DNA from: Candidatus Altarchaeota archaeon
GTDB taxonomy: Archaea > SpSt-1190
Direction: 5' to 3'
Length of the DNA stretch: 60,364 nt
Assembly (NCBI GenBank): GCA_018220935.1
Contig: JAAOXU010000030.1
Location: forward strand, 1-60,364
How positions within the stretch are numbered: the first letter of the stretch is position 1; every line of letters starts with the position of its first letter. The notes beneath the pieces were generated by a model. That model saw only the letters and a program-made list of their open reading frames with translations, did not search any database and had not been told where the DNA came from. Shown one piece after another: positions 1 to 60,364 of the stretch. The position numbers and the translations under genes are program-made.

Positions 1-3000
1 CTAACAGTTCAAGGAACTCTAACTCATAATCTTGAAAATCCAGACGGTGAAACGTATCTTAAGGGCGTAAACATCTCAATACGAGGAAATGTGACTAATG
101 ATTGTAATATTGGTATGAATTCAATTTATACTAACTTCACTCAAAAGAGTGATTTTACTAGTGAAGAACTTAAGTGTTCACCAATAAATGATGAAGGGGA
201 TGGGTATTACAATTGTACGTTTAATACCAGCAACATATCACCAAGGTGGTATGACTTAAGTTTTAATGCAAGTGAAATTTATTACCACGACAATAATAAA
301 ACACTAAACAATAAGTTCTTTGTTGAGACTGAGCCAAGTGTAGCAAACACAAAAGTCAACACAAGTTCTTATGATGGTGATGACGGAGTTATTGGTGGAT
401 ATTCAGAAATTTTCAATTATTCGGTTTTTGTTACTGATGTTGATGGAGACACATTAACGGCGTGGTTATGGCTTAGAAGTTGGAACCAAACTTCAGGAAA
501 TTGGACTAATTGGACTTTCGAGAATACTAAGTCTTGTGTTGATTGTAACAACACTTTACTTTACTCAGAAAAATTAAATTTCCTTTGCTCAGACCTAAAA
601 GATTGGCAGTTCTTATGGAATGTTACTGATGACCCTGATGATCCGTTACCAGGAGAAACAACTTACTTTGATGAAGATATTCCTAAAAATTTCACCATTG
701 AACAAGATGATGTACAAGTTAATTATTATGCCGGAGATGGTGGTACTATTTGGAGAAACGGAACAGATTCAAGAGTATTGAGTACCGAAATTTGGGATGT
801 TGATGATCAACGATACCTATCAACTGGAGAAGCAGATGGATTTTTCTGGATTACAGTTAATGGAACTGATTGGGATGGGGCACATGCAGTAGGAACAATC
901 CAACGTTTCTTTAATTACACTTACAACCCAGATTGTTCATACTTTACAGGTACACAAAAATGGGTTTCAGGAACAGTAAGTAATACCTGTTTTAAGGACG
1001 TTAATTCAAGTGAATTTACAGCAACACTACAAACATACCTACAAGGATCAATTGATACACCTGACGGGGAACCATACCAAAGAGGTCAACCAATTCCATT
1101 TAACATGTATGTTGAAGATGAATGTTCAGTTGGAGTTGAAAGTCTCACGCGTCAACTACATCTATACGTAGAAGGTAATCAATATGATATAACCTCAGGA
1201 ATAACTGACCCAAGTAATGGTACATACACTTACTCTTGGGACAGTGCACTAAAGACTCTCGGAAATTACAATGCAACATTTGAAGTTTCAAAAACAAATT
1301 ATGTCGCGCAAAATATAACAAAAATCTCAGCGTTTGATTTAGGTGAACCTCCCGAACTACAATTACAAAGTGTTGATAGATTGCTTGGTGGTTGGGGTGA
1401 GACTTGGAAATTTAGTGTTCAATGTAGAGACCGTGAAGGGGATACAGATCAAGTTCAATTATGGATTAAAAAGAATGCAACCGAAAATTGGGAAATGATT
1501 CAAGAACAAAATTGTACATCTGGTTCATATGTTGTTAAAGATTTCTTTGAAGTTTTCACATGTTCAGATATTACCCCAATAGGAGATGACGCACAGTGGA
1601 AGTTTAACGCATCCGATCAATGGGGCTTTACAGATGAGACCGCAATTGGTACTGTTGATATTGAAAAAGATGATGTTTCAATGTCACTGATTGCAGGACA
1701 TAACAATTTAATAAACCGAGAAAGTAATCCAACACTTTACTTATCTGTTAGAGCATATGACGATGATAAACTTGAATATTTACCAACGGATAGAAATGGA
1801 ACGTTCTATATTACAACTAATGGTACTGAATTTGATTCCGGAAACACAAGCGTTACTAATGCAACAGGTCACTTAGTTTACAACTTTAATCCATCTTGTT
1901 CATATGAGACAGGCCTACAAAATTGGAAAGGTGGAATTGAAAATGATGTATGTTACAAAGATTCATTTAGTCCAGATTATGACTTGAGTGTATATGGACA
2001 ATTAAAGAACGCCATTGAGATTCCCACATATGGTAGTATTTTCCAGACAACAAACCCTATAGATATAAGACTAAACGTGAGCACCGATTGTTCTGCAGAA
2101 GGCATAATAAACAGCACTAACGTGAATATAACACTAAATTCACCCCTTGATGATTTAGAGAGTTGCACCCCAGTTAATAATGAAGGGGATGGCTGGTATA
2201 ATTGTACATGGGATAGTTCATTTAGAGCACCAGGACTCTGGGACATCGGAACTAATTCAACTAAATCCTACTTTAATTTTAATTACACTAACTTAGTAAA
2301 TTGGTTTGAGTTACAAAATAAACCAACTAATTATAGTGATGTGAACGTTACACTTAATTCGTCAGGATGGGGTGCACCATTTAATTATTCGGTTAATGTC
2401 ACGGATGATGATACTGATGATGTGAATTGTACACTTTATGTTTCACTAAATGGTGGAAGCAGTTTTGAATCAAAGGGTCTCCAACTTATTACAAATGGAA
2501 CTGGAATTTGTTACTTTGACTTACAAAGCTTTACTTGTGCAGATATAGGAACAGACAACCAATATTACTTCCAATTAAATGATGGATATAATTCAGTTCA
2601 AACCCAAACAGAAGCAGGACCAACTATGACAAAAGACAGTCTTACGATAACACATCTTGATGGGAACGGTGGAACTGTTAATAGGACTATTACGAGTTTA
2701 TTGTTAAAAGTCAATGTCACTGATGATAACACTGGTAGTATTGCCCAAGACAATTTACCAGTTTACTTTAACATAACTAATAACGGATTAAATTATACAC
2801 AAGAAGATATTGATAACACAACTTTAGGTGTTTCTCAAATTACATTTAATCCTACTTGTTCATATGAAGTTGGAGTTCAAAAGTGGTTTACATACTTTGA
2901 AGAAGATTCTTGTTTCTTTGCAGCTAACACGAGTGAATTCAATTTGACAATATATGGTAAAATAACAAACACAATAATTTTACCAAATGGTACAGAACAT

Positions 3001-6000
3001 TATCAAGGAGAAGATAATGTAACCTTTAGAGCAAACTTTAGTGATCAATGTAATAATCTAATTGATCCTGAATATGTTAATTTTTCATATACGCATCAAG
3101 ATACAGCAAGTGAAGATTATTGTAGTCCAAGTGTGAATGAAAGCTTTGGATATTATAATTGTAGTATTGAAACTACTAATTTGAGTACAAGGTGGTATGA
3201 TACAGAAGTTTATGCAAATAAGACTCTACACACCCCAAACATAGAAACTGAAACTCAAGCCTTTTGGATTGAGACTAGACCTAATATAACACTCGTTTCA
3301 GTTGTTTCTGAACAAGGCGGTGGAATTGGAGGTTGGGGTGAATCTTGGACCTTTAAAGTTAATGTTACAGATTGGGATAAAGACGCAGTTAAGGTCTGGT
3401 TTTGGGATAGACCGGCTAGTGGAGGAGATTGGGAAATATTAAGTCCATTTGGTGTGACTAAAGCAGTTGGAATTGAGAGTCAAATTGTTACATTCATCTA
3501 CAATGGTTATACTTGTTCAGACTTCACAGGCGGTGCAAACAGAGAATGGTTTGTTAATGGTACAGATGATCCCTCTGAGCCAATAAGTGAACAAGACATT
3601 ACAAACACCAGTGTTAGTACGCATTCACTTGAAAGAAATGATGTTGAAATTTTACATAATCAAGGAAACGGTAGTTCATTAAACAGAAGTAATGTTACCA
3701 ATGGAGAAACAGTAACACTAAAAGTTCAGATAAGGGATACAGATAAAGATGCGTCAGTAAACACACAAGATACTAGTAAATTCTTAGTTACAACTGATGG
3801 CTTTAGTTTCACTCAAGACTTACAACTTGCAACAATTGAACCAGGTGGTTATGTAACAGATGATTTCCCATCAATAGCTGAATGTACCTATGGTATTAGT
3901 CTACAAAAGTGGAAAGTTGAATTTGGAGAAACCTGTTACAAAACAACACAAAGTCAAGAATGGAATGTAACACTAAAAACTGATCCAATTGAAGTTATAT
4001 TATACACACCCAAAGGAGACCCATATAGACAAGGTATTGATGATATTGAATTTTATGGTGGGGCATATGATGATTGTGGTGGTGTTACAAATGCAGATTT
4101 AACATTTGAAGCTATACAAAATGATAACACATATGTTTGTTCTGGAACACAAGGTGTTGGAAATGGTAATTACACCTGTAATATAACAAACACAGGGGCT
4201 TGGCTTCTAGGAAATTACAACGCCACAATGAATGCAAGTAAACAAGGTTACAACGACAGTGTTGTTTTACTAGTTGAAGATGGAATAAAACTCGCAACAC
4301 AGCCTTCCCTAGTAGGTTTCTTTGTATCTACTAGTGATGGTGGTAATTCATATGGTTGGGGTGAATATTGGGACTTCCAAGTCGACTTCTTTGATAGTGA
4401 TCAATTAGTCTATGATTATGAAGTTGCAAACATTACACTTTGGTACTTTAATGATTCACAATGGATTTTACTAAATAGTACAACGTGCAGTGCACCAACC
4501 TGTAGACTAACTGAAACACGTCACTTTTACAGAGACTTCACATGTAGTGATATTGGAAGTAATATTCCATTTACCCTAAATATTACAGACTATTGGAACT
4601 TTACAGAAACGTGGAATTTCAATCAAGATATTATTACAGATGACGTATTACTAACAGTAATTCAGTCACCTACATACGTTAGTAGAGAAAACCAAACAGT
4701 TCTGATACAAGTTAGAGGTACGGATCAAGATGCAGGTCATTTATTGGGTGCAAGTATTAACGGAAGTTTTGAAGTCACAACTAATGGTAGTGGAACTTGG
4801 AGTGTACCAATTTACAATCAAACTGATTCAGGTGGATACTTATCTTACAACTTTAACCCAGGATGTGGATATAATGTTGGTAATCAAGATTGGAGATCAC
4901 AAATTGAAACCGCGTGTTATTCAACAACAGCAATTGGTCCGGCATCTGGATTTATGGACGTTATTGGTCAATTAAAAAATAATATAACGTATCCCACAAA
5001 TGGAAGTAGCTATTATGTTACAGATTTAGTAAATTTCACATTTAATATTAGTGATGAATGTAATGAAAATTGGCAACCCATTAGTGACGCGTATCTAAAT
5101 ATTACATTTAATTCAACTAATGGTCTAAATGCGACTTTTGATCAAAATAATACGACTTATGTTGGTGAAGGTCTTTACAATTTCTCATGGATTACTGATT
5201 TTCACGAAGGTGGGTTATGGGACGTAAAACTAACGTCACAAAAAGAATATTACTACAGTAATCAAACAGACTTTACTGATTACATTTATCTAAATAATAC
5301 TCCCGCAGTTGCAGAAAACTTCAGCGTAACACCAACAACAGAAGGATGGGGAAGAACCTTCACATTCAGTGCAGACATAATGGACAGTGAACAAGATAAT
5401 ATAACTTGTAAACTTTTTGTTACGACTGACAGTGGATCAACTTGGATATACAAAGATGAACAAGTAATAACATGGGGTGTTGGAACTTGTGAATTAAATG
5501 TTACAGACTTTAATTGTGCAGACATAGGAACTGATAATTATTATAGATTTGAAATTGATGATGGCACTCAAGAAAATATATTTAATACAAGTTATACTCA
5601 AGGACCAAATATTACCGCAGATGATGTTTATTTAGAATATTTAGACGGGAATCAAACAGTAGTTAGTAGATATGGTATTAATGAAACACTTCTTTCATTT
5701 AGAGTATATGATCAAGACCAAAGTAATTTGACAATTTCTGGAATTCAAACAACCTATTGGGTAACACGAGACGGATCAACTTATGTCAGTCATACAGGAA
5801 CAACAACAAATTCAAGTGGACACTCTAATTATGATTTTGACCCAGTTTGTGATCCTTTATACTCACAAGGAATTCAAAACTGGAGAGCAGGAGTAACTGA
5901 CTCTTGTTATGTTGGGACAAACCTTACAGAAACATACCAACTAACCATTATGGGTAGTTTAACCAATGATCTTGATTATATCTATAAAATTGGAGTTCCA

Positions 6001-8160
6001 ACAGCACCCCCAGTTAATCTTACAAGGGACGAAGAAGATTTACAGGCAGATATTCACATAACTGATGACTGTAGCTTAGATGTTGATGCAGCCAATGTTA
6101 ATGTAACTTGGATTAGTGAATATAGTAACGAATACAATTGTACAGTTAGTGGTATTGGAAGTGGTGCTTATAGATGTGATATGCCAACAAATAACACAAG
6201 AGCAAGATGGTATGATATTTCAATGAATTCTTCAAAGCAACCATACTACTATGATAATTTAGCTTTTGTTCAAAGCAATGTATTATTTGTCCAAACAAGA
6301 CCGGTAGTAACTAATCTTACGTGTCTTAATTGTCCAGGTGGATGGGGTGAAGTATTTGAGTATAGTGTGACACTAACTGATGAAGATTTAGATAATGTAA
6401 CAGCAAAATTATTTGTAAAGAAACCTGGATCGATATTCTCCTTTGAACTCAACGTAACCAATGTTAGTTCACCAATCATAAATAAAACGGTAATACTAAG
6501 CATACCAGATTCAACATTCACGTGTCCAGATCACCTAGGTATTGGTGAATTTAAATTTGAAGTTCAAGACAATAGGGGTCTTGTGAGATCAAACCAAACT
6601 AACTACAGTGTTGAGCGAGATGATGTTAGATTTGAAATGTATAATGGTGATACTGAAATGGTCTGGAGAAATGGAACTGGATACGTATTTTTGAGTCTTG
6701 ACCTTTATGATGATGACCGAAATATATCACTACCATCTGGACTTGGTGGAAATGTATGGGTAACAGTTAATGAAAGTTATTGGGATGCTGGAAAAGGTAT
6801 TGCCACAAATAGTACAGGAAACTTCAATTATAATTTCATGCAAGAATTACCACCATCAGGACAACGCTGTGATTATTCACTAGGACCACAATGGTGGAGA
6901 GGTTGGATAAATGACACATGTTACAAAGATACCTATTCACAAAATTATACTACCACTATCATGTCTGAATTAATTCCACAAACAATAATCCCAGACGGAG
7001 AGGGTTATATTGTTGGAGATAAAATGTTGATTGCTGGGACGGTTGGGGATGATTGTCCTGCTTTAGTTGAAAACGTAACAGCTGAATACAAGCTAAAGAG
7101 AGGTAGTAACACGTATACTTGTAGTATTTCAAATAACTTTAATTGGACTGAAAATTCAGGTTGGTATAATTGTACGTGGGACAGTGCAAGTCGTGTTAAG
7201 GGTTGGTATGATATTACACTTAATGTTTCAAAGACTTACTATGCAAACAACGGATCAATTAAGACGTCTGCATTCTTCTTAGGTGAACCCCCTGTATTAG
7301 AGAACCCTCTAATTGATCATAGTTATGGTGGATGGGGTGAGCAATATGGATTCCAAGTAATCTTTAGCGACCCAGATTATCATGCAAACAATCTTAGTCT
7401 TTGGATAAGTTCAGATAATTCAACTTGGAACTTAAAGGATTCTAAGTCAGCTATAGGTGTTCAAGCAACAGTTCAGTTTATTGAAAGATTCACGTGTGGT
7501 GATATCTCAATATTCCCCAATGGAACAAGATATTGGAAGATAACTGCAGTTGATCCATTCAATTATAGTGACGAGACACCAGTGTTTGAAATTAATTTTA
7601 CAACAGACAATGTAACCGTTGTAGTTCAGTCATCAAGTAATGACACAGTTAGAAGGATGGGTGCAAATGACGCATTCTTAGAATTTTTAATTTATGATAC
7701 TGATTTAGACGTATATCCAAATGATACAAGTAGCTTAGTTTGGATTACTGAAAACTTTACTAATTACACCATACTAAAAACGTGTACATCAACCAATGGA
7801 TATTGTAATGTTACACACGACCCGGTTTGCGCATCTTCAATTGGTGATCAGCTCTGGATTGGTGCTACAAACGACTCGTGTTACCAAGTTCTCAATTCAA
7901 CCCCGGGAACGCTAGAAGTAATAGGACAATTATACGCACAGCCAGAAAGACCATCTGAGGGTCAAATAATTAATAGAAATACAACTGAACTCTTCAACAC
8001 CAGCGTTGTTGATGAATGTAGTGAATTAGTGAATGGGGCAACAGTTAATTGGTATGATGATTCAGATAACTCAATTGGAAACGGTTATGAAGTTAATTGG
8101 AGCATTCCAAATGGATTTGAACTAGGCGGTGAGACTATCACAACTAACACCAGTAAAACT
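1..8160 (+). repeat. Eight tandem protein repeats of about 330 residues (about 990 bp)
   Basis: The repeats are visible at protein level. A GWG-type motif (GGY in the first unit) recurs near 391, 1384, 2359, 3328, 4349, 5338, 6337 and 7324, a mean period of about 990 bp. Each unit contains in order: a D-[ED]-C segment after a GQL/GSI-type strand, a YNCT-type Cys, the GGWGE.W.F.V..D.D segment, an F.C.D segment, a [DN]DV segment ending in an Arg, and a C.Y..G.Q.W....D.CY segment. About six Cys per unit are conserved, which fits extracellular disulfides. DNA identity between units looks low, so the repeats are old or diverging rather than recent copies. Confidence 0.85.
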
Positions 8161-11100
8161 AGTTATGATCCAGGTACCAATTCAACTAATATTTACGTAT
8201 ACGGATGGGCAATAATAACAGATATACAGCCCCCAGACAGTACTCAAATTGAAGCAGGAACAACTGCACAAATAACTTGTGAAGTTAAAGATAAAAACAT
8301 AGGGAGTCCACTCCCCACATATAGTGTTGACTTTTACAAAAATGAAACATTCCAGGACACAAAAGCCACAGGTATTGATGGAATTGCAACTTGGCAATGG
8401 AACACCAATACAGAACCATTTGGATGGTACAATATTAGTTGTCTTATAGGTAATGAACCAAGTATGTTTTACAACTACAGCGGGGGACTTAATACTACGA
8501 TATTACAAGTAAGGCGTTTACTAAAATTCAGTTACGTTACACCAACACCATATCAATTCTACAGAAATGATAGTTTTACTCCGCATGAAACATATTTGGA
8601 AGCAAAAGTAACAGAAGCACAAACAGGTCCAAGTGAAGATTCAAACATAACGTTTTACAATCAAACTTACGAATTAATTGGATGGTGTATAACTAACCCA
8701 CAAGGTGAATGTAACGTAACATTTAATGCATCAGACACCACAATACCAGACATCTACACAGTATACGCAAATGCAACAAAATCAGGTGCAGAACCATCAG
8801 TAACTAATTCAACTACAATTAAAGTTCAAGCTAAGATGTCTGCAAATATTACAGATCCTGTAAATGACTCTGCCTGGACTAAAGGAAACGTCATAAACCT
8901 AATTGTAGTTGTTAAAGATGAAAATAATCAAAACATAACGTCCGCAGATGTTTTCTGGTACAATGAAAGTAATGAAGTTGCACAGGGTTTGTCAACTACA
9001 TTAAATCTTAATACTCAAGATACAGGATGGCGAAACTTAACAGTTGAAATTAGAAAGAACTGTGCAAACTCACCAAGTACTGAGTGTTATGATAGAGAAT
9101 ATGGAGAAACTATAATTAGAATTGATGGACTCTCCGGCGTCAGATGGCTTAGCCCAACAGCACAGCCAGTATCACCATGGACTCAAATAACAGTCCTTGA
9201 AGCTGAAAACTTCAGTTGTGAGGTTTATGACACTATAACTAGTCAAAAGATTTTCAATTATAGTACAGAAATGTGGTATCAGTTTGATGTAGGAGACTGG
9301 GTTAAACTTGGATCATTTTATTCAGGTCACAATGGTAATGTAACTCAAACATTCATACCCCAAGTTAAAGGTGACTTGACATTTAAATGTAATATAACAG
9401 ATGACATATCTAAACTTTATACTGTTGATATTGCTGAAGCAAGTGCAACTTTTGAGGTTATTGATGATGTTCCACCAACCATATATGACTATTATATCTA
9501 TCCAACTTCAGGATTAGAAGCATATCAAGATAACACTACAATTTACACGACCATATCTGATAATATCGGCGTATCAACTGCATGGGCCGCAATTGAATTA
9601 CCAAATACAACGTTTGTTACTAAGAGTTTCGTAAGATATCCGTATCCAAATACTTTCAAGTTTGTTGATTTAGAGAATAGTACAAATATAACACATGTTG
9701 AAAATATTAGTGAACCAGGTCGTGTATCATTCTTTAACCTCACGATTGAAAATAATGAAACCTTTGATGCGTACTTTAATGTTTCAGTAAATGGCATACT
9801 AGTTTTTGATAATGTTAGTTTAATTAATTCAACTAATACTACTATTGATTTAGTTGAAAATTATACCTTTAGTTCAGCCGGTGAATTTAATTTAAGTGTT
9901 ATGTTCTTTAATGCGAGCAGTGAGCCATTAAATTTAAGCCACGTCTCTTGGATAAATTACACAGTTCACTCAGACCGGTATAATGTTTCATATGTCCCAT
10001 TAATTGGAGGCACACATAATGTAGTAATATATGCTCAAGACTTACCTCCAGAAAACAACTTAGCAAGTCAAGCTGCAGGTAGTTTTAATGCAGGGGGTAT
10101 CACTAATGTCACAGTTAATCTAACACCAGCATATCAACCCGCATTTGGCATAACACAGCTTGACGACTTTACATACATTGTAACAGCAAATATAACCAAT
10201 TGGGGGCCAGTAACCGCAATAAATGTTAGTTTGAACATAACTGATAGTTCAATTGATTATATGAGTTATAATATTACAAATGCCAGTTGCGGAAATTTAG
10301 CAGCAAATAGTTCATGTGTACACTACGTCTTAACTACAGTAAAGGAGAAGACACCACCAGCCTTCATACAAATTAGCTATAATGTTAGTTGGGTTAATCC
10401 AGACAGAGGATTTAACACAACAATAGGTATTACTGAAGTTGAGGTTGCTGAAAATCCAATATTAAACACTAGTGAAATTGCTGTATTTGCTGAAGCCTCA
10501 CACCAGAAGATGACATATATCGGAAACATAACAGTTGAATCACAAGGAAATACACCAATTTTTGATATTTCAATATACACTGTTGGTGGGGATCTATTCA
10601 CAAAGTGTGCAGAATGTGATCTTACAATTGTACCAGACGTACAAGGATTAGTTAGTGCCGGAGATAGTTTCCGTGCTGATTTATGGCTTGATGTTCCATG
10701 GGGTCAAGATCCAGGAATATATCTAACTAATTTAAGAGTTAACACCAGTAATGCTGCGTATAAAGATGTATTACTAAATGTCACAGTTCCGTGGAATAAT
10801 TCATGGAATAGAGCACCATCTACATATGGTACTATACTCGCACTACTAAACACAAATGTAACCCTTGGAAATGTAACAGCAAACAATGTGGGTAACGTAA
10901 GACTTGATTTCATTAATTATGTTAGTGGAACAGGTGCACCAATGGTCAATATTACGCCAAGAATCTTTGGTTTACCTAAAATTAATTCAAAAGATATTAC
11001 AGTTAGTTATTCAGTTGAACCTGATTCAATTGAAGGTATATACCCAGTCGTAATAACTCTAAGACCAGAAGATCAAGCAGGAAACCAAGCAGATCCATTT

Positions 11101-14100
11101 GATAATATAGTTACATTTACACTTAACGTTACAGACTTACCCCCGCTAATTGAAGACATTGTAGTTGAACCACAAAACTTTGAAGTATCTTTTGATACAG
11201 TTAATATTAATGCTACAATAACAGATAACTTTGTAGTGGCTGAGGCTTGGATCAACTTAACACTTCCCAATGGAACTGATTACATTAAGTTTATGAATAA
11301 TGAAAGTAGTCACTATTTCACCACATATAACACAGACACAATAGGATTCTATAAATTGAAAATTTGTGCAAATGATACAAGATTCCTATCTGGTTGTACT
11401 GAGGTAATTAATCTAACTGCTAATGCTAACACTACAATTAAATTTGAACCAGAAAGTAGCTTAACGGTTACAAATGCTAGATGGTTAGATGACATTAACT
11501 ATACGTTTAATTATAGTTTAAGAAATTCAGGATACTCAAGAGCATTTAATGTTAGTGCAGATTACAGTACTTTTGAAGGGTGGGTAGTTTACCCAAGTGA
11601 ATTTAATACGTCTATCTTGCTAAAGCAAGAAACATATAATGATTCTATGTACATTGAAGTTCCGGCCGCAACTGTTGCTGGAAATTACACCTTTAACTTT
11701 TACGCTAATTGGACTAACTATGATAATTCAACAGGAGAAAATACAACTAACCTTACAATCGAAGTTTTAGAAAACACATTAATTGAAGCCACACCCAGTG
11801 AAATTAATTTAACTATTATCAATAAAGAGAAGAAACTTCAAATAATTCAAATATTGTCGGCAGGAAATGTTCCAGTACAAAACGTGAGTATAAGCTGTGT
11901 TAGTGGATTAATTTGTAATAATATGACAGTAAACATTACACCCCAACTAATAGGTGATATGCCACAAGGAACCCTTGCATTAGTTAATTTAACTATAGAA
12001 GTTCCTGAAGTGTTTGAAACTGATGTGTATTACAGTGATATATTTGTGAATGGAACTGAATCATCACAAGTAGTAAAACTTTGGGTTAGAGTACCCCTTA
12101 ATATGTCGTGGGATCATAACACAACTTCAATAAGTAAAGTTTTAGTTCAAGGAGAACAAGGGGACTTTGGAACTGTGGGAATTAGGAATTTGGGGAATGT
12201 TCTCGCAAAGATTAATTTGAATGTAACTGGTAATATTACAGATTCAATAATTGTTGATAAATTTTACTTTGAAATGCCAATTGATGGATCAGATCAAGTC
12301 AATATTAAGTATAATACATCTGAATCATACTTTAGACAAGATTTAGTAGGTGAGATAGTAACATATAACGATACCGCAAATATTACAGAACAACGAACTA
12401 ATTTATCTATGACAATTCACCCACTTTGGGTGACTACGTTAAACCCAACAGAAACAAATCCAAAAATAGGTGTCTTTAACGGAACTAATATTACAGCAAC
12501 AATTAGCGCAACTTATGGTTACTCCATCATTACTTCAGGGATTGCATTTAACGCATCGCTTAGACGAGGAAATACGTATTATGATCTTAATCAAACCTAT
12601 AAGTACAATGTTACAGATTTCGTATGGTACTTAAATTTCACAGCACCACAACTAAACTACAGTATAGGTTATGATTTAGTTATAACCGGAAATTATAGTT
12701 TATTTGACATAGCAAAAACAAATATTCAAGACAAAGCAATAGTCTACAATGATACAGTAAATCCAATCGTACTAATAAGTGCACCCGGAAAAACAGGCAT
12801 AAATGATACAGCAGTAATTTATCTTAATGCAACTGATGCAGGCGGTGTTAAAGACGCCACAATGACAATAACATTCCCAGATACCATATCAAAAATAACT
12901 ACGGCAATGACTTATCTTTACAAAGTTAACGACACGTATGTATTTAGACTCAACTTTAATGATACACAACAAGAGGGAGTGTATGGTGTTAGTGCTGAGG
13001 CGTGTGATTATTCAGGTAATTGTGGTATAGGAATAAGTCAATTCACAACTTTCCCATTCGCACAATGGCACGGTAGAGCACTTGATGTTGATAGATCAGA
13101 CACAGTACCAATAAATCTAACATTTAACTTATATGAAGAATTAACAGATAATTCACTTTTCTTTGTATATCCAAATGAAACGGGTTACTATAATGAAACA
13201 ATTGATGCGAGAAGATATGATATTGTAACAAACTATGAGAATGTTACTACAAAATTATATGGTGCAAGAGTATTTGGCGATATTGAGAATCCAATAGTAC
13301 ACGGAGTTATACCAGGGAGTATGATAGGTTTAGGAACTTATGTGGGACTTGACTTTGAATCTAACCTGACTTATGATACTGCAAGAATTACATTTGACTA
13401 TGCCGACTTTGCAGGTGTTTCTGCAAATAATTTAGGAATTTATGAGTGTGAGAATTGGATAAGATTCCAAGGATGTGGTGGTAATTGGACCAGAATGATT
13501 GGCACAGTTATTGATTTAGGTAAAGAACAAGTGTATGCAGTAGTTACAGCTTTTGAAGACGCATACATAATGTCTGAATATGTTTGTGGTAATCAAGTTT
13601 GTGAAACTGGATATGGTGAATCACTTGCAACTTGTCCACAAGACTGCCAAGTTAGTTCACCTTCACCAACTGAACCAGGACCAAGTGACGGAGGCGGTGG
13701 AGGTGGAGGCGGCGGAGGTGGTGGAGGTGGAGGCGGCGGTGCTACACCAACTGACGAATTAGCACCAATTCCAATTGAATTTAAGGCACCCGTAATTGAT
13801 GTTACAGTATATCCAGGTGAGAGTAAGGTATTTGGTATTGAGATTACTAATAACCAGATTAATTCAACTGAAGGTATAATTTATGCAGAAGGTCCAATTT
13901 GGTCCTTACTTGAATTCCAATTTGATGAGTTTACTGTTGAGAATAAATCAACTAGAACCATTCAAATTAGTGTTAAACCAACTAATAATGTAACACCAGG
14001 AGTTTACACAGGAGACATCGTAATAGAAATTGGTAGCCTAAAACACAGAATCCCTGCATCAATTGCAGTTGAAATACTCCAAGAGCCACTACTTGACGTT

Positions 14101-15777
14101 AATGTGAAGATGCTCACACCCACAGTTAGACCAGGAGAGGATCTGAAGTTTGAAGTAACTCTAATTAACATGGGTGGAACTGAAGAAGTTGAAGATATTG
14201 TAATTAATTATACTGTAAGGACTCTTGAAGGTGATGAGACTCTAATCACGATTGCTAGTGAAACAGTTGCAGTTGACAATATCAACAGATACATCAGAGA
14301 AGTTGCAATACCAGAAGATGCAGAAGAAGGTCGCTATGTGATTGAAGCGACTGCAAGATATTGGTATGGTAGAAAGTATGCACTTAGTACTGATAGTTTT
14401 GACATAACAATTGAACCAGCAGCAATAACTGCAATAAGAAAAATTTTCGGTTGGTGGGTAACTTGGGTATTAATGTTCATTTTAGCACCAGTTGCATACT
14501 TTGGTGGTCAGTGGGTAATTGATTATTATAGAAAGTGGAAGGCCGCAAAAGAGAGTAAACAAAGATATACATTACCAGTTGATATGGATGAACTACCAAA
14601 AGCAGGTGGTTCGGCAGTTAAAGTTGGTAAATTGGCTGGAACTGAACTTGATGCTTGGTTTGATTTAGATGATTTAATGACGCACGCAATTGTAGCTGGA
14701 GCTACAGGATCTGGAAAAACAGTAAGTGCAATGGTAATTGCTGAAGAAGCACTAAAGTCAGGTAAGTCCATGGTAGTATTTGACCCCACAGCACAATGGA
14801 GTGGTTTCTTAGCACCAAATAAAGATCAGAAAATGATTAAACACTTCCCAGAATTTGGTCTAACTGAAGAAGATTCTAAGTCCTTTAAAGGATTAATCTT
14901 TGAGATCACCGATCCAGAACAAATTATGAATATTGACTTTAAGCAATGGATTAGGCCAGGAGAAATCACAGTATTTACACTAAATAAGTTAACGACAAGT
15001 CAGTTTGATGCAACAGTAAGAAATATTATTGCAGTATTCTTCAAACAGGTTTGGGAAGAATCAAGTGAACTAAAGACTTTAATCGTATTTGACGAAGTCC
15101 ACAGACTCTTAGAAAAATATGGTGGTCTTGGAGGATATGTTGCACTTGAAAAGGCAGCAAGAGAATTCCGAAAATGGGGTCTTGGTTTAATGGTTATCTC
15201 TCAAGTTTTAAGCGATTTCAAAGAAGCTGTTAAAGGTAACGTATTAACTGAAGTACAAATGCATAGTAAAGGTACTGATATCGAAAGAGTCAGAAGTAAA
15301 TATGGTGATGAATACGCTGAAAGGCTAATCAGACAAGAAATTGGTGTTGGGTTCTTACAAAATCCAAGATATAACAGAGGTAAACCTTGGTTTATTAAGT
15401 TTAGACCTTTAATCCACAGCCCACATAAATTATTGGAAGAAGAGTTAGAGACATATAAGAGGTTAGGTGCAATAATCTGGGCAATTAGAGATAAAGTTAA
15501 CAAGATAAAGGAGAAAGGTAAAGACGCAGGCGATCTAGAAATGGAACTAAAATTAGCTGAAGATAAATTAAAGAGTGGTGCATTTAGAATGGCTGAGATT
15601 TATCTTGAAGGTCTAAGAAAGAAAGCTGGAATTACTGATGTTAATGCTGCAATTGGCGCTAAGAAAGGTAAGGGCGGCAAGAAAGGAAAAAAGGATAAAA
15701 AAGATAAAAAGGAAACACCAACAAAAGTAAAGACTAAAAATGAACCAGAAGAAAAAAAGGAAGTGGATAAGAAATGA
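1..15777 (+). CDS. Giant surface repeat protein fused to a cytoplasmic HerA/VirB4-like ATPase (5' partial)
   Basis: The frame is already open at base 1, in mid-repeat, so the N-terminus lies outside the window; 5258 residues are visible. Residues 1-2700 are eight tandem units of about 330 residues. Ig-like/CARDB-type modules follow to about residue 4500. Then come a Cys-rich CGNQVCE...CPQDC motif (13585-13647), a run of 17 glycines (13690-13740), two more beta-type domains and one hydrophobic span (14446-14526) followed by basic residues. The C-terminal 400 residues are a P-loop ATPase: Walker A GATGSGKT at 14698-14721, Walker B LIVFDE at 15079-15096, then a VISQ sensor-like motif. A Lys/Glu-rich tail ends the protein. 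Asn-X-Ser/Thr sequons are very dense outside and scarce inside. The inferred topology is exterior N-terminus and cytoplasmic ATPase. HerA/VirB4-class ATPases pump DNA or power secretion; the substrate here is unknown. The stop overlaps the next gene by 4 nt. Confidence 0.9.
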   Translation, partial: LTVQGTLTHNLENPDGETYLKGVNISIRGNVTNDCNIGMNSIYTNFTQKSDFTSEELKCSPINDEGDGYYNCTFNTSNISPRWYDLSFNASEIYYHDNNKTLNNKFFVETEPSVANTKVNTSSYDGDDGVIGGYSEIFNYSVFVTDVDGDTLTAWLWLRSWNQTSGNWTNWTFENTKSCVDCNNTLLYSEKLNFLCSDLKDWQFLWNVTDDPDDPLPGETTYFDEDIPKNFTIEQDDVQVNYYAGDGGTIWRNGTDSRVLSTEIWDVDDQRYLSTGEADGFFWITVNGTDWDGAHAVGTIQRFFNYTYNPDCSYFTGTQKWVSGTVSNTCFKDVNSSEFTATLQTYLQGSIDTPDGEPYQRGQPIPFNMYVEDECSVGVESLTRQLHLYVEGNQYDITSGITDPSNGTYTYSWDSALKTLGNYNATFEVSKTNYVAQNITKISAFDLGEPPELQLQSVDRLLGGWGETWKFSVQCRDREGDTDQVQLWIKKNATENWEMIQEQNCTSGSYVVKDFFEVFTCSDITPIGDDAQWKFNASDQWGFTDETAIGTVDIEKDDVSMSLIAGHNNLINRESNPTLYLSVRAYDDDKLEYLPTDRNGTFYITTNGTEFDSGNTSVTNATGHLVYNFNPSCSYETGLQNWKGGIENDVCYKDSFSPDYDLSVYGQLKNAIEIPTYGSIFQTTNPIDIRLNVSTDCSAEGIINSTNVNITLNSPLDDLESCTPVNNEGDGWYNCTWDSSFRAPGLWDIGTNSTKSYFNFNYTNLVNWFELQNKPTNYSDVNVTLNSSGWGAPFNYSVNVTDDDTDDVNCTLYVSLNGGSSFESKGLQLITNGTGICYFDLQSFTCADIGTDNQYYFQLNDGYNSVQTQTEAGPTMTKDSLTITHLDGNGGTVNRTITSLLLKVNVTDDNTGSIAQDNLPVYFNITNNGLNYTQEDIDNTTLGVSQITFNPTCSYEVGVQKWFTYFEEDSCFFAANTSEFNLTIYGKITNTIILPNGTEHYQGEDNVTFRANFSDQCNNLIDPEYVNFSYTHQDTASEDYCSPSVNESFGYYNCSIETTNLSTRWYDTEVYANKTLHTPNIETETQAFWIETRPNITLVSVVSEQGGGIGGWGESWTFKVNVTDWDKDAVKVWFWDRPASGGDWEILSPFGVTKAVGIESQIVTFIYNGYTCSDFTGGANREWFVNGTDDPSEPISEQDITNTSVSTHSLERNDVEILHNQGNGSSLNRSNVTNGETVTLKVQIRDTDKDASVNTQDTSKFLVTTDGFSFTQDLQLATIEPGGYVTDDFPSIAECTYGISLQKWKVEFGETCYKTTQSQEWNVTLKTDPIEVILYTPKGDPYRQGIDDIEFYGGAYDDCGGVTNADLTFEAIQNDNTYVCSGTQGVGNGNYTCNITNTGAWLLGNYNATMNASKQGYNDSVVLLVEDGIKLATQPSLVGFFVSTSDGGNSYGWGEYWDFQVDFFDSDQLVYDYEVANITLWYFNDSQWILLNSTTCSAPTCRLTETRHFYRDFTCSDIGSNIPFTLNITDYWNFTETWNFNQDIITDDVLLTVIQSPTYVSRENQTVLIQVRGTDQDAGHLLGASINGSFEVTTNGSGTWSVPIYNQTDSGGYLSYNFNPGCGYNVGNQDWRSQIETACYSTTAIGPASGFMDVIGQLKNNITYPTNGSSYYVTDLVNFTFNISDECNENWQPISDAYLNITFNSTNGLNATFDQNNTTYVGEGLYNFSWITDFHEGGLWDVKLTSQKEYYYSNQTDFTDYIYLNNTPAVAENFSVTPTTEGWGRTFTFSADIMDSEQDNITCKLFVTTDSGSTWIYKDEQVITWGVGTCELNVTDFNCADIGTDNYYRFEIDDGTQENIFNTSYTQGPNITADDVYLEYLDGNQTVVSRYGINETLLSFRVYDQDQSNLTISGIQTTYWVTRDGSTYVSHTGTTTNSSGHSNYDFDPVCDPLYSQGIQNWRAGVTDSCYVGTNLTETYQLTIMGSLTNDLDYIYKIGVPTAPPVNLTRDEEDLQADIHITDDCSLDVDAANVNVTWISEYSNEYNCTVSGIGSGAYRCDMPTNNTRARWYDISMNSSKQPYYYDNLAFVQSNVLFVQTRPVVTNLTCLNCPGGWGEVFEYSVTLTDEDLDNVTAKLFVKKPGSIFSFELNVTNVSSPIINKTVILSIPDSTFTCPDHLGIGEFKFEVQDNRGLVRSNQTNYSVERDDVRFEMYNGDTEMVWRNGTGYVFLSLDLYDDDRNISLPSGLGGNVWVTVNESYWDAGKGIATNSTGNFNYNFMQELPPSGQRCDYSLGPQWWRGWINDTCYKDTYSQNYTTTIMSELIPQTIIPDGEGYIVGDKMLIAGTVGDDCPALVENVTAEYKLKRGSNTYTCSISNNFNWTENSGWYNCTWDSASRVKGWYDITLNVSKTYYANNGSIKTSAFFLGEPPVLENPLIDHSYGGWGEQYGFQVIFSDPDYHANNLSLWISSDNSTWNLKDSKSAIGVQATVQFIERFTCGDISIFPNGTRYWKITAVDPFNYSDETPVFEINFTTDNVTVVVQSSSNDTVRRMGANDAFLEFLIYDTDLDVYPNDTSSLVWITENFTNYTILKTCTSTNGYCNVTHDPVCASSIGDQLWIGATNDSCYQVLNSTPGTLEVIGQLYAQPERPSEGQIINRNTTELFNTSVVDECSELVNGATVNWYDDSDNSIGNGYEVNWSIPNGFELGGETITTNTSKTSYDPGTNSTNIYVYGWAIITDIQPPDSTQIEAGTTAQITCEVKDKNIGSPLPTYSVDFYKNETFQDTKATGIDGIATWQWNTNTEPFGWYNISCLIGNEPSMFYNYSGGLNTTILQVRRLLKFSYVTPTPYQFYRNDSFTPHETYLEAKVTEAQTGPSEDSNITFYNQTYELIGWCITNPQGECNVTFNASDTTIPDIYTVYANATKSGAEPSVTNSTTIKVQAKMSANITDPVNDSAWTKGNVINLIVVVKDENNQNITSADVFWYNESNEVAQGLSTTLNLNTQDTGWRNLTVEIRKNCANSPSTECYDREYGETIIRIDGLSGVRWLSPTAQPVSPWTQITVLEAENFSCEVYDTITSQKIFNYSTEMWYQFDVGDWVKLGSFYSGHNGNVTQTFIPQVKGDLTFKCNITDDISKLYTVDIAEASATFEVIDDVPPTIYDYYIYPTSGLEAYQDNTTIYTTISDNIGVSTAWAAIELPNTTFVTKSFVRYPYPNTFKFVDLENSTNITHVENISEPGRVSFFNLTIENNETFDAYFNVSVNGILVFDNVSLINSTNTTIDLVENYTFSSAGEFNLSVMFFNASSEPLNLSHVSWINYTVHSDRYNVSYVPLIGGTHNVVIYAQDLPPENNLASQAAGSFNAGGITNVTVNLTPAYQPAFGITQLDDFTYIVTANITNWGPVTAINVSLNITDSSIDYMSYNITNASCGNLAANSSCVHYVLTTVKEKTPPAFIQISYNVSWVNPDRGFNTTIGITEVEVAENPILNTSEIAVFAEASHQKMTYIGNITVESQGNTPIFDISIYTVGGDLFTKCAECDLTIVPDVQGLVSAGDSFRADLWLDVPWGQDPGIYLTNLRVNTSNAAYKDVLLNVTVPWNNSWNRAPSTYGTILALLNTNVTLGNVTANNVGNVRLDFINYVSGTGAPMVNITPRIFGLPKINSKDITVSYSVEPDSIEGIYPVVITLRPEDQAGNQADPFDNIVTFTLNVTDLPPLIEDIVVEPQNFEVSFDTVNINATITDNFVVAEAWINLTLPNGTDYIKFMNNESSHYFTTYNTDTIGFYKLKICANDTRFLSGCTEVINLTANANTTIKFEPESSLTVTNARWLDDINYTFNYSLRNSGYSRAFNVSADYSTFEGWVVYPSEFNTSILLKQETYNDSMYIEVPAATVAGNYTFNFYANWTNYDNSTGENTTNLTIEVLENTLIEATPSEINLTIINKEKKLQIIQILSAGNVPVQNVSISCVSGLICNNMTVNITPQLIGDMPQGTLALVNLTIEVPEVFETDVYYSDIFVNGTESSQVVKLWVRVPLNMSWDHNTTSISKVLVQGEQGDFGTVGIRNLGNVLAKINLNVTGNITDSIIVDKFYFEMPIDGSDQVNIKYNTSESYFRQDLVGEIVTYNDTANITEQRTNLSMTIHPLWVTTLNPTETNPKIGVFNGTNITATISATYGYSIITSGIAFNASLRRGNTYYDLNQTYKYNVTDFVWYLNFTAPQLNYSIGYDLVITGNYSLFDIAKTNIQDKAIVYNDTVNPIVLISAPGKTGINDTAVIYLNATDAGGVKDATMTITFPDTISKITTAMTYLYKVNDTYVFRLNFNDTQQEGVYGVSAEACDYSGNCGIGISQFTTFPFAQWHGRALDVDRSDTVPINLTFNLYEELTDNSLFFVYPNETGYYNETIDARRYDIVTNYENVTTKLYGARVFGDIENPIVHGVIPGSMIGLGTYVGLDFESNLTYDTARITFDYADFAGVSANNLGIYECENWIRFQGCGGNWTRMIGTVIDLGKEQVYAVVTAFEDAYIMSEYVCGNQVCETGYGESLATCPQDCQVSSPSPTEPGPSDGGGGGGGGGGGGGGGGGATPTDELAPIPIEFKAPVIDVTVYPGESKVFGIEITNNQINSTEGIIYAEGPIWSLLEFQFDEFTVENKSTRTIQISVKPTNNVTPGVYTGDIVIEIGSLKHRIPASIAVEILQEPLLDVNVKMLTPTVRPGEDLKFEVTLINMGGTEEVEDIVINYTVRTLEGDETLITIASETVAVDNINRYIREVAIPEDAEEGRYVIEATARYWYGRKYALSTDSFDITIEPAAITAIRKIFGWWVTWVLMFILAPVAYFGGQWVIDYYRKWKAAKESKQRYTLPVDMDELPKAGGSAVKVGKLAGTELDAWFDLDDLMTHAIVAGATGSGKTVSAMVIAEEALKSGKSMVVFDPTAQWSGFLAPNKDQKMIKHFPEFGLTEEDSKSFKGLIFEITDPEQIMNIDFKQWIRPGEITVFTLNKLTTSQFDATVRNIIAVFFKQVWEESSELKTLIVFDEVHRLLEKYGGLGGYVALEKAAREFRKWGLGLMVISQVLSDFKEAVKGNVLTEVQMHSKGTDIERVRSKYGDEYAERLIRQEIGVGFLQNPRYNRGKPWFIKFRPLIHSPHKLLEEELETYKRLGAIIWAIRDKVNKIKEKGKDAGDLEMELKLAEDKLKSGAFRMAEIYLEGLRKKAGITDVNAAIGAKKGKGGKKGKKDKKDKKETPTKVKTKNEPEEKKEVDKK

Positions 15778-16475
15778 AGTGGTTAGTAATTGCAATGGTT
15801 TTAGTTAGTGGATTTGCACTTAACTATAGTTATGATGGTTTAATTTATTCAACACCGGGAAAATCTATAGTATTACCAATTCACATTCAAAGCCTAGATG
15901 AGGAAGGGTTGTATGAAATAAATTGTTTCTCAAAGGCAAAAGTGAATTGTCCTGGTAATTTTTTTGTTAGTGCTAACAAAGAACAAAGTTTTGATGTTTT
16001 AATCACCCCCGAATTAGGGAGTCAAGTAGTGAATATAAAAATTGGAAGTGATTTTTTAAAATTTGAAGTAATTGGTTCAACTCAAACAGAAGTATTTCTC
16101 ACACGGTTAAAAAATTATGATGATTCTTTTTTTAGACTCGAAAAAACATATGGTGAACACACTGCAATTGATGATGCTAAGTTATTGATTAGAGAAGGTT
16201 ACATTGCATATGGATTGAATGATTTTGATGCAATGGACGGTATAACTCGTAATTTAGGTAGTATACTTAGTAATTATTATGATACACTTGATCCAATTGA
16301 TTTATTTGAAGAAGAAACACCATCAAAATTAAATTTTTCAGTTATTCCGTTGTTGTTATTAGTGAGCTTTGTAGTAATTTTGTATATAAGGCCAAAGAAA
16401 GAGATTAAGAGGACTTATGTTGATGAACTCACATCTTTAGTTAAAAAGGAGGAATATAATATTGGCATCCGCTAA
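15774..16475 (+). CDS. Small secreted single-span membrane protein next to the giant ATPase
   Basis: This 233-aa protein has an N-terminal signal-like segment (MKWLVIAMVLVSGFAL), a 160-residue predicted external part with two Cys near residues 50-58, and a C-terminal hydrophobic span around residues 190-207 followed by a basic cytoplasmic tail. The first third looks beta-rich; the second resembles a short helical hairpin. Its ATG overlaps the giant gene's stop (ATGA), and its end overlaps the coiled-coil gene by 14 nt, so the three are almost certainly co-translated. I do not recognise the family. The context suggests an accessory subunit of the ATPase-bearing surface protein. Confidence 0.8.
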   Translation: MKWLVIAMVLVSGFALNYSYDGLIYSTPGKSIVLPIHIQSLDEEGLYEINCFSKAKVNCPGNFFVSANKEQSFDVLITPELGSQVVNIKIGSDFLKFEVIGSTQTEVFLTRLKNYDDSFFRLEKTYGEHTAIDDAKLLIREGYIAYGLNDFDAMDGITRNLGSILSNYYDTLDPIDLFEEETPSKLNFSVIPLLLLVSFVVILYIRPKKEIKRTYVDELTSLVKKEEYNIGIR

Positions 16476-17634
16476 AAAACCAAAAAAAACAGCAAAAAAG
16501 GCATCTAAGACTGTTAAGAAGGTTAAAGTAGAGAAAAAGACCCCAGAAGAGACAACAGAAGAAACTCAAGAAGAAGAGAGTCAAGAACAGACTATTGGGG
16601 ACATTGTTGAAGAAGAAGGGTTAGTAACTGAACCAGATCGAGAATCAATGCTCGGAAAAGACGCAGCGCCAGATATCTCAGAACTTTTAATGCGAATTGA
16701 CCGAATTGATGGTAAGCTCGACTTATTCAAAGGTATGCTTGATTCATTTGGTGAACGAATTTCAGATATGAATGAAAGATTAGGGGACACTAGACGAATG
16801 GTGTTTGACAGAGAAAAATGGGCAAGTAAATTAGAAACTGAATTTGAGAAAGTATCTAGTATTGTAAAAGAACTTGATCCCGAAAAAATAGTTTTAAAAT
16901 TTGAAAAATTCAAAACAGGTATTGATACTCAAGATGCAAGAGTAAGTAGACTAGATGAACTTCAAAACAATGCAAATGAAAGAATGAAATTAGTTGAAGA
17001 GAAATTAGTGAATATAAAAAGTCTTGATAATATTATGAAGGCTGCTGAACTTGTTGATAAAAAAATTAAGGAAATAGAAGATACTAAAAATTATTCAGAT
17101 AAACTAGCAGCAAAAGTTGAATCTATGTTTTTAGAAATTAATGATAAGGTGAGTTATCTAAAAGATAATGTGAGTAAACTTCAAAAAGTTGACTCATTAA
17201 CTAATGATGCTACAAAAGAAATTGAAAGTATTAAATTTCAAATTGATCAAGAACTAGTTAAAAGAAAAGATGCAGATGAATTAATTGATTCAGTAAAAGA
17301 TATTATTGTTGAGGAAATTGTCGGGATTAATCCTGCAGCATTTGACAGTTTGCGTCACAGAGTAACTTTAATGGAGAATAAAGATAAAAGTAGTAAGTCT
17401 CTTGAAAATGAAATGGGTAAATACTCAGGCTTAATGGATAAAGTTGAACGAGACTTTCAAATGGGTAGATTAAAAGACCAGAGTTATGGTGAAATAAAAA
17501 AGAGCACTGAAAAGAAAATTGCTGAGATTAAGTATGTGCTCGAATTACGTTCAAACAAACCAAATAAAGCACCTCAAAAACTCAAAGAAAAGTTAATTAG
17601 AACAGTCAAGGAAGACCAAAAAAGAAATAAGTAA
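16462..17634 (+). CDS. Cytoplasmic coiled-coil protein, third gene of the surface-ATPase operon
   Basis: This 390-aa protein has no signal peptide or membrane span. The first 50 residues are Lys-rich and then Glu/Thr-rich, like the tail of the giant ATPase. Residues 75-290 show long heptad stretches with several phase breaks (MNERLGD..., KLVNIKSL..., KVSYLKDNVSKL...). The last 70 residues carry an F-x-x-G-x-L...Y-x-E-I-K segment resembling the SHOCT motif, and a basic end. The start is TTG at 16462, supported by a strong Shine-Dalgarno GGAGG at 16448-16452, nine bases upstream, and by the overlap with the previous gene. It may be a scaffold or filament connecting to the cytoplasmic ATPase; this is inference from position only. 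Confidence 0.85.
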   Translation: MASAKKPKKTAKKASKTVKKVKVEKKTPEETTEETQEEESQEQTIGDIVEEEGLVTEPDRESMLGKDAAPDISELLMRIDRIDGKLDLFKGMLDSFGERISDMNERLGDTRRMVFDREKWASKLETEFEKVSSIVKELDPEKIVLKFEKFKTGIDTQDARVSRLDELQNNANERMKLVEEKLVNIKSLDNIMKAAELVDKKIKEIEDTKNYSDKLAAKVESMFLEINDKVSYLKDNVSKLQKVDSLTNDATKEIESIKFQIDQELVKRKDADELIDSVKDIIVEEIVGINPAAFDSLRHRVTLMENKDKSSKSLENEMGKYSGLMDKVERDFQMGRLKDQSYGEIKKSTEKKIAEIKYVLELRSNKPNKAPQKLKEKLIRTVKEDQKRNK

Positions 17635-17636
17635 AT

Positions 17637-20600
17637 TTATTTTATTAGTCCTTTTAATTCTTCAAATGTTTCTCTGGATATCATACCCTCTTCATACTGG
17701 TCTTTTAATGCGTCATAAACATCTGAATATTCATTTTCTTCTCGTGACCTAATAAGAGTATTTTTAATTTTAAGTAAGGATGTTCGTCTCTCTTTATCCT
17801 TAAAGACATTAAATTTCTTAAGAGCAATTACAGCCACAAGTCCAATTATTGCGATAAATATTAAGATAAGATACCACTTAGTTGGAATTTGTGGGAGCAA
17901 AATAGTTGGCAAAAAGTCAGGTTTTGCAATTTCTAATCTATATTTAATTTCTTCAATCACACTTTCTGCTTCAGATATCGTTTTTATAGCATCAACCACA
18001 CTGTCTTCGAGTAGGTAAGTATCAGCAACTTCTAGTAGTTCCCTCGATTTTCTAAGTAAGGATAATATTTTTGTAACGTCCCCACCTCTAGCAGCAACTT
18101 TCCCAGTCTGGTCTTCTAAATCAAGTAGTTCGCTCTGAAGTGTATTAATCCTCGCACGAAGTGCTTCTTCTTGAGTTTTAAATACAAGTATTTTATAGAA
18201 TTCTGAGACTTCAATTTCTTTAGCAATTATTCTTAGTTTAGTAACGTATGTCCTAGCTGATGCTGAATCGGGAATTGAGAATTTAACTACTAAGTAACCA
18301 TTTGAACCCGCACTCAAAAGATCAATATCACGTACTACTTCAAACCATTCTTTTTCAATATCTTCAAAGAAGACTGTGATAGCAGTTAAATCAATATTAC
18401 CTGTGTTTTTTAGTTCAATGGTGAGGTATCCTACTGAGCCTCGATTTAATATTAGTTGATCAGGGAAAAGATTAGTTACAGTAAGTTCAATAACTGCCGC
18501 TTGAACTGGTTCGAGTATTTCAAGTGGTTCTCCTTCAGTAGTTGCTGCAATTACATTAAATGTTCTTGAAACTTCAATTGGCGGACTAACTGTAGAATAA
18601 TTAAGTAGTACGTTTAGAGTATAGTTTCCTGGAAGTTGGTTAGAGAAAATATTAAGACTTCTATTAAGAGTTCTGTTACCTCCTGCGGCCACAAAAATAG
18701 CTTCCCCCTTAACTTCGTCATATTTTACGTTGTCTTTTTCAACCCAATAAGATACGAATACATCTTGACCAAAATCACCCATGTTCTCAAGTAGTATATC
18801 AAAATCTTGAGACGTACTGACTTCAACTTCAGGTTCAATATTAAGAATTACAACGTCAAACGGTCCCCCGTATGTGACCCTAAATGATTCTAACTTTTTA
18901 ATTTGTCTCCCCCCTTCTTCAAGAGTCAAAACTGCCAAATAATATCCAACAGGAGAATTAACTGGCATTGCAAATGAATAGGTGTAGAGTGTACTCGTGT
19001 TAGTTGCATCAAACTGACTAAACGATTCTGTTGAGAAGTAAATGTTTTGTGCAGGATCATACACAGTAAGGTTTATTTTTTCTGGAGGGGGGAAAGGCCT
19101 ATCCCCATATGTTAGCACATAAAAGTTCATAGTAGAATCAGGATACCAAACTAAACTTGTATCAAATTCAATATTGTAGTCTTCCCTTGCTTTAAATTGA
19201 TAGGTTGCATTTGCGTATACTGTTTTATTTGCAATCCCATCATAGTGAGTTCCATTCACAAATACAGTATAGTTCCCAATTGGTGCATCACTTGCGAGAC
19301 TAAAAGTAGGAATTGGCTCAACTTTTCCAGGTGTACTTAATTCTTCTAAATATCGCAAATCCCCAAATGGATCGTGTATAAAAATAGAAAGATTAGACGA
19401 AATTAAAGTGCCTGCATAATCAGTAGAGTTTACGTATAATGATACAGTCTCACCTAAAAAGTAAGTTCCGTAAATGGTTTCAATTGGAATTTCAAGAAGG
19501 GGATATATGTATTTTGTAATATTTACCCTAGAAGTCAAACCAAGATTATCTTGAATTTCAATCTGAAAAGTGTAGTTTCCAAATACATCACTAATTCCCC
19601 CTACAGTTGGATAATCAGTTGAATAATAGTAGGTTACATTAAATTGGCTAATTAGGTTTAAGTTAATAAATTCAGTTCCATTATTGGGTTTAAAGACCAC
19701 AATTCTTGAGAAGTTTAAACCCTGAGCCGATTTATCAGTAACGTTTACGTATATTGTAAAAGTTTCTAGTTCTTGAGAAAGATTAACTGAAAAACTCGTA
19801 TTTATTTCTGCTAGTTCTCTTGGGATCATACTTAAGTTAAAATAATCCCAAGAAGGTGTACCACCCTCAACACTAATGTTATATGTAGCATTATAGTAAT
19901 CTCTAGCAACCCCAGTTATATTCCAAAGAAAATCAATTAAGTAGGTGGTTTGTTTTGGGATTGTGAAGTTAGTTGTATTTGGAAATGTATAGTTTGATGT
20001 TTCGGGTGATATTGAAAAATTCAAAGGAACGTTACCAGTATTATTAAAGAAAACACCACACATAGTTCCTAAATCAAATGCAACAGGAGTTGTACAATTT
20101 TGTGGAGAGTGTTCCCACGTTTTGGAAGTTGGAATTGTAACATTTAGAAAAACTTCATCATACCCACCACCAGAACTAGTAACGTTATTAGTACCTAAAT
20201 AATATCCAGGGATATAACCTGCAGGAATTGTAACATTAACATCAATATCAGTAATATTACCCGCAGCAAGTGAACTTATGACGGGATTAAATACAAAGGT
20301 AAAATCGGGTAAATTCAAAACGTTAGTTCCCATACTAGTTACTTGATCATTTCCTGTGTTGATTAGTGTGTAAAAACCAATTACAGTTGAAGTACCATGA
20401 GTTGCATTGTTTGCAATAAAACTTTGATTCACAATAAATTCTTGATGTGAACTTACGTTTATTGATACATCAGTAACATTATACGACACACCAACACCAG
20501 GATTAATCCAACTGACATTTGCACGAATTATATACGTCCCAGGGGATGAACCCATCAAACCAACATTAAAGGCACTCTCACAATATTCATTTATTTGAAG

Positions 20601-23297
20601 ATCACCACAAGAGTATTTATTATTAGTTAGATTGGTTGTCCAATTATTCTCAGGTAATTCGATTGTTAGATTTGTGGCTTGTGCAACAGTTGTACCCAAA
20701 TTTGTAGTATTAAGTACTAAAGTAAAATTTTCAAAGGTATACCACCGCATTAAAGTTGAATTAAATTCGGTCGGAATAGTTTCTATACCTAAGTATGTGA
20801 CAAAAATATTTAGTGAAATATTAGTAAGATCGTATGTATTAAATCCAGATGCATTCAAAACACCGTTAGATTCCCCAAGTGGTTGAGCATCAGGAACAAA
20901 TGCCCAAACACTAACTGAAACATTTTCACCTTGATTGAGCGCCGAAATATTTGAAGGTGTAAAATTAAAGGTCATATTTTCAAGACCAGTTACATTAAAT
21001 GTTAGATTCTCAAAAGGATAATTCCCAATAGACAAAATTGAAAGGTTTGTAAGATAATTCCAGTTACCAGGGGAAACAGTTTCATTCACAAGGGTCTCAA
21101 TTATTTCAATTACAGGGTTAGGTTCAATTGAAATGTTAAAGGTATTGTTAATTTCATCAAGCGTGTTGTCTGAATTTCTCCACCTTGTTGTCGTATTAAG
21201 GATATAGTATCCTGGCGTTGTATTTTTAGGTGCACTAATCTCAAAATATAGGGGATCAGAATAACCTAAATTCAAATCACTTGCAGTTGAAAAACTTGTG
21301 TTTACCCACCATAAAAGTGGGGGATAAATTGTAATATTAGTATCATATGAAGTTCCATTTCCTAGATTAGTTATGTTTGAGAGCATAGTAAAATTATACC
21401 GATTATTTAGTGTTGCATTATCTCCACTCCCTTCTGCAAAGTTCATCACGGTCGTGACACTTGTAGTATATTCAATTGCAATAAATTGATCATTACCACT
21501 TCCAGTATTGTTTAACTTAGTAGAATTACAAACTAAATCAAAAATGCTAAATGACGAAGGTGCTGTAAAATTAATAAAGTATGTTCCGTTGTCATAATCA
21601 GTTACATTCTCAAATGCATCAACCCCTTGCCCATATGTACAATTAATAGTTGCACCACCAATAAATGAATCATCACGATAATTTGTAAGAGTGAGTGTTG
21701 AATTAATAGTTCTATCCACAAATCCATAGTCATTTAGAATTGTTAGGTTTGAGGTATATGTATTTTGAATATTAAAACTAGAATTACTAGTGTTTAGGAG
21801 TTGATTTAGTTCACCCCAAACATATGAACTAAAATTCCACAAACCCGTTGAGTTTGATACATTCACAGTAAACCAATTAGTGTATAAGTCATCATCAGCA
21901 ACTTGATCACCATTAGTCCCATCATCATATAGAATAGTCTCAAAAACACCACCATCAGACGTAATAGTTGCGTTAACAAGGTCTATAAGGCCTGAATCAG
22001 TCGTTGCATTGACAAAAACAGTCACATTTTCACCCTTATTAAAATCAGAATAGTCTGTTAGAGCGTCTATTATTACAGTCCATTTTTCAGATAAAGTTTT
22101 AGTGGTATTTTCAGGAAATACAAGTCGATCTCTTAAATTTCTAACTTGTGCATCAGTTGGGGAACCACGAATCCAAGATGGGCTGTTAAAGTGCAAGTAA
22201 CCAACATCATAAATAGTTTCATTTTGTGTGAGGTTTGTCGTTGATAATTCAATACCACCCCGTCCAATACTTGAATTTTGATTTACTGTTGCGAAGTTTC
22301 CGCTATTAAATAAATTGATTATACCTACATGAAAGTTTGCAAATTCAGCAGCAAACCAATACCATGAACCCGGTTCATTAGCATTACCAATGATAATATT
22401 TGCAAATGCAATTTTTGCAACTTCAAATGCAAGTGCACCCGCATTAGTTGAATTTCTACTAATGTTATACGCTGCAAGGTTAGTATATTCTTGTTCAACT
22501 TTTACCCATTGACTCTGGTTGTAAAAGGTATATGTTTTTTTCATCATACCTTCTTGTATATCCGTGGTATTCCAGATGACTTCAGGTCCAACTAAATCAG
22601 TAACGACTCTAATTGATCCAGCATATTTTACAGTTAAATTATTTTGAAAATCAAATGTGAAATTATGAGTATCGTTACTGTATTGTGTATATTCTAGTGG
22701 ATTTTCAGTTTCAGTAGGTACTGTCCAAAACTCATTACCATCAGCATCTCGTATACGATATATACCTGAAATGTTTTCTCCACGAGACGTATCAAGATAA
22801 TATTCAAGGCCCTCATATGAACCGCTGTAATAAATTGAGACATTAATTAAGAATTCTTCACCATCCCAAAGGTAGGAAATATTCTCATAATTTGTTGGTG
22901 TTTTGTCATCAGTATCATAGTAAAGACAATATGTTTTGATTGTAAATGTAGGTATAGTACCATTCATTATCCAAACAAGTTCACCCTCAAAATTATCAGT
23001 ACTATTAAATTCATATGAAGGGTCAAATTGACTTTCAATTTCATACAGATATGCACCACTTGACGTATTTTGTTCAATTAACCTAAAAGATGAAATGTTA
23101 ATTGTTCCCGGAGCGCCTGTTGACTGTATCTCTTGTGTGAGGTTAAGACTAAATTCAATAGGCCAATACTCACGGGAATAATTAGACGTATTCACTTCCA
23201 AACAAACTCGGTAATCCCAAGATGCGTCCCACCAACTAAGCTTTGCTAGGGCAGGTAAAGTAATCATAAACAGCAATAAGGCTAGCCTTAACCTCAC
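17637..23297 (-). CDS. Second giant membrane-anchored surface protein (1886 aa)
   Basis: The N-terminus is a signal peptide (MRLRLALLLFMITLPALA), followed by a W-D-x-S-W-x-Y-R segment typical of DUF2341-type domains. Then come a long series of Asn/Thr-rich beta modules of NEW3/CARDB type, a coiled coil at about residues 1690-1780, a hydrophobic span near residue 1810, and a 60-residue cytoplasmic tail ending in a SHOCT-like Y-x-A-L-K...G-x-I-S...F-E-E-L-K motif. Sequons are dense outside. Modules with the pattern P-x-x-x-x-W...N-x-G-N-V are shared with residues 3500-4100 of the ATPase giant, so the two are built from related parts. The start is GTG at 23297 with a TATA-like TTTTAAT about 24 nt upstream, implying a leaderless mRNA. 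It converges on the coiled-coil gene with a 2-nt gap. Ligand unknown. Confidence 0.85.
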   Translation of the reverse strand: MRLRLALLLFMITLPALAKLSWWDASWDYRVCLEVNTSNYSREYWPIEFSLNLTQEIQSTGAPGTINISSFRLIEQNTSSGAYLYEIESQFDPSYEFNSTDNFEGELVWIMNGTIPTFTIKTYCLYYDTDDKTPTNYENISYLWDGEEFLINVSIYYSGSYEGLEYYLDTSRGENISGIYRIRDADGNEFWTVPTETENPLEYTQYSNDTHNFTFDFQNNLTVKYAGSIRVVTDLVGPEVIWNTTDIQEGMMKKTYTFYNQSQWVKVEQEYTNLAAYNISRNSTNAGALAFEVAKIAFANIIIGNANEPGSWYWFAAEFANFHVGIINLFNSGNFATVNQNSSIGRGGIELSTTNLTQNETIYDVGYLHFNSPSWIRGSPTDAQVRNLRDRLVFPENTTKTLSEKWTVIIDALTDYSDFNKGENVTVFVNATTDSGLIDLVNATITSDGGVFETILYDDGTNGDQVADDDLYTNWFTVNVSNSTGLWNFSSYVWGELNQLLNTSNSSFNIQNTYTSNLTILNDYGFVDRTINSTLTLTNYRDDSFIGGATINCTYGQGVDAFENVTDYDNGTYFINFTAPSSFSIFDLVCNSTKLNNTGSGNDQFIAIEYTTSVTTVMNFAEGSGDNATLNNRYNFTMLSNITNLGNGTSYDTNITIYPPLLWWVNTSFSTASDLNLGYSDPLYFEISAPKNTTPGYYILNTTTRWRNSDNTLDEINNTFNISIEPNPVIEIIETLVNETVSPGNWNYLTNLSILSIGNYPFENLTFNVTGLENMTFNFTPSNISALNQGENVSVSVWAFVPDAQPLGESNGVLNASGFNTYDLTNISLNIFVTYLGIETIPTEFNSTLMRWYTFENFTLVLNTTNLGTTVAQATNLTIELPENNWTTNLTNNKYSCGDLQINEYCESAFNVGLMGSSPGTYIIRANVSWINPGVGVSYNVTDVSINVSSHQEFIVNQSFIANNATHGTSTVIGFYTLINTGNDQVTSMGTNVLNLPDFTFVFNPVISSLAAGNITDIDVNVTIPAGYIPGYYLGTNNVTSSGGGYDEVFLNVTIPTSKTWEHSPQNCTTPVAFDLGTMCGVFFNNTGNVPLNFSISPETSNYTFPNTTNFTIPKQTTYLIDFLWNITGVARDYYNATYNISVEGGTPSWDYFNLSMIPRELAEINTSFSVNLSQELETFTIYVNVTDKSAQGLNFSRIVVFKPNNGTEFINLNLISQFNVTYYYSTDYPTVGGISDVFGNYTFQIEIQDNLGLTSRVNITKYIYPLLEIPIETIYGTYFLGETVSLYVNSTDYAGTLISSNLSIFIHDPFGDLRYLEELSTPGKVEPIPTFSLASDAPIGNYTVFVNGTHYDGIANKTVYANATYQFKAREDYNIEFDTSLVWYPDSTMNFYVLTYGDRPFPPPEKINLTVYDPAQNIYFSTESFSQFDATNTSTLYTYSFAMPVNSPVGYYLAVLTLEEGGRQIKKLESFRVTYGGPFDVVILNIEPEVEVSTSQDFDILLENMGDFGQDVFVSYWVEKDNVKYDEVKGEAIFVAAGGNRTLNRSLNIFSNQLPGNYTLNVLLNYSTVSPPIEVSRTFNVIAATTEGEPLEILEPVQAAVIELTVTNLFPDQLILNRGSVGYLTIELKNTGNIDLTAITVFFEDIEKEWFEVVRDIDLLSAGSNGYLVVKFSIPDSASARTYVTKLRIIAKEIEVSEFYKILVFKTQEEALRARINTLQSELLDLEDQTGKVAARGGDVTKILSLLRKSRELLEVADTYLLEDSVVDAIKTISEAESVIEEIKYRLEIAKPDFLPTILLPQIPTKWYLILIFIAIIGLVAVIALKKFNVFKDKERRTSLLKIKNTLIRSREENEYSDVYDALKDQYEEGMISRETFEELKGLIK

Positions 23298-23315
23298 AAA
23301 ACCCTTAAACGGCTT

Positions 23316-23326
23316 AGATTAAAAGC
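23316..23326 (-). promoter_or_regulatory. TATA-like box of the 1886-aa surface protein
   Basis: The minus strand reads GCTTTTAATCT, centred about 24 nt before the GTG start. The spacing matches an archaeal TATA box with transcription starting at or next to the start codon. Confidence 0.45.
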
Positions 23327-23400
23327 ATTAACCCTGAATTAAGGTTTTTTTCACAAAAGAACAAAGAAAAAGTATTTACTGGGCAATTGAGACACGGAGT

Positions 23401-23565
23401 TCAGTTTAATTTGGCTAAATCGTGTTCAAGAGCATGAACCTCAAATGGTGCACCCTCCTCCCCATCATCCTCAAAATAGTCTGCCATGAGCATGTTTAGA
23501 ACTATATCTAGTTTCTTTTCCAATTCCTTTATCTTTAATTCCAGGTTTTGTAGCTCTTTACCCAT
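23401..23565 (-). CDS. Small acidic coiled-coil protein (54 aa)
   Basis: ATG at 23563-23565 opens a 54-codon frame ending in TGA at 23401. The first 25 residues form a clean heptad helix (LQNLELKIKELEKKLDIVL), followed by an acidic stretch (YFEDDGEE) and a short helix ending in LAKLN. The regular heptads and the TATA-like CTTATATT about 25 nt before the ATG (near 23588-23596) support a real, leaderless gene in what would otherwise be a 350-base gap. There is no Shine-Dalgarno sequence. The family is not recognised; oligomerisation through the helix is the only inference. Confidence 0.6.
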   Translation of the reverse strand: MGKELQNLELKIKELEKKLDIVLNMLMADYFEDDGEEGAPFEVHALEHDLAKLN

Positions 23566-23649
23566 AACTTCGTAGAAAACTCAAGCAATATAAGATTAAC
23601 TAAAAGAAGTGGAAACTTTATTAACTAAAACGTGGGTTACATATTTGTT

Positions 23650-23721
23650 GCCCTGATAGCTTAGTGGTAGAGCGCCTGGCTGTTAACCAGGAGGTCGCAG
23701 GTTCGAACCCTGCTCAGGGCG
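23650..23721 (+). tRNA. tRNA-Asn (GTT)
   Basis: The acceptor stem GCCCTGA pairs with TCAGGGC. The anticodon stem-loop CCTGG-CTGTTAA-CCAGG shows anticodon GTT, and the T-loop is TTCGAAC. The discriminator G is at 23721. CCA is not encoded. No intron is seen. Confidence 0.96.
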
Positions 23722-23727
23722 CTTAGG

Positions 23728-23760
23728 CTTTTTAGTCAACTTTTTTCCGATAAAAGGTTG
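23728..23760 (+). repeat. Hairpin element, copy A
   Basis: A run of T, then A-G-T-C, then CAACTTTT and AAAAGGTTG, which pair with one bulged base. The layout (T5, RRTC, hairpin with T/A arms) matches copies B, C and D in this window. It lies just downstream of tRNA-Asn. Confidence 0.5.
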
Positions 23761-23790
23761 CAATAACTTAAAAACTACAAAAACCGAAGC

Positions 23791-23822
23791 TTTTTGGTCA
23801 AGCTTTTTGCTAAAAAGCTTGC
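23791..23822 (+). repeat. Hairpin element, copy B
   Basis: T5-GGTC followed by a perfect 10-bp inverted repeat, CAAGCTTTTT (23799-23808) and AAAAAGCTTG (23812-23821), with loop GCT. It sits 3 nt before tRNA-Ser and could end the tRNA-Asn transcript or be processed from the tRNA-Ser precursor. Confidence 0.65.
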
Positions 23823-23824
23823 GT

Positions 23825-23905
23825 GCCGGGATGGCAGAGTGGTTAATGCGCTAGCTTGGAAAGCTAGTCCCTTTGGGATCATGGGTTCGAATCCCATTCC
23901 CGGCG
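23825..23905 (+). tRNA. tRNA-Ser (GGA)
   Basis: The acceptor GCCGGGA pairs with TCCCGGC. The anticodon loop CTTGGAAAG gives GGA, and there is a long variable arm as in class II tRNAs. The T-loop is TTCGAAT and the discriminator G is at 23905. The start codon of the maf gene begins two bases later. Confidence 0.95.
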
Positions 23906-23906
23906 T

Positions 23907-24476
23907 ATGTTTACTTTAGCTTCTAGATCAAGTTCTAGAATTGAATTACTAAAAGACGCAGGATATGATTTTGAAATTTCACCATCGGGTTTTGATGAAA
24001 CACGTCTTATGGTACCACCCCCAGAAGTTGCGTGTGAGAAAATTGCAATTGAAAAAGCAAAGTCTGTTGGAGGCAAGGTAGTTTTGGCGGCAGATACAAT
24101 TGTTTGGCTTGATGGTAAGATAATTGGAAAACCAACAACAGATGACAATGCAATAAAGATGCTACAACGACTAAGCAATAGTTGGTATGATGTTTATACA
24201 GGTGTTGCCATCGTTTCAGGAACTGAAGTCTTTTCATTTTATGATTTGGCAAAAGCCAAATTCAGAAAAATTCCTGAAGTTGAGATTAAAAATTATGCTA
24301 AAAATTTTCCATTAAAAAACTATGCAGGAAGTCACACCACAAGAGGATACGGTGCCACTTTTCTTGAAAAGCTCGACGGTAATCTTTTTACCATATTAGG
24401 TCTGCCATTATCAAAAGTTTATGAAGGTCTTGCTAGGTTTGATGTTTATCCAGATATGAAAAAGGCAAGTAATTAG
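23907..24476 (+). CDS. maf: Maf family nucleotide pyrophosphatase
   Basis: This 189-aa protein has the usual length for Maf/HAM1-like pyrophosphatases, which hydrolyse non-canonical or excess nucleoside triphosphates to monophosphates. Family signatures are in order: LASRSSSR at residues 4-11, S-x-F-D-E, ADTIVWLDGKIIGKP in the first third, and NYAGS...GYGATFLEK...GLPL near the end. The ATG at 23907 must be the start because the conserved LAS motif begins at residue 4. That leaves one base between the tRNA-Ser discriminator and the start codon, so the mRNA is probably made from, or together with, the tRNA. The 3' end overlaps convergent cysS by 4 nt. Confidence 0.9.
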   Translation: MFTLASRSSSRIELLKDAGYDFEISPSGFDETRLMVPPPEVACEKIAIEKAKSVGGKVVLAADTIVWLDGKIIGKPTTDDNAIKMLQRLSNSWYDVYTGVAIVSGTEVFSFYDLAKAKFRKIPEVEIKNYAKNFPLKNYAGSHTTRGYGATFLEKLDGNLFTILGLPLSKVYEGLARFDVYPDMKKASN

Positions 24477-25855
24477 ATATCAAATTTAACTTTTGGCCCT
24501 TCTTTAGTGTCTTCAATTGAGATTCCTTCTTCTTTTAGATTATCTCTAATTAGGTCACTCATTGTGAATTTTTCTTCAGTTCTAAGTTCTTGTCTTAATT
24601 CTGCTAATTCAGTTGCAAGTCTGTATTCTTTTTTTGTCCAAGATTTTTCCGGTAAAAATGCAAAAATTTCATCTAAGGTTTTTAGGGCTTTGAGTGTAAT
24701 TGAGTTTGACTTTTCATCTAAGTCATTTGCTAAAACTAAAGAAGCAATAAAATGTATATTTTTGTATGCCTCGGGCGTTTTTAGATCGTTTTCTAGAGCT
24801 ACAAGAGATTTGTCAAACTCCATTTGTATTTCCTTTGATAAGTCAACATCCCCATATAGTTTTTGTTCATCTCTTTGAAGTACATCATACCAGGCCCTAG
24901 CAACTTTAGTCCACTGTTCCCTTGCCTTTTTCATCTTGTCCCAAGTAAAATCAAGTTGAGTTCTGTAATGAGCACTTAAAAGATAATATCTAAGGATCTC
25001 AGGAGAAAAACTGTCAAGGAGTTGATCAATCCCAACAAAATTTCCCAAAGACTTACTCATTTTTGCTTTTGATATAGTAAGATACGCAACATGTACCCAA
25101 TTGTTTACCCAAGGTCCACCAATTGATGCCTCACTTTGTGCAATTTCATTTTCATGGTGTGGAAATACCAAATCAACCCCACCACCATGAATATCAAATT
25201 TGTCCCCAAAATAAGTCGAACTCATCGCAGAACACTCAATATGCCAGCCAGGTCTACCATCCCCAAAGGGTGCATACCAAAAGGGTTCTCCTTTTTTCTT
25301 GAATTTCCAAACTGCAAAATCCCCAGGATTCTTTTTATTTTTGTTTTCTTCGATTCTACCAATTTTTGGATCATTTAAGTTTACTTTTGAAAGTTTACCG
25401 TAGTCTTTTTGTTTTGAGATATCAAAGTAAAGACCGTTTTCAATTTTGTAAACGTAATTTTTGTTTAATAGGTCTTGAATTAATTCAATAATTTCTTGCA
25501 TATGAGTTGTCACATGCGGAAAAGTATAGGGCATCTTAATTTTTAGTTTATCTAACATCCAAAAGAAGTACCGAGTATATACATCTGGAACAACTTGCCA
25601 ACTATCTTCTTTTTTTGCTGCGTTGATTATTTTGTCATCAATATCAGTTAAATTTATTATGAGTTTTACTTCATTTTTTTGATATTCTAGGTATCGTCTT
25701 AAAAAATCAAAGAATATGTAGGTTCTAGCGTGTCCTACGTGACTTTTGTCATATGGGGTTGGACCACAAACATACATTGAAACTTCTCCTTTTTTAATTG
25801 GTTTAAAGTCTTCAAGGTTTCGAGTTAATGTATTAAATAATTTTATTGTGTCCAC
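24473..25855 (-). CDS. cysS: Cysteinyl-tRNA synthetase
   Basis: A 460-aa class I aminoacyl-tRNA synthetase of normal length that charges tRNA-Cys. The HIGH-type motif SHVGH is at residues 38-42 and KMSKS at 265-269. The zinc ligands are visible as Cys30 (YVCGPT), Cys208 (WHIECSA) and the HHENE segment at 233-237. The C-terminal helical anticodon-binding part ends in a short basic region. The start is GTG at 25855, inside an AGGTGG context; the TATA-like box at 25881-25888 lies 26-33 nt upstream. The presence of CysRS means Cys-tRNA need not be made by the SepRS/SepCysS route. Confidence 0.96.
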   Translation of the reverse strand: MDTIKLFNTLTRNLEDFKPIKKGEVSMYVCGPTPYDKSHVGHARTYIFFDFLRRYLEYQKNEVKLIINLTDIDDKIINAAKKEDSWQVVPDVYTRYFFWMLDKLKIKMPYTFPHVTTHMQEIIELIQDLLNKNYVYKIENGLYFDISKQKDYGKLSKVNLNDPKIGRIEENKNKKNPGDFAVWKFKKKGEPFWYAPFGDGRPGWHIECSAMSSTYFGDKFDIHGGGVDLVFPHHENEIAQSEASIGGPWVNNWVHVAYLTISKAKMSKSLGNFVGIDQLLDSFSPEILRYYLLSAHYRTQLDFTWDKMKKAREQWTKVARAWYDVLQRDEQKLYGDVDLSKEIQMEFDKSLVALENDLKTPEAYKNIHFIASLVLANDLDEKSNSITLKALKTLDEIFAFLPEKSWTKKEYRLATELAELRQELRTEEKFTMSDLIRDNLKEEGISIEDTKEGPKVKFDI

Positions 25856-25878
25856 CTAATAAGTCGTAAACTACGCCG

Positions 25879-25888
25879 GATATAAAAG
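25879..25888. promoter_or_regulatory. TATA box probably shared by divergent cysS and the ASCH gene
   Basis: ATATAAAAG lies between two divergent genes whose start codons are 25908 (+) and 25855 (-). It is about 24 and 29 nt from them, both within the range for TBP-directed leaderless starts, and no other AT-rich box is present in the 52-nt gap. Confidence 0.5.
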
Positions 25889-25907
25889 ATTGTGTATATT
25901 AGTTTTA

Positions 25908-26330
25908 ATGCATCATTTAGCTGTGTTACACAAAGGACCCTTGACCAACATCCTTTTAGGAAAGAAAACTATTGAGAGTAGGTTTACAAAAAATAAGTGT
26001 TTACCCCATACCAAAATTAAAGTAGATGACATAATTTTACTAAAGGAAAGTTCTGGACCTATAAGGGGAAAAGTTCAAGTTTCAAAAGTGTTATTTTTTA
26101 GTAATCTTAATCCAAAAAAAGTCAATACATTATTTAGTCAGTATCCTCAAATTAAAGCAGACCCTAATTTCGTATTAAAAAAGGGTGATTCAAAATTTGC
26201 AACACTTATATTCTTAAAAAAGGTCCAACCACTAAAAAAACCAATTTATATCAATAAAAAAGATAGACGAGCTTGGGTTATTCTAGATTCCCCCACACAA
26301 CAGTCTTTAGGGTTGTCATCTCTTTCATAG
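25908..26330 (+). CDS. ASCH/PUA-like domain protein
   Basis: The 140-aa protein from ATG 25908 starts with a typical ASCH layout: a short hydrophobic strand, then KGPLTNILLGKKTIESRF, where the G-K-K-T-x-E-x-R motif is diagnostic. The basic middle suits RNA or nucleotide binding; ASCH domains are related to PUA and are found in RNA-modification or nuclease contexts. A TTG 18 nt upstream would extend the frame, but the ATG is 24 nt from the TATA box and fits a leaderless start. Its last 53 bases overlap the convergent aldehyde dehydrogenase gene, an unusually long overlap here, so the C-terminal residues may be poorly conserved. Substrate unknown. Confidence 0.75.
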   Translation: MHHLAVLHKGPLTNILLGKKTIESRFTKNKCLPHTKIKVDDIILLKESSGPIRGKVQVSKVLFFSNLNPKKVNTLFSQYPQIKADPNFVLKKGDSKFATLIFLKKVQPLKKPIYINKKDRRAWVILDSPTQQSLGLSSLS

Positions 26331-27678
26331 TTTGCAAAAGACCCTCTCTACCCATACCAGCACCGGGAGATTCACCATATGGGAAAACACCAAGTGAATG
26401 GAAAGGAGCCCCATTTATATGAATCGAACCCTCATCAAGTCTTCTCTCAACATAAAATACTTGTCTTGCACTCTCCGTAAAAAGAGACGAATCAAGTCTG
26501 TATGGTAGTGCGTTAAAGTGACTAATTAGCCAATCTAAGTCCCTAAATTGCATTATTGGAATTACTGGACCAAAAGTTTCTTCATTTGCAATTTTCATAT
26601 GTTCATCTACTTTATCAAGCACAAGTGGATAAACTATATTTTTTTCAACCTTATATTCAGTTAGTGGAATTGCACCTCTACTTATTGCGTCTTCGATCAA
26701 AGTTTTGATAGATTTTACTGCACCATGGTTTATCAAAGGTCCAACATCGACCCCTTTCTTTAGTTGGTCACCAACTTTAAATCGTGCAACTTCTTTTACA
26801 ATTTTTTCTGTTAGTTCTTCTTTAATCTCATCATGAGCCATAGTAATTGAGAGTGCATTACACCTCTGACCCGAGAGTCCAAGTGAACCATTGGCAATTT
26901 CTTTTGCTGCCAAATCAAGGTTTGCATCGGGTAAAACTATTGCTGGTGCCTTACCACCTAATTCAAGGTGAAGTCTTTTCATACCAGCATTCTCAGCTAT
27001 CCACTTCCCAACTTCATAACTCCCAGTAAAAGCTATCATTTTTGGAATGATATTACTAACCATTTCCCCACCAACTTTTGAGCCAGAACCAGTTAAGGAA
27101 TTCATAACCCCAGGTGGTAAAATTTCCCTTGCTGCATCTGCAAACTCCATAAAAGTTAAGGGGTCATCAGTTGCTGGTTTGGCCACTACAGTATTACCAG
27201 CCGCAATTGCTGGGGCCACCTTTGCCACAACTGCAAAGAAAGGATAGTTGAAAGGACCAATGGCACTCACCACCCCCAGAGGCTCACGAAATACTGTCGC
27301 TACTTTGCCCTTTGTCCTTATAGTTTCACCTTTATTAAAAAATACTTCACTTGCTGCGACACTTAGTCTCTCACCAGTACCTTTAACTTCAGACTCACAA
27401 GCTTTTACAGGCTTACCACTTTCTTTTGCCATAGTTAAAGCCAAAGATTTTTTGTTTTTCTTTACCCAGTTGGATAGTTGGGTTAACATTTCCCTTTTAT
27501 CTTCAGCCGTAGTGAATTTAAATTTTCTAAAAGCATGTTGTGCACCCTCAATTGCACCGCGTGTTTGATCTTTTGTAGCACTAACTACGTGACCAACGGT
27601 AGAATCATCATATGGGTTTTTTACTTCAATTGACTCCCCAGATGCATGGTGATTACCGATAACTAAGTATTTTTTCAT
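26278..27678 (-). CDS. Aldehyde dehydrogenase, GAPN-like
   Basis: A 466-aa NAD(P)-dependent aldehyde dehydrogenase with the catalytic residues in place: Asn144 in FNYP, Glu239 in LELGGKAP and Cys273 in GQRC. GQRC and the GESPGAGMGREG C-terminal segment resemble archaeal non-phosphorylating glyceraldehyde-3-phosphate dehydrogenases (GAPN) and lactaldehyde or succinate-semialdehyde dehydrogenases. Assignment to one substrate is not safe from sequence alone. GAPDH is encoded 0.9 kb away, so a GAPN role in a branched archaeal glycolysis is plausible. It starts at ATG 27678; Nif3 lies 51 nt upstream on the same strand, so the two may be co-transcribed. Confidence 0.9.
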   Translation of the reverse strand: MKKYLVIGNHHASGESIEVKNPYDDSTVGHVVSATKDQTRGAIEGAQHAFRKFKFTTAEDKREMLTQLSNWVKKNKKSLALTMAKESGKPVKACESEVKGTGERLSVAASEVFFNKGETIRTKGKVATVFREPLGVVSAIGPFNYPFFAVVAKVAPAIAAGNTVVAKPATDDPLTFMEFADAAREILPPGVMNSLTGSGSKVGGEMVSNIIPKMIAFTGSYEVGKWIAENAGMKRLHLELGGKAPAIVLPDANLDLAAKEIANGSLGLSGQRCNALSITMAHDEIKEELTEKIVKEVARFKVGDQLKKGVDVGPLINHGAVKSIKTLIEDAISRGAIPLTEYKVEKNIVYPLVLDKVDEHMKIANEETFGPVIPIMQFRDLDWLISHFNALPYRLDSSLFTESARQVFYVERRLDEGSIHINGAPFHSLGVFPYGESPGAGMGREGLLQTMKEMTTLKTVVWGNLE

Positions 27679-27729
27679 ATTAGTAGTAACACCTAGGTAA
27701 TTTAAACGAGTTTAAGGACTCCAGAGTTG

Positions 27730-28452
27730 TTAAATTCCAGTGGGAAGGTCTATGAACTCCGTTTTGACCCCGAAGTTCTCTTCTAGCTTTTTTCCAATGG
27801 CTTTGACACCATAAGTCTCAGTAAAATAATGGCCCAATGCAATCACGTTTATGTGGTTTTCAAGGGCATAGTGGTAACCATGATGATTAAATTCTCCCGT
27901 GATAAAGGTTGTATTTGGTTTTACTGAAAATAACAAATTAGTTCCCATCCCAGTACAAACAGTAATTTCGTTTAAGTCTTCTGGACCAAACTGCCCAACA
28001 AATGTTGGCTCTTCAAGTTTTGCAGCTCTTTGGAGTAATTCGTCAAAATTTCCTTTAAAATTAGTAGTAAAACTGACACTTCCTTCAATTGATTTAGGTA
28101 TTAGTCCTAGTGCACGAATTAGTTCTGCATTGTTTCCAACTTCGCTATGCGCGTCAAGTGGAAGGTGTGATGCATAAAGGCTCATTTTATGATCCATTAA
28201 ATATCTCACACGGTTTGCCATCTCCCCCGCAATTACAGGACTAATGCGTGTCCAGTAGAGTCCATGATGGGTTATCATTAAGTCAGCCTTAGCTTTTTCA
28301 AATACACTAATAGATGCATCAGTTGCCAAAGCTATTGTTTTTATTTCGTCACTAGCCTCGACTTGTAAACCGTTTAGAGCCTGATCATCAAGAAAATTAT
28401 TGTGACCTAGATAATTATTCATCCAATCAGTTAGTTCAGTTAGATTTACCAC
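27730..28452 (-). CDS. Nif3/DUF34 family dinuclear metal protein
   Basis: This 240-aa protein matches the short Nif3-like form. The metal site is recognisable: ITHHGLYW at about residues 80-87, ASHLPLDAH near residue 114, and GHYFTETYG near residue 210. Some members are annotated as GTP cyclohydrolase I type 2, but the cellular reaction of the family is unsettled. NGLQVE near the N-terminus is also typical. It lies upstream of the aldehyde dehydrogenase on the same strand. Confidence 0.9.
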   Translation of the reverse strand: MVNLTELTDWMNNYLGHNNFLDDQALNGLQVEASDEIKTIALATDASISVFEKAKADLMITHHGLYWTRISPVIAGEMANRVRYLMDHKMSLYASHLPLDAHSEVGNNAELIRALGLIPKSIEGSVSFTTNFKGNFDELLQRAAKLEEPTFVGQFGPEDLNEITVCTGMGTNLLFSVKPNTTFITGEFNHHGYHYALENHINVIALGHYFTETYGVKAIGKKLEENFGVKTEFIDLPTGI

Positions 28453-28495
28453 AAGTTTTGGTGTCTTAGCACTCTAAAAAACTTCCCGCAAGGTG

Positions 28496-28551
28496 ATTTT
28501 TGGTCAAGGTTTTTGAGCCGAGCGAAGCTAGTGCGAAAAAAAACTTGCTTG
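28496..28551 (+). repeat. Hairpin element, copy C
   Basis: T5-GGTC, then CAAGGTTTTT (28505-28514) and AAAAAACTTG (28538-28547), pairing with one mismatch around a 23-nt loop that contains GAGCCGAGCGAAGC. The first half is nearly identical to copy B. It lies in the divergent gap between nif3 and GAPDH. Confidence 0.5.
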
Positions 28552-28600
28552 GTAAGAGTTTTATACTACCGTAATACTTTGTATTACTAAGGTGACACAA

Positions 28601-29596
28601 ATGATAAAAGTTGGAGTTATAGGCTATGGAACAATTGGACGACGCGTAGCAGACGCAGTTGACTTACAAAAAGACATGAAGTTAGTTGGAGTTACCAAAA
28701 ACTCTCCCGATTACGGTATAATCATTGCAAAACAAAAGGGACACAAACTTTTTTGTATGGATAAATCTAGATTTAGTGGTCATGAAACTGAAGGCACTAT
28801 TGAAAATTTAATTGATGACGCTGACATCTTAATTGATACTGCACCAAAAAAATTTGGGGCTGAAAATAAGGAGAAGTATTATGATAAGTCAAAAAAACCC
28901 GCAATCTATCAGGGGGCCGAAAAGTCAAGCATTGGAGTTTCTTTTAATGCACACACTAATTTTGAGATGGCAAATGGAAGAAACCATGTCAGAGTTGTGA
29001 GTTGTAATACAACAGGTCTTGCTAGGATACTAGGTCTTGTTAATGAACACTATGGTGTCGCGCACACTAAAGTTGCATTGATTAGACGTGCTGCGGATCC
29101 AAAAGAATACAAGAAAGGTCCAATAGATGCAATTGTACCAGACCCAATTGGCTTGTCTCACCATGCTCCAGACCTCAGAACAGTCTTAGATGTGCCAATT
29201 AATACTACGGCATACAAAGTTGGGAGCACCCTTATGCATGTTCATGATGTGCACATAAAGACTAAACAAACAATTGATGAGACTAAACTATTAAGTTCAA
29301 TAAATAAGGAGCCACGTTTGTTACTAGCCGACCCAGAACTAGGCTTCAAATCTACTGCTCAAGTTATGGATTTTGGACGTGATCTTAGGTCACGAGGTGA
29401 TATTTTTGAGAACGTGATTTTCAAAGGTTTCACTGTCGCTCCAAATGACATATACTTAACCCAAGCCATACACCAGGAGTCGATTGTAGTGCCCGATAAT
29501 ATAGACGCCATTCGGGCAATTTTTGGTGGAGATAAGCTGCACAGCATCAATGAAACCAATCGCACTCTTGGAATTGGGAGCTTTAGTATGAGTTAA
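28601..29596 (+). CDS. gap: Glyceraldehyde-3-phosphate dehydrogenase, archaeal type (phosphorylating)
   Basis: A 331-aa archaeal class II GAPDH that interconverts glyceraldehyde 3-phosphate and 1,3-bisphosphoglycerate. The Rossmann GYGTIG is at residues 8-13 and the catalytic Cys135 lies in VSCNTTGL. The family signature HVHDVHIK follows in the C-terminal half. ATG 28601 was chosen over an in-frame GTG nine bases upstream, because AAGGTGA (28589-28595) is correctly spaced as a Shine-Dalgarno site and the Rossmann strand starts immediately. A TATA-like TTTTATAC lies near 28558-28565. The last 29 bases are duplicated downstream. Confidence 0.95.
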   Translation: MIKVGVIGYGTIGRRVADAVDLQKDMKLVGVTKNSPDYGIIIAKQKGHKLFCMDKSRFSGHETEGTIENLIDDADILIDTAPKKFGAENKEKYYDKSKKPAIYQGAEKSSIGVSFNAHTNFEMANGRNHVRVVSCNTTGLARILGLVNEHYGVAHTKVALIRRAADPKEYKKGPIDAIVPDPIGLSHHAPDLRTVLDVPINTTAYKVGSTLMHVHDVHIKTKQTIDETKLLSSINKEPRLLLADPELGFKSTAQVMDFGRDLRSRGDIFENVIFKGFTVAPNDIYLTQAIHQESIVVPDNIDAIRAIFGGDKLHSINETNRTLGIGSFSMS

Positions 29597-29656
29597 TTTT
29601 TGGGGTTTAGAAAGGGACGGAGCCCCTTCTTGGAATCAGAAGCTTTAGTATGAGTT
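29566..29656 (+). repeat. Short direct duplication of the GAPDH 3' end
   Basis: The 29 bases at 29566-29594 (beginning TCTTGGAAT and ending TTTAGTATGAGTT) recur at 29628-29656 with three mismatches, offset 62. The spacer contains a G-rich/C-rich segment (GGGGTTT...GAGCCCC) that could fold. The second copy runs into the end of the endonuclease III gene. Confidence 0.75.
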
Positions 29657-30285
29657 TAAGTTTTAACACCAACCTTGGGGCAAGTTGAACTTAAAGGACA
29701 AGCCCCACAAGTTGGTTTTATTGGTTTACATATGAATTTTCCAAAAGGTACTAAAACTCGATTAATTTCTCGCCAGTATTTTTGAGGTATCATATCACGC
29801 AACGTCATCTCAGTTTGAAGTGGAGTTTTAGTTGAGATTAATCCCCACCTATTTGGAATTCTATGAACGTGGGTATCAACACAGAGACCTGGTTTGTCAA
29901 AAGCTACTGCAACTACTAGGTTTGCTGTTTTTCTTCCCACACCAGGGAGTTTTACTAGTTCTTGAATTGTATCAGGTACGCCACCATACTCCAACACCAA
30001 GTTAGCAGTTTCTTTGAGGTGTTTGGCTTTAGTCCTAAAAAATCCAATTTTTTTAATTATTTTCTCAAGTTCAGGGGTCGGTAAATTTATCAAATCTTTA
30101 GGGCCTTTTATTTGACTAAAAAGGACCTCAGATACTTCTTCAGTAACTTCATCTTTAGTTCTAGCACTTAAAATTGTAGAAATTAAGACACGAAAGGGGT
30201 CTTTTAGCTCATGAACATACGCTTTCCCACCCAAGACCTTGTCGATTTTTTTAAGTATATTTCCCATGTTTTTTGCTAAAATCAC
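29656..30285 (-). CDS. nth: Endonuclease III (HhH-GPD DNA glycosylase/AP lyase)
   Basis: A 209-aa base-excision repair enzyme for oxidised pyrimidines. The helix-hairpin-helix LPGVGRKTA (113-121) carries the catalytic Lys119, Asp137 lies in VDTHVHR, and the [4Fe-4S] loop is intact with Cys186, 193, 196 and 202 (C-X6-C-X2-C-X5-C). The reading frame opens at GTG 30285; ATG 30267 (MGNILKKI) is a rival start, six codons shorter. It is divergent from the radical SAM gene. Confidence 0.95.
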   Translation of the reverse strand: MILAKNMGNILKKIDKVLGGKAYVHELKDPFRVLISTILSARTKDEVTEEVSEVLFSQIKGPKDLINLPTPELEKIIKKIGFFRTKAKHLKETANLVLEYGGVPDTIQELVKLPGVGRKTANLVVAVAFDKPGLCVDTHVHRIPNRWGLISTKTPLQTEMTLRDMIPQKYWREINRVLVPFGKFICKPIKPTCGACPLSSTCPKVGVKT

Positions 30286-30336
30286 AAAAGGAAGGGAATT
30301 GAGAGTTATTATAAGTTTTTATTAAACTCTTTTTAT

Positions 30337-31275
30337 GTGGAAGAAGGGGAATTTATTGATGAAGTTGTCCGCTTAGGTCTAAAATGTAATTTTAAATGTG
30401 AATTTTGTAACGTGACAGAGAAAAATGAAAGCCACCAGACAACTTCAGATATTGATTCAGTCAGAAAACGAATCAAAAATGCAACTTTGCGTGGTCATAA
30501 ATATATTTCACTCAGCGGTGGAGAACCAACACTCCAACCATATCTACCAAAGCTCATTAGGGAAATGAAAAACGATGGCATTCACGTAAGACTTCAGACC
30601 AACGCATCACTCATCACACCAAAACTCGCAAGTGAGCTAAAAGACGCAAAATTAGATGATGCCTTTATCAACTTTACATCTCACCTTCCAGAAAATTTTG
30701 AAAGGTTGACTGGAACTTCAAAACACATGTTCAAAAAGGTGGTAGGGGGAATTAAGGAATTAATAACTCACGACATAGAGGTTGTACTTAATATTGTAAT
30801 AACTGACGTCAATAAAAATGATTTAGTTGAATACATTCGATTTATTTCACGTGAATTTGGAAGAATACAAAGCGTAAATTTGTCAGTGATACAACCACAC
30901 GGACACGCACGTGTAAACAGTCATTTAGTTCCAAATTATCAAGACTTGATTGACCCAATAAGTGAATGTGTTAGTGTCGCAAGAAAATTAAAAATTAGAA
31001 TTGAAAACCCATATTGTGGACTCCCCCTTTGTATTACACATAAAATTTTAGATGATGTTGAAAATGGTGAATTAATGGGGGTTTTAAATGCTAGAAAGTT
31101 AAAAAAAGTTAGTGATCCATTAAGAAGGATTATGAAATCTAAAACTCGAACACCTTCATGTAGGGACTGTTATACTAGATCTTTGTGTTTAGGTGTTTGG
31201 AAAGAATATTATGTAATTAGGGGGGATGTTGTTGAACCAAGATATAGGTCACTTAGAGGATGGAGTTTCAGCTAA
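30337..31275 (+). CDS. Radical SAM protein with C-terminal Cys cluster (first of pair)
   Basis: A 312-aa radical SAM enzyme: CNFKCEFC gives the C-X3-C-X2-C cluster at residues 17, 21 and 24, and SGGEP at 60-64 is the SAM-binding motif. The C-terminal third has CGLPLC and CRDCYTRSLC, reminiscent of a SPASM/twitch auxiliary [4Fe-4S] site. The start is GTG 30337, preceded by a TATA-like TTATAAG about 25 nt upstream, so the mRNA is probably leaderless. An ATG two bases earlier is out of frame. The next gene overlaps by 50 nt and encodes a related but simplified protein. The substrate is unknown; peptide or cofactor maturation is only a guess from the SPASM-like tail. Confidence 0.85.
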   Translation: MEEGEFIDEVVRLGLKCNFKCEFCNVTEKNESHQTTSDIDSVRKRIKNATLRGHKYISLSGGEPTLQPYLPKLIREMKNDGIHVRLQTNASLITPKLASELKDAKLDDAFINFTSHLPENFERLTGTSKHMFKKVVGGIKELITHDIEVVLNIVITDVNKNDLVEYIRFISREFGRIQSVNLSVIQPHGHARVNSHLVPNYQDLIDPISECVSVARKLKIRIENPYCGLPLCITHKILDDVENGELMGVLNARKLKKVSDPLRRIMKSKTRTPSCRDCYTRSLCLGVWKEYYVIRGDVVEPRYRSLRGWSFS

Positions 31276-31933
31276 AATAATTCGAGTTGGAAAGGGGTGT
31301 AATAACCACTGTATAACTTGTAATAGTTGTGGGAAGGATTTTGGTAACTTTAGTAACGCATTAAAAAAAATACAAAATAAGGGAAATTCTGAACAGGTAA
31401 TTTTTACAGGGAGTGAACCTGCAATTCAGCCTGGGTTTATTGAGGCTGTAAAAATGTCAAGTAATTTAGAATATAGATCAATTCAAGTCATAAGCAATGG
31501 ACGAATTTTTGCATCAGGTGATTTTACAAAAAAAGCATTAGAAGCAGGACTAAGTGAAATTTTAATTAAATTTCCCTCACATAAAAAAGATATATTCGAA
31601 AAAATAACTAGAGTTCCAGGCTCATATGAACAAACTATACAGGGGATAAAAAACCTAAAAAGACGTAGTAAAAAATTTAATTATTTATTTGAAGCCGTAG
31701 TAGTTTGTGGAATTTACATAACAGAAGATAACAACAATGAAATTCAAGAAACTGTTGGATTTTTAGAAAAACTTGATGTTGATGAAATATTTTTAATTAA
31801 TACAGGTGAACTTAAAAATATCGAAGTCCCAAAAACAAAAGTACCAATTTTTACACTAGGTTTCAAATCAACTAATAGATACGAAGATTATGTCAAGAAA
31901 GGTGTTTTAAGCCCAAAAACTACAGATTTTTAA
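31226..31933 (+). CDS. Short radical SAM-like protein (second of pair)
   Basis: A 235-aa protein with CNNHCITC (Cys25, 29, 32) plus Cys35. The SAM motif is altered to TGSEP, where the first partner has SGGEP, and there is no C-terminal Cys cluster. The beta/alpha order otherwise follows the first gene (ISNGRI, KFPSH...FEKITRV, VVVCGIYIT). ATG 31226 lies inside the previous gene; TTG codons at 31229 and 31232 are alternatives. A G-run (31219-31225) abuts it. Either it is a degenerate partner or regulatory subunit of a heterodimer, or an active enzyme with a variant SAM site. Sequence alone does not decide. Confidence 0.75.
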   Translation: MLLNQDIGHLEDGVSAKIIRVGKGCNNHCITCNSCGKDFGNFSNALKKIQNKGNSEQVIFTGSEPAIQPGFIEAVKMSSNLEYRSIQVISNGRIFASGDFTKKALEAGLSEILIKFPSHKKDIFEKITRVPGSYEQTIQGIKNLKRRSKKFNYLFEAVVVCGIYITEDNNNEIQETVGFLEKLDVDEIFLINTGELKNIEVPKTKVPIFTLGFKSTNRYEDYVKKGVLSPKTTDF

Positions 31934-31959
31934 ACCAATAAATCCCAAAAACTTGTGCG

Positions 31960-32034
31960 GGGACCATAGTGTAGTTTGGCTAGCATGCTAGCTTTGGGAG
32001 CTAGTGGTCCGGGGTTCAAATCCCCGTGGTCCCA
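31960..32034 (+). tRNA. tRNA-Pro (TGG)
   Basis: The acceptor GGGACCA pairs with TGGTCCC. The anticodon stem-loop CTAGC-TTTGGGA-GCTAG gives TGG. The T-arm is CGGGG-TTCAAAT-CCCCG and the discriminator A is at 32034. A TATA-like TTTTTAAACC at about 31927-31936 fits a start just before the tRNA. Confidence 0.95.
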
Positions 32035-32076
32035 CTCAAATTATAATCGTTTTACTCATATGTCGCATTAAAACTG

Positions 32077-32106
32077 TTTTTAATCGAACTTTTTTCAAAA
32101 AGTTCG
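32077..32106 (+). repeat. Hairpin element, copy D
   Basis: T5-AATC followed by a perfect 10-bp inverted repeat CGAACTTTTT (32085-32094) and AAAAAGTTCG (32097-32106). It lies between tRNA-Pro and the 3' end of the thioredoxin-like gene, where it could terminate either transcript. Confidence 0.65.
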
Positions 32107-32109
32107 TAG

Positions 32110-32634
32110 TTAGAGTTTCTTGCACTCGTTTTCTGAACAGTAATCTAAAAGGTAATTAACGGAATTTTGGTTACCAAGTAAGAACCCATTAGGTAAATTA
32201 CAAAAGTCATATGGGAAACCATTCTCAAAACCACCTTGGTTAGTACAGAGTGTTTGCTCATAACTTTGACTAACAAAATATCCATCTAAAATTTGAGTCG
32301 CATCGGGATATCCTTCAATTGCAATAACTTTTGTTTCACTAATCCCAACTAAAATGGGAACTCCATATCTCCAAGTTATACCATCATTTTGTAAAAAGGT
32401 TTGAAGAAATTTTCCATTAGTTACTGCCTTTACGTTTACTGAAAGATTTAATGTTTTTAGATAATTTGCTAGTTCATGACAATGTGGACACGTTGGTGAA
32501 TACACAAAATAAATAGTACTACTTATGCTTGGATTCTTTTCAAAATCAAAAACACCATTTGAACCACCACTAATTGAAACTATCCATACTAAAACTAGTA
32601 GACCTAAACCAAATAACAGTGTTGATTTTTTCAT
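32110..32634 (-). CDS. Membrane-anchored thioredoxin-fold protein
   Basis: A 174-aa protein with an N-terminal hydrophobic anchor (residues 5-22), then a thioredoxin-type strand and active site CPHC (49-52), a cis-Pro region GVPILVG near residue 91, and four further Cys in the C-terminal half. The inferred location is the outer face of the membrane. The gene starts 2 nt after the stop of the CcdA-like gene, so the likely role is a thiol-disulfide partner taking electrons from that membrane protein. Direction (oxidation, reduction or isomerisation of exported proteins) is not decided. The Cys-rich surface proteins of this window are plausible clients. Confidence 0.85.
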   Translation of the reverse strand: MKKSTLLFGLGLLVLVWIVSISGGSNGVFDFEKNPSISSTIYFVYSPTCPHCHELANYLKTLNLSVNVKAVTNGKFLQTFLQNDGITWRYGVPILVGISETKVIAIEGYPDATQILDGYFVSQSYEQTLCTNQGGFENGFPYDFCNLPNGFLLGNQNSVNYLLDYCSENECKKL

Positions 32635-32636
32635 GA

Positions 32637-33290
32637 CTAAACCATGAAAAGCACGGCGATTAAAAGGATTCCGGCAATCAGATGCAGTTCTTTTATGTAT
32701 TTGTTTTTTAGGTCCATTACACGCTTTGGGCTAGTTCCAAAAGCAGTCACAAAAGTTATTATAAACATAGGAGCCGTGAATAAAATATTATAGTAGATTA
32801 GGAGTGGAATTCGGTACACTAATTCATAATTAACTAAAATCGCTAAAGCGGCAATATATGGACCTGACGAACAAGGAAGTAATACAATTGACGCTAGTAC
32901 GGCCACAGGTATAACAGACCAGATACTATCAATTGACTGTGTTGCTTTTTTGAAAATTGGGCGTAAACTCATTGGCATTTCCATAGACGCAAAACCTGGT
33001 TTGTATGAAAAATATGCATTAATTTCAACTATAGCCATGATAACAATTAGTGCACGTAAAATGATACGCACTTGAGATTCTATACCAAAAGCATAGATCA
33101 CTTGAAGTACACCAAAACCATAGAGTGCGTACATTAGTAAAATTGTAAAGGTGAATAAAAGTCCAGCAAAGAAAACCTCACGCCTTTTTTTAGTTAGTAC
33201 TAATGATGATAAGAGTAGTGCTTGAATTGCAAGTGTACAAGGATTAATTGCATCAACTAAAGCAAGTGATGTGATTTGACCAAACACCAT
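32637..33290 (-). CDS. CcdA/DsbD-like transmembrane thiol transporter
   Basis: A 217-aa protein with about six hydrophobic spans. The two redox Cys stand in the expected places: NPC at about residue 18 in span 1 and LPCSSGP near residue 140, as in CcdA/DsbD transmembrane domains, which pass electrons from cytoplasmic thioredoxin across the membrane. It starts at ATG 33290; TATATATT at 33311-33318 gives a leaderless spacing and marks its own promoter, separate from the permease gene 43 nt upstream. Co-transcribed with the CPHC protein. Confidence 0.88.
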   Translation of the reverse strand: MVFGQITSLALVDAINPCTLAIQALLLSSLVLTKKRREVFFAGLLFTFTILLMYALYGFGVLQVIYAFGIESQVRIILRALIVIMAIVEINAYFSYKPGFASMEMPMSLRPIFKKATQSIDSIWSVIPVAVLASIVLLPCSSGPYIAALAILVNYELVYRIPLLIYYNILFTAPMFIITFVTAFGTSPKRVMDLKNKYIKELHLIAGILLIAVLFMV

Positions 33291-33333
33291 TTAATTAATT
33301 TAGGTGTAAGTATATATTAACTAACCCTTAAAA

Positions 33334-34407
33334 CTAAAAGATTTGAATGATTAAAAATATCCAAGTAAGAATTGTAGTCGCCAGTAAAATGGTTGGGATT
33401 GGTTTTAATTTTCTTGCATTGTGCCCAGCTAGAGAAATTAAAAATCCGTAGATTGTCACACCGAGTCCAGCTGAAGCAATTAACATATGAAATGGAACTT
33501 GTAGTGATTGTGCTAGAAAGTAAAGTATGGCAGTACCAAAAACTACGATTCCAACTGATTTGTGTTTTTCTCCAAAGTCATTTACAAGGTGAACACCATA
33601 GACCATAAAAGACATATAAAAAATTAGAAGTGAAAATAGATCAATGGTTGACGCTAGTGGACCACCAAAGATACCTGAAAGATATGTAGTTGCAAGTCCA
33701 TTAACACCCGTACCAGAAACCGCAATTGCAAAGGGAAGATATAGCAAAAAGACAATTGAAATTGCCATATAAAATGCCTTTTTGGTAGTACTTTGACTCC
33801 GCATAATATTACGTATTCTAGGTATCATATTGTGACCATAAAAGGCAAACAAAGCCACTAAAAAAAGAGGAACTACTGAACCTAGGTTCATTAGAGGCGG
33901 TGTTGATGCATTTGCAAAATCAGTCATAGTTGAACCAGTCACAGCAAAAATATTCAAAGGTAGTTCCATTCTTGGAATAGTTAGTAAAGATAAAAGTGAA
34001 ACAAATGCCAACGTAAAAAATGATGCAAACATCGTAAAATTTGCAGGCAAGTGAAGTTCAAGGATTAGTGGAATTGCTAAAAGGGTTAGAATTGCTAAAT
34101 CTGAAATTCCAAGATGTGCTTTAATTGCAAAGGCGTATGAGGTTAGTGCTAAAAATATTATTGAGATCTCAATTAAGATTAAGACTATTACTCCCCATGG
34201 ACCAACATACCTTTCAACTTCCTCCTCAACAGTCCCAGGAAACATTTCAATTATAAGATACCCCAAGCCCAACATGTATAAAAATGCAAAAAAGATTACA
34301 AAAATAGACATTAACCCGACTCCTTTAGCTAAAACGGGTAGACCAAATACACCAGCACCAACTAATGCTGAGATAAGAAGTGAAACTGAAGTATCGAATC
34401 TATCCAC
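33334..34407 (-). CDS. Amino acid permease, APC superfamily
   Basis: A 357-aa integral membrane protein with about ten to eleven hydrophobic spans. The first span carries ISALVGAGVFGLPVLA, the glycine-rich unwound helix typical of AAAP/APC amino acid transporters. No soluble domain. The gene follows pheT by 19 nt on the same strand and begins with GTG at 34407, so it is probably co-transcribed with pheST. An aromatic amino acid is an attractive but unproven substrate. Confidence 0.85.
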   Translation of the reverse strand: MDRFDTSVSLLISALVGAGVFGLPVLAKGVGLMSIFVIFFAFLYMLGLGYLIIEMFPGTVEEEVERYVGPWGVIVLILIEISIIFLALTSYAFAIKAHLGISDLAILTLLAIPLILELHLPANFTMFASFFTLAFVSLLSLLTIPRMELPLNIFAVTGSTMTDFANASTPPLMNLGSVVPLFLVALFAFYGHNMIPRIRNIMRSQSTTKKAFYMAISIVFLLYLPFAIAVSGTGVNGLATTYLSGIFGGPLASTIDLFSLLIFYMSFMVYGVHLVNDFGEKHKSVGIVVFGTAILYFLAQSLQVPFHMLIASAGLGVTIYGFLISLAGHNARKLKPIPTILLATTILTWIFLIIQIF

Positions 34408-34426
34408 AAAATTATTTACAGTCTGA

Positions 34427-35977
34427 CTATAAAATCCTTTCTTGAAGCTTTAGTTTATTTAAATCAAGTTCAAAAGCAGTCATAGGAACCCCTAATTTTT
34501 CACTAATTGATAAGTTTACTTCCCCATATACACCAACATCAGAGACGGCAGTTCTACCTTTCATGAAAAATTCATGTTCTCCGTTTTTCCACTCAACACT
34601 TTGTGAAATTGTCCCAATTAGTCTGTCTACTACGCCCTTTATTTCTGAAAAATTAGCTGTTTTGTGTACAATCATGCCAGAAATATTATGTCCTTCTTCT
34701 GGAGAAAATACGGGTCCAATTTCAAATACTTTTTGAGGATAATCTGCATCTTTGTTAAATTTTAATACATCAAAAATTCCAGGCAGTATACTTGGTCTTA
34801 GGGCTGAATATTCAAGGCTTTTAGAGTTAACTGCCGCTATTTTATGGCCTCCAGCCAGTTTTAGAATTTCAGGACTCGTGAGCATGAAAGTCTTTAATTC
34901 AAGAAAGCCCATACCAACCACAAGCTTTCTAAGTTCATTATCAAGTAAACTAGAAACTAAAGGTTCTCCCGGTGAGTAAGACGGAGAGAGTTCACCCTCA
35001 AATTTATTGTACCCATAAGCTATTGCAATTTCTTCTGCTATATCCATCTTGTTAAAAATGTCAAGTCGGTAAGGTGGAATTAAAACGTCACCATCATATC
35101 CTAGTCTCATTTTGGATAGTAAGATCATATATTCACTTTCATTGAGGTTTAATCCAACTATTTTGTTTATGTATTCTAAAGGTGCACTAACTCTTTTTGG
35201 TAAAAATGTTGGACCTGGAAAGATCACACCAATAACCCCACCCCTATCAGCAAGAGTCGATGCAATTATTGATACAATATTTTCAGTACCTTCAGCAGTA
35301 CCAGTCGAATCAATTAAAAAGTTTTTAGTATCTTTAGTTATTTTACAAAATTCTGCATTTAGGATTGGAACCATTGATAATATACGTGATTGTGAATCCA
35401 TAATAACAGGAGCGGTATCAGTTACAAGGTGTGCATACTTTTGCCCTTTTTCAGTTGATTCGAGTACTTCCTTACCCGTCATGTCTGACTCTTCTTCAAG
35501 AGGTCTAAACAGAATATCTTTTAGTTTAAGTTCTTTGTAGACAAAGGGTGGTTTAATTTTATCAAGATCATACACACCAATGCTAAATTTTCGTCGATTT
35601 CTACCAACTGTTGCGTGGAGTTTTTCTTGCATTTGCATTAAGGCTTTTAGTGATTCTTCATCTAGAGTTGCACCTTTTACAACTGAAAAACTCACATTAG
35701 GTCTTGAAGTACTTTTTACATCAACCTCAATATTGGTTGGTTCAGTTCGCCAGATTGGATACCCTGATTGAGATTCCATAAATCCATTTAATGCGCGTGC
35801 TAGACCCTCTGGGCTTAACATATCAACTCGATTTGGAAATACTTCAACTCGAAGTAAATCACCCTCAAATCCATCAACAGGAGTTCCCAACATATCAAGA
35901 TTTTCAATAACTTGTTCTAGTGAAGCTTTTGATTTTAGTAATTTCACTAGTTCTGAATATAGTATTTCAATTATCAT
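34427..35977 (-). CDS. pheT: Phenylalanyl-tRNA synthetase beta subunit, archaeal type
   Basis: A 516-aa protein of the short archaeal/eukaryotic PheT form, without the bacterial N-terminal tRNA-binding fold. It shows FEGDLLRVEVFPNRVDMLSPEG near the start, a B3/B4 editing-type region, B5-type PPYRLDIFNKMDIAEEIAIAYGYN, and the catalytic-like core with SLEYSALRPSILPG. ATG 35977 follows a strong Shine-Dalgarno GGAGGTCA (35983-35990) located in the end of pheS, and overlaps the pheS stop by 4 nt. It pairs with PheS as an (alpha-beta)2 enzyme. Confidence 0.95.
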   Translation of the reverse strand: MIIEILYSELVKLLKSKASLEQVIENLDMLGTPVDGFEGDLLRVEVFPNRVDMLSPEGLARALNGFMESQSGYPIWRTEPTNIEVDVKSTSRPNVSFSVVKGATLDEESLKALMQMQEKLHATVGRNRRKFSIGVYDLDKIKPPFVYKELKLKDILFRPLEEESDMTGKEVLESTEKGQKYAHLVTDTAPVIMDSQSRILSMVPILNAEFCKITKDTKNFLIDSTGTAEGTENIVSIIASTLADRGGVIGVIFPGPTFLPKRVSAPLEYINKIVGLNLNESEYMILLSKMRLGYDGDVLIPPYRLDIFNKMDIAEEIAIAYGYNKFEGELSPSYSPGEPLVSSLLDNELRKLVVGMGFLELKTFMLTSPEILKLAGGHKIAAVNSKSLEYSALRPSILPGIFDVLKFNKDADYPQKVFEIGPVFSPEEGHNISGMIVHKTANFSEIKGVVDRLIGTISQSVEWKNGEHEFFMKGRTAVSDVGVYGEVNLSISEKLGVPMTAFELDLNKLKLQERIL

Positions 35978-37398
35978 AATAGTGACCTCCTATTTCTTAA
36001 AGTTTTCAAATCACTTTTGTAAAGTTTTCTAAAGTCATTAATTTTGTAATTCATCATGGCAACACGCTCAAGACCAAGACCCCAAGCAAGTACAGGGACA
36101 TCTTCACCAAGTAAAGGTTCAACTAATTCAGGTCTAAATATTCCAGCACCCCCAAGTTCCATCCAACTATTTTTTGGACTAAACCAAACATCAACCTCAG
36201 CAGACATTTCAGTATAGGGGAAATATCCAGGCCTTATTCGGATTTTTGGAATTCCGAGTTTTTTGAAAAATTCTTTTAGATATCCAACCAAATTATTGAA
36301 GTTAGCATCCCTATCAACCACAATACCTTCAACTTGATAAAATTCTGCACCGTGTTTATAGTCAACAGTTTCATTCCTAAAATTTCTACCAATCTGAAAA
36401 ACTTTTGCAGGCGGTGTAACCTCAGTTAAGAGTTTAGCTGACCTAGCAGTAGTATGAGTTCTCAAAAGACGTCGTTTGGCTTCATTTTCATCCCAGCCAC
36501 CCCAAAACTTTTCATGAACTGTTTTCACTTTTTTTGAAACTTCAGGGAGTTTGTCTTCACCATCAAGATAAAACGTGTCTTGCATTTCTCTTGCTGGATG
36601 ATCTTGAGGAACAAAAAGTGCATCAAAATTCCAAAAGGCATTAGTGACGTGAGGTCCTTTGCTTTCAGTAAATCCCATCTCTAAAAATACTCGTCGGACT
36701 TTCTCAATAGTATCAGTTAAAGGATGAAACCTTCCAGCATAAATTTCTGGAACTTTTGTGTTTGGAGAAAATGTTTGAAACTCTAATTTTTTCCACTTAC
36801 CACCCATTAGATGATTTTGAGTCACTTGAGTTATTTTTTCTTCAACTGATGCTGTTTTTCCACTCGTTGTAATATTAAGAGTATAATCGACTTCTTTTTT
36901 CTTTACAATCCATTTTCTCTTAGTTAAAAGCTTAGTATCAGGGGCTTCAGGCAGTAAATCTTTTAATTTATCCAGTAGGGCTTCTTCTCGCGTTTGTGGT
37001 GGATCCTTTAGTATTGCTACCACTTTTCCTTTTTTCATTTCAGCCCAGCGTCGCTTTAGTGCCCAATTTAGAGCTATAGTATTAAGTTCTTCTGGTTTTT
37101 TTGGAAGTTCTAAAAGAAGATTTCTTTCAGGAAGGCCTGTTTTTTTCACTTCTTTACCTTCGTTAGTTAGTTTAAGCCCAAAAGTTTCCTCTTTTTCAAG
37201 TTCAACGAGACCTTTTTTACTCAAACTATATGCGAGTCGCGCAATAATATCTTTAGATAAATCTAACTTGACTGAAAGTTGAGACGCTTTAGCAGTTTTT
37301 ACTGTTTTTAGAAGCGTCATCAATTTTGCTTCGTTAGTATTCACACCAAAGAAAGTGTTAGCTCTATAAAAGTTTGATTGTACCCATTTTGTGGACAT
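35974..37398 (-). CDS. pheS: Phenylalanyl-tRNA synthetase alpha subunit, archaeal type
   Basis: The 474-aa class II catalytic subunit. N-terminal winged-helix DNA/tRNA-binding segments (about residues 15-90) precede the catalytic core with HPAREMQDTFYL, motif 2 FRNETVDYKHGAEFYQ and motif 3 GLGLERVAMM. ATG 37398 is taken; a TTG two codons upstream (37404) also opens the frame. The start region overlaps the start of the divergent HTH gene (GTG 37391), so one of the two promoters must lie within coding sequence. Confidence 0.95.
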   Translation of the reverse strand: MSTKWVQSNFYRANTFFGVNTNEAKLMTLLKTVKTAKASQLSVKLDLSKDIIARLAYSLSKKGLVELEKEETFGLKLTNEGKEVKKTGLPERNLLLELPKKPEELNTIALNWALKRRWAEMKKGKVVAILKDPPQTREEALLDKLKDLLPEAPDTKLLTKRKWIVKKKEVDYTLNITTSGKTASVEEKITQVTQNHLMGGKWKKLEFQTFSPNTKVPEIYAGRFHPLTDTIEKVRRVFLEMGFTESKGPHVTNAFWNFDALFVPQDHPAREMQDTFYLDGEDKLPEVSKKVKTVHEKFWGGWDENEAKRRLLRTHTTARSAKLLTEVTPPAKVFQIGRNFRNETVDYKHGAEFYQVEGIVVDRDANFNNLVGYLKEFFKKLGIPKIRIRPGYFPYTEMSAEVDVWFSPKNSWMELGGAGIFRPELVEPLLGEDVPVLAWGLGLERVAMMNYKINDFRKLYKSDLKTLRNRRSLL

Positions 37399-38098
37399 AT
37401 CCAAGCTAAAAAAAGAGGGAAAAGTCGCAGAAGTAAAGGATGAAAAAATGCGCGCGTTTGATATAGCTTACGCTGGAGAACGTGCATATCTCATCAAAGT
37501 TGTTCATAATATTGAGTCAGTTAGTGGTGATTTTGCAGATACCATAAAAAAGTGTGCTTCAGTTGTTGGTGCTGAACCTTTAGTAATTAGTCACAGGGGT
37601 AAAGAGACTCTAAAAGAAAATGTAATTTATTCAAGACACGGTGTTCCTGTTATGCGAGAAGAAACTTTTATGTCGTTAGTTCATGGAGACCGAATTGGTG
37701 TTGCTGACCGAGGCGGAATTAAAATCCCAATTAAAGATCTCAGGCCTTTGATGAAAGAATTTGGAATGAGTCGCATAACCTTAGCAAAACTACTAGAAAC
37801 TAGTACTGAAATGGTTAGAAAGTATGAAGGGGGGAGTGCACCTGGAGAAGAAATCGCAAAACGATTAATTGAAATTTTTGGAACTAAGATTTTAAGTCCG
37901 CACCGTTTTGACTGTGTTGAACTAAAACGTGCCTTTATCGGAAAAGCACCAATTGATATGGCTATAAAGAAAAAGAAGACTTTGCTAATTAGTTTTGATT
38001 CAAGTAAACAAAGAATTGAGAATTTGAAAAACGTTTCTGAAGTTTTAGACGCAGAACCAGTAGTTGGTAAAAAATTAGAAGATATCGACCTTGATTGA
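37391..38098 (+). CDS. Archaeal HTH-type transcriptional regulator
   Basis: A 235-aa protein of a conserved archaeal regulator family: an N-terminal nuclease-like alpha/beta domain (FDIAYAGERAYLIKVVHNIE...), the linker GGIKIPI, and a lambda-repressor-type HTH (RITLAKLLETSTEMVRKYEGG) near residues 135-155. It is shorter than the roughly 320-aa members because the C-terminal domain is reduced. GTG 37391 is the longest start and overlaps pheS; ATG 37448, preceded by AAGGA, is a rival and removes the overlap. Targets unknown. Confidence 0.8.
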   Translation: MDISKLKKEGKVAEVKDEKMRAFDIAYAGERAYLIKVVHNIESVSGDFADTIKKCASVVGAEPLVISHRGKETLKENVIYSRHGVPVMREETFMSLVHGDRIGVADRGGIKIPIKDLRPLMKEFGMSRITLAKLLETSTEMVRKYEGGSAPGEEIAKRLIEIFGTKILSPHRFDCVELKRAFIGKAPIDMAIKKKKTLLISFDSSKQRIENLKNVSEVLDAEPVVGKKLEDIDLD

Positions 38099-38103
38099 AA
38101 GGC

Positions 38104-38152
38104 TTTTTAAACAACCGCTTACCAACATTTTGATACTGGTAATAACAGGTGA
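38104..38152 (+). promoter_or_regulatory. Promoter and possible operator of the thermosome gene
   Basis: TATA-like TTTTTAAAC at 38104-38111 predicts a start near 38133. An inverted repeat TTACCA (38119-38124) and TGGTAA (38137-38142) spans that start site. Shine-Dalgarno AGGTGA is at 38147-38152, six bases before ATG. The repeat could bind a heat-shock-type repressor; this is inference. Confidence 0.45.
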
Positions 38153-38158
38153 ATAAAA

Positions 38159-39784
38159 ATGGCAGAAAATTTAAGACAACCAATGATTGTACTCCCAGAG
38201 AGTGCACAACGGATTTTGGGTAGAGATGCTCAACGATTAAACATGATGGCTGCAAAGGCCGTAAGTGAGATAATAAGGACTACTTTAGGACCAAAAGGCA
38301 TGGATAAAATGCTGGTTGACAGTTTAGGTGATGTTATTATCACTAATGATGGTGTTACCATACTTGAGACCATGGATATTGAGCACCCAGCAGCTAAAAT
38401 GATAGTTGAAGTTGCAAAGGCCCAAGAAGATGAAGTCGGAGACGGTACTACTACTGCAACTGTTTTAGCAGGAGAGTTACTAAAAAGAGCAGAAGATCTG
38501 CTTGATCAAGATATTCACCCTGTTGTGATTGTTCAAGGTTACAAACTTGCAGCAGAAGAGGCTATGAAAATAATTGATAGGGTCTCAAGCCCAGTAAGTG
38601 TTGAAGATAAACGACTTTTGTTTAAAATTTCAAAAACTAGCATGAATGGTAGGGGAACTGAGAGTGGAATTGAACACTTAGCCTCAATCGGAGTAAATGC
38701 CGTTTTGAAAGTAGTCAATAAAAACAAGGCAGATGTTGAAGACATTAAAATTGAAAAGAAAGCAGGTGGCAGTCTAGAAGACAGCGCACTAATTGATGGT
38801 ATTGTTTTGGACAAAGAAAGAGTTCATACAGGTATGCCAAGCTCAATTAATGACGCTAGGATTGCACTTCTTAATGTAGCTTTAGAAGTAAAGGAACCAG
38901 AGACTGACGCGCAAATTCAAATTACAAGCCCAGATCAGATTGAAGCTTTCTTGAATAAGGAAGAAGAAATGATTAAGCGCATGGTAACTAAAATTAAGAA
39001 TGTTGAAGCAACTGTATTATTTTGTCAGAAAGGTATTGATGACTTAGCCCAACACTTACTTGCAAAAGAAGGTGTACTAGCAATTAGACGAGTAAAGAAA
39101 AGTGATATGACTGCACTAAGTCGTGCAACTGGTGCATCAATTGTAACTGATATCCGTGACTTAAAAGAAACTGATCTTGGATTTGCAAAAATAGTTGAAG
39201 AGAAAAAAATTGCAGGAGAATCTATGACTTTTGTTGAAGGTTGTAGCGATCCAAAAGCTGTTACCATCCTAATTAGAGGTGGAACTGCCCATGTTACTGA
39301 GGAAGCTGAAAGAAGCCTAAAGGACGCACTAAAGGTTTTAGCAACTGCATTAAGTGACGGTAAAGTTGTCCCAGGTGGTGGAGCAACTGAAATTGAAGTT
39401 GGAATCCAATTAGGGAAAATAGCCTCAAAAATGGGGGGTAGAGCACAACTTGCAATTGAAGCTTTTGCTAAGTCTATGGATATTATTCCAAGAAGCCTAG
39501 CAGATAATGCAGGACTAAATGCCATTGATTTACTCGTAAAAGCCAAGAGTGAACACGAGAGTGGAAAGCACAATCAAGGCATTGAAGTTTTTAGCAGTAC
39601 TACAAAAGACATGTTTGAACTTGGAGTCATTGAACCTGCCATGGTAAAAAAGCAGGCAATAAAAAGTGCTAGTGAAGCTGCAATGATGATTTTGAAGATT
39701 GATGATGTTATTGCTGCTAGTAAGATTAGCAAGGGAGACATGGCTGCTGGCATGGAAGGCATGGGCGGCATGGGTGGATTCTAA
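38159..39784 (+). CDS. thsA: Thermosome subunit (group II chaperonin)
   Basis: A 541-aa group II chaperonin that folds proteins in an ATP-driven double ring. Hallmarks: LGPKG (43-47), NDGVTIL (63-69), GDGTTT (94-99), the GGG-containing [11 protein letters not shown] segment near residue 402, and a Gly/Met-rich C-terminus ([11 protein letters not shown]) as in thermosomes. Full length with no insertion. ATG 38159 has a good Shine-Dalgarno. It is the only chaperonin gene in the window, so the ring may be homomeric. Confidence 0.97.
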
Positions 39785-39792
39785 TAAATAAA

Positions 39793-39832
39793 GTGGGGGG
39801 AAAACCCCACCCTTTTATATTTCTTTTTTATC
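39793..39832 (+). terminator. Thermosome terminator, also carrying the next gene's TATA box
   Basis: Stem GTGGGG (39793-39798) and CCCCAC (39805-39810) with a six-base loop, followed by a T-rich tract. TTTTATAT inside that tract (about 39813-39820) lies 21-28 nt before the chosen UbiA start and fits its TATA box. Confidence 0.7.
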
Positions 39833-39840
39833 TTCTTATT

Positions 39841-40662
39841 GTGATTAAAGACTACCTTAAGGAGATGAGACTAAAACATTGGTATAAAGCCGGTATTGTT
39901 TTTGTTGCACCGATTTTAGCAGGACTTTTATTCACAGATAAAATAGCAGCAGTATTTTTTGCATTTTTAGCTTTTGGTTTTATTGCAAGTTCAATTTATG
40001 TGATAAACGATCTTATGGATGCAGACAAGGATAGATTACATCCAAAAAAACGCAATAGACCAATTGCAAGTGGTAAAATTTCAAGAAATTCGGCACTTTT
40101 GTTTTCAAGTATTTTGATTTTACTCGCACTAGTTTTTGCAAATAAGTCAAGCACAGAAGTAACTTACCTTGTTGGTTCTTACTTTTTTCTTATGATTTTT
40201 TACACTTATTATCTCAAAAATAAAGTAATTGTTGATGCATTTACTATTTCACTTGGATTTGTACTTCGCGCACTTGCAGGTGGATTTGCAGTTGGCGTTG
40301 AAGTTACACCTTGGCTATATCTTGGTATTTTCTCATTTGCCATGTACTTAGCATTTTGCAAACGATATACTGAAATTAAATTAGCAGGAACAAAACACAA
40401 AAAGACATTAGAGGAATATCAAGAGATTATTCATATTTTAATTGCAATTAGTGGTGCGATTACTAGTGTACTCTACTCGATTTATGCAATTGACAAAGGG
40501 GGACTTTTGTTTTGGTCTGTACCTTTTGCATACTTAGGTGGACTCCTTCATTTGCGTGAGACCTTTTTAGGTAAGGAAGTTCACGAAAGTATCACAAACC
40601 CAGAAGTCTTTTTCACATTTTTAATTTTTGTTTTGATTGTACTTTTTAGTGTTTATTTATAA
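39841..40662 (+). CDS. UbiA-family prenyltransferase, phosphoribosyl-polyprenol synthase-like
   Basis: A 273-aa integral membrane protein with about eight spans. The metal/pyrophosphate motif NDxxDxxxD is at residues 56-64, followed by HPKKRNRPIASG. The order R-x-K-x-W-x-K near the start, YTYYLKNKVIVD and FVLRALAGGFAV resembles the UbiA subgroup that includes decaprenyl-phosphate phosphoribosyltransferase, more than quinone or lipid synthases. If so, it would make a lipid-linked ribose used for surface glycans; the match is by eye. A longer frame from 39793 runs through the terminator hairpin and is rejected. GTG 39841 fits the TATA spacing. Confidence 0.82.
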   Translation: MIKDYLKEMRLKHWYKAGIVFVAPILAGLLFTDKIAAVFFAFLAFGFIASSIYVINDLMDADKDRLHPKKRNRPIASGKISRNSALLFSSILILLALVFANKSSTEVTYLVGSYFFLMIFYTYYLKNKVIVDAFTISLGFVLRALAGGFAVGVEVTPWLYLGIFSFAMYLAFCKRYTEIKLAGTKHKKTLEEYQEIIHILIAISGAITSVLYSIYAIDKGGLLFWSVPFAYLGGLLHLRETFLGKEVHESITNPEVFFTFLIFVLIVLFSVYL

Positions 40663-43554
40663 TTAGATTAATTCTTCTTTTTCCTTTTTTTTAGACGCAT
40701 ATATGCCATATAAAAGCACTACTAGCGCTAAAAGAACCCTAAAATCTAATTTAAGATTGGTTGTTGATTTCATAAGGGCATATTGAGAGTAAAGTGCGGA
40801 CACAAGATAATCACCCGCATCGTGGCTTAATTTCGCTTTTTGTATGTATTTTTTTAGCAGGGTTGATGAGATGTCATTTAGGGACTCTAATTGTTTTAAG
40901 AGATAAGTTGACCTTTCAAGATAGGTATTAGACGTTACTAAGTATACTTCCAATTTAGGATTTGGCACAAAATCATAGTATTCTTTTGATGCAGCATCTA
41001 TTTGACTTGATAAAAAGAGTGTGTTAGATTTCTTTAGTTCATCTACTATAAAACAAGTTGGCGTATCAAATTTGTATTTTTTACGAACAGCTTCAAGTAC
41101 ATTATCTTCAATACAACCAAATTCAAAAGCAGGTGGACTAGTTAGTAATACAAAGGGCGAAGTTAGTTCACTTGTTTTATTGTTATAAGTATCATTAAGG
41201 GTGGTAGTAATTAGTGCATCAAACTCGAATACTTTTTTCTCATATGGATTTAAATTAAAGCTAAGTGATGCGTTGTATCCACGCGGATGTTCGACCTCAA
41301 TAATTAAGTTATTAGTTTGAGTTGAGTTAATTAGACTTTCAATTACAAGGCCATTATTTTCACTAAGTTCAACACTTGGACCACTAAACACAACTTTGTT
41401 AGGTTGGTTACATTTGGTTTGAAAATAAACAAATTCTCCATCATAAGTATAGTTATGTGTCGCATTCATTTGTCTCCCACTAAAAGGGTGTTTTAGTTTA
41501 ACGGTACCATATTTTTCACATGTAGGTATAATTACACAAGTGTAATTTGCATTCATGCCAAGGTATGTATAATCACAGTTTATGTTTAGATTCTGGGCTT
41601 TTGAAAAATATGTGGTTTCAAAAAATGCAACACCGTTAATATTTACTAAATTAAGTCTAACTTGACCACCAGAAAAACTAACCGATTTTAGTTTTATTGT
41701 ATCTCCAATAAAGTTTTTTGATGAGATTGAGATGGGTTTATGTGACAATTTGATTACAGAACTTGCCGATTCAAGCATAACTTTGTAAGTATTATTTACA
41801 AATATCTTACACTTAACTTCAAAAGTTTCACCTAAAATGGGTATTTTTGGGATACATACTACAGATGAAGGAATATTAGATGAAAAATCGATTAAAATCT
41901 CTTGGTATTTTTCTTTCATTTCAGCTAGAAAATCGTGTTTAGAGACGTAATAGATGATGTTTTTAATAGGATTATCAAGAAGGGAAAGGGGTAAATTTAG
42001 AATTTCAAAGTCAATTATATTTGATAAACTAATAAGTTCTGCTTTTGTTGTTCTTGCATCCTTAATGTTTTTCTCAAAAAAAGCGTTAGTAATTTTTTTC
42101 CTAAATTCTTTAATTTTAGTTTTTAGTGACGTTAGTTCACTTAAGTCTTTTAAGGAATTTAATTCAATCTCAAACCCGAGGACAGCATCAGTATAAACTA
42201 CCACATTTTTTGGCTCAATATATTTTTCAATTTGACCGATAAGGTTTTTTGTTTGGGTTAGTTCGGATTCTATTAGATTAACTAAAAGTTCATTAGATTC
42301 ATCACTTCGTCCAACAGATTTTAAATGATTTACCCTTACATCCAAAAAGACATTTGAAGTCAAGAGAAGTCTAGTTGAAATATCCCCACCAAAACTACAA
42401 GATGATCCGTAAGAGATACATAAGTTTTCCATAGTCTCAATTTTTGATTCTATATTACTTAGTGCAAGAGACGTTTCAAAATCAATATTGTGTAGATAGG
42501 AGGATAACTCTAAAAGTGTTAGATAAGTATTACCAAGACTTTTTGAGGTTTCAATAGATTCAAAATAATTTTTAAGTTTTTTACTATGATCCCAACCTAA
42601 AAAATCAAACTCAAAGCTATTTGCTAGGAGTTTTGACTCAAATGATATTTCAAGTAATGCAAATTTCACAGATGAATTTTTGAGGAGTGTTTGGATTGTT
42701 TTTACCTCTTCTAAAAAATATTTGGATTCTTCAAATTGTTTATTGAGTTCAAATTGTTTTATATTCACTTCCCCTTCTGCTTCACCTAAAAATTTTGCAA
42801 AGTCATTTAGAAAATCAATTCGAGTCATAACAAGTTGAAAGTCAGTAGACCAAAGTCTCCCAAATTCACGTAAATCATTTTTTGCATAAAACCCTTCAAA
42901 TTTACATAGTGCAGTTACACTTGAGAAATATTGATTTTTAATGTAGAGGGGGAGCCTTTTAGAACCACCAAATAAGTTAACAGCACAGCTCGGTTCATTT
43001 GCATTAAACATTAAAAACGGAGAGAAATCGGCTACAGGGACCATTTTTTGTGATTTTATACTTAAGGTATTAAAACTTACCCCCTCAACAAAAATTCTCC
43101 CCGAAAAAGCTTCAAGATTTTGAGCATTTGCTATTGACAGAAATAAATTTTGAGTGTTGGTTTGCATTATTTTTTTATGTAGATCTCGAATTTCATAATC
43201 AATATCAACTAAAGTGTTTATGTCTTTTTTATATCCTTTTTCAAAAAAACCTAAAATTACATTTATTAGTTTTGGTATGAAGTGTTTTATCTCAAACGAT
43301 TTTAGTTGAACGGAATTTCCATAAATTACTGCTTCACTTTGTTTTACTCGAAGATCACTAACTAAATTTCTAACAAGTGTATAATTTGAAATACCTTTAA
43401 GGTTAGGGAGTTCATAAATCTCAGGGTGATCAATTAAACGCTGACTATACTCATATGCTGCATCTGTATCCCAAAAAAGTTGTTGTTTTAGAAGGGTTGA
43501 ATCTGCAAACGACGTCATAAGCAACAAAGCAAGTACACTAAGTTTTTTTAGCAC
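40663..43554 (-). CDS. Large secreted, membrane-anchored protein of the pilin-like operon (963 aa)
   Basis: Signal peptide (MLKKLSVLALLLMTSFA), a long alpha-helical first half with heptad-like stretches, a beta-rich part from about residue 570 with several Cys (CIPKIPILGETFEVKC, CDYTYLG, CVIIPTC), and a C-terminal hydrophobic span followed by a Lys/Glu tail. It starts at GTG 43554, inside the previous gene (17-nt overlap), and is the last gene of a four-gene operon. I do not recognise the family. Its size and anchoring suggest the main extracellular partner of the small pilin-like proteins encoded upstream. Confidence 0.8.
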   Translation of the reverse strand: MLKKLSVLALLLMTSFADSTLLKQQLFWDTDAAYEYSQRLIDHPEIYELPNLKGISNYTLVRNLVSDLRVKQSEAVIYGNSVQLKSFEIKHFIPKLINVILGFFEKGYKKDINTLVDIDYEIRDLHKKIMQTNTQNLFLSIANAQNLEAFSGRIFVEGVSFNTLSIKSQKMVPVADFSPFLMFNANEPSCAVNLFGGSKRLPLYIKNQYFSSVTALCKFEGFYAKNDLREFGRLWSTDFQLVMTRIDFLNDFAKFLGEAEGEVNIKQFELNKQFEESKYFLEEVKTIQTLLKNSSVKFALLEISFESKLLANSFEFDFLGWDHSKKLKNYFESIETSKSLGNTYLTLLELSSYLHNIDFETSLALSNIESKIETMENLCISYGSSCSFGGDISTRLLLTSNVFLDVRVNHLKSVGRSDESNELLVNLIESELTQTKNLIGQIEKYIEPKNVVVYTDAVLGFEIELNSLKDLSELTSLKTKIKEFRKKITNAFFEKNIKDARTTKAELISLSNIIDFEILNLPLSLLDNPIKNIIYYVSKHDFLAEMKEKYQEILIDFSSNIPSSVVCIPKIPILGETFEVKCKIFVNNTYKVMLESASSVIKLSHKPISISSKNFIGDTIKLKSVSFSGGQVRLNLVNINGVAFFETTYFSKAQNLNINCDYTYLGMNANYTCVIIPTCEKYGTVKLKHPFSGRQMNATHNYTYDGEFVYFQTKCNQPNKVVFSGPSVELSENNGLVIESLINSTQTNNLIIEVEHPRGYNASLSFNLNPYEKKVFEFDALITTTLNDTYNNKTSELTSPFVLLTSPPAFEFGCIEDNVLEAVRKKYKFDTPTCFIVDELKKSNTLFLSSQIDAASKEYYDFVPNPKLEVYLVTSNTYLERSTYLLKQLESLNDISSTLLKKYIQKAKLSHDAGDYLVSALYSQYALMKSTTNLKLDFRVLLALVVLLYGIYASKKKEKEELI

Positions 43555-44650
43555 GTATATACAACCCCGTCATGAGTGCACCAAAAAGTGCAATTATTGA
43601 AAATTTTCCTACGTTTAATTTTTTAGTTTCTTTTTCTGGTATAACTGACGTATCAAAAAATTCATCATATGTTGAGAGGGGAACAGTACCAGAAATGTTG
43701 AAAGTTAAGGGTGCATCTTTATACCTTTCAACCACAGAGTTTTCATTTTCTAAAAATGTTAGTAGGGGGTAGGTTGACACTCCGTCTGAAAAGTATAGTA
43801 CATCATCTTCGATTTTAACAAGATAAAATCCTGAGAATGTTAAAGGACAATTTATTCTAAAATCAACTACAGAGTCATACAGAGAAAAAAATATGGGGTC
43901 GTCTGATGCTGCAAGCTTTTTTAGAATATTTGTGTATTTGGTAGTTGATTCGTGACAAAGGGGTAAAGTACTCAAATCATCAACTAAAAGACCTAGTGCT
44001 TGAATTCGGGTCAATCCCCCATTCACAACCATACTAGCAAAAAATTCATTTCGTTTGAAAATATCCATAAATGCCGTTTTTTTAGTTTGGTCAAGAGAAG
44101 TTGCTTTAAGGCTGGTTTTTTTGCTTTTTTCAAGTAAATTAAGTATGGTTTTTAGTGTGTCTCCACTACCACAAAGATCAGAAAGGTAGGTTGATTTGTC
44201 ATATGAGAAATATAATTCGGATGCTTTTTCTAGTGAAGTACACTCGTAATCTGATGCATACGCAGCACCAATTGCAAACTCAAGAGACCGTTTAGTGTTA
44301 GCGTAACCTAATGCTTCTTTTGATAGTGCATCTGTTAGAAGATATGGAACTTTCTCTAAAACTACTTCCAAATTCTCTAAAGGTCCAAACTTAGAAATTA
44401 AATTCTTAAAAAATTCTTGTTCAATTATTGATGACACTGCCTTGTCTAAAGATTTTAGTGGTTTTGATGGACAAATTAATTTGTGAAACCCGTATTCTAG
44501 TCGGTCCCCTAAATCGGGCGCAATAATTGCTGCAAGTTTTGGGGACATTTTTGGATGCGAGAATTGATTTGAAAATTTTACAAGGTAAGGAGAATCACAC
44601 GCAGATACAAGTGCTAACAAGAAAAATATTGCGAAGATGTGTTTATACAT
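43538..44650 (-). CDS. Secreted protein with lipobox-like N-terminus and C-terminal span (370 aa)
   Basis: The N-terminus ends in LVSAC (Cys18), which fits an archaeal lipobox or a simple signal peptide. The external part is mostly helical with at least six Cys, and the C-terminal hydrophobic span (about residues 347-365) is followed by RAKKT. It overlaps the upstream pilin-like gene by 37 nt and the downstream gene by 17 nt. No family recognised. Having both a lipobox and a C-terminal anchor is odd; one of them may not be used. Confidence 0.75.
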   Translation of the reverse strand: MYKHIFAIFFLLALVSACDSPYLVKFSNQFSHPKMSPKLAAIIAPDLGDRLEYGFHKLICPSKPLKSLDKAVSSIIEQEFFKNLISKFGPLENLEVVLEKVPYLLTDALSKEALGYANTKRSLEFAIGAAYASDYECTSLEKASELYFSYDKSTYLSDLCGSGDTLKTILNLLEKSKKTSLKATSLDQTKKTAFMDIFKRNEFFASMVVNGGLTRIQALGLLVDDLSTLPLCHESTTKYTNILKKLAASDDPIFFSLYDSVVDFRINCPLTFSGFYLVKIEDDVLYFSDGVSTYPLLTFLENENSVVERYKDAPLTFNISGTVPLSTYDEFFDTSVIPEKETKKLNVGKFSIIALFGALMTGLYIRAKKT

Positions 44651-45066
44651 ATCGGAGATACTACAACGCCGAACGTTTTAAAACCACTGTCTTCTAGACT
44701 TAAAGTAACACAAAGTGAATTCTCAAAAAAAATTACGGAGTCTTCTTGGATTTTTTGATTATTTATAAATTCAGTAAATGAAAAAGATACCTGCTCACAA
44801 AGCAGGTTAGAATAGTCAAAATATCCATAGTTTAGATCACCTTGAGTATCCCAGTAATTGTAAAACTCATCCAGATTATGGTTTGATACTGCTTTAAAAA
44901 AATCAAATTCAAAATTTCTTGCTTGGTAGAATAGTTCTTCAGCATCCATTAGTTCTGATTGTTTTTTTAGTTCAAGATTGAGAAGTGTTGCTTTGGTTGC
45001 GTATAGACTAATTAAAGTTAAACTAACTAACAAGAACCAGGTTAGTGCAAACACTCCGCGGCGCAT
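44614..45066 (-). CDS. Pilin-like minor protein lacking the +5 Glu (150 aa)
   Basis: The N-terminus MRRG-VFALTWFLLVSLTLISLY has the charged-Gly-hydrophobic layout of type IV pilin precursors but has Thr rather than Glu at position +5, as in GspK/PilX-type minor pilins. The long N-terminal helix continues to about residue 65; a Cys-containing C-terminal domain follows. ATG 45066 has the strongest Shine-Dalgarno of the region, GGAGGTGA (45076-45083), and overlaps the first gene by 25 nt. Assignment as a pilin rests on N-terminal architecture only. Confidence 0.7.
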   Translation of the reverse strand: MRRGVFALTWFLLVSLTLISLYATKATLLNLELKKQSELMDAEELFYQARNFEFDFFKAVSNHNLDEFYNYWDTQGDLNYGYFDYSNLLCEQVSFSFTEFINNQKIQEDSVIFFENSLCVTLSLEDSGFKTFGVVVSPICINTSSQYFSC

Positions 45067-45314
45067 ATTCGCGTCTCACCTCCAATAAACCGTTTAGTGC
45101 AATACATAAATTCAAAATCACAATCAGGTTCTAAATCAACCCAAATACTATGGGTTCCAGTTGGTGTGTATCCGTATAGTAAAACTTGCGCTGCATCTTG
45201 AGTGTAAACTTCAATTTCTCGTGTTAAAACCAGTTTTTCTGGCTGAACTAAGTACAGCAAATTGGGTAGTAAAAAGTACAAAAACAAGAGCTCTATGCTA
45301 AAAAAGCCCTTCAT
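45042..45314 (-). CDS. Small pilin-like protein with GFxxxE-type signal (90 aa)
   Basis: MKG-FFSIELLFLYFLLPNLLYL matches the type IV pilin/class III signal: Lys-Gly before the cut, Phe at +1 and Glu at +5, then a hydrophobic helix. The rest is short, with four Cys (CDFEFMYC, CAAEC). It opens the four-gene operon; the TATA box CTATATAAAT about 26 nt upstream implies a leaderless mRNA. A prepilin peptidase, assembly ATPase and platform protein are not in this window. Confidence 0.75.
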   Translation of the reverse strand: MKGFFSIELLFLYFLLPNLLYLVQPEKLVLTREIEVYTQDAAQVLLYGYTPTGTHSIWVDLEPDCDFEFMYCTKRFIGGETRICAAECLH

Positions 45315-45333
45315 AGTGTATAGTAGTAATTAG

Positions 45334-45343
45334 GATTTATATA
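45334..45343 (-). promoter_or_regulatory. TATA box of the pilin-like operon
   Basis: The minus strand reads CTATATAAAT about 26 nt before ATG 45314, a close match to the archaeal consensus. Confidence 0.6.
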
Positions 45344-45417
45344 GCCCGCAAACTAACACCCCACATCATCGACTTATGAGCGTTACACTCCCTCAGTGGA
45401 CTGACCCTGTTGCGGGC

Positions 45418-45463
45418 CTATTTTGTGTATCTACGCAATGTAGACACACTAGACAAAAAATAG
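45418..45463 (+). other. Inverted repeat upstream of the 536-aa orphan gene
   Basis: GTGTATCTAC (45425-45434) and GTAGACACAC (45440-45449) pair with one mismatch around GCAAT. The outer CTATTTT and AAAATAG extend the symmetry. It sits 10-50 nt upstream of the TATA-like TTAAATTAT (about 45471-45479). It may be an operator or an RNA hairpin. Confidence 0.5.
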
Positions 45464-45498
45464 AGAATGCTTAAATTATTGACGGGTCATATCTATTT

Positions 45499-47109
45499 GT
45501 GGGAAAAGTTGCCGATAAAGCTTGGTACAAGAAAATGTTAAAGAATAAGAAGAGACCTGACATTTTTGAGATAATGTTTGAACCTGAAATTGTTAAAAGT
45601 TTTAGAGGCCCAGTTAAGGGAAATTGGTGGAATCTTAGTGGCGATAAAAAAAATCCATCAAAAACCATGGGACTGACCCCACCACTTCAGCCATTTATGG
45701 TGTTAGTTGAAGGGGATAACTTAAATTACGAATCTTTCATTTTTGACTTTGTAAATGTATTTGCGGGAACTGGTGGTTTTAAGCTTGAAGGACTAAAGCT
45801 TCAGGAAAGATTTTTTTACAGTGAATCTAGCCAGTTACACGGGAATATGCTTCAAAAAACCAGTTATCAGAGAAATCAAGCTAAAGAATACCTAGCTTCA
45901 ATTCAAAATCTAAAGACGGCCATAATTAATATTGAAAGTGATATGGAAAAAATGAATGAGCAACTTAATGCCTTTAAGGCCGGAGATTGGGACCAGATTA
46001 AGGGACTTTTTATTGATAATTATGGTGGACCACAGAGAAGCTGGACTGCTGTCGCAAGAAATGTTCCACTAGTTAGAATGGCCATGACTTGGTTTTTGAG
46101 ATTACAAGTAAAACTAAAAACTGGAGAGGCGATGCCAATCCAAGAATTTACAAAATTAAAGATTACTGAATTTACTAAAACAAAGGATAAAGATGGAAAA
46201 GACTTACTTGGTCCTTTATCTAAAAAAATTAGTGAAAGAAAAGCAAAAATGAAGAAAGCAGCTCAAAAAAATAAGGAAATCATGATAGCTGAGATTGATG
46301 AGTTAGTGAAGTCAGAACAAATGAATCCAGCCATTGCTAATTATCTAAATAGAAAAATTCAAGAATTTTGGAATTGGGTAATTGACTATGTTGGGTGGTT
46401 AACTCGAAATAGAAATAATATACAAGTAAACTTAATTCAACAAAAAGCCAATCTAAAACTTTACATGAGATGGGCAGCAGACCATATACTTCAGTCTAGA
46501 AGCAGTGAGATGGAGAGTATGGATCTTGCTGAAGAAATGCCGGAGTTTGATATTAAAGGCTCACCTTCTGAGATGGTTAGAATAGACTATCTATTTTATC
46601 CAAATGACCAGGGACGACCTGACTTATTTGAAGTTACTGAGCCCTGGATTCCTGTGATTGGTACGTCTATTATGGTTGCAACATCAGTAGAATTACAAAG
46701 GAAATTTATGGAACTTGCAACAGTTACTATGCACGGATATGCTCTAATTGAAGATATTGAGGCCATCTCAAACTACGTGAAAAGTCCAGATAGTCAGTTA
46801 ATTAATATCATGCTTGAAGCAGGTGCAGTTACTGAAGATGAATTGCCTTTAATTTTTACGAAAGAAGAAATAAAGGAAATGAAAGGTGAAATAGAAGAAA
46901 AACCCGAGAAGTTTGCAGATAAGTGGAATAAGGGTATGAGTACTGCCGTTAATAATTTCAAAGGAATGGGTAGATTATTTGGTATTGACTTACCTGCTGA
47001 GAGTCTTCCCTGGACTCGTGAGAGAAGAGCAGCAACAATTGCAGCCGATTTGACTAATAGGGGTATTAGGAACTTCAAAAAAGGTGCAGGTATGCTTACT
47101 TTGGATTAA
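45499..47109 (+). CDS. Conserved-looking cytoplasmic protein of unknown function (536 aa)
   Basis: No signal peptide. The protein is Lys/Glu-rich and largely alpha-helical. It has a predicted coiled coil around residues 120-160, amphipathic or weakly hydrophobic stretches (VPLVRMAMTWFLRLQ, FWNWVIDYVGWL) and a C-terminal region rich in Trp/Arg (LPWTRERRA). I do not recognise the family. The gene starts with GTG 45499 about 25 nt after a TATA-like box, so the transcript is likely leaderless. It stands alone between the pilin-like operon (divergent) and the histone. The membrane-surface-like segments may indicate peripheral membrane association. Confidence 0.75.
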   Translation: MGKVADKAWYKKMLKNKKRPDIFEIMFEPEIVKSFRGPVKGNWWNLSGDKKNPSKTMGLTPPLQPFMVLVEGDNLNYESFIFDFVNVFAGTGGFKLEGLKLQERFFYSESSQLHGNMLQKTSYQRNQAKEYLASIQNLKTAIINIESDMEKMNEQLNAFKAGDWDQIKGLFIDNYGGPQRSWTAVARNVPLVRMAMTWFLRLQVKLKTGEAMPIQEFTKLKITEFTKTKDKDGKDLLGPLSKKISERKAKMKKAAQKNKEIMIAEIDELVKSEQMNPAIANYLNRKIQEFWNWVIDYVGWLTRNRNNIQVNLIQQKANLKLYMRWAADHILQSRSSEMESMDLAEEMPEFDIKGSPSEMVRIDYLFYPNDQGRPDLFEVTEPWIPVIGTSIMVATSVELQRKFMELATVTMHGYALIEDIEAISNYVKSPDSQLINIMLEAGAVTEDELPLIFTKEEIKEMKGEIEEKPEKFADKWNKGMSTAVNNFKGMGRLFGIDLPAESLPWTRERRAATIAADLTNRGIRNFKKGAGMLTLD

Positions 47110-47158
47110 ACTTTATCATGGCGGGAAATCCATAAATATCTTCTTCATTTAGCCTTAT

Positions 47159-47371
47159 GTGTCTAAAAACAAGGTCGTACCATTCGCCGCAGTTGAAAGA
47201 CTTGCTAGAAAAGCAGGAGCTGAGCGAATTAGTGTTGACGCAATAAAAACACTCTCAGAAATTCTAAAAACATATGCTGAAGACGTATCAATAAAAGCCG
47301 TAAAATACGCACGATACGCCAAACGAAGCACTATAAAAAGAGAGGATGTTGAGTTATCCGCTTCAGAATGA
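47159..47371 (+). CDS. Archaeal histone (HMf type)
   Basis: A 70-aa single histone fold: FAAVERLARKAGAERIS (helix 1 and loop), VDAIKTLSEILKTYAEDVSIKAVKYARYA (helix 2), RSTIKREDVELSA (helix 3). It lacks tails and has the usual length for a homodimer-forming archaeal histone that wraps DNA. Start GTG 47159; the AT-rich ATAAATATC box lies about 27 nt upstream. Its stop overlaps the DUF373 start by 4 nt. Confidence 0.95.
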   Translation: MSKNKVVPFAAVERLARKAGAERISVDAIKTLSEILKTYAEDVSIKAVKYARYAKRSTIKREDVELSASE

Positions 47372-48375
47372 AAGTTGCCATCCTTTGTATTGATAGAGAC
47401 GATGATTTGGGTAGGAAGGCGTCTATTGATGGCCCAGTTATAGGTAAAAAAAATATTCTAAATGCCGCAGTAAATCTTGCGTTAGCTGATCCATCTGAGA
47501 GTGATGCTAATGCTATGTTTGCCGCCGTAAAACTACATAAAGAAATTAAGGATGAGAGTGAGGTTGTAGTTCTTACTGGTTCTGCCAAGGTAGGATATGA
47601 AAGTGATATTCTCATCAAAAAACAGTTAGAGAAATTTCTAAAGGAGTTTAAGGCTGATGGGGCAATTATAGTTAGTGATGGAAAAGAAGACGAGATGCTT
47701 CTCCCAGTAATTGAATCTATTGTTCCTGTTGTTAGTGTACATCGAGTAACAATTCATAGCGGAGAAGAACTGAAAGGTCTTTTTTATGTAGTCTCAAACT
47801 TTCTTAGTAGGGCAAAAGAGGATCCTCGACTATCTATGTTGCTTTTTGGTATTCCAGGTTTTATTGCATTAGCTTATGCTTTACTAGGTGGACAAGGCTG
47901 GAGATTAATCGCAGGAATATTTAGTGCATGGTTAATTGTCAAAGGTCTTAGAATGGAGAATGTTTTGAGTAGTCTTTTTAGATATTTTAAAGCTTCATTT
48001 ATCAACCTTTCAACTTCATTTTTCTTATACCTTTTGTCTTTTGTTGTTGGTATTATTGCAACAGTTAAGGTAAGTTATATTGAAGGAACACCCCTAGAGA
48101 TTGCAGCAAAAATAGCAGTTGATCCAGCTCTATTGTACTTTTACAGCATTCTCAGTTTACTAATTGGACTAGCTATTGACTCCTTACCAGACAAGAAAAA
48201 GGCATATGGTTTTGCTAGTTCTGGTGTTGGCTTGGGTGTGATAGTCCTCGTGATGAGAAGTGTTGGAAGCTGGGTACTTGACCCAACATACCCCCTGTCA
48301 TATGTTATTACTACTACTCTGTTGGGTCTTGTTGTTGTTACTATGACTAAGCTATCTGCTAAGTTCATCAGATAG
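47368..48375 (+). CDS. DUF373 family membrane protein
   Basis: A 335-aa protein: an N-terminal cytoplasmic alpha/beta domain with the DUF373 signature CIDRDDDLGRKASIDGPVIGKKN, followed by about six to seven hydrophobic spans from residue 155 on. Function of the family is unknown. ATG 47368 overlaps the histone stop (ATGA), indicating translational coupling to the histone. Confidence 0.9.
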   Translation: MKVAILCIDRDDDLGRKASIDGPVIGKKNILNAAVNLALADPSESDANAMFAAVKLHKEIKDESEVVVLTGSAKVGYESDILIKKQLEKFLKEFKADGAIIVSDGKEDEMLLPVIESIVPVVSVHRVTIHSGEELKGLFYVVSNFLSRAKEDPRLSMLLFGIPGFIALAYALLGGQGWRLIAGIFSAWLIVKGLRMENVLSSLFRYFKASFINLSTSFFLYLLSFVVGIIATVKVSYIEGTPLEIAAKIAVDPALLYFYSILSLLIGLAIDSLPDKKKAYGFASSGVGLGVIVLVMRSVGSWVLDPTYPLSYVITTTLLGLVVVTMTKLSAKFIR

Positions 48376-48452
48376 TGGTCATAATCCTATATACTGTAAT
48401 ATATCTATTAGGAAATACATAACATATTAAAACATATGAAAAAGACCATCAC

Positions 48453-48755
48453 GTGGGAAGGAAAAAAGTAGGTAAGGAAAATCTAGAAAAGATGTTTTTA
48501 CATGAGAAACCCGCCAAGCTCTTAATCAAAATAAAGGAGGGTAATGGTAATAAATACGCCTCAATTTTGAGTAAAGAGGTTGATTGTACTTACTCTCACT
48601 GCATTCGTATTTTACAAGAAATGGAAAATTTAGGACTTGTTACTTTCAAGAAAGGGGGCAGGACCAAAATAATTACCATGACAAAATTTGGTGAAGATGT
48701 TGCTTTTGCCTTAGAGAACGTGTTTAGACTATTTGGACGTTCATCTGACAAGTGA
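48453..48755 (+). CDS. Winged-helix DNA-binding protein (100 aa)
   Basis: A small wHTH: KYASILSKEVDCTYSHCIRILQEMENLGLVTFKKGGRTKIITMTKFGEDVA is helix-turn-helix plus wing, as in MarR/ArsR-like archaeal regulators. GTG 48453 with TATTAAAA about 25 nt upstream suggests a leaderless mRNA. It converges with the next regulator gene, overlapping by 15 nt. Target unknown. Confidence 0.85.
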   Translation: MGRKKVGKENLEKMFLHEKPAKLLIKIKEGNGNKYASILSKEVDCTYSHCIRILQEMENLGLVTFKKGGRTKIITMTKFGEDVAFALENVFRLFGRSSDK

Positions 48756-49136
48756 TTCTAAGGACTCAACATAGGCTTCTATTCTGTCAAGTATTTCCTC
48801 AACAAAATATCGTCTAAACACCTTAAAAGCAATAGATATGTCACCTTCTGCCAATGAGTATTCACCCCTACCTTCAACTAAACGTAAGGTTTTGAGCCTC
48901 TCAAGGTGGTATCTTACAGCAGATTCTGTTATTTTAGCCTTTTTTGCGAGTTCACCAACAGAAATGGGTTTTTTACTCAATAGAAGCTCTCTAAATATAG
49001 TTTCTACGGGACTGTCTTGACTACCAGGTCTAACCAAGCCTAAAGATAGTAAAAACTGCCTTAAATCGCGTTCTAGATCCCCACTAGGGGGTTCATACTT
49101 TCGAAGCGTAATTTCAGACATAGCAGAATCTCTCAT
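48741..49136 (-). CDS. ArsR-like winged-helix regulator
   Basis: A 131-aa protein with a central wHTH (ISVGELAKKAKITESAVRYHLERLKTLRLVEGRGEYSL) and a C-terminal helix that probably dimerises. The order FLLSLGL, VGEL, wing, then F-x-x-R-x-x-x-E-I is shared with the gene at 49415, so the two look like paralogues. The start is ATG 49136 or ATG 49121 (MSEIT); TATA-like boxes exist for both (about 49157-49165 and 49147-49152). Confidence 0.82.
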   Translation of the reverse strand: MRDSAMSEITLRKYEPPSGDLERDLRQFLLSLGLVRPGSQDSPVETIFRELLLSKKPISVGELAKKAKITESAVRYHLERLKTLRLVEGRGEYSLAEGDISIAFKVFRRYFVEEILDRIEAYVESLESLVR

Positions 49137-49414
49137 TATTTTCGCATATACGCGGAACTATTAAACTTTAGCTATTTTGGTACTTAGGCTACTTCATAGG
49201 GCACCCCCTTTCTCTGGCATTCAATTGCAATATCCCGAAAAAGTATTAATATCCGCGAAAAATTACACTAATACTACGTAAAAACTCAATTACCAAGGTA
49301 CTACTGAAATTTCAGGGTTTAAGCGAAAAATTTCGGGTATTTCCAATACCATAAACTCATGTCATTTAAGTAGGGCTGGAGCATTCAAATATACGTAGTA
49401 GGAGACAAAATGAA
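49137..49414. promoter_or_regulatory. Divergent regulatory region between two wHTH genes
   Basis: This 278-bp gap holds repeated CGAAAAA motifs (near 49235, 49256, 49324), palindromes TGAAATTTCA (49305-49314) and CGAAA-AA-TTTCG (49324-49335), and distant inverted copies ACTACGTA/TACGTAGT near 49273 and 49392. These are plausible operators for the flanking regulators. Shine-Dalgarno GGAG is at 49401-49404. Confidence 0.45.
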
Positions 49415-49798
49415 ATGTTAAACATATCGATAAAGGAAGTTCCACTATCTGGGATTAGATCAGCAGATCAACTGGCTGCATTTGTACTACAATCACTTGG
49501 TCTTTCAGACTTAAGAGACGAAAGAGATGTTGACTTATTACTTGCCTTTGTAAAAAATAAGGACGGATTAAAGGTTGGTGAACTAAAGAAAATCGCTAAA
49601 CTGGGTCAAACAGCCACTTATTCGAAGATTAAAAAGTTCTTAGATGCAGGTCTAATATACAAAACGAGGGGTTCAGTGTATAAACTGCGTGAGAGAAGCT
49701 TAAAAGACACTTTAGACTTTAGGGTAAGACGTGAAATTGAACGAGTTTTTGCCAGTATAGTCGAGGTTGGAGAGGACTTAGAAGCCAAAATAAAGTAG
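49415..49798 (+). CDS. Winged-helix regulator, paralogue of the divergent neighbour
   Basis: A 127-aa protein with LLLAFVKNKDGLKVGELKKIAKLGQTATYSKIKKFLDAGLIYKTRGSVYKL as wHTH and a C-terminal helix (FRVRREIERVFASIVEV). Layout and some residues match the regulator at 48741-49136. The ATG at 49415 lies 10 nt after GGAG; another ATG at 49410 opens a three-codon frame (M-K-C-stop) that overlaps this start and has better spacing to GGAG. Confidence 0.82.
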   Translation: MLNISIKEVPLSGIRSADQLAAFVLQSLGLSDLRDERDVDLLLAFVKNKDGLKVGELKKIAKLGQTATYSKIKKFLDAGLIYKTRGSVYKLRERSLKDTLDFRVRREIERVFASIVEVGEDLEAKIK

Positions 49799-49964
49799 GT
49801 TTACACAAACAAGTTCTTTGTTTTTAGCGCTACTTGTTGGTGTCAAAATCGCAATTCATGTAACCAAACACATATAATTTAAGAATAAAGTATTCAATTT
49901 GAGTCAAATAGTATACACTAAAAAAGAACAAATCGACTCACCAAATGAAGGAAAAAGACAAGCT

Positions 49965-50037
49965 AGCCCCGTGGTGTAGTGGTCAAGCATACAGGACTTT
50001 GAATCCTGTGACCCCGGTTCAAATCCGGGCGGGGCTA
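49965..50037 (+). tRNA. tRNA-Gln (TTG)
   Basis: The acceptor AGCCCCG pairs with CGGGGCT. The anticodon stem-loop CAGGA-CTTTGAA-TCCTG gives TTG. The T-arm is CCCGG-TTCAAAT-CCGGG and the discriminator A is at 50037. Confidence 0.95.
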
Positions 50038-50124
50038 CTCTATTTTACCTATAAATTGTTCACATAAACGCGAAATTTTATTGTAAATACAAAGAAGTTG
50101 TTACATTAGTGTTTTGAAGTCTTT

Positions 50125-50283
50125 TGATGTCATTGATTACCTCAAAACACATCATTGATGTTAAATAACATCACAAAAACGTTAGTTTGACATCATTTAG
50201 CCTCATTGAGCGCAACCCGAAATTAACATCAATCTCAACTAACATCAAATGGTATTAAATGGTGTTAAATAAGCTCAATGAGG
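50125..50283 (+). repeat. Iteron-like ACATCA/TGATGT cluster inside inverted repeats
   Basis: Seven copies of ACATCA or its complement at 50125, 50149, 50156, 50168, 50190, 50226 and 50242. Two form the palindrome TGATGTTA-AA-TAACATCA (50156-50173). CCTCATTGAGC (50201-50211) is inverted at 50273-50283. ATGGTATTAA/ATGGTGTTAA is a 10-bp tandem repeat near 50248-50267. Confidence 0.7.
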
Positions 50284-50343
50284 TCAGTGATTTACGTAAC
50301 TTTTTAGTAATAAGGTGGGTGTCACACCAGTGTAGCGTTATTT

Positions 50344-50720
50344 AGTATATAAGTAGACCCAAAATGAGAGGGTTCGCTAAGAGGGGGGAAGTGAGAAAAT
50401 CTTCAGATATGGTGGTTTTTGAGTGAAATTTGGAGTAAAGATCAAAAATGAGAGGGTCCTTTAGTCAGATAGGGTGGTGAGTGACGAGTAAAGAGGTGTT
50501 TTGAGAGGGTTTTTATGGGTATAAGGGTGATTTGAGTGAGAAAACTAGTAGTTTGAGAGCGTTAGGGTTTATAAAGGCTTTAAATGGGTGTGTTAGGTCT
50601 AAATCATATGTTTTTGGGTGATAAAACGATAAAAACGAGTGCTGAGGGGTTTTGATGCATTGATGTTAATTGATTAGGTGTGTGTATTCACAGTTTGAGG
50701 TTTTGTTATTTGTTTTATTT
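50344..50720 (+). ncRNA. Candidate non-coding RNA: TATA-driven, G-rich, C-poor
   Basis: TTAGTATATAAG (about 50342-50353) is one of the best TATA boxes in the window and predicts a start near 50372-50375. Downstream, the plus strand is strongly G over C: by hand count 24 G to 2 C at 50461-50520 and 19 to 3 at 50521-50580. TGAGAG(G/C)GTY recurs at 50365, 50449, 50502 and 50554. No protein frame explains the skew. It does not show the conserved boxes I would expect of RNase P or SRP RNA. Ends are unknown. Confidence 0.35.
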
Positions 50721-50736
50721 ATTAAAGATTATAAAT

Positions 50737-50884
50737 TTCATTCACTTTATTAATTTCATTCACTAATTTGTATGAGCCTCAATTGATGTCATTTGTAAAC
50801 ACCAGTTAAGAGCGTTTTAAAGGGGTTTTATAACAGTTTAAAAGTAAATTGTAGTTCATTCACTTTATTTATTTCATTCACTTT
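50737..50884 (+). repeat. Pair of 30-base TTCATTCACT repeats
   Basis: Bases 50737-50766 and 50855-50884 match except at three positions. Each contains TTCATTCACT twice at an 18-base period, so four motif copies in all, with 118 bases between block starts. Confidence 0.8.
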
Positions 50885-51332
50885 TTATCTGTCGATTAAT
50901 TTCGACGTCTTAATTGTCTTTAATTTTTGAGCTATCTAAATTCATTTTGACTCATTTGTCTTAATAAATCTTGTAAATTCAAGACATTTATTCTCACCCA
51001 ATGAATTTAGATTTGTTTTTGCGTATTGGCAGTTACCAACCCTTATTTTTTAGTAAAAAATCAATTCAAAATGAAATGAGTAAAAAAGTGATCATTATGT
51101 CTTTAACACTCGTATATATGAGTTAGAGCACTTGGTTACAATGACCTTACTTTTAGGGGGTATGCTATTGTTTGTTATGTATAACTTATTTTGAGGTGTT
51201 TGTCATTACAAAACTTAGATTAAACCAAAGAAATATTAAATTCTAAGCACCCTAAAACAAGTATCTATAACCTAAAGGGATATAGAATCAAAAGATAAGA
51301 ATAAAATGGTGTTAAAGACGTTTAGATTTGAG

Positions 51333-51626
51333 TCATTCAGATAATTGAATAATCGCTTCAGCAACATCCCCAGTCTCTTTGAGGGTCTTTTGAGCCTGTT
51401 CTTTACTACAGTTCGTCTTTTCCATTATTAATGTCACATCTTCCTCAGATATCCCAGAAGAGCGCTCATATTTTCCTATTACCTGAAAAACTATGTTTCC
51501 CATCATGTTAGCTTCCACTACTTGAGGGGCTTCAAATATCCAAGACTCATTATCAAACTGAAAAATTACTTGTTTTGGAGAATGTTGTTTTGTCTTTAAT
51601 TGCTTCGCTAATGCTCGCATGTCCAT
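51333..51626 (-). CDS. nac: Nascent polypeptide-associated complex protein (archaeal NAC)
   Basis: A 97-aa protein with the NAC beta-barrel segment (QVIFQFDNESWIFEAPQVVEANMMGNIVFQVIGKYE) followed by a UBA domain (SEEDVTLIMEKTNCSKEQAQKTLKETGDVAEAIIQL). Archaeal NAC forms a homodimer at the ribosome exit tunnel. It is a little shorter than the usual 110-120 aa because the N-terminal basic helix is brief (MRALAKQLKTKQ). Same strand as, and downstream of, the 56-aa histone-fold gene. Confidence 0.9.
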   Translation of the reverse strand: MDMRALAKQLKTKQHSPKQVIFQFDNESWIFEAPQVVEANMMGNIVFQVIGKYERSSGISEEDVTLIMEKTNCSKEQAQKTLKETGDVAEAIIQLSE

Positions 51627-51648
51627 AAAAAGAAAAAAGGGGGGGAGT

Positions 51649-51819
51649 TTATAGATCTACTCCCTTTAAGGTTTTTCTTCCGTTTCCAGAAGCCCTTTCA
51701 GCAGCCTTGGATAAGTACCAATCAACTAACTGATCTAGAGCATCATAGAAGTCCCCACTAACACGTAGGTCTTTTCGCTTTGCGAACTCTCTAACTTCTG
51801 TTTTCTTAATGTATGCCAT
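51649..51819 (-). CDS. Small histone-fold protein, DUF1931-like (56 aa)
   Basis: ATG 51819 to TAA 51649. The product begins MAYIKKTEVREFAKRKDL and contains V-S-G-DFYDALDQLVDWYL, then KAAERASGNGRKTLKGVDL. The D-F-Y-D-A-L-D...A-x-x-R-A-x-x-N-x-RKT-x-x-x-x-DL pattern is that of the small DUF1931-type histone-fold proteins known from euryarchaea. The RKT...DL end matches loop 2/helix 3 of a histone fold. It lies just upstream of NAC on the same strand (22-nt gap), probably co-transcribed. It is distinct from the HMf histone at 47159. DNA binding is inferred from fold only. Confidence 0.72.
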   Translation of the reverse strand: MAYIKKTEVREFAKRKDLRVSGDFYDALDQLVDWYLSKAAERASGNGRKTLKGVDL

Positions 51820-51888
51820 AACCCACACAAACGGCGTTGAATATATGCTTTTCCGTTATGTTTTTATACCCTGCACTGACCTTCTCAA

Positions 51889-52002
51889 GTGGTTAAATCA
51901 TCTCACCCTTGGAAAAAGGTCAGAGGACGCAAGAGTAGATGGAAGTGGCGCAAGAAGAAAATGCGACGTCTCCAAAGACTTAGGCGAAAGATGAAAAAGT
52001 AG
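51889..52002 (+). CDS. rpl41e: Candidate ribosomal protein eL41 (37 aa)
   Basis: The frame reads K-S-R-W-K-W-RKKKMRRLQRLRRKMKK to the stop at 52000-52002, which closely follows the eL41 pattern ([20 protein letters not shown]). There is no ATG at the expected place; GTG 51889 gives a 37-aa product with an N-terminal extension (VVKSSHPWKKVRGRK). TTTTTATACC, about 20-27 nt upstream, fits a leaderless start at this GTG. The last 23 bases overlap convergent truD. eL41 is present in only some archaea and is often missed because of its size. Confidence 0.75.
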   Translation: MVKSSHPWKKVRGRKSRWKWRKKKMRRLQRLRRKMKK

Positions 52003-52912
52003 GGTGAGCAATATCCCACGTTATGCCTTTTTCTTTTGATATCTCTCTGAGTAATGTTGTTGCATAACTTCCCTTTGGTAGGAAAAATTTTAGAGTTTTG
52101 TTATTTATTTCAAAACCTATTGGCTTGATAAAAAGTGGTCTTCGTCTCCCATCCCCAGGAAAATCTTTTAGTTCTAGTCCCTCCTCATATAGAATATTTT
52201 GTTCTAGTTCACCTGCTTTGTCTGTTGCTAGTCGGAGTTTATTTCCAAATACGGGCCCAGTTACACCTTTTCTAGTTATTACATCACCTGGTAACTCGGG
52301 AGTTTCTAGTCTTTTTGAGAGAATTTTGTTGAATAGATATGAGCAATATGCATCTTCCATTAGGACAAAATATTTTCTTGAAATTGGAATCTTTAGATCT
52401 CGCATAATTTTTAGGGCCTCTTTTTTCTCACCCGTAATTAGTAATTTACCAATCTCGTGATTTCTTGTACTAAATCTTTGAGGTCCAAAAAAGTTTGGCA
52501 CAGCTTCTAGTTTAGTTTCGACTATGTCTTTTGTTTTAAGAATAAACCAATTACCAAGAAGATTGCCTTTTTTTATTTTCTTTTGGGACTTTAGTACAAT
52601 TTTTAGTTGCCAACCCCTACCTTTAAGAGGAGGGGGTCCGGGGGAGGAGATCCACTGATACGTCTTGCCTTTTTTGTCTTTTAGTCCAGCATACCCAATA
52701 TCGTGCATCTGAACTTGTAATTCTTTTGAAATTTCCCTAACTACATCAAGTGTATTTCTAAAATTTTTTTCTAAGAGTCCCCAATAATGTGGCCCAGATT
52801 TAGTTGCAATAAATTTTGGAACCTCAAACACATTAAATTCTTGGATTGTTAGATGTGTACTTACGCCTTTAGTCAAATACCCAACAGCACCAGCTGGTTC
52901 GCGTAGTTCCAC
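51980..52912 (-). CDS. truD: tRNA pseudouridine synthase D
   Basis: A 310-aa protein that makes pseudouridine 13 in tRNA (and other uridines in archaea). Motifs: FNVFEVPKF near residue 26, GYAGLKDKKG with catalytic Asp79, NFFGPQRFS near residue 140, and a C-terminal FFLPKGSYATTLLREI. It is shorter than many family members, suggesting a reduced TRUD insertion domain. Start GTG 52912, 17 nt from the divergent DP2 frame; TTAATATC at about 52932-52939 may serve as its TATA box. Confidence 0.93.
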   Translation of the reverse strand: MELREPAGAVGYLTKGVSTHLTIQEFNVFEVPKFIATKSGPHYWGLLEKNFRNTLDVVREISKELQVQMHDIGYAGLKDKKGKTYQWISSPGPPPLKGRGWQLKIVLKSQKKIKKGNLLGNWFILKTKDIVETKLEAVPNFFGPQRFSTRNHEIGKLLITGEKKEALKIMRDLKIPISRKYFVLMEDAYCSYLFNKILSKRLETPELPGDVITRKGVTGPVFGNKLRLATDKAGELEQNILYEEGLELKDFPGDGRRRPLFIKPIGFEINNKTLKFFLPKGSYATTLLREISKEKGITWDIAHPTFSSFA

Positions 52913-52929
52913 AAGAAAGGTTAGGGCAA

Positions 52930-55900
52930 GTGATATTAAGAAAGATTGGTCCTTTTGTTGTGAAGGAGTATCATAAATCGTTAGAAGATTCTGTTGCCAA
53001 GGTTTATGAGGTTGCCAAGGTCGCTAGAGCCAAGAACTTAGACCCTTCAAAAGAAGTTGAAATTTTAACTGCCAGTGAATTAGCTGGGCGTGTTGAGAGT
53101 CTTGTTAGTATTGCTGTACCTGAACTTGCCGGTTCAGGTATGAGGGCAAGAATTCTTGAACTTGAAAAACATCTGGGAAAGGGTAATGAAGAGATTGGTT
53201 TTATTATGGCTGAAGAAACTGCTAAGGGTAGATTTTTCAAATTTGAAGATAAAGTTAAGGCAATTGAGGCTGGCATGCGTGTAGGTACAGCTTATTGGAC
53301 ACTCGGTGTTACAACAGCCCCACTTGAAGGTCTAACTCACGTCAAGATAAAAAAAAGAATGGACGGAGGAGATTACCTCGCAATCTATTTTTCAGGGCCA
53401 ATTAGGAGTGCAGGTGGTACAAGTAATGCCATGATTGTAATGCTTGCCGACTTTTTACGAAAGAAATTTGGTATTGATTCATATGATCCTACACCTCAAG
53501 AAATAGAAAGATACTTTTTAGAGTTAGAATCATATCACGGTAGGATTACAAGACTCCAATACATGCCAGGAATTGATGAAGTAAAACATATGATAAAAAA
53601 TTTACCAGTTGAAGTTAATGGGGAAGCTACTGAAAAAATTGAAGTTTTAGCGTATAAGGACTTACCTCGTGTTGAGACTAATAGAATTAGAGGTGGTATG
53701 GTACTAACTTTGAGTATGATTACACTAAAGGCTAAAAAATTAATTAAAAGAATGAAGCACTTTGGTGAGAAGTATGAGCTTACCAGCTGGGAGTGGTTAA
53801 AGGGTTTATCGGAGAAGAAAAAAGCAGCAGAGACTCAAGATAATACAGCAACCTATATTGCTGAAATTCCAGGAGGACGCCCTGTTTTTGGTTATCCTGG
53901 AAGAACGGGTGGATTTAGTTTACGATACGGCAGAGCCAGAGATACAGGTTTTGCTGCTTTAGGCCTTAATCCGGCAACTATGATTATTTTAGGTGAATTC
54001 ATTGCCGTTGGCACCCAGCTAAAAACAGAATTTCCAGGAAAATCTGCAGCTGTTTCTCCAGTTGATAGTGTTGAAGGGCCAATTGTCAAACTAAAAAACG
54101 GAAGTGTTGTTAAGGTAAATAGTGAAGTTAAAGCCAGACAAATAAAAAAAGATGTTGAAGAAATTCTTTACAATGGAGAAATTTTAGTCGCATATGGAGA
54201 ATTTTTAACAAATGGGCACAAGCTAAAAAAACCATCATGGTGTGTTGAGTGGTGGGAAAAGGAAGTAGAAGCTAAGGGCGGTAAAGTCACCAATAATTAT
54301 AGTTTTGAAGATGCGGTTAAGATTTCTAAAGACTTGGGTGTTGCACTTCACCCAAAATTTACTCATCACTGGGAAGCATTAACTGGGGATGATGTTAAGC
54401 GCATACAAGATAATTTAGAGCATTTAAATGAGGTTAAACCAATTTTGGAAAAACTTGGATTAGAACATATGATTGAAGATGATAAACTTTCATTAAATGA
54501 AGTTGATAGTTTAATTTTACATGCTCTTTTAGAAAAACCAATTAAGGTGATAAAGGATACTGGCCTTGAAACTTTAAATTTAGTCTCGCCCGTAAAAATT
54601 GTTGAGAAGGCGGGGAGTTATCTTGGGGCCCGTATGGGTAGACCTGAAAAAGCAGAAAGACGGCTTATGGTTGGTAAACCTAATGTATTGTTCCCCGCGG
54701 GAAAGGTAGAGCGAATGAGAAATTTAGTTGAAGCATTAAAATCTAATCTTCGAGCAGAACTCGCTTTACGAGTTTGTCCTAAGTGTTCATATAAAACCTA
54801 TTATACACAATGTGACAAGTGTAAAACTGAGACAAAACAGAGATCACTTTGTATTAAATGCGGAGTATCTACTACCACAAAAGAACACTGTGGGATGAGA
54901 ACTAAAAAGAGTTCATTTACTGGGGCAAATGATAAACTCGAAGTTATTGCCAATAAATTAGGCGTTAGTCTACCGCCTTTGATTAAGGGAGTTAGAGGTC
55001 TTAAAAGTGATACTAAAATTCCAGAAAGATTAGAAAAAGGTATTTTGAGAGCAAAATATGAATTATTTGTAAATAAGGACGGTACAACTAGAATTGATGC
55101 AACAGACATGCCACTTACCCACTTTAAACCTAAAGAAATTGAGGTTAGTGTAGAAAAACTAAAGAGTTTAGGCTACTCCAAGGATAGATTTGGAAAACCC
55201 TTAGAGCATGATGATCAAGTAATTGAACTTTTACCTCAAGACATTCTCTTAAGTGATAATGAGTATTTTTCATCTGGTGATTATCTTTTACGAATTAGTA
55301 AGTTTGTTGATGACCTACTTGAGAAATTTTATGGATTAGAACCTTTTTACAAACTCGAAAAAAAGGAAGATCTTATTGGTCAAGTCGTAATTGGTCTAGC
55401 ACCTCATACATCAGCGGGTATTATTGCTAGAATTATTGGTTTCTCAAAAGTAAGATCAGGATACGCTCACCCTGTCTGGCACGCTTCAAAGAAGAGAAAC
55501 TGTGATGGCGATGAGGATTCAGTAATATTACTTCTAGATGCACTCCTTAATTTCTCAAAAGAATTTTTACCTATGAGTCGAGGGGGAAGAACTATGGACG
55601 TTCCACTTGTAATTACCACCATACTTGATTTAGAAGAAGTTGATGATGAGGTACTTGATATGGATGTTGTTAGTTCTTATCCACTTGAGTTTTACAAAGC
55701 AGCAATTGAAAACAAGTATCCGTGGGACGTATCAATTAAGACTTTAGGTAAATATGGTAAGATGACTGATATAAAATTTACACACACAACCTCAGATGTC
55801 GAAGCAGGTCCAATCATTACAGCATATAGGTCACTTGGACCTATGATGGATAAAGTCAAACATCAGCTTGAATTAGCTGAAAGGATAAGGGCAGTAAATG

Positions 55901-56238
55901 AAAATGATGTCGCAGAGCGAATATTGTCTAGTCACTTTCTAAAGGACATTAAAGGTAATTTAAGGCAATTTAGTAATCAAGGTTTTAGGTGTGTTAAGTG
56001 TAATGACAAGTATCGTAGATTTCCACTTTTTGGTAAGTGTGAAAAATGCAGTGGAAGAATTATTTTTACAGTTCATGAAGGAACAGTCAAAAAATATTAT
56101 GAATCTAGTGTTGAATTAGCCAAAAAGTACAAGGTTTCAAATTATATTATAGATCAATTAAAATTACTTGAAAAGAAGATGGATTTGGCTTTTGGTGTCA
56201 AAGAAAAGCAAGAAGAATTAGACCAATGGTTTAACTAA
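52930..56238 (+). CDS. polC: DNA polymerase D large subunit (DP2)
   Basis: The 1102-aa catalytic subunit of the archaeal replicative polymerase D. N-terminal AYEIAKKAR-like helix (KVYEVAKVARAKNLDP), GPIRSAGGTSNA, VETNRIRGG, the zinc-finger clusters CPKC...CDKC...CIKC (about residues 617-645) and CVKC...CEKC (about 1020-1040), and the catalytic NCDGDED at 857-863 (Asp pair) are present. No intein interrupts NCDGDED, a frequent insertion site. The frame opens at GTG 52930; GTG 52960 is a rival that aligns better with known N-termini and sits about 24 nt after GATATTAAG. Tail to tail with DP1, 10 nt apart. Confidence 0.96.
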   Translation: MILRKIGPFVVKEYHKSLEDSVAKVYEVAKVARAKNLDPSKEVEILTASELAGRVESLVSIAVPELAGSGMRARILELEKHLGKGNEEIGFIMAEETAKGRFFKFEDKVKAIEAGMRVGTAYWTLGVTTAPLEGLTHVKIKKRMDGGDYLAIYFSGPIRSAGGTSNAMIVMLADFLRKKFGIDSYDPTPQEIERYFLELESYHGRITRLQYMPGIDEVKHMIKNLPVEVNGEATEKIEVLAYKDLPRVETNRIRGGMVLTLSMITLKAKKLIKRMKHFGEKYELTSWEWLKGLSEKKKAAETQDNTATYIAEIPGGRPVFGYPGRTGGFSLRYGRARDTGFAALGLNPATMIILGEFIAVGTQLKTEFPGKSAAVSPVDSVEGPIVKLKNGSVVKVNSEVKARQIKKDVEEILYNGEILVAYGEFLTNGHKLKKPSWCVEWWEKEVEAKGGKVTNNYSFEDAVKISKDLGVALHPKFTHHWEALTGDDVKRIQDNLEHLNEVKPILEKLGLEHMIEDDKLSLNEVDSLILHALLEKPIKVIKDTGLETLNLVSPVKIVEKAGSYLGARMGRPEKAERRLMVGKPNVLFPAGKVERMRNLVEALKSNLRAELALRVCPKCSYKTYYTQCDKCKTETKQRSLCIKCGVSTTTKEHCGMRTKKSSFTGANDKLEVIANKLGVSLPPLIKGVRGLKSDTKIPERLEKGILRAKYELFVNKDGTTRIDATDMPLTHFKPKEIEVSVEKLKSLGYSKDRFGKPLEHDDQVIELLPQDILLSDNEYFSSGDYLLRISKFVDDLLEKFYGLEPFYKLEKKEDLIGQVVIGLAPHTSAGIIARIIGFSKVRSGYAHPVWHASKKRNCDGDEDSVILLLDALLNFSKEFLPMSRGGRTMDVPLVITTILDLEEVDDEVLDMDVVSSYPLEFYKAAIENKYPWDVSIKTLGKYGKMTDIKFTHTTSDVEAGPIITAYRSLGPMMDKVKHQLELAERIRAVNENDVAERILSSHFLKDIKGNLRQFSNQGFRCVKCNDKYRRFPLFGKCEKCSGRIIFTVHEGTVKKYYESSVELAKKYKVSNYIIDQLKLLEKKMDLAFGVKEKQEELDQWFN

Positions 56239-56248
56239 AATCTTTAGT

Positions 56249-57676
56249 TTATTGAAGTTTTGAGAAATCAATAGCTTCAGTTGAACCATCACTTAAATCC
56301 ATTACAATAAATTTACCAGGGGACGGGACGTGTCCCAATTTTTCTTGAAAATTGGTAGTATCTTGAAAAGTTCCAGTAGAAATTAGTTTAACGCCTCTGT
56401 AGGAATTAATACTAAATTTGTGGACATGTCCTGTGTGAAATACATGAGGAACTTTGTTTATTACCATAAAATCGTGTTTATCTGGGAATATTTTGTTTCT
56501 ACCAAAAATAGGAGATAGGTGTCGTTTTTTTAGTAGATGTTTTTGACCAAGGAATGGTTTTTGATATCCTTCACTTCGTATAGGTTCAACCGCATCAATC
56601 ATACTGTCTAGACTTGTGCCGTGATACATCAAAATAGTAATACCCTCAATTTCAACCCAAGCCGGATTAGAGTAAACTTCTAAATTGTCTAATTTTTTTA
56701 GTGGCTTTCCAATATCAGCAGGAAATGCAGGTTGTGGTTCTGAGTCCCTATTAGGGTCGTGATTTCCACTAATTAGAAGTATTTTAACGTCTTTTCTTAT
56801 TTGTTTAAGGTATTTAGCGAGGGCTTCCATTTGGCCTTCAATTGTGTCAATTTCAAGAGATTTATCTTGATTTTTATACATGCCAATTCCGTCAACCAAG
56901 TCCCCAGCAATAAGAACATAAGAAATTTCTTTGTGTTCATTAATCCAAGACACAAATTTATCCCATACGTCCTCTAAGTATTTTTTAGAGCCTACGTGGT
57001 TATCCGAAAGAAATAGGATTTTTGATCTTTTAGCAACAGGCCAATGTACTTGGGGTATATCTGGAAAGACTACTGCATTTGCAAAAAAGATACCCCTACC
57101 AGCTTGTCCTTTTAGGCCTATAATCTCATCAGGTATTATCTCTCCCCTTTCAGGTAAATTTTTAGGTATTATTACTGTAGTTGATCCGGATAAGTCTTCC
57201 ACCTTGATAATTCGTCTACCATCGTTAGTATCGCGGATATCACGAACCATACCAATTATTGAGAGATCTTCACGCCCCTTAACTCTTGATAATTGACCAA
57301 TTGATACTGTGTTTTTTAGATTGGGTCGCTTCCATAACATCTGACTTATTGCTTTGTATCTAGACAGGAAAAAATTCCAAAAACTCTGTGGATTTATAGG
57401 CTCCCAATCATCATAATTTTTTATTACTTTAAACGCGGGTTTTATTTCAGGGATTATTGGTGTTTGTACCAGAGCTTTGGGTGTTTTTATTTGTTTTAGG
57501 AAGTCTGATGTTATTTCAGAAGGAATATCTTCCATTAAAATTAATTTGTCTAAAAGCGAAGAATCGGAAATAATAGTATCAAGAGCATCTTGATAGATCA
57601 TTCTAACACCTTTACTAAAAATTTGTTGAACTTTTAGTTTATTACTACCATCTTCAACAAAACTTGTCAAATCCAT
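56249..57676 (-). CDS. polB: DNA polymerase D small subunit (DP1), 3'-5' exonuclease
   Basis: The 475-aa partner of DP2. An N-terminal helical region, an OB fold (about 125-205) and a calcineurin-like phosphoesterase core with SDNHVGS (224-230), GDLVDG (258-263), GNHD (304-307), MYHGTS and HTGHVH. The Mn-binding residues look intact, so proofreading activity is expected. It begins 1 nt after the end of orc1/cdc6 on the same strand, so initiator and polymerase subunit are co-transcribed from the origin side. Confidence 0.95.
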   Translation of the reverse strand: MDLTSFVEDGSNKLKVQQIFSKGVRMIYQDALDTIISDSSLLDKLILMEDIPSEITSDFLKQIKTPKALVQTPIIPEIKPAFKVIKNYDDWEPINPQSFWNFFLSRYKAISQMLWKRPNLKNTVSIGQLSRVKGREDLSIIGMVRDIRDTNDGRRIIKVEDLSGSTTVIIPKNLPERGEIIPDEIIGLKGQAGRGIFFANAVVFPDIPQVHWPVAKRSKILFLSDNHVGSKKYLEDVWDKFVSWINEHKEISYVLIAGDLVDGIGMYKNQDKSLEIDTIEGQMEALAKYLKQIRKDVKILLISGNHDPNRDSEPQPAFPADIGKPLKKLDNLEVYSNPAWVEIEGITILMYHGTSLDSMIDAVEPIRSEGYQKPFLGQKHLLKKRHLSPIFGRNKIFPDKHDFMVINKVPHVFHTGHVHKFSINSYRGVKLISTGTFQDTTNFQEKLGHVPSPGKFIVMDLSDGSTEAIDFSKLQ

Positions 57677-57677
57677 T

Positions 57678-58859
57678 TTAGAGACTCACCAGTAAACTCT
57701 CAATCTGGTCTTTAATATTATCTGCGGTAGTCAACTCAACTATTTTGGTTCTCCCATATCTTCCTCGGGAAATTACATTAGTTCTAACAATTCCTGCAGA
57801 TTCAAAGTCACCTAAAATATCTAAAACTCGTCTCATAGTTAGCTCTTTTAGTCCAGTTTGGGTAGATATCTCAACATATTTATCATATACTTCCCTTGTG
57901 TATGAAAGAGGCTTATCTAGACTGACTAGAGCGTGTAAAACCAGTTTCTGGTGATGTGGTAATGTGTTTACAAATCCACTAATATTATCAGCATACATCT
58001 TCGAAATAGCGTCTTTAACGTGCTTTTTCATGACTTTTAAGGACGTTTCTCGCTCAGCTAATTCAGCTGATATTCGAAGGAGTTCTAATGCACGTCTTGC
58101 ATCCCCGTGTTCTTTTGCAGATGAAGCAGCACAGAGCATAATAACAGAATCATCTAGCACCCCGGGACTAAACGCAGTATCTCTTTGTTTTAGTATTTCA
58201 TAAATTTGGTCAGCGTCATATGGAGGGAAAATAATTTCTTCCTCACTTAAACTAGATTTAGTTCGAGAATCAAGGTTGTTTACCACATTAAAATCATTAG
58301 TTATTCCTACAATTGATACTTGAGAGTTTTTTAGTTCAGAATTAATTCGAGACAAAGTGTAGAGTGCTTCTGGACTCTTCTCAACTAATACATCAACTTC
58401 ATCTAAAACTAGTAAGTAAATAGAAGGGTTATTCTCTAGTGTGTGCACAAGTTTTTCAAAAACTGAATGTGTTGGAACTCCAGTATCTGGAATAAATTCT
58501 CCCATCATCCTACAAAGATGAGCATATAATCTGTATTCAGTATCGGCCACTTTTTTTAGACCCGTATTAACATACATAAATTTTACAGGTATATTTTTTT
58601 CCTGAGCAGTTTTTTGGAGCATTGAACCCACATACAAAGTTACAGCAGTCTTACCAGTCCCAGATTTTCCATAAATAAAAACATTTGAAGGTCTTTCTAG
58701 TCTTAGTGAGGGTGCGAGGATTTGAGCGAGTTGTTTTACTAAATCTTCACGATGAGGTAGTTCATCAGGAACATACGACGATTGTAGAAAATCTTTACGA
58801 GAAAATATAGAACTTCCAGACGCATAAAAACCGAATATTTTTTCAATATCATTCTTCAT
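57678..58859 (-). CDS. cdc6: Orc1/Cdc6 replication initiator
   Basis: A 393-aa AAA+ origin-binding protein: Walker A GKSGTGKT (64-71), Walker B LLVLDEVD, sensor 1 GITND, sensor 2 around GDARRALELLR, and a C-terminal winged helix (VYDKYVEISTQTGLKELTMRRVLDILGDFESAGIV). Full family length. ATG 58859 follows AGGTG at 58868-58872 (spacing 8); GTG 58868 would add three residues. A TATA-like TTATAAAC lies near 58895-58903. The upstream intergenic region carries origin-type repeats. Confidence 0.95.
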   Translation of the reverse strand: MKNDIEKIFGFYASGSSIFSRKDFLQSSYVPDELPHREDLVKQLAQILAPSLRLERPSNVFIYGKSGTGKTAVTLYVGSMLQKTAQEKNIPVKFMYVNTGLKKVADTEYRLYAHLCRMMGEFIPDTGVPTHSVFEKLVHTLENNPSIYLLVLDEVDVLVEKSPEALYTLSRINSELKNSQVSIVGITNDFNVVNNLDSRTKSSLSEEEIIFPPYDADQIYEILKQRDTAFSPGVLDDSVIMLCAASSAKEHGDARRALELLRISAELAERETSLKVMKKHVKDAISKMYADNISGFVNTLPHHQKLVLHALVSLDKPLSYTREVYDKYVEISTQTGLKELTMRRVLDILGDFESAGIVRTNVISRGRYGRTKIVELTTADNIKDQIESLLVSL

Positions 58860-58868
58860 TTGGAACAC

Positions 58869-59128
58869 ACCTATACGTTATTACTCAAAAAAAGTTTATA
58901 ATTATTAGTTACCCCTTTAGCATTACTTCGAGTGGAAACTACCTTGGTTTCCTGTGGAACTCTCCTTCATTTCGCGTGGAAGCTTTCATTTTAGTTCCGC
59001 CAAAAACTTTACTTTTCTATATTGAAAAATATTATAGTCTATATTACTATATTGAAAAGATAACTTATTATATTATATATAGGGTGTTCCACGAGAAGCA
59101 AAGGAGAGGGTTTTTTCAATATTGAAAT
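58869..59128. other. oriC: Probable replication origin with ORB-like repeats and AT-rich unwinding element
   Basis: Four copies of YTTC-NN-GTGGAA: three in + orientation (GTGGAA near 58932, 58954, 58976) and one inverted beyond an AT-rich tract (TTCCAC near 59087). The tract (about 59006-59082) is nearly all A/T and repeats CTATATTGAAAA at 59017 and 59047. Inverted ORBs flanking an AT-rich element beside cdc6 is the classic archaeal origin layout. A partial repeat also lies at the cdc6 start. Confidence 0.75.
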
Positions 59129-59138
59129 CTTTTAAACT
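59114..59138 (+). promoter_or_regulatory. Palindrome and TATA-like box before the wHTH gene at 59159
   Basis: TTTCAATATTGAAA (59114-59127) is a perfect 14-base palindrome immediately before CTTTTAAACT (about 59129-59138), which is 21-30 nt from ATG 59159. The CTATATTGAAAA repeats in the origin share its half-site. Confidence 0.5.
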
Positions 59139-59158
59139 CATCAACCTATTAATAAAAT

Positions 59159-59656
59159 ATGAAATTTGGAATAATCCTAAAGGGCCCAGCTGACAAATTA
59201 ACTGAAAGAGCTAAAAAACTCAACCCTGCGACTCCTATAGTGATAGTTGATGAATCTACCTTTAATGATCCACAATTATTTGCAGTTTTTGTATTCAAAA
59301 AATACAGAAGTATTGCAGATAAATATAATGAAAAAAGGGAAAAACAAAACCTTAAACCCTTTGCAATTGTCGATATACCTCTTGGAACAAAACCAACTGT
59401 TTCAATTAATTCTGTAAGGGGTCGAATAGCTGAAATTTTAAAAGATGGTCCTGCATATGGATATGAAATTTTCAAAAAATACAAACTCAAATATGGCAAT
59501 GTTTCAATGAGATTAATTTACTATCATATTAATCGTGGGGAAAAAGACCATCTTTTTGAGATTGATAAACTAGAAGAGAGTGATGGTAACTTTTCTTGGG
59601 GTGCAAAAACTGTACGAAAATACTATAGGTTAAAGTCTTTTGTTAACGACAAATAA
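59159..59656 (+). CDS. Winged-helix (PadR-like) protein next to the origin
   Basis: A 165-aa protein: the N-terminal half is an alpha/beta domain (MKFGIILKGPADKLTERAKKL..., AVFVFKKYRSIADKY), the C-terminal half a wHTH with RGRIAEILKDGPAYGYEIFKKYK and an R-x-IYYHINRG recognition-type helix, as in PadR-like regulators. Its mRNA is probably leaderless. The overlapping palindrome upstream suggests autoregulation. Ends in a 27-nt convergent overlap with the next gene. The N-terminal domain is not recognised. Confidence 0.8.
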   Translation: MKFGIILKGPADKLTERAKKLNPATPIVIVDESTFNDPQLFAVFVFKKYRSIADKYNEKREKQNLKPFAIVDIPLGTKPTVSINSVRGRIAEILKDGPAYGYEIFKKYKLKYGNVSMRLIYYHINRGEKDHLFEIDKLEESDGNFSWGAKTVRKYYRLKSFVNDK

Positions 59657-60364
59657 CCCTAAAATTGCAGGCATCCAAACTGTCAAAAATCTATACGTAA
59701 GTATACCACCAATTGCAACCTCAGCAGATACACCCTGACTTATCAAAAAACTAGGAATCGAAATTTCATATACTCCAAGACCAAATGGTGTGGGACTAGC
59801 TCCAATTACAATTCCACCGAGTGCAACCACGCTTATACTCAAAAAAAGCGAAATACCAACTAAACTTCTAATAGCAAGACTCTGAAATAAAAGAGATAAT
59901 ATTGACAAAACAATCAAAACAAAACCAACTTTAAAATTTACTATTTTATTAAGTTCTCCCCTAAAATCAGAAAGTTTTCTTATAATCTTCCACTTAGTAA
60001 ACCACTCAAACTTCTTAGTAAATAAAATCCCCATTCCAGTAAAAATAATTAGTGCAGACAATAAAACTGGACTAAAACTCCCAATAAAAAATACACTAAC
60101 TAAAAGGTGAAGACCAAGATCAAAAAATCTCTCAATTACAAACCCCGTCATAGCATGACTCAAAAAAACACCTCGTTTGACTAAGTAATAAACCGAAATT
60201 GTTGAACTCATTTTAATAAGGGAAAAAATTGATGAATTAGCAACTAATACGTATTCAAAAAGGGTTATATTCTTAACGGACGTTCCTAATTCCTTTAAAA
60301 CATATTTTAGTCTAAGAACTACTGTTGAAATGCCCAATAACACAAACATTAAAGCGTAAATTAA
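59630..60364 (-). CDS. Lysylphosphatidylglycerol synthase-like membrane protein (5' partial)
   Basis: At least 244 residues with about six to seven spans; the frame runs off the right window edge (the visible ATG at 60349 is preceded by open codons L-I-Y-A-L). The pattern GASPTPFGLGVYEISIPSFLISQGVSAEVAIGGILTYRFLTVWMP matches the C-terminal half of the LPG_synthase_TM/UPF0104 (AglD-like) family. Role unclear; some archaeal members act in surface lipid or glycan biosynthesis. Confidence 0.85.
   Translation of the reverse strand, partial: LIYALMFVLLGISTVVLRLKYVLKELGTSVKNITLFEYVLVANSSIFSLIKMSSTISVYYLVKRGVFLSHAMTGFVIERFFDLGLHLLVSVFFIGSFSPVLLSALIIFTGMGILFTKKFEWFTKWKIIRKLSDFRGELNKIVNFKVGFVLIVLSILSLLFQSLAIRSLVGISLFLSISVVALGGIVIGASPTPFGLGVYEISIPSFLISQGVSAEVAIGGILTYRFLTVWMPAILGLFVVNKRL

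What the first reader, a model, noticed from the sequence alone, without database searches (positions are those of the whole stretch)
1..15777. Giant repeat-containing surface protein fused in one chain to a HerA/VirB4-type ATPase
Seen: one uninterrupted frame links more than 4800 sequon-rich residues, one membrane span and a P-loop ATPase with intact Walker A (14698-14721) and Walker B (15079-15096). Known: such ATPases normally form cytoplasmic hexamers moving DNA or protein. Inference: ring assembly would cluster six giant exterior arms, possibly a cell-contact or conjugation-like device.
Basis: partly seen in the sequence, partly recalled or inferred. Interest (0 to 1): 0.85.

Follow-up and report, generated by a model that had tools for sequence, protein, structure and literature searches.

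The report
Giant symbiont surface protein with motor
The window holds one very long archaeal gene whose product is a giant sugar-decorated outer arm joined through the membrane to an ATP-driven motor; it belongs to the SPEARE-type proteins already described in host-dependent nanohaloarchaea, and the new part is that the motor nearly always comes with a dedicated partner gene and occurs across many archaeal families.

Summary
One stop-free frame (window 1-15777, 5258 codons, open at the contig's left end) joins about 4813 exterior residues (253 N-glycosylation sequons, against 81±7 in shuffles; none in the cytosolic part), one membrane span and a HerA-FtsK superfamily ATPase with Walker A, Walker B and the trans arginine finger intact. 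The fusion is no assembly artefact: it recurs in complete single-contig genomes. It is not new in kind. Three genomes hit by the search encode giant proteins of exactly the published lengths of SPEARE-type proteins (8880, 9409, 8553 and 3315 aa), and the window motor is about 50-53% identical to three of these nanohaloarchaeal giants. New here: the motor family is in 59 of 394 archaeal genomes, with open frames from about 680 to 12,145 codons. In 40 of 44 readable loci it is followed by a conserved cytosolic coiled-coil gene (window 16462-17634), sometimes with further single-pass surface proteins. The published VirB4/type IV secretion assignment fails here: no VirB4 N-terminal domain and no TrbL/VirB6 channel in 12 genomes. 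Best mechanism: a host-contact arm on a membrane motor ring that moves a polymer across the symbiont membrane; substrate and direction unknown.

The parts
1..15777 (+). Giant surface-protein/ATPase fusion gene (SPEARE-type), 5' end cut off by the contig edge
   Evidence: orthologous giant ORFs in other genomes
4..8217 (+). 8 full and 1 partial tandem units of about 320-341 residues, each a string of Ig-like/macroglobulin-like beta-sandwiches
   Evidence: AlphaFold2 on 8 window copies pLDDT 87; Foldseek to complement C5/alpha-2-macroglobulin domain strings and a tandem adhesin repeat (6xi3)
8218..13689 (+). Further Ig-like/NEW3-like exterior region
   Evidence: weak NEW3 (NPCBM_assoc) hit 0.02; aligned along most of its length with the G055 giant
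13690..13740 (+). 17-residue polyglycine hinge between arm and membrane-proximal module
13798..14439 (+). Membrane-proximal exterior module (probably two Ig-like domains, by length), found also in short-armed members
14440..14508 (+). Single transmembrane helix
   Evidence: hydropathy; confident helix in model
14608..15429 (+). HerA/FtsK-superfamily ATPase core: Walker A 14698-14721, VVFDPTAQW 14773-14799, Walker B 15079-15096, arginine-finger motif REFRKWG 15160-15180, sensor SQ 15199-15204
15424..15624 (+). Conserved C-terminal alpha-hairpin (also in one D1-type companion, L059, E=9e-9)
15774..16475 (+). D1: small type I membrane protein (signal peptide, exterior domain, one TM), start codon overlapping the giant gene's stop; found in 4 loci
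16462..17634 (+). D2: cytosolic coiled-coil partner (no TM), conserved downstream of the ATPase in 40 of 44 loci; 56 genomes have both (59 have the ATPase, 60 have D2)
17637..23297 (-). U: 1886-aa type I membrane protein (signal peptide, NEW3, MG2-like, one TM, short tail with a weak SHOCT-like match); homologs next to D2 in other loci, 9 loci in all

Best explanation
This is a SPEARE-type giant host-contact protein of a small-genome, probably host-dependent archaeon: a glycosylated Ig-like arm of at least 4800 residues, one transmembrane helix, and a cytosolic HerA/FtsK-superfamily motor with a C-terminal helical hairpin. Shown here: the fusion, the intact catalytic residues including the trans arginine finger, the conserved membrane-proximal module, and the near-obligatory downstream coiled-coil partner D2, with D1/U-type single-pass surface proteins in some lineages. 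Inferred: subunits (giant ones alone, or mixed with short-armed paralogs) form a ring under the membrane, D2 docks on its cytosolic face, the arms hold the partner cell, and ATP hydrolysis drives a polymer (DNA by family precedent, protein not excluded) through the membrane at the contact site. Membership in the SPEARE-type group, defined by the cytosolic module and topology, is near certain (about 0.97). The translocation mechanism is about 0.5. Import of host DNA as a nucleotide source is slightly preferred over export because the closest curated model is the DNA-import ATPase CedD and nanohaloarchaea lack de novo nucleotide synthesis.
For: Exact-length identification of BNXNv_0298 (8880 aa, 26,643 bp), SVXNc_0300 (9409 aa) and SG9 SPEARE1 (8553 aa) and SPEARE3 (3315 aa) among the hits, against lengths printed in PMC10266531 and PMC6642349. 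Window motor about 50-53% identical to those of the BNXNv, SVXNc and SG9 giants. Catalytic residues conserved in 52/52, with the Walker B Glu in 51/52, mapped on HerA K154/D176/E356/R381. CedD is the only curated model hit by 26 of 26 members. D2 downstream in 40/44 loci, co-occurrence P about 3e-59. Sequons only outside; STT3 present. Signal peptides on relatives whose starts are visible. Literature: SPEARE peptides detected by proteomics; 9-11 nm bridges and a thin filament between SVXNc and its host; little nucleotide synthesis in nanohaloarchaea.
Against: No protein with a recognised translocation channel is conserved at the locus; one TM per subunit must make the conduit or an unknown partner does. 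TrbL/VirB6 is absent in 12 genomes. No substrate-specific feature was found. The N-terminus is missing, so signal peptide and tip of the arm are unseen. Ring formation is inferred, not shown; the ATPase model was poor without an alignment (pLDDT 44). Proteomics in PMC6642349 found exterior and cytosolic parts in different size fractions, so the arm may be cut off the motor in the cell.
Confidence: 0.55

Rival explanations
1. Type IV secretion 'straw': the giant proteins are part of a VirB4/TraG-type secretion system that injects effectors into the host (the published reading of PMC10266531).
For: ATPase superfamily and topology; tandem second ATPase in nanohaloarchaea; bridges between cells and host methylation change in the literature.
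Against: The VirB4 N-terminal domain PF03135, said there to be in BNXNv_0297/SVXNc_0299, was not detected in those genomes (positive control Caulobacter rang) nor in these proteins at E<=5; their N-terminal part has a signal peptide and a TM before the ATPase. No TrbL/VirB6.
Confidence: 0.2
2. Force-generating or remodelling anchor: the ATPase does not translocate a polymer but pulls, clusters or remodels the arms, D2 and U proteins (tension on the contact, or arm assembly or release).
For: Single TM, no channel, cytosolic coiled-coil partner without TM, single-pass partners with short tails.
Against: Superfamily members of known function (HerA, CedB/CedD, FtsK, VirB4) are polymer translocases; the catalytic set known from HerA is intact.
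Confidence: 0.2
3. Chimeric assembly or accidental read-through joining an S-layer-like gene to a helicase gene.
For: The gene lies at a contig edge of a fragmented genome (37 contigs).
Against: The same join in three genomes matched by exact ORF length to published organisms and in many families, including single-contig genomes; homology along most of the chain with an 11,262-codon ORF of another family.
Confidence: 0.01

Closest known systems
SPEARE / giant membrane-anchored proteins of Nanohaloarchaeota (PMC6642349, PMC10266531)
   Same: Giant exterior arm with Ig-like domains, one TM near the C-terminus, homologous cytosolic ATPase (about 50-53% identical to the giants of BNXNv, SVXNc and SG9), C-terminal coiled-coil hairpin
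   Different: Other lineage; arm sequence mostly different; no short-armed ATPase behind it but D1 and U genes; no protease or laminin-G domain in the part seen
CedD/CedB, DNA-import ATPases of the crenarchaeal Ced system (PMC11868833)
   Same: TM plus HerA-like ATPase; best curated profile for the window member, and the only one hit by all 26 members
   Different: 47.7 bits against a cut-off of 600; no CedD N-terminal domain match; no giant exterior arm in CedD
HerA helicase (Pfam DUF87; PDB 4d2i)
   Same: Catalytic Lys, Asp, Glu, trans Arg and sensor Gln
   Different: No HAS-barrel domain found; membrane-anchored; no NurA partner seen at the locus
VirB4/TraG type IV secretion ATPases
   Same: Superfamily
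   Different: No PF03135 domain, no TrbL/VirB6 channel in 12 genomes

Membership tests
SPEARE-type giant proteins (defined by topology and cytosolic module) | Conserved cytosolic ATPase module | tested here: met
   Published BNXNv, SVXNc and SG9 proteins are in the same profile family and tree
SPEARE-type giant proteins (defined by topology and cytosolic module) | Most of the chain exterior, TM near the C-terminus | tested here: met
   Hydropathy and sequon distribution
SPEARE-type giant proteins (defined by topology and cytosolic module) | N-terminal signal sequence | not testable with these tools
   5' end lies beyond the contig; present in relatives
SPEARE in the literal sense of Hamm 2019 | Serine protease, laminin-G and restriction-endonuclease domains | tested here: inconclusive
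   None found in residues 1-5258, but the N-terminus is missing, and PMC10266531 rejects the protease and endonuclease assignments
HerA | DUF87 P-loop core with trans arginine finger | tested here: met
HerA | N-terminal HAS-barrel and curated equivalog score | tested here: not met
   No HAS-barrel hit in Pfam at E<=1; HerA equivalog 41 bits against 800
VirB4 / type IV secretion system | VirB4 N-terminal domain PF03135 | tested here: not met
   0 of 12 genomes, control positive
VirB4 / type IV secretion system | TrbL/VirB6 membrane channel PF04610 | tested here: not met
   0 of 12 genomes, control positive; a very divergent CedA-like channel is not excluded
CedD | Curated CedD score (600 bits) including its N-terminal domain | tested here: not met
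   45.6-47.7 bits for the window protein

The most novel reading that the evidence does not exclude
The giant ATPase, the coiled-coil partner D2 and the single-pass surface proteins U/D1 form a distinct archaeal cell-contact translocation machine, unrelated to type IV secretion in its channel and accessory parts, spread over dozens of families of mostly small-genome archaea, in which the arm is a fast-changing host-specific part and the motor a constant one.
Probability: 0.35. Interest if true: 0.87.

Novelty: new member of a known kind. Interest (0 to 1): 0.58.

Why it matters
How DPANN and other tiny archaea take what they need from their hosts is an open question. A conserved motor joined to a host-facing arm, with a partner gene that can be expressed and tested, gives that question a concrete handle. 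The result also questions a published assignment (VirB4/type IV secretion) on which later work builds.

Tried and rejected
In-frame stops reported inside some relatives (TGA in G055/G095, TAA in G027/G068) looked like recoding, but the profile search over the same motors finds none, so they lie in alignment tails beyond the gene ends. The single genome-contig hit (L003, a Tenericutes MAG) is a VirB4-like ATPase next to a TraG-like gene of a bacterial conjugative element (27 bits to the family profile). Viral contigs hold no relative. The fold of the ATPase from one sequence was too poor to use (pLDDT 44). Distances in the ATPase and D2 families correlate weakly (Spearman 0.13), so tree similarity is no evidence here. 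The missing N-terminal part was not found on another contig. FlaC-like and other coiled-coil Pfam hits of D2 are scattered and weak and were not used. The organism could not be named; kinship shows only that it is an archaeon whose class also holds a 3.8 Mb genome, so 'DPANN' remains likely rather than shown.

Full report
Observation. The frame is open at its 5' end because the contig begins at window base 1. The exterior has 253 sequons in 4813 residues, three times the shuffled expectation, and the cytosolic 420 residues have none; an oligosaccharyltransferase gene is present.

Anatomy. Residues 2-2739 are 8 full units and one partial of about 320-341 residues. A model built only from the eight full window copies is confident (pLDDT 87) and consists of beta-sandwich domains resembling complement C5/alpha-2-macroglobulin domain strings and a tandem adhesin repeat (6xi3) (global TM-scores are low, probably because domain angles differ). 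Then come more Ig-like domains, a 17-residue polyglycine hinge, a membrane-proximal module that is also present in short-armed relatives, the TM helix, the ATPase and a conserved alpha-hairpin. The exterior aligns over about 2690 columns at 34% with the 11,262-codon ORF of G055, from another family, so the window protein may continue for thousands of residues beyond the contig edge (inference).

The motor. Pfam DUF87 (1.1e-10) and a profile search against solved structures (HerA 4d2i, 6e-15) place it in the HerA-FtsK superfamily. HerA residues K154, D176, E356 and R381, of which R381 acts on the neighbouring subunit (PMC4351679), map to residues conserved in 52 of 52 family members, with one exception for the Glu. 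No HAS-barrel, VirB4 or CedD N-terminal domain was found. By curated profile it is nearest to CedD.

Relation to known proteins. The family search hits genomes whose giant ORFs have exactly the published lengths of BNXNv_0298 (8880 aa), SVXNc_0300 (9409 aa) and SG9 SPEARE1 (8553 aa) and SPEARE3 (3315 aa). The motor part of the window protein is about 50-53% identical to the motors of the BNXNv, SVXNc and SG9 giants. The fusion is therefore real and already known in nanohaloarchaea (PMC6642349, PMC10266531). Hamm et al. 2019 had also noted sequences similar to the conserved cytosolic region in Woesearchaeota, Aenigmarchaeota, Micrarchaeota and Altiarchaeales.

What is added. The motor family is in 59 of 394 archaeal genomes with ORFs up to 12,145 codons. 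A coiled-coil protein without TM (D2, window 16462-17634) is in 60 of 394, 56 of them shared (P about 3e-59), and lies downstream on the same strand in 40 of 44 readable loci, in more than half within 100 bases. I found no mention of it in the papers read; in SVXNc it would be gene 0298 by counting from 0300 (inference). D1 (4 loci) and U (9 loci) are type I membrane proteins next to it, and one D1-type protein carries the motor's C-terminal hairpin. Nanohaloarchaea carry a second, short-armed motor behind the giant; several f15 genomes have short-armed motors of about 680 aa, some preceded by a separate Ig-like protein gene. The motor is thus the constant part and the arm the variable part.

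Correction. PMC10266531 says the second ATPase contains the VirB4 domain PF03135. It was not detected in those genomes with a positive control, nor in those proteins at E<=5; TrbL/VirB6 is also absent. The type IV secretion reading rests on superfamily membership only.

Mechanism. The most economical reading is an arm that holds the partner cell and a ring motor beneath it, with D2 on the cytosolic face, moving a polymer through the membrane at the contact. The ring, the conduit and the substrate are inferences. DNA import is favoured slightly by the nearness to CedD and by the lack of nucleotide synthesis in nanohaloarchaea; effector export and a purely mechanical role remain open.

Noticed in passing
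window 17637-23297 (-): Protein U, 1886 aa, another surface protein of the type I kind with NEW3 and MG2-like domains; full-length relatives (about 28-41% identical) lie beside D2 in other families.
   Followed up: partly
L072, L073, L076 (genomes G208, G280, G226), L071 (G297): Short-armed motors of about 680 aa; in three of the four a separate 640-1007 aa protein gene (Ig-like by Pfam in L072) lies just upstream (the fourth ends at the contig edge); looks like a split form of the same system.
   Followed up: partly
L072, L073, L075, L076, L078, L079: A KaiC-family ATPase gene (Pfam on the L072 copy 7e-44; the others share its BLAST cluster) lies beside or within a gene or two of the motor gene, which recalls ArlH next to archaellum genes.
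   Followed up: no
L037, L041, L053, L054 (nanohaloarchaea): A 108-115 aa protein with a zinc-ribbon-like Cys pattern and one C-terminal hydrophobic segment follows D2 in each.
   Followed up: no
G000:C32 about 7300-9200 (L005): A second HerA/DUF87-like ATPase of about 630 aa in the same genome, not of the motor family (24 bits).
   Followed up: partly
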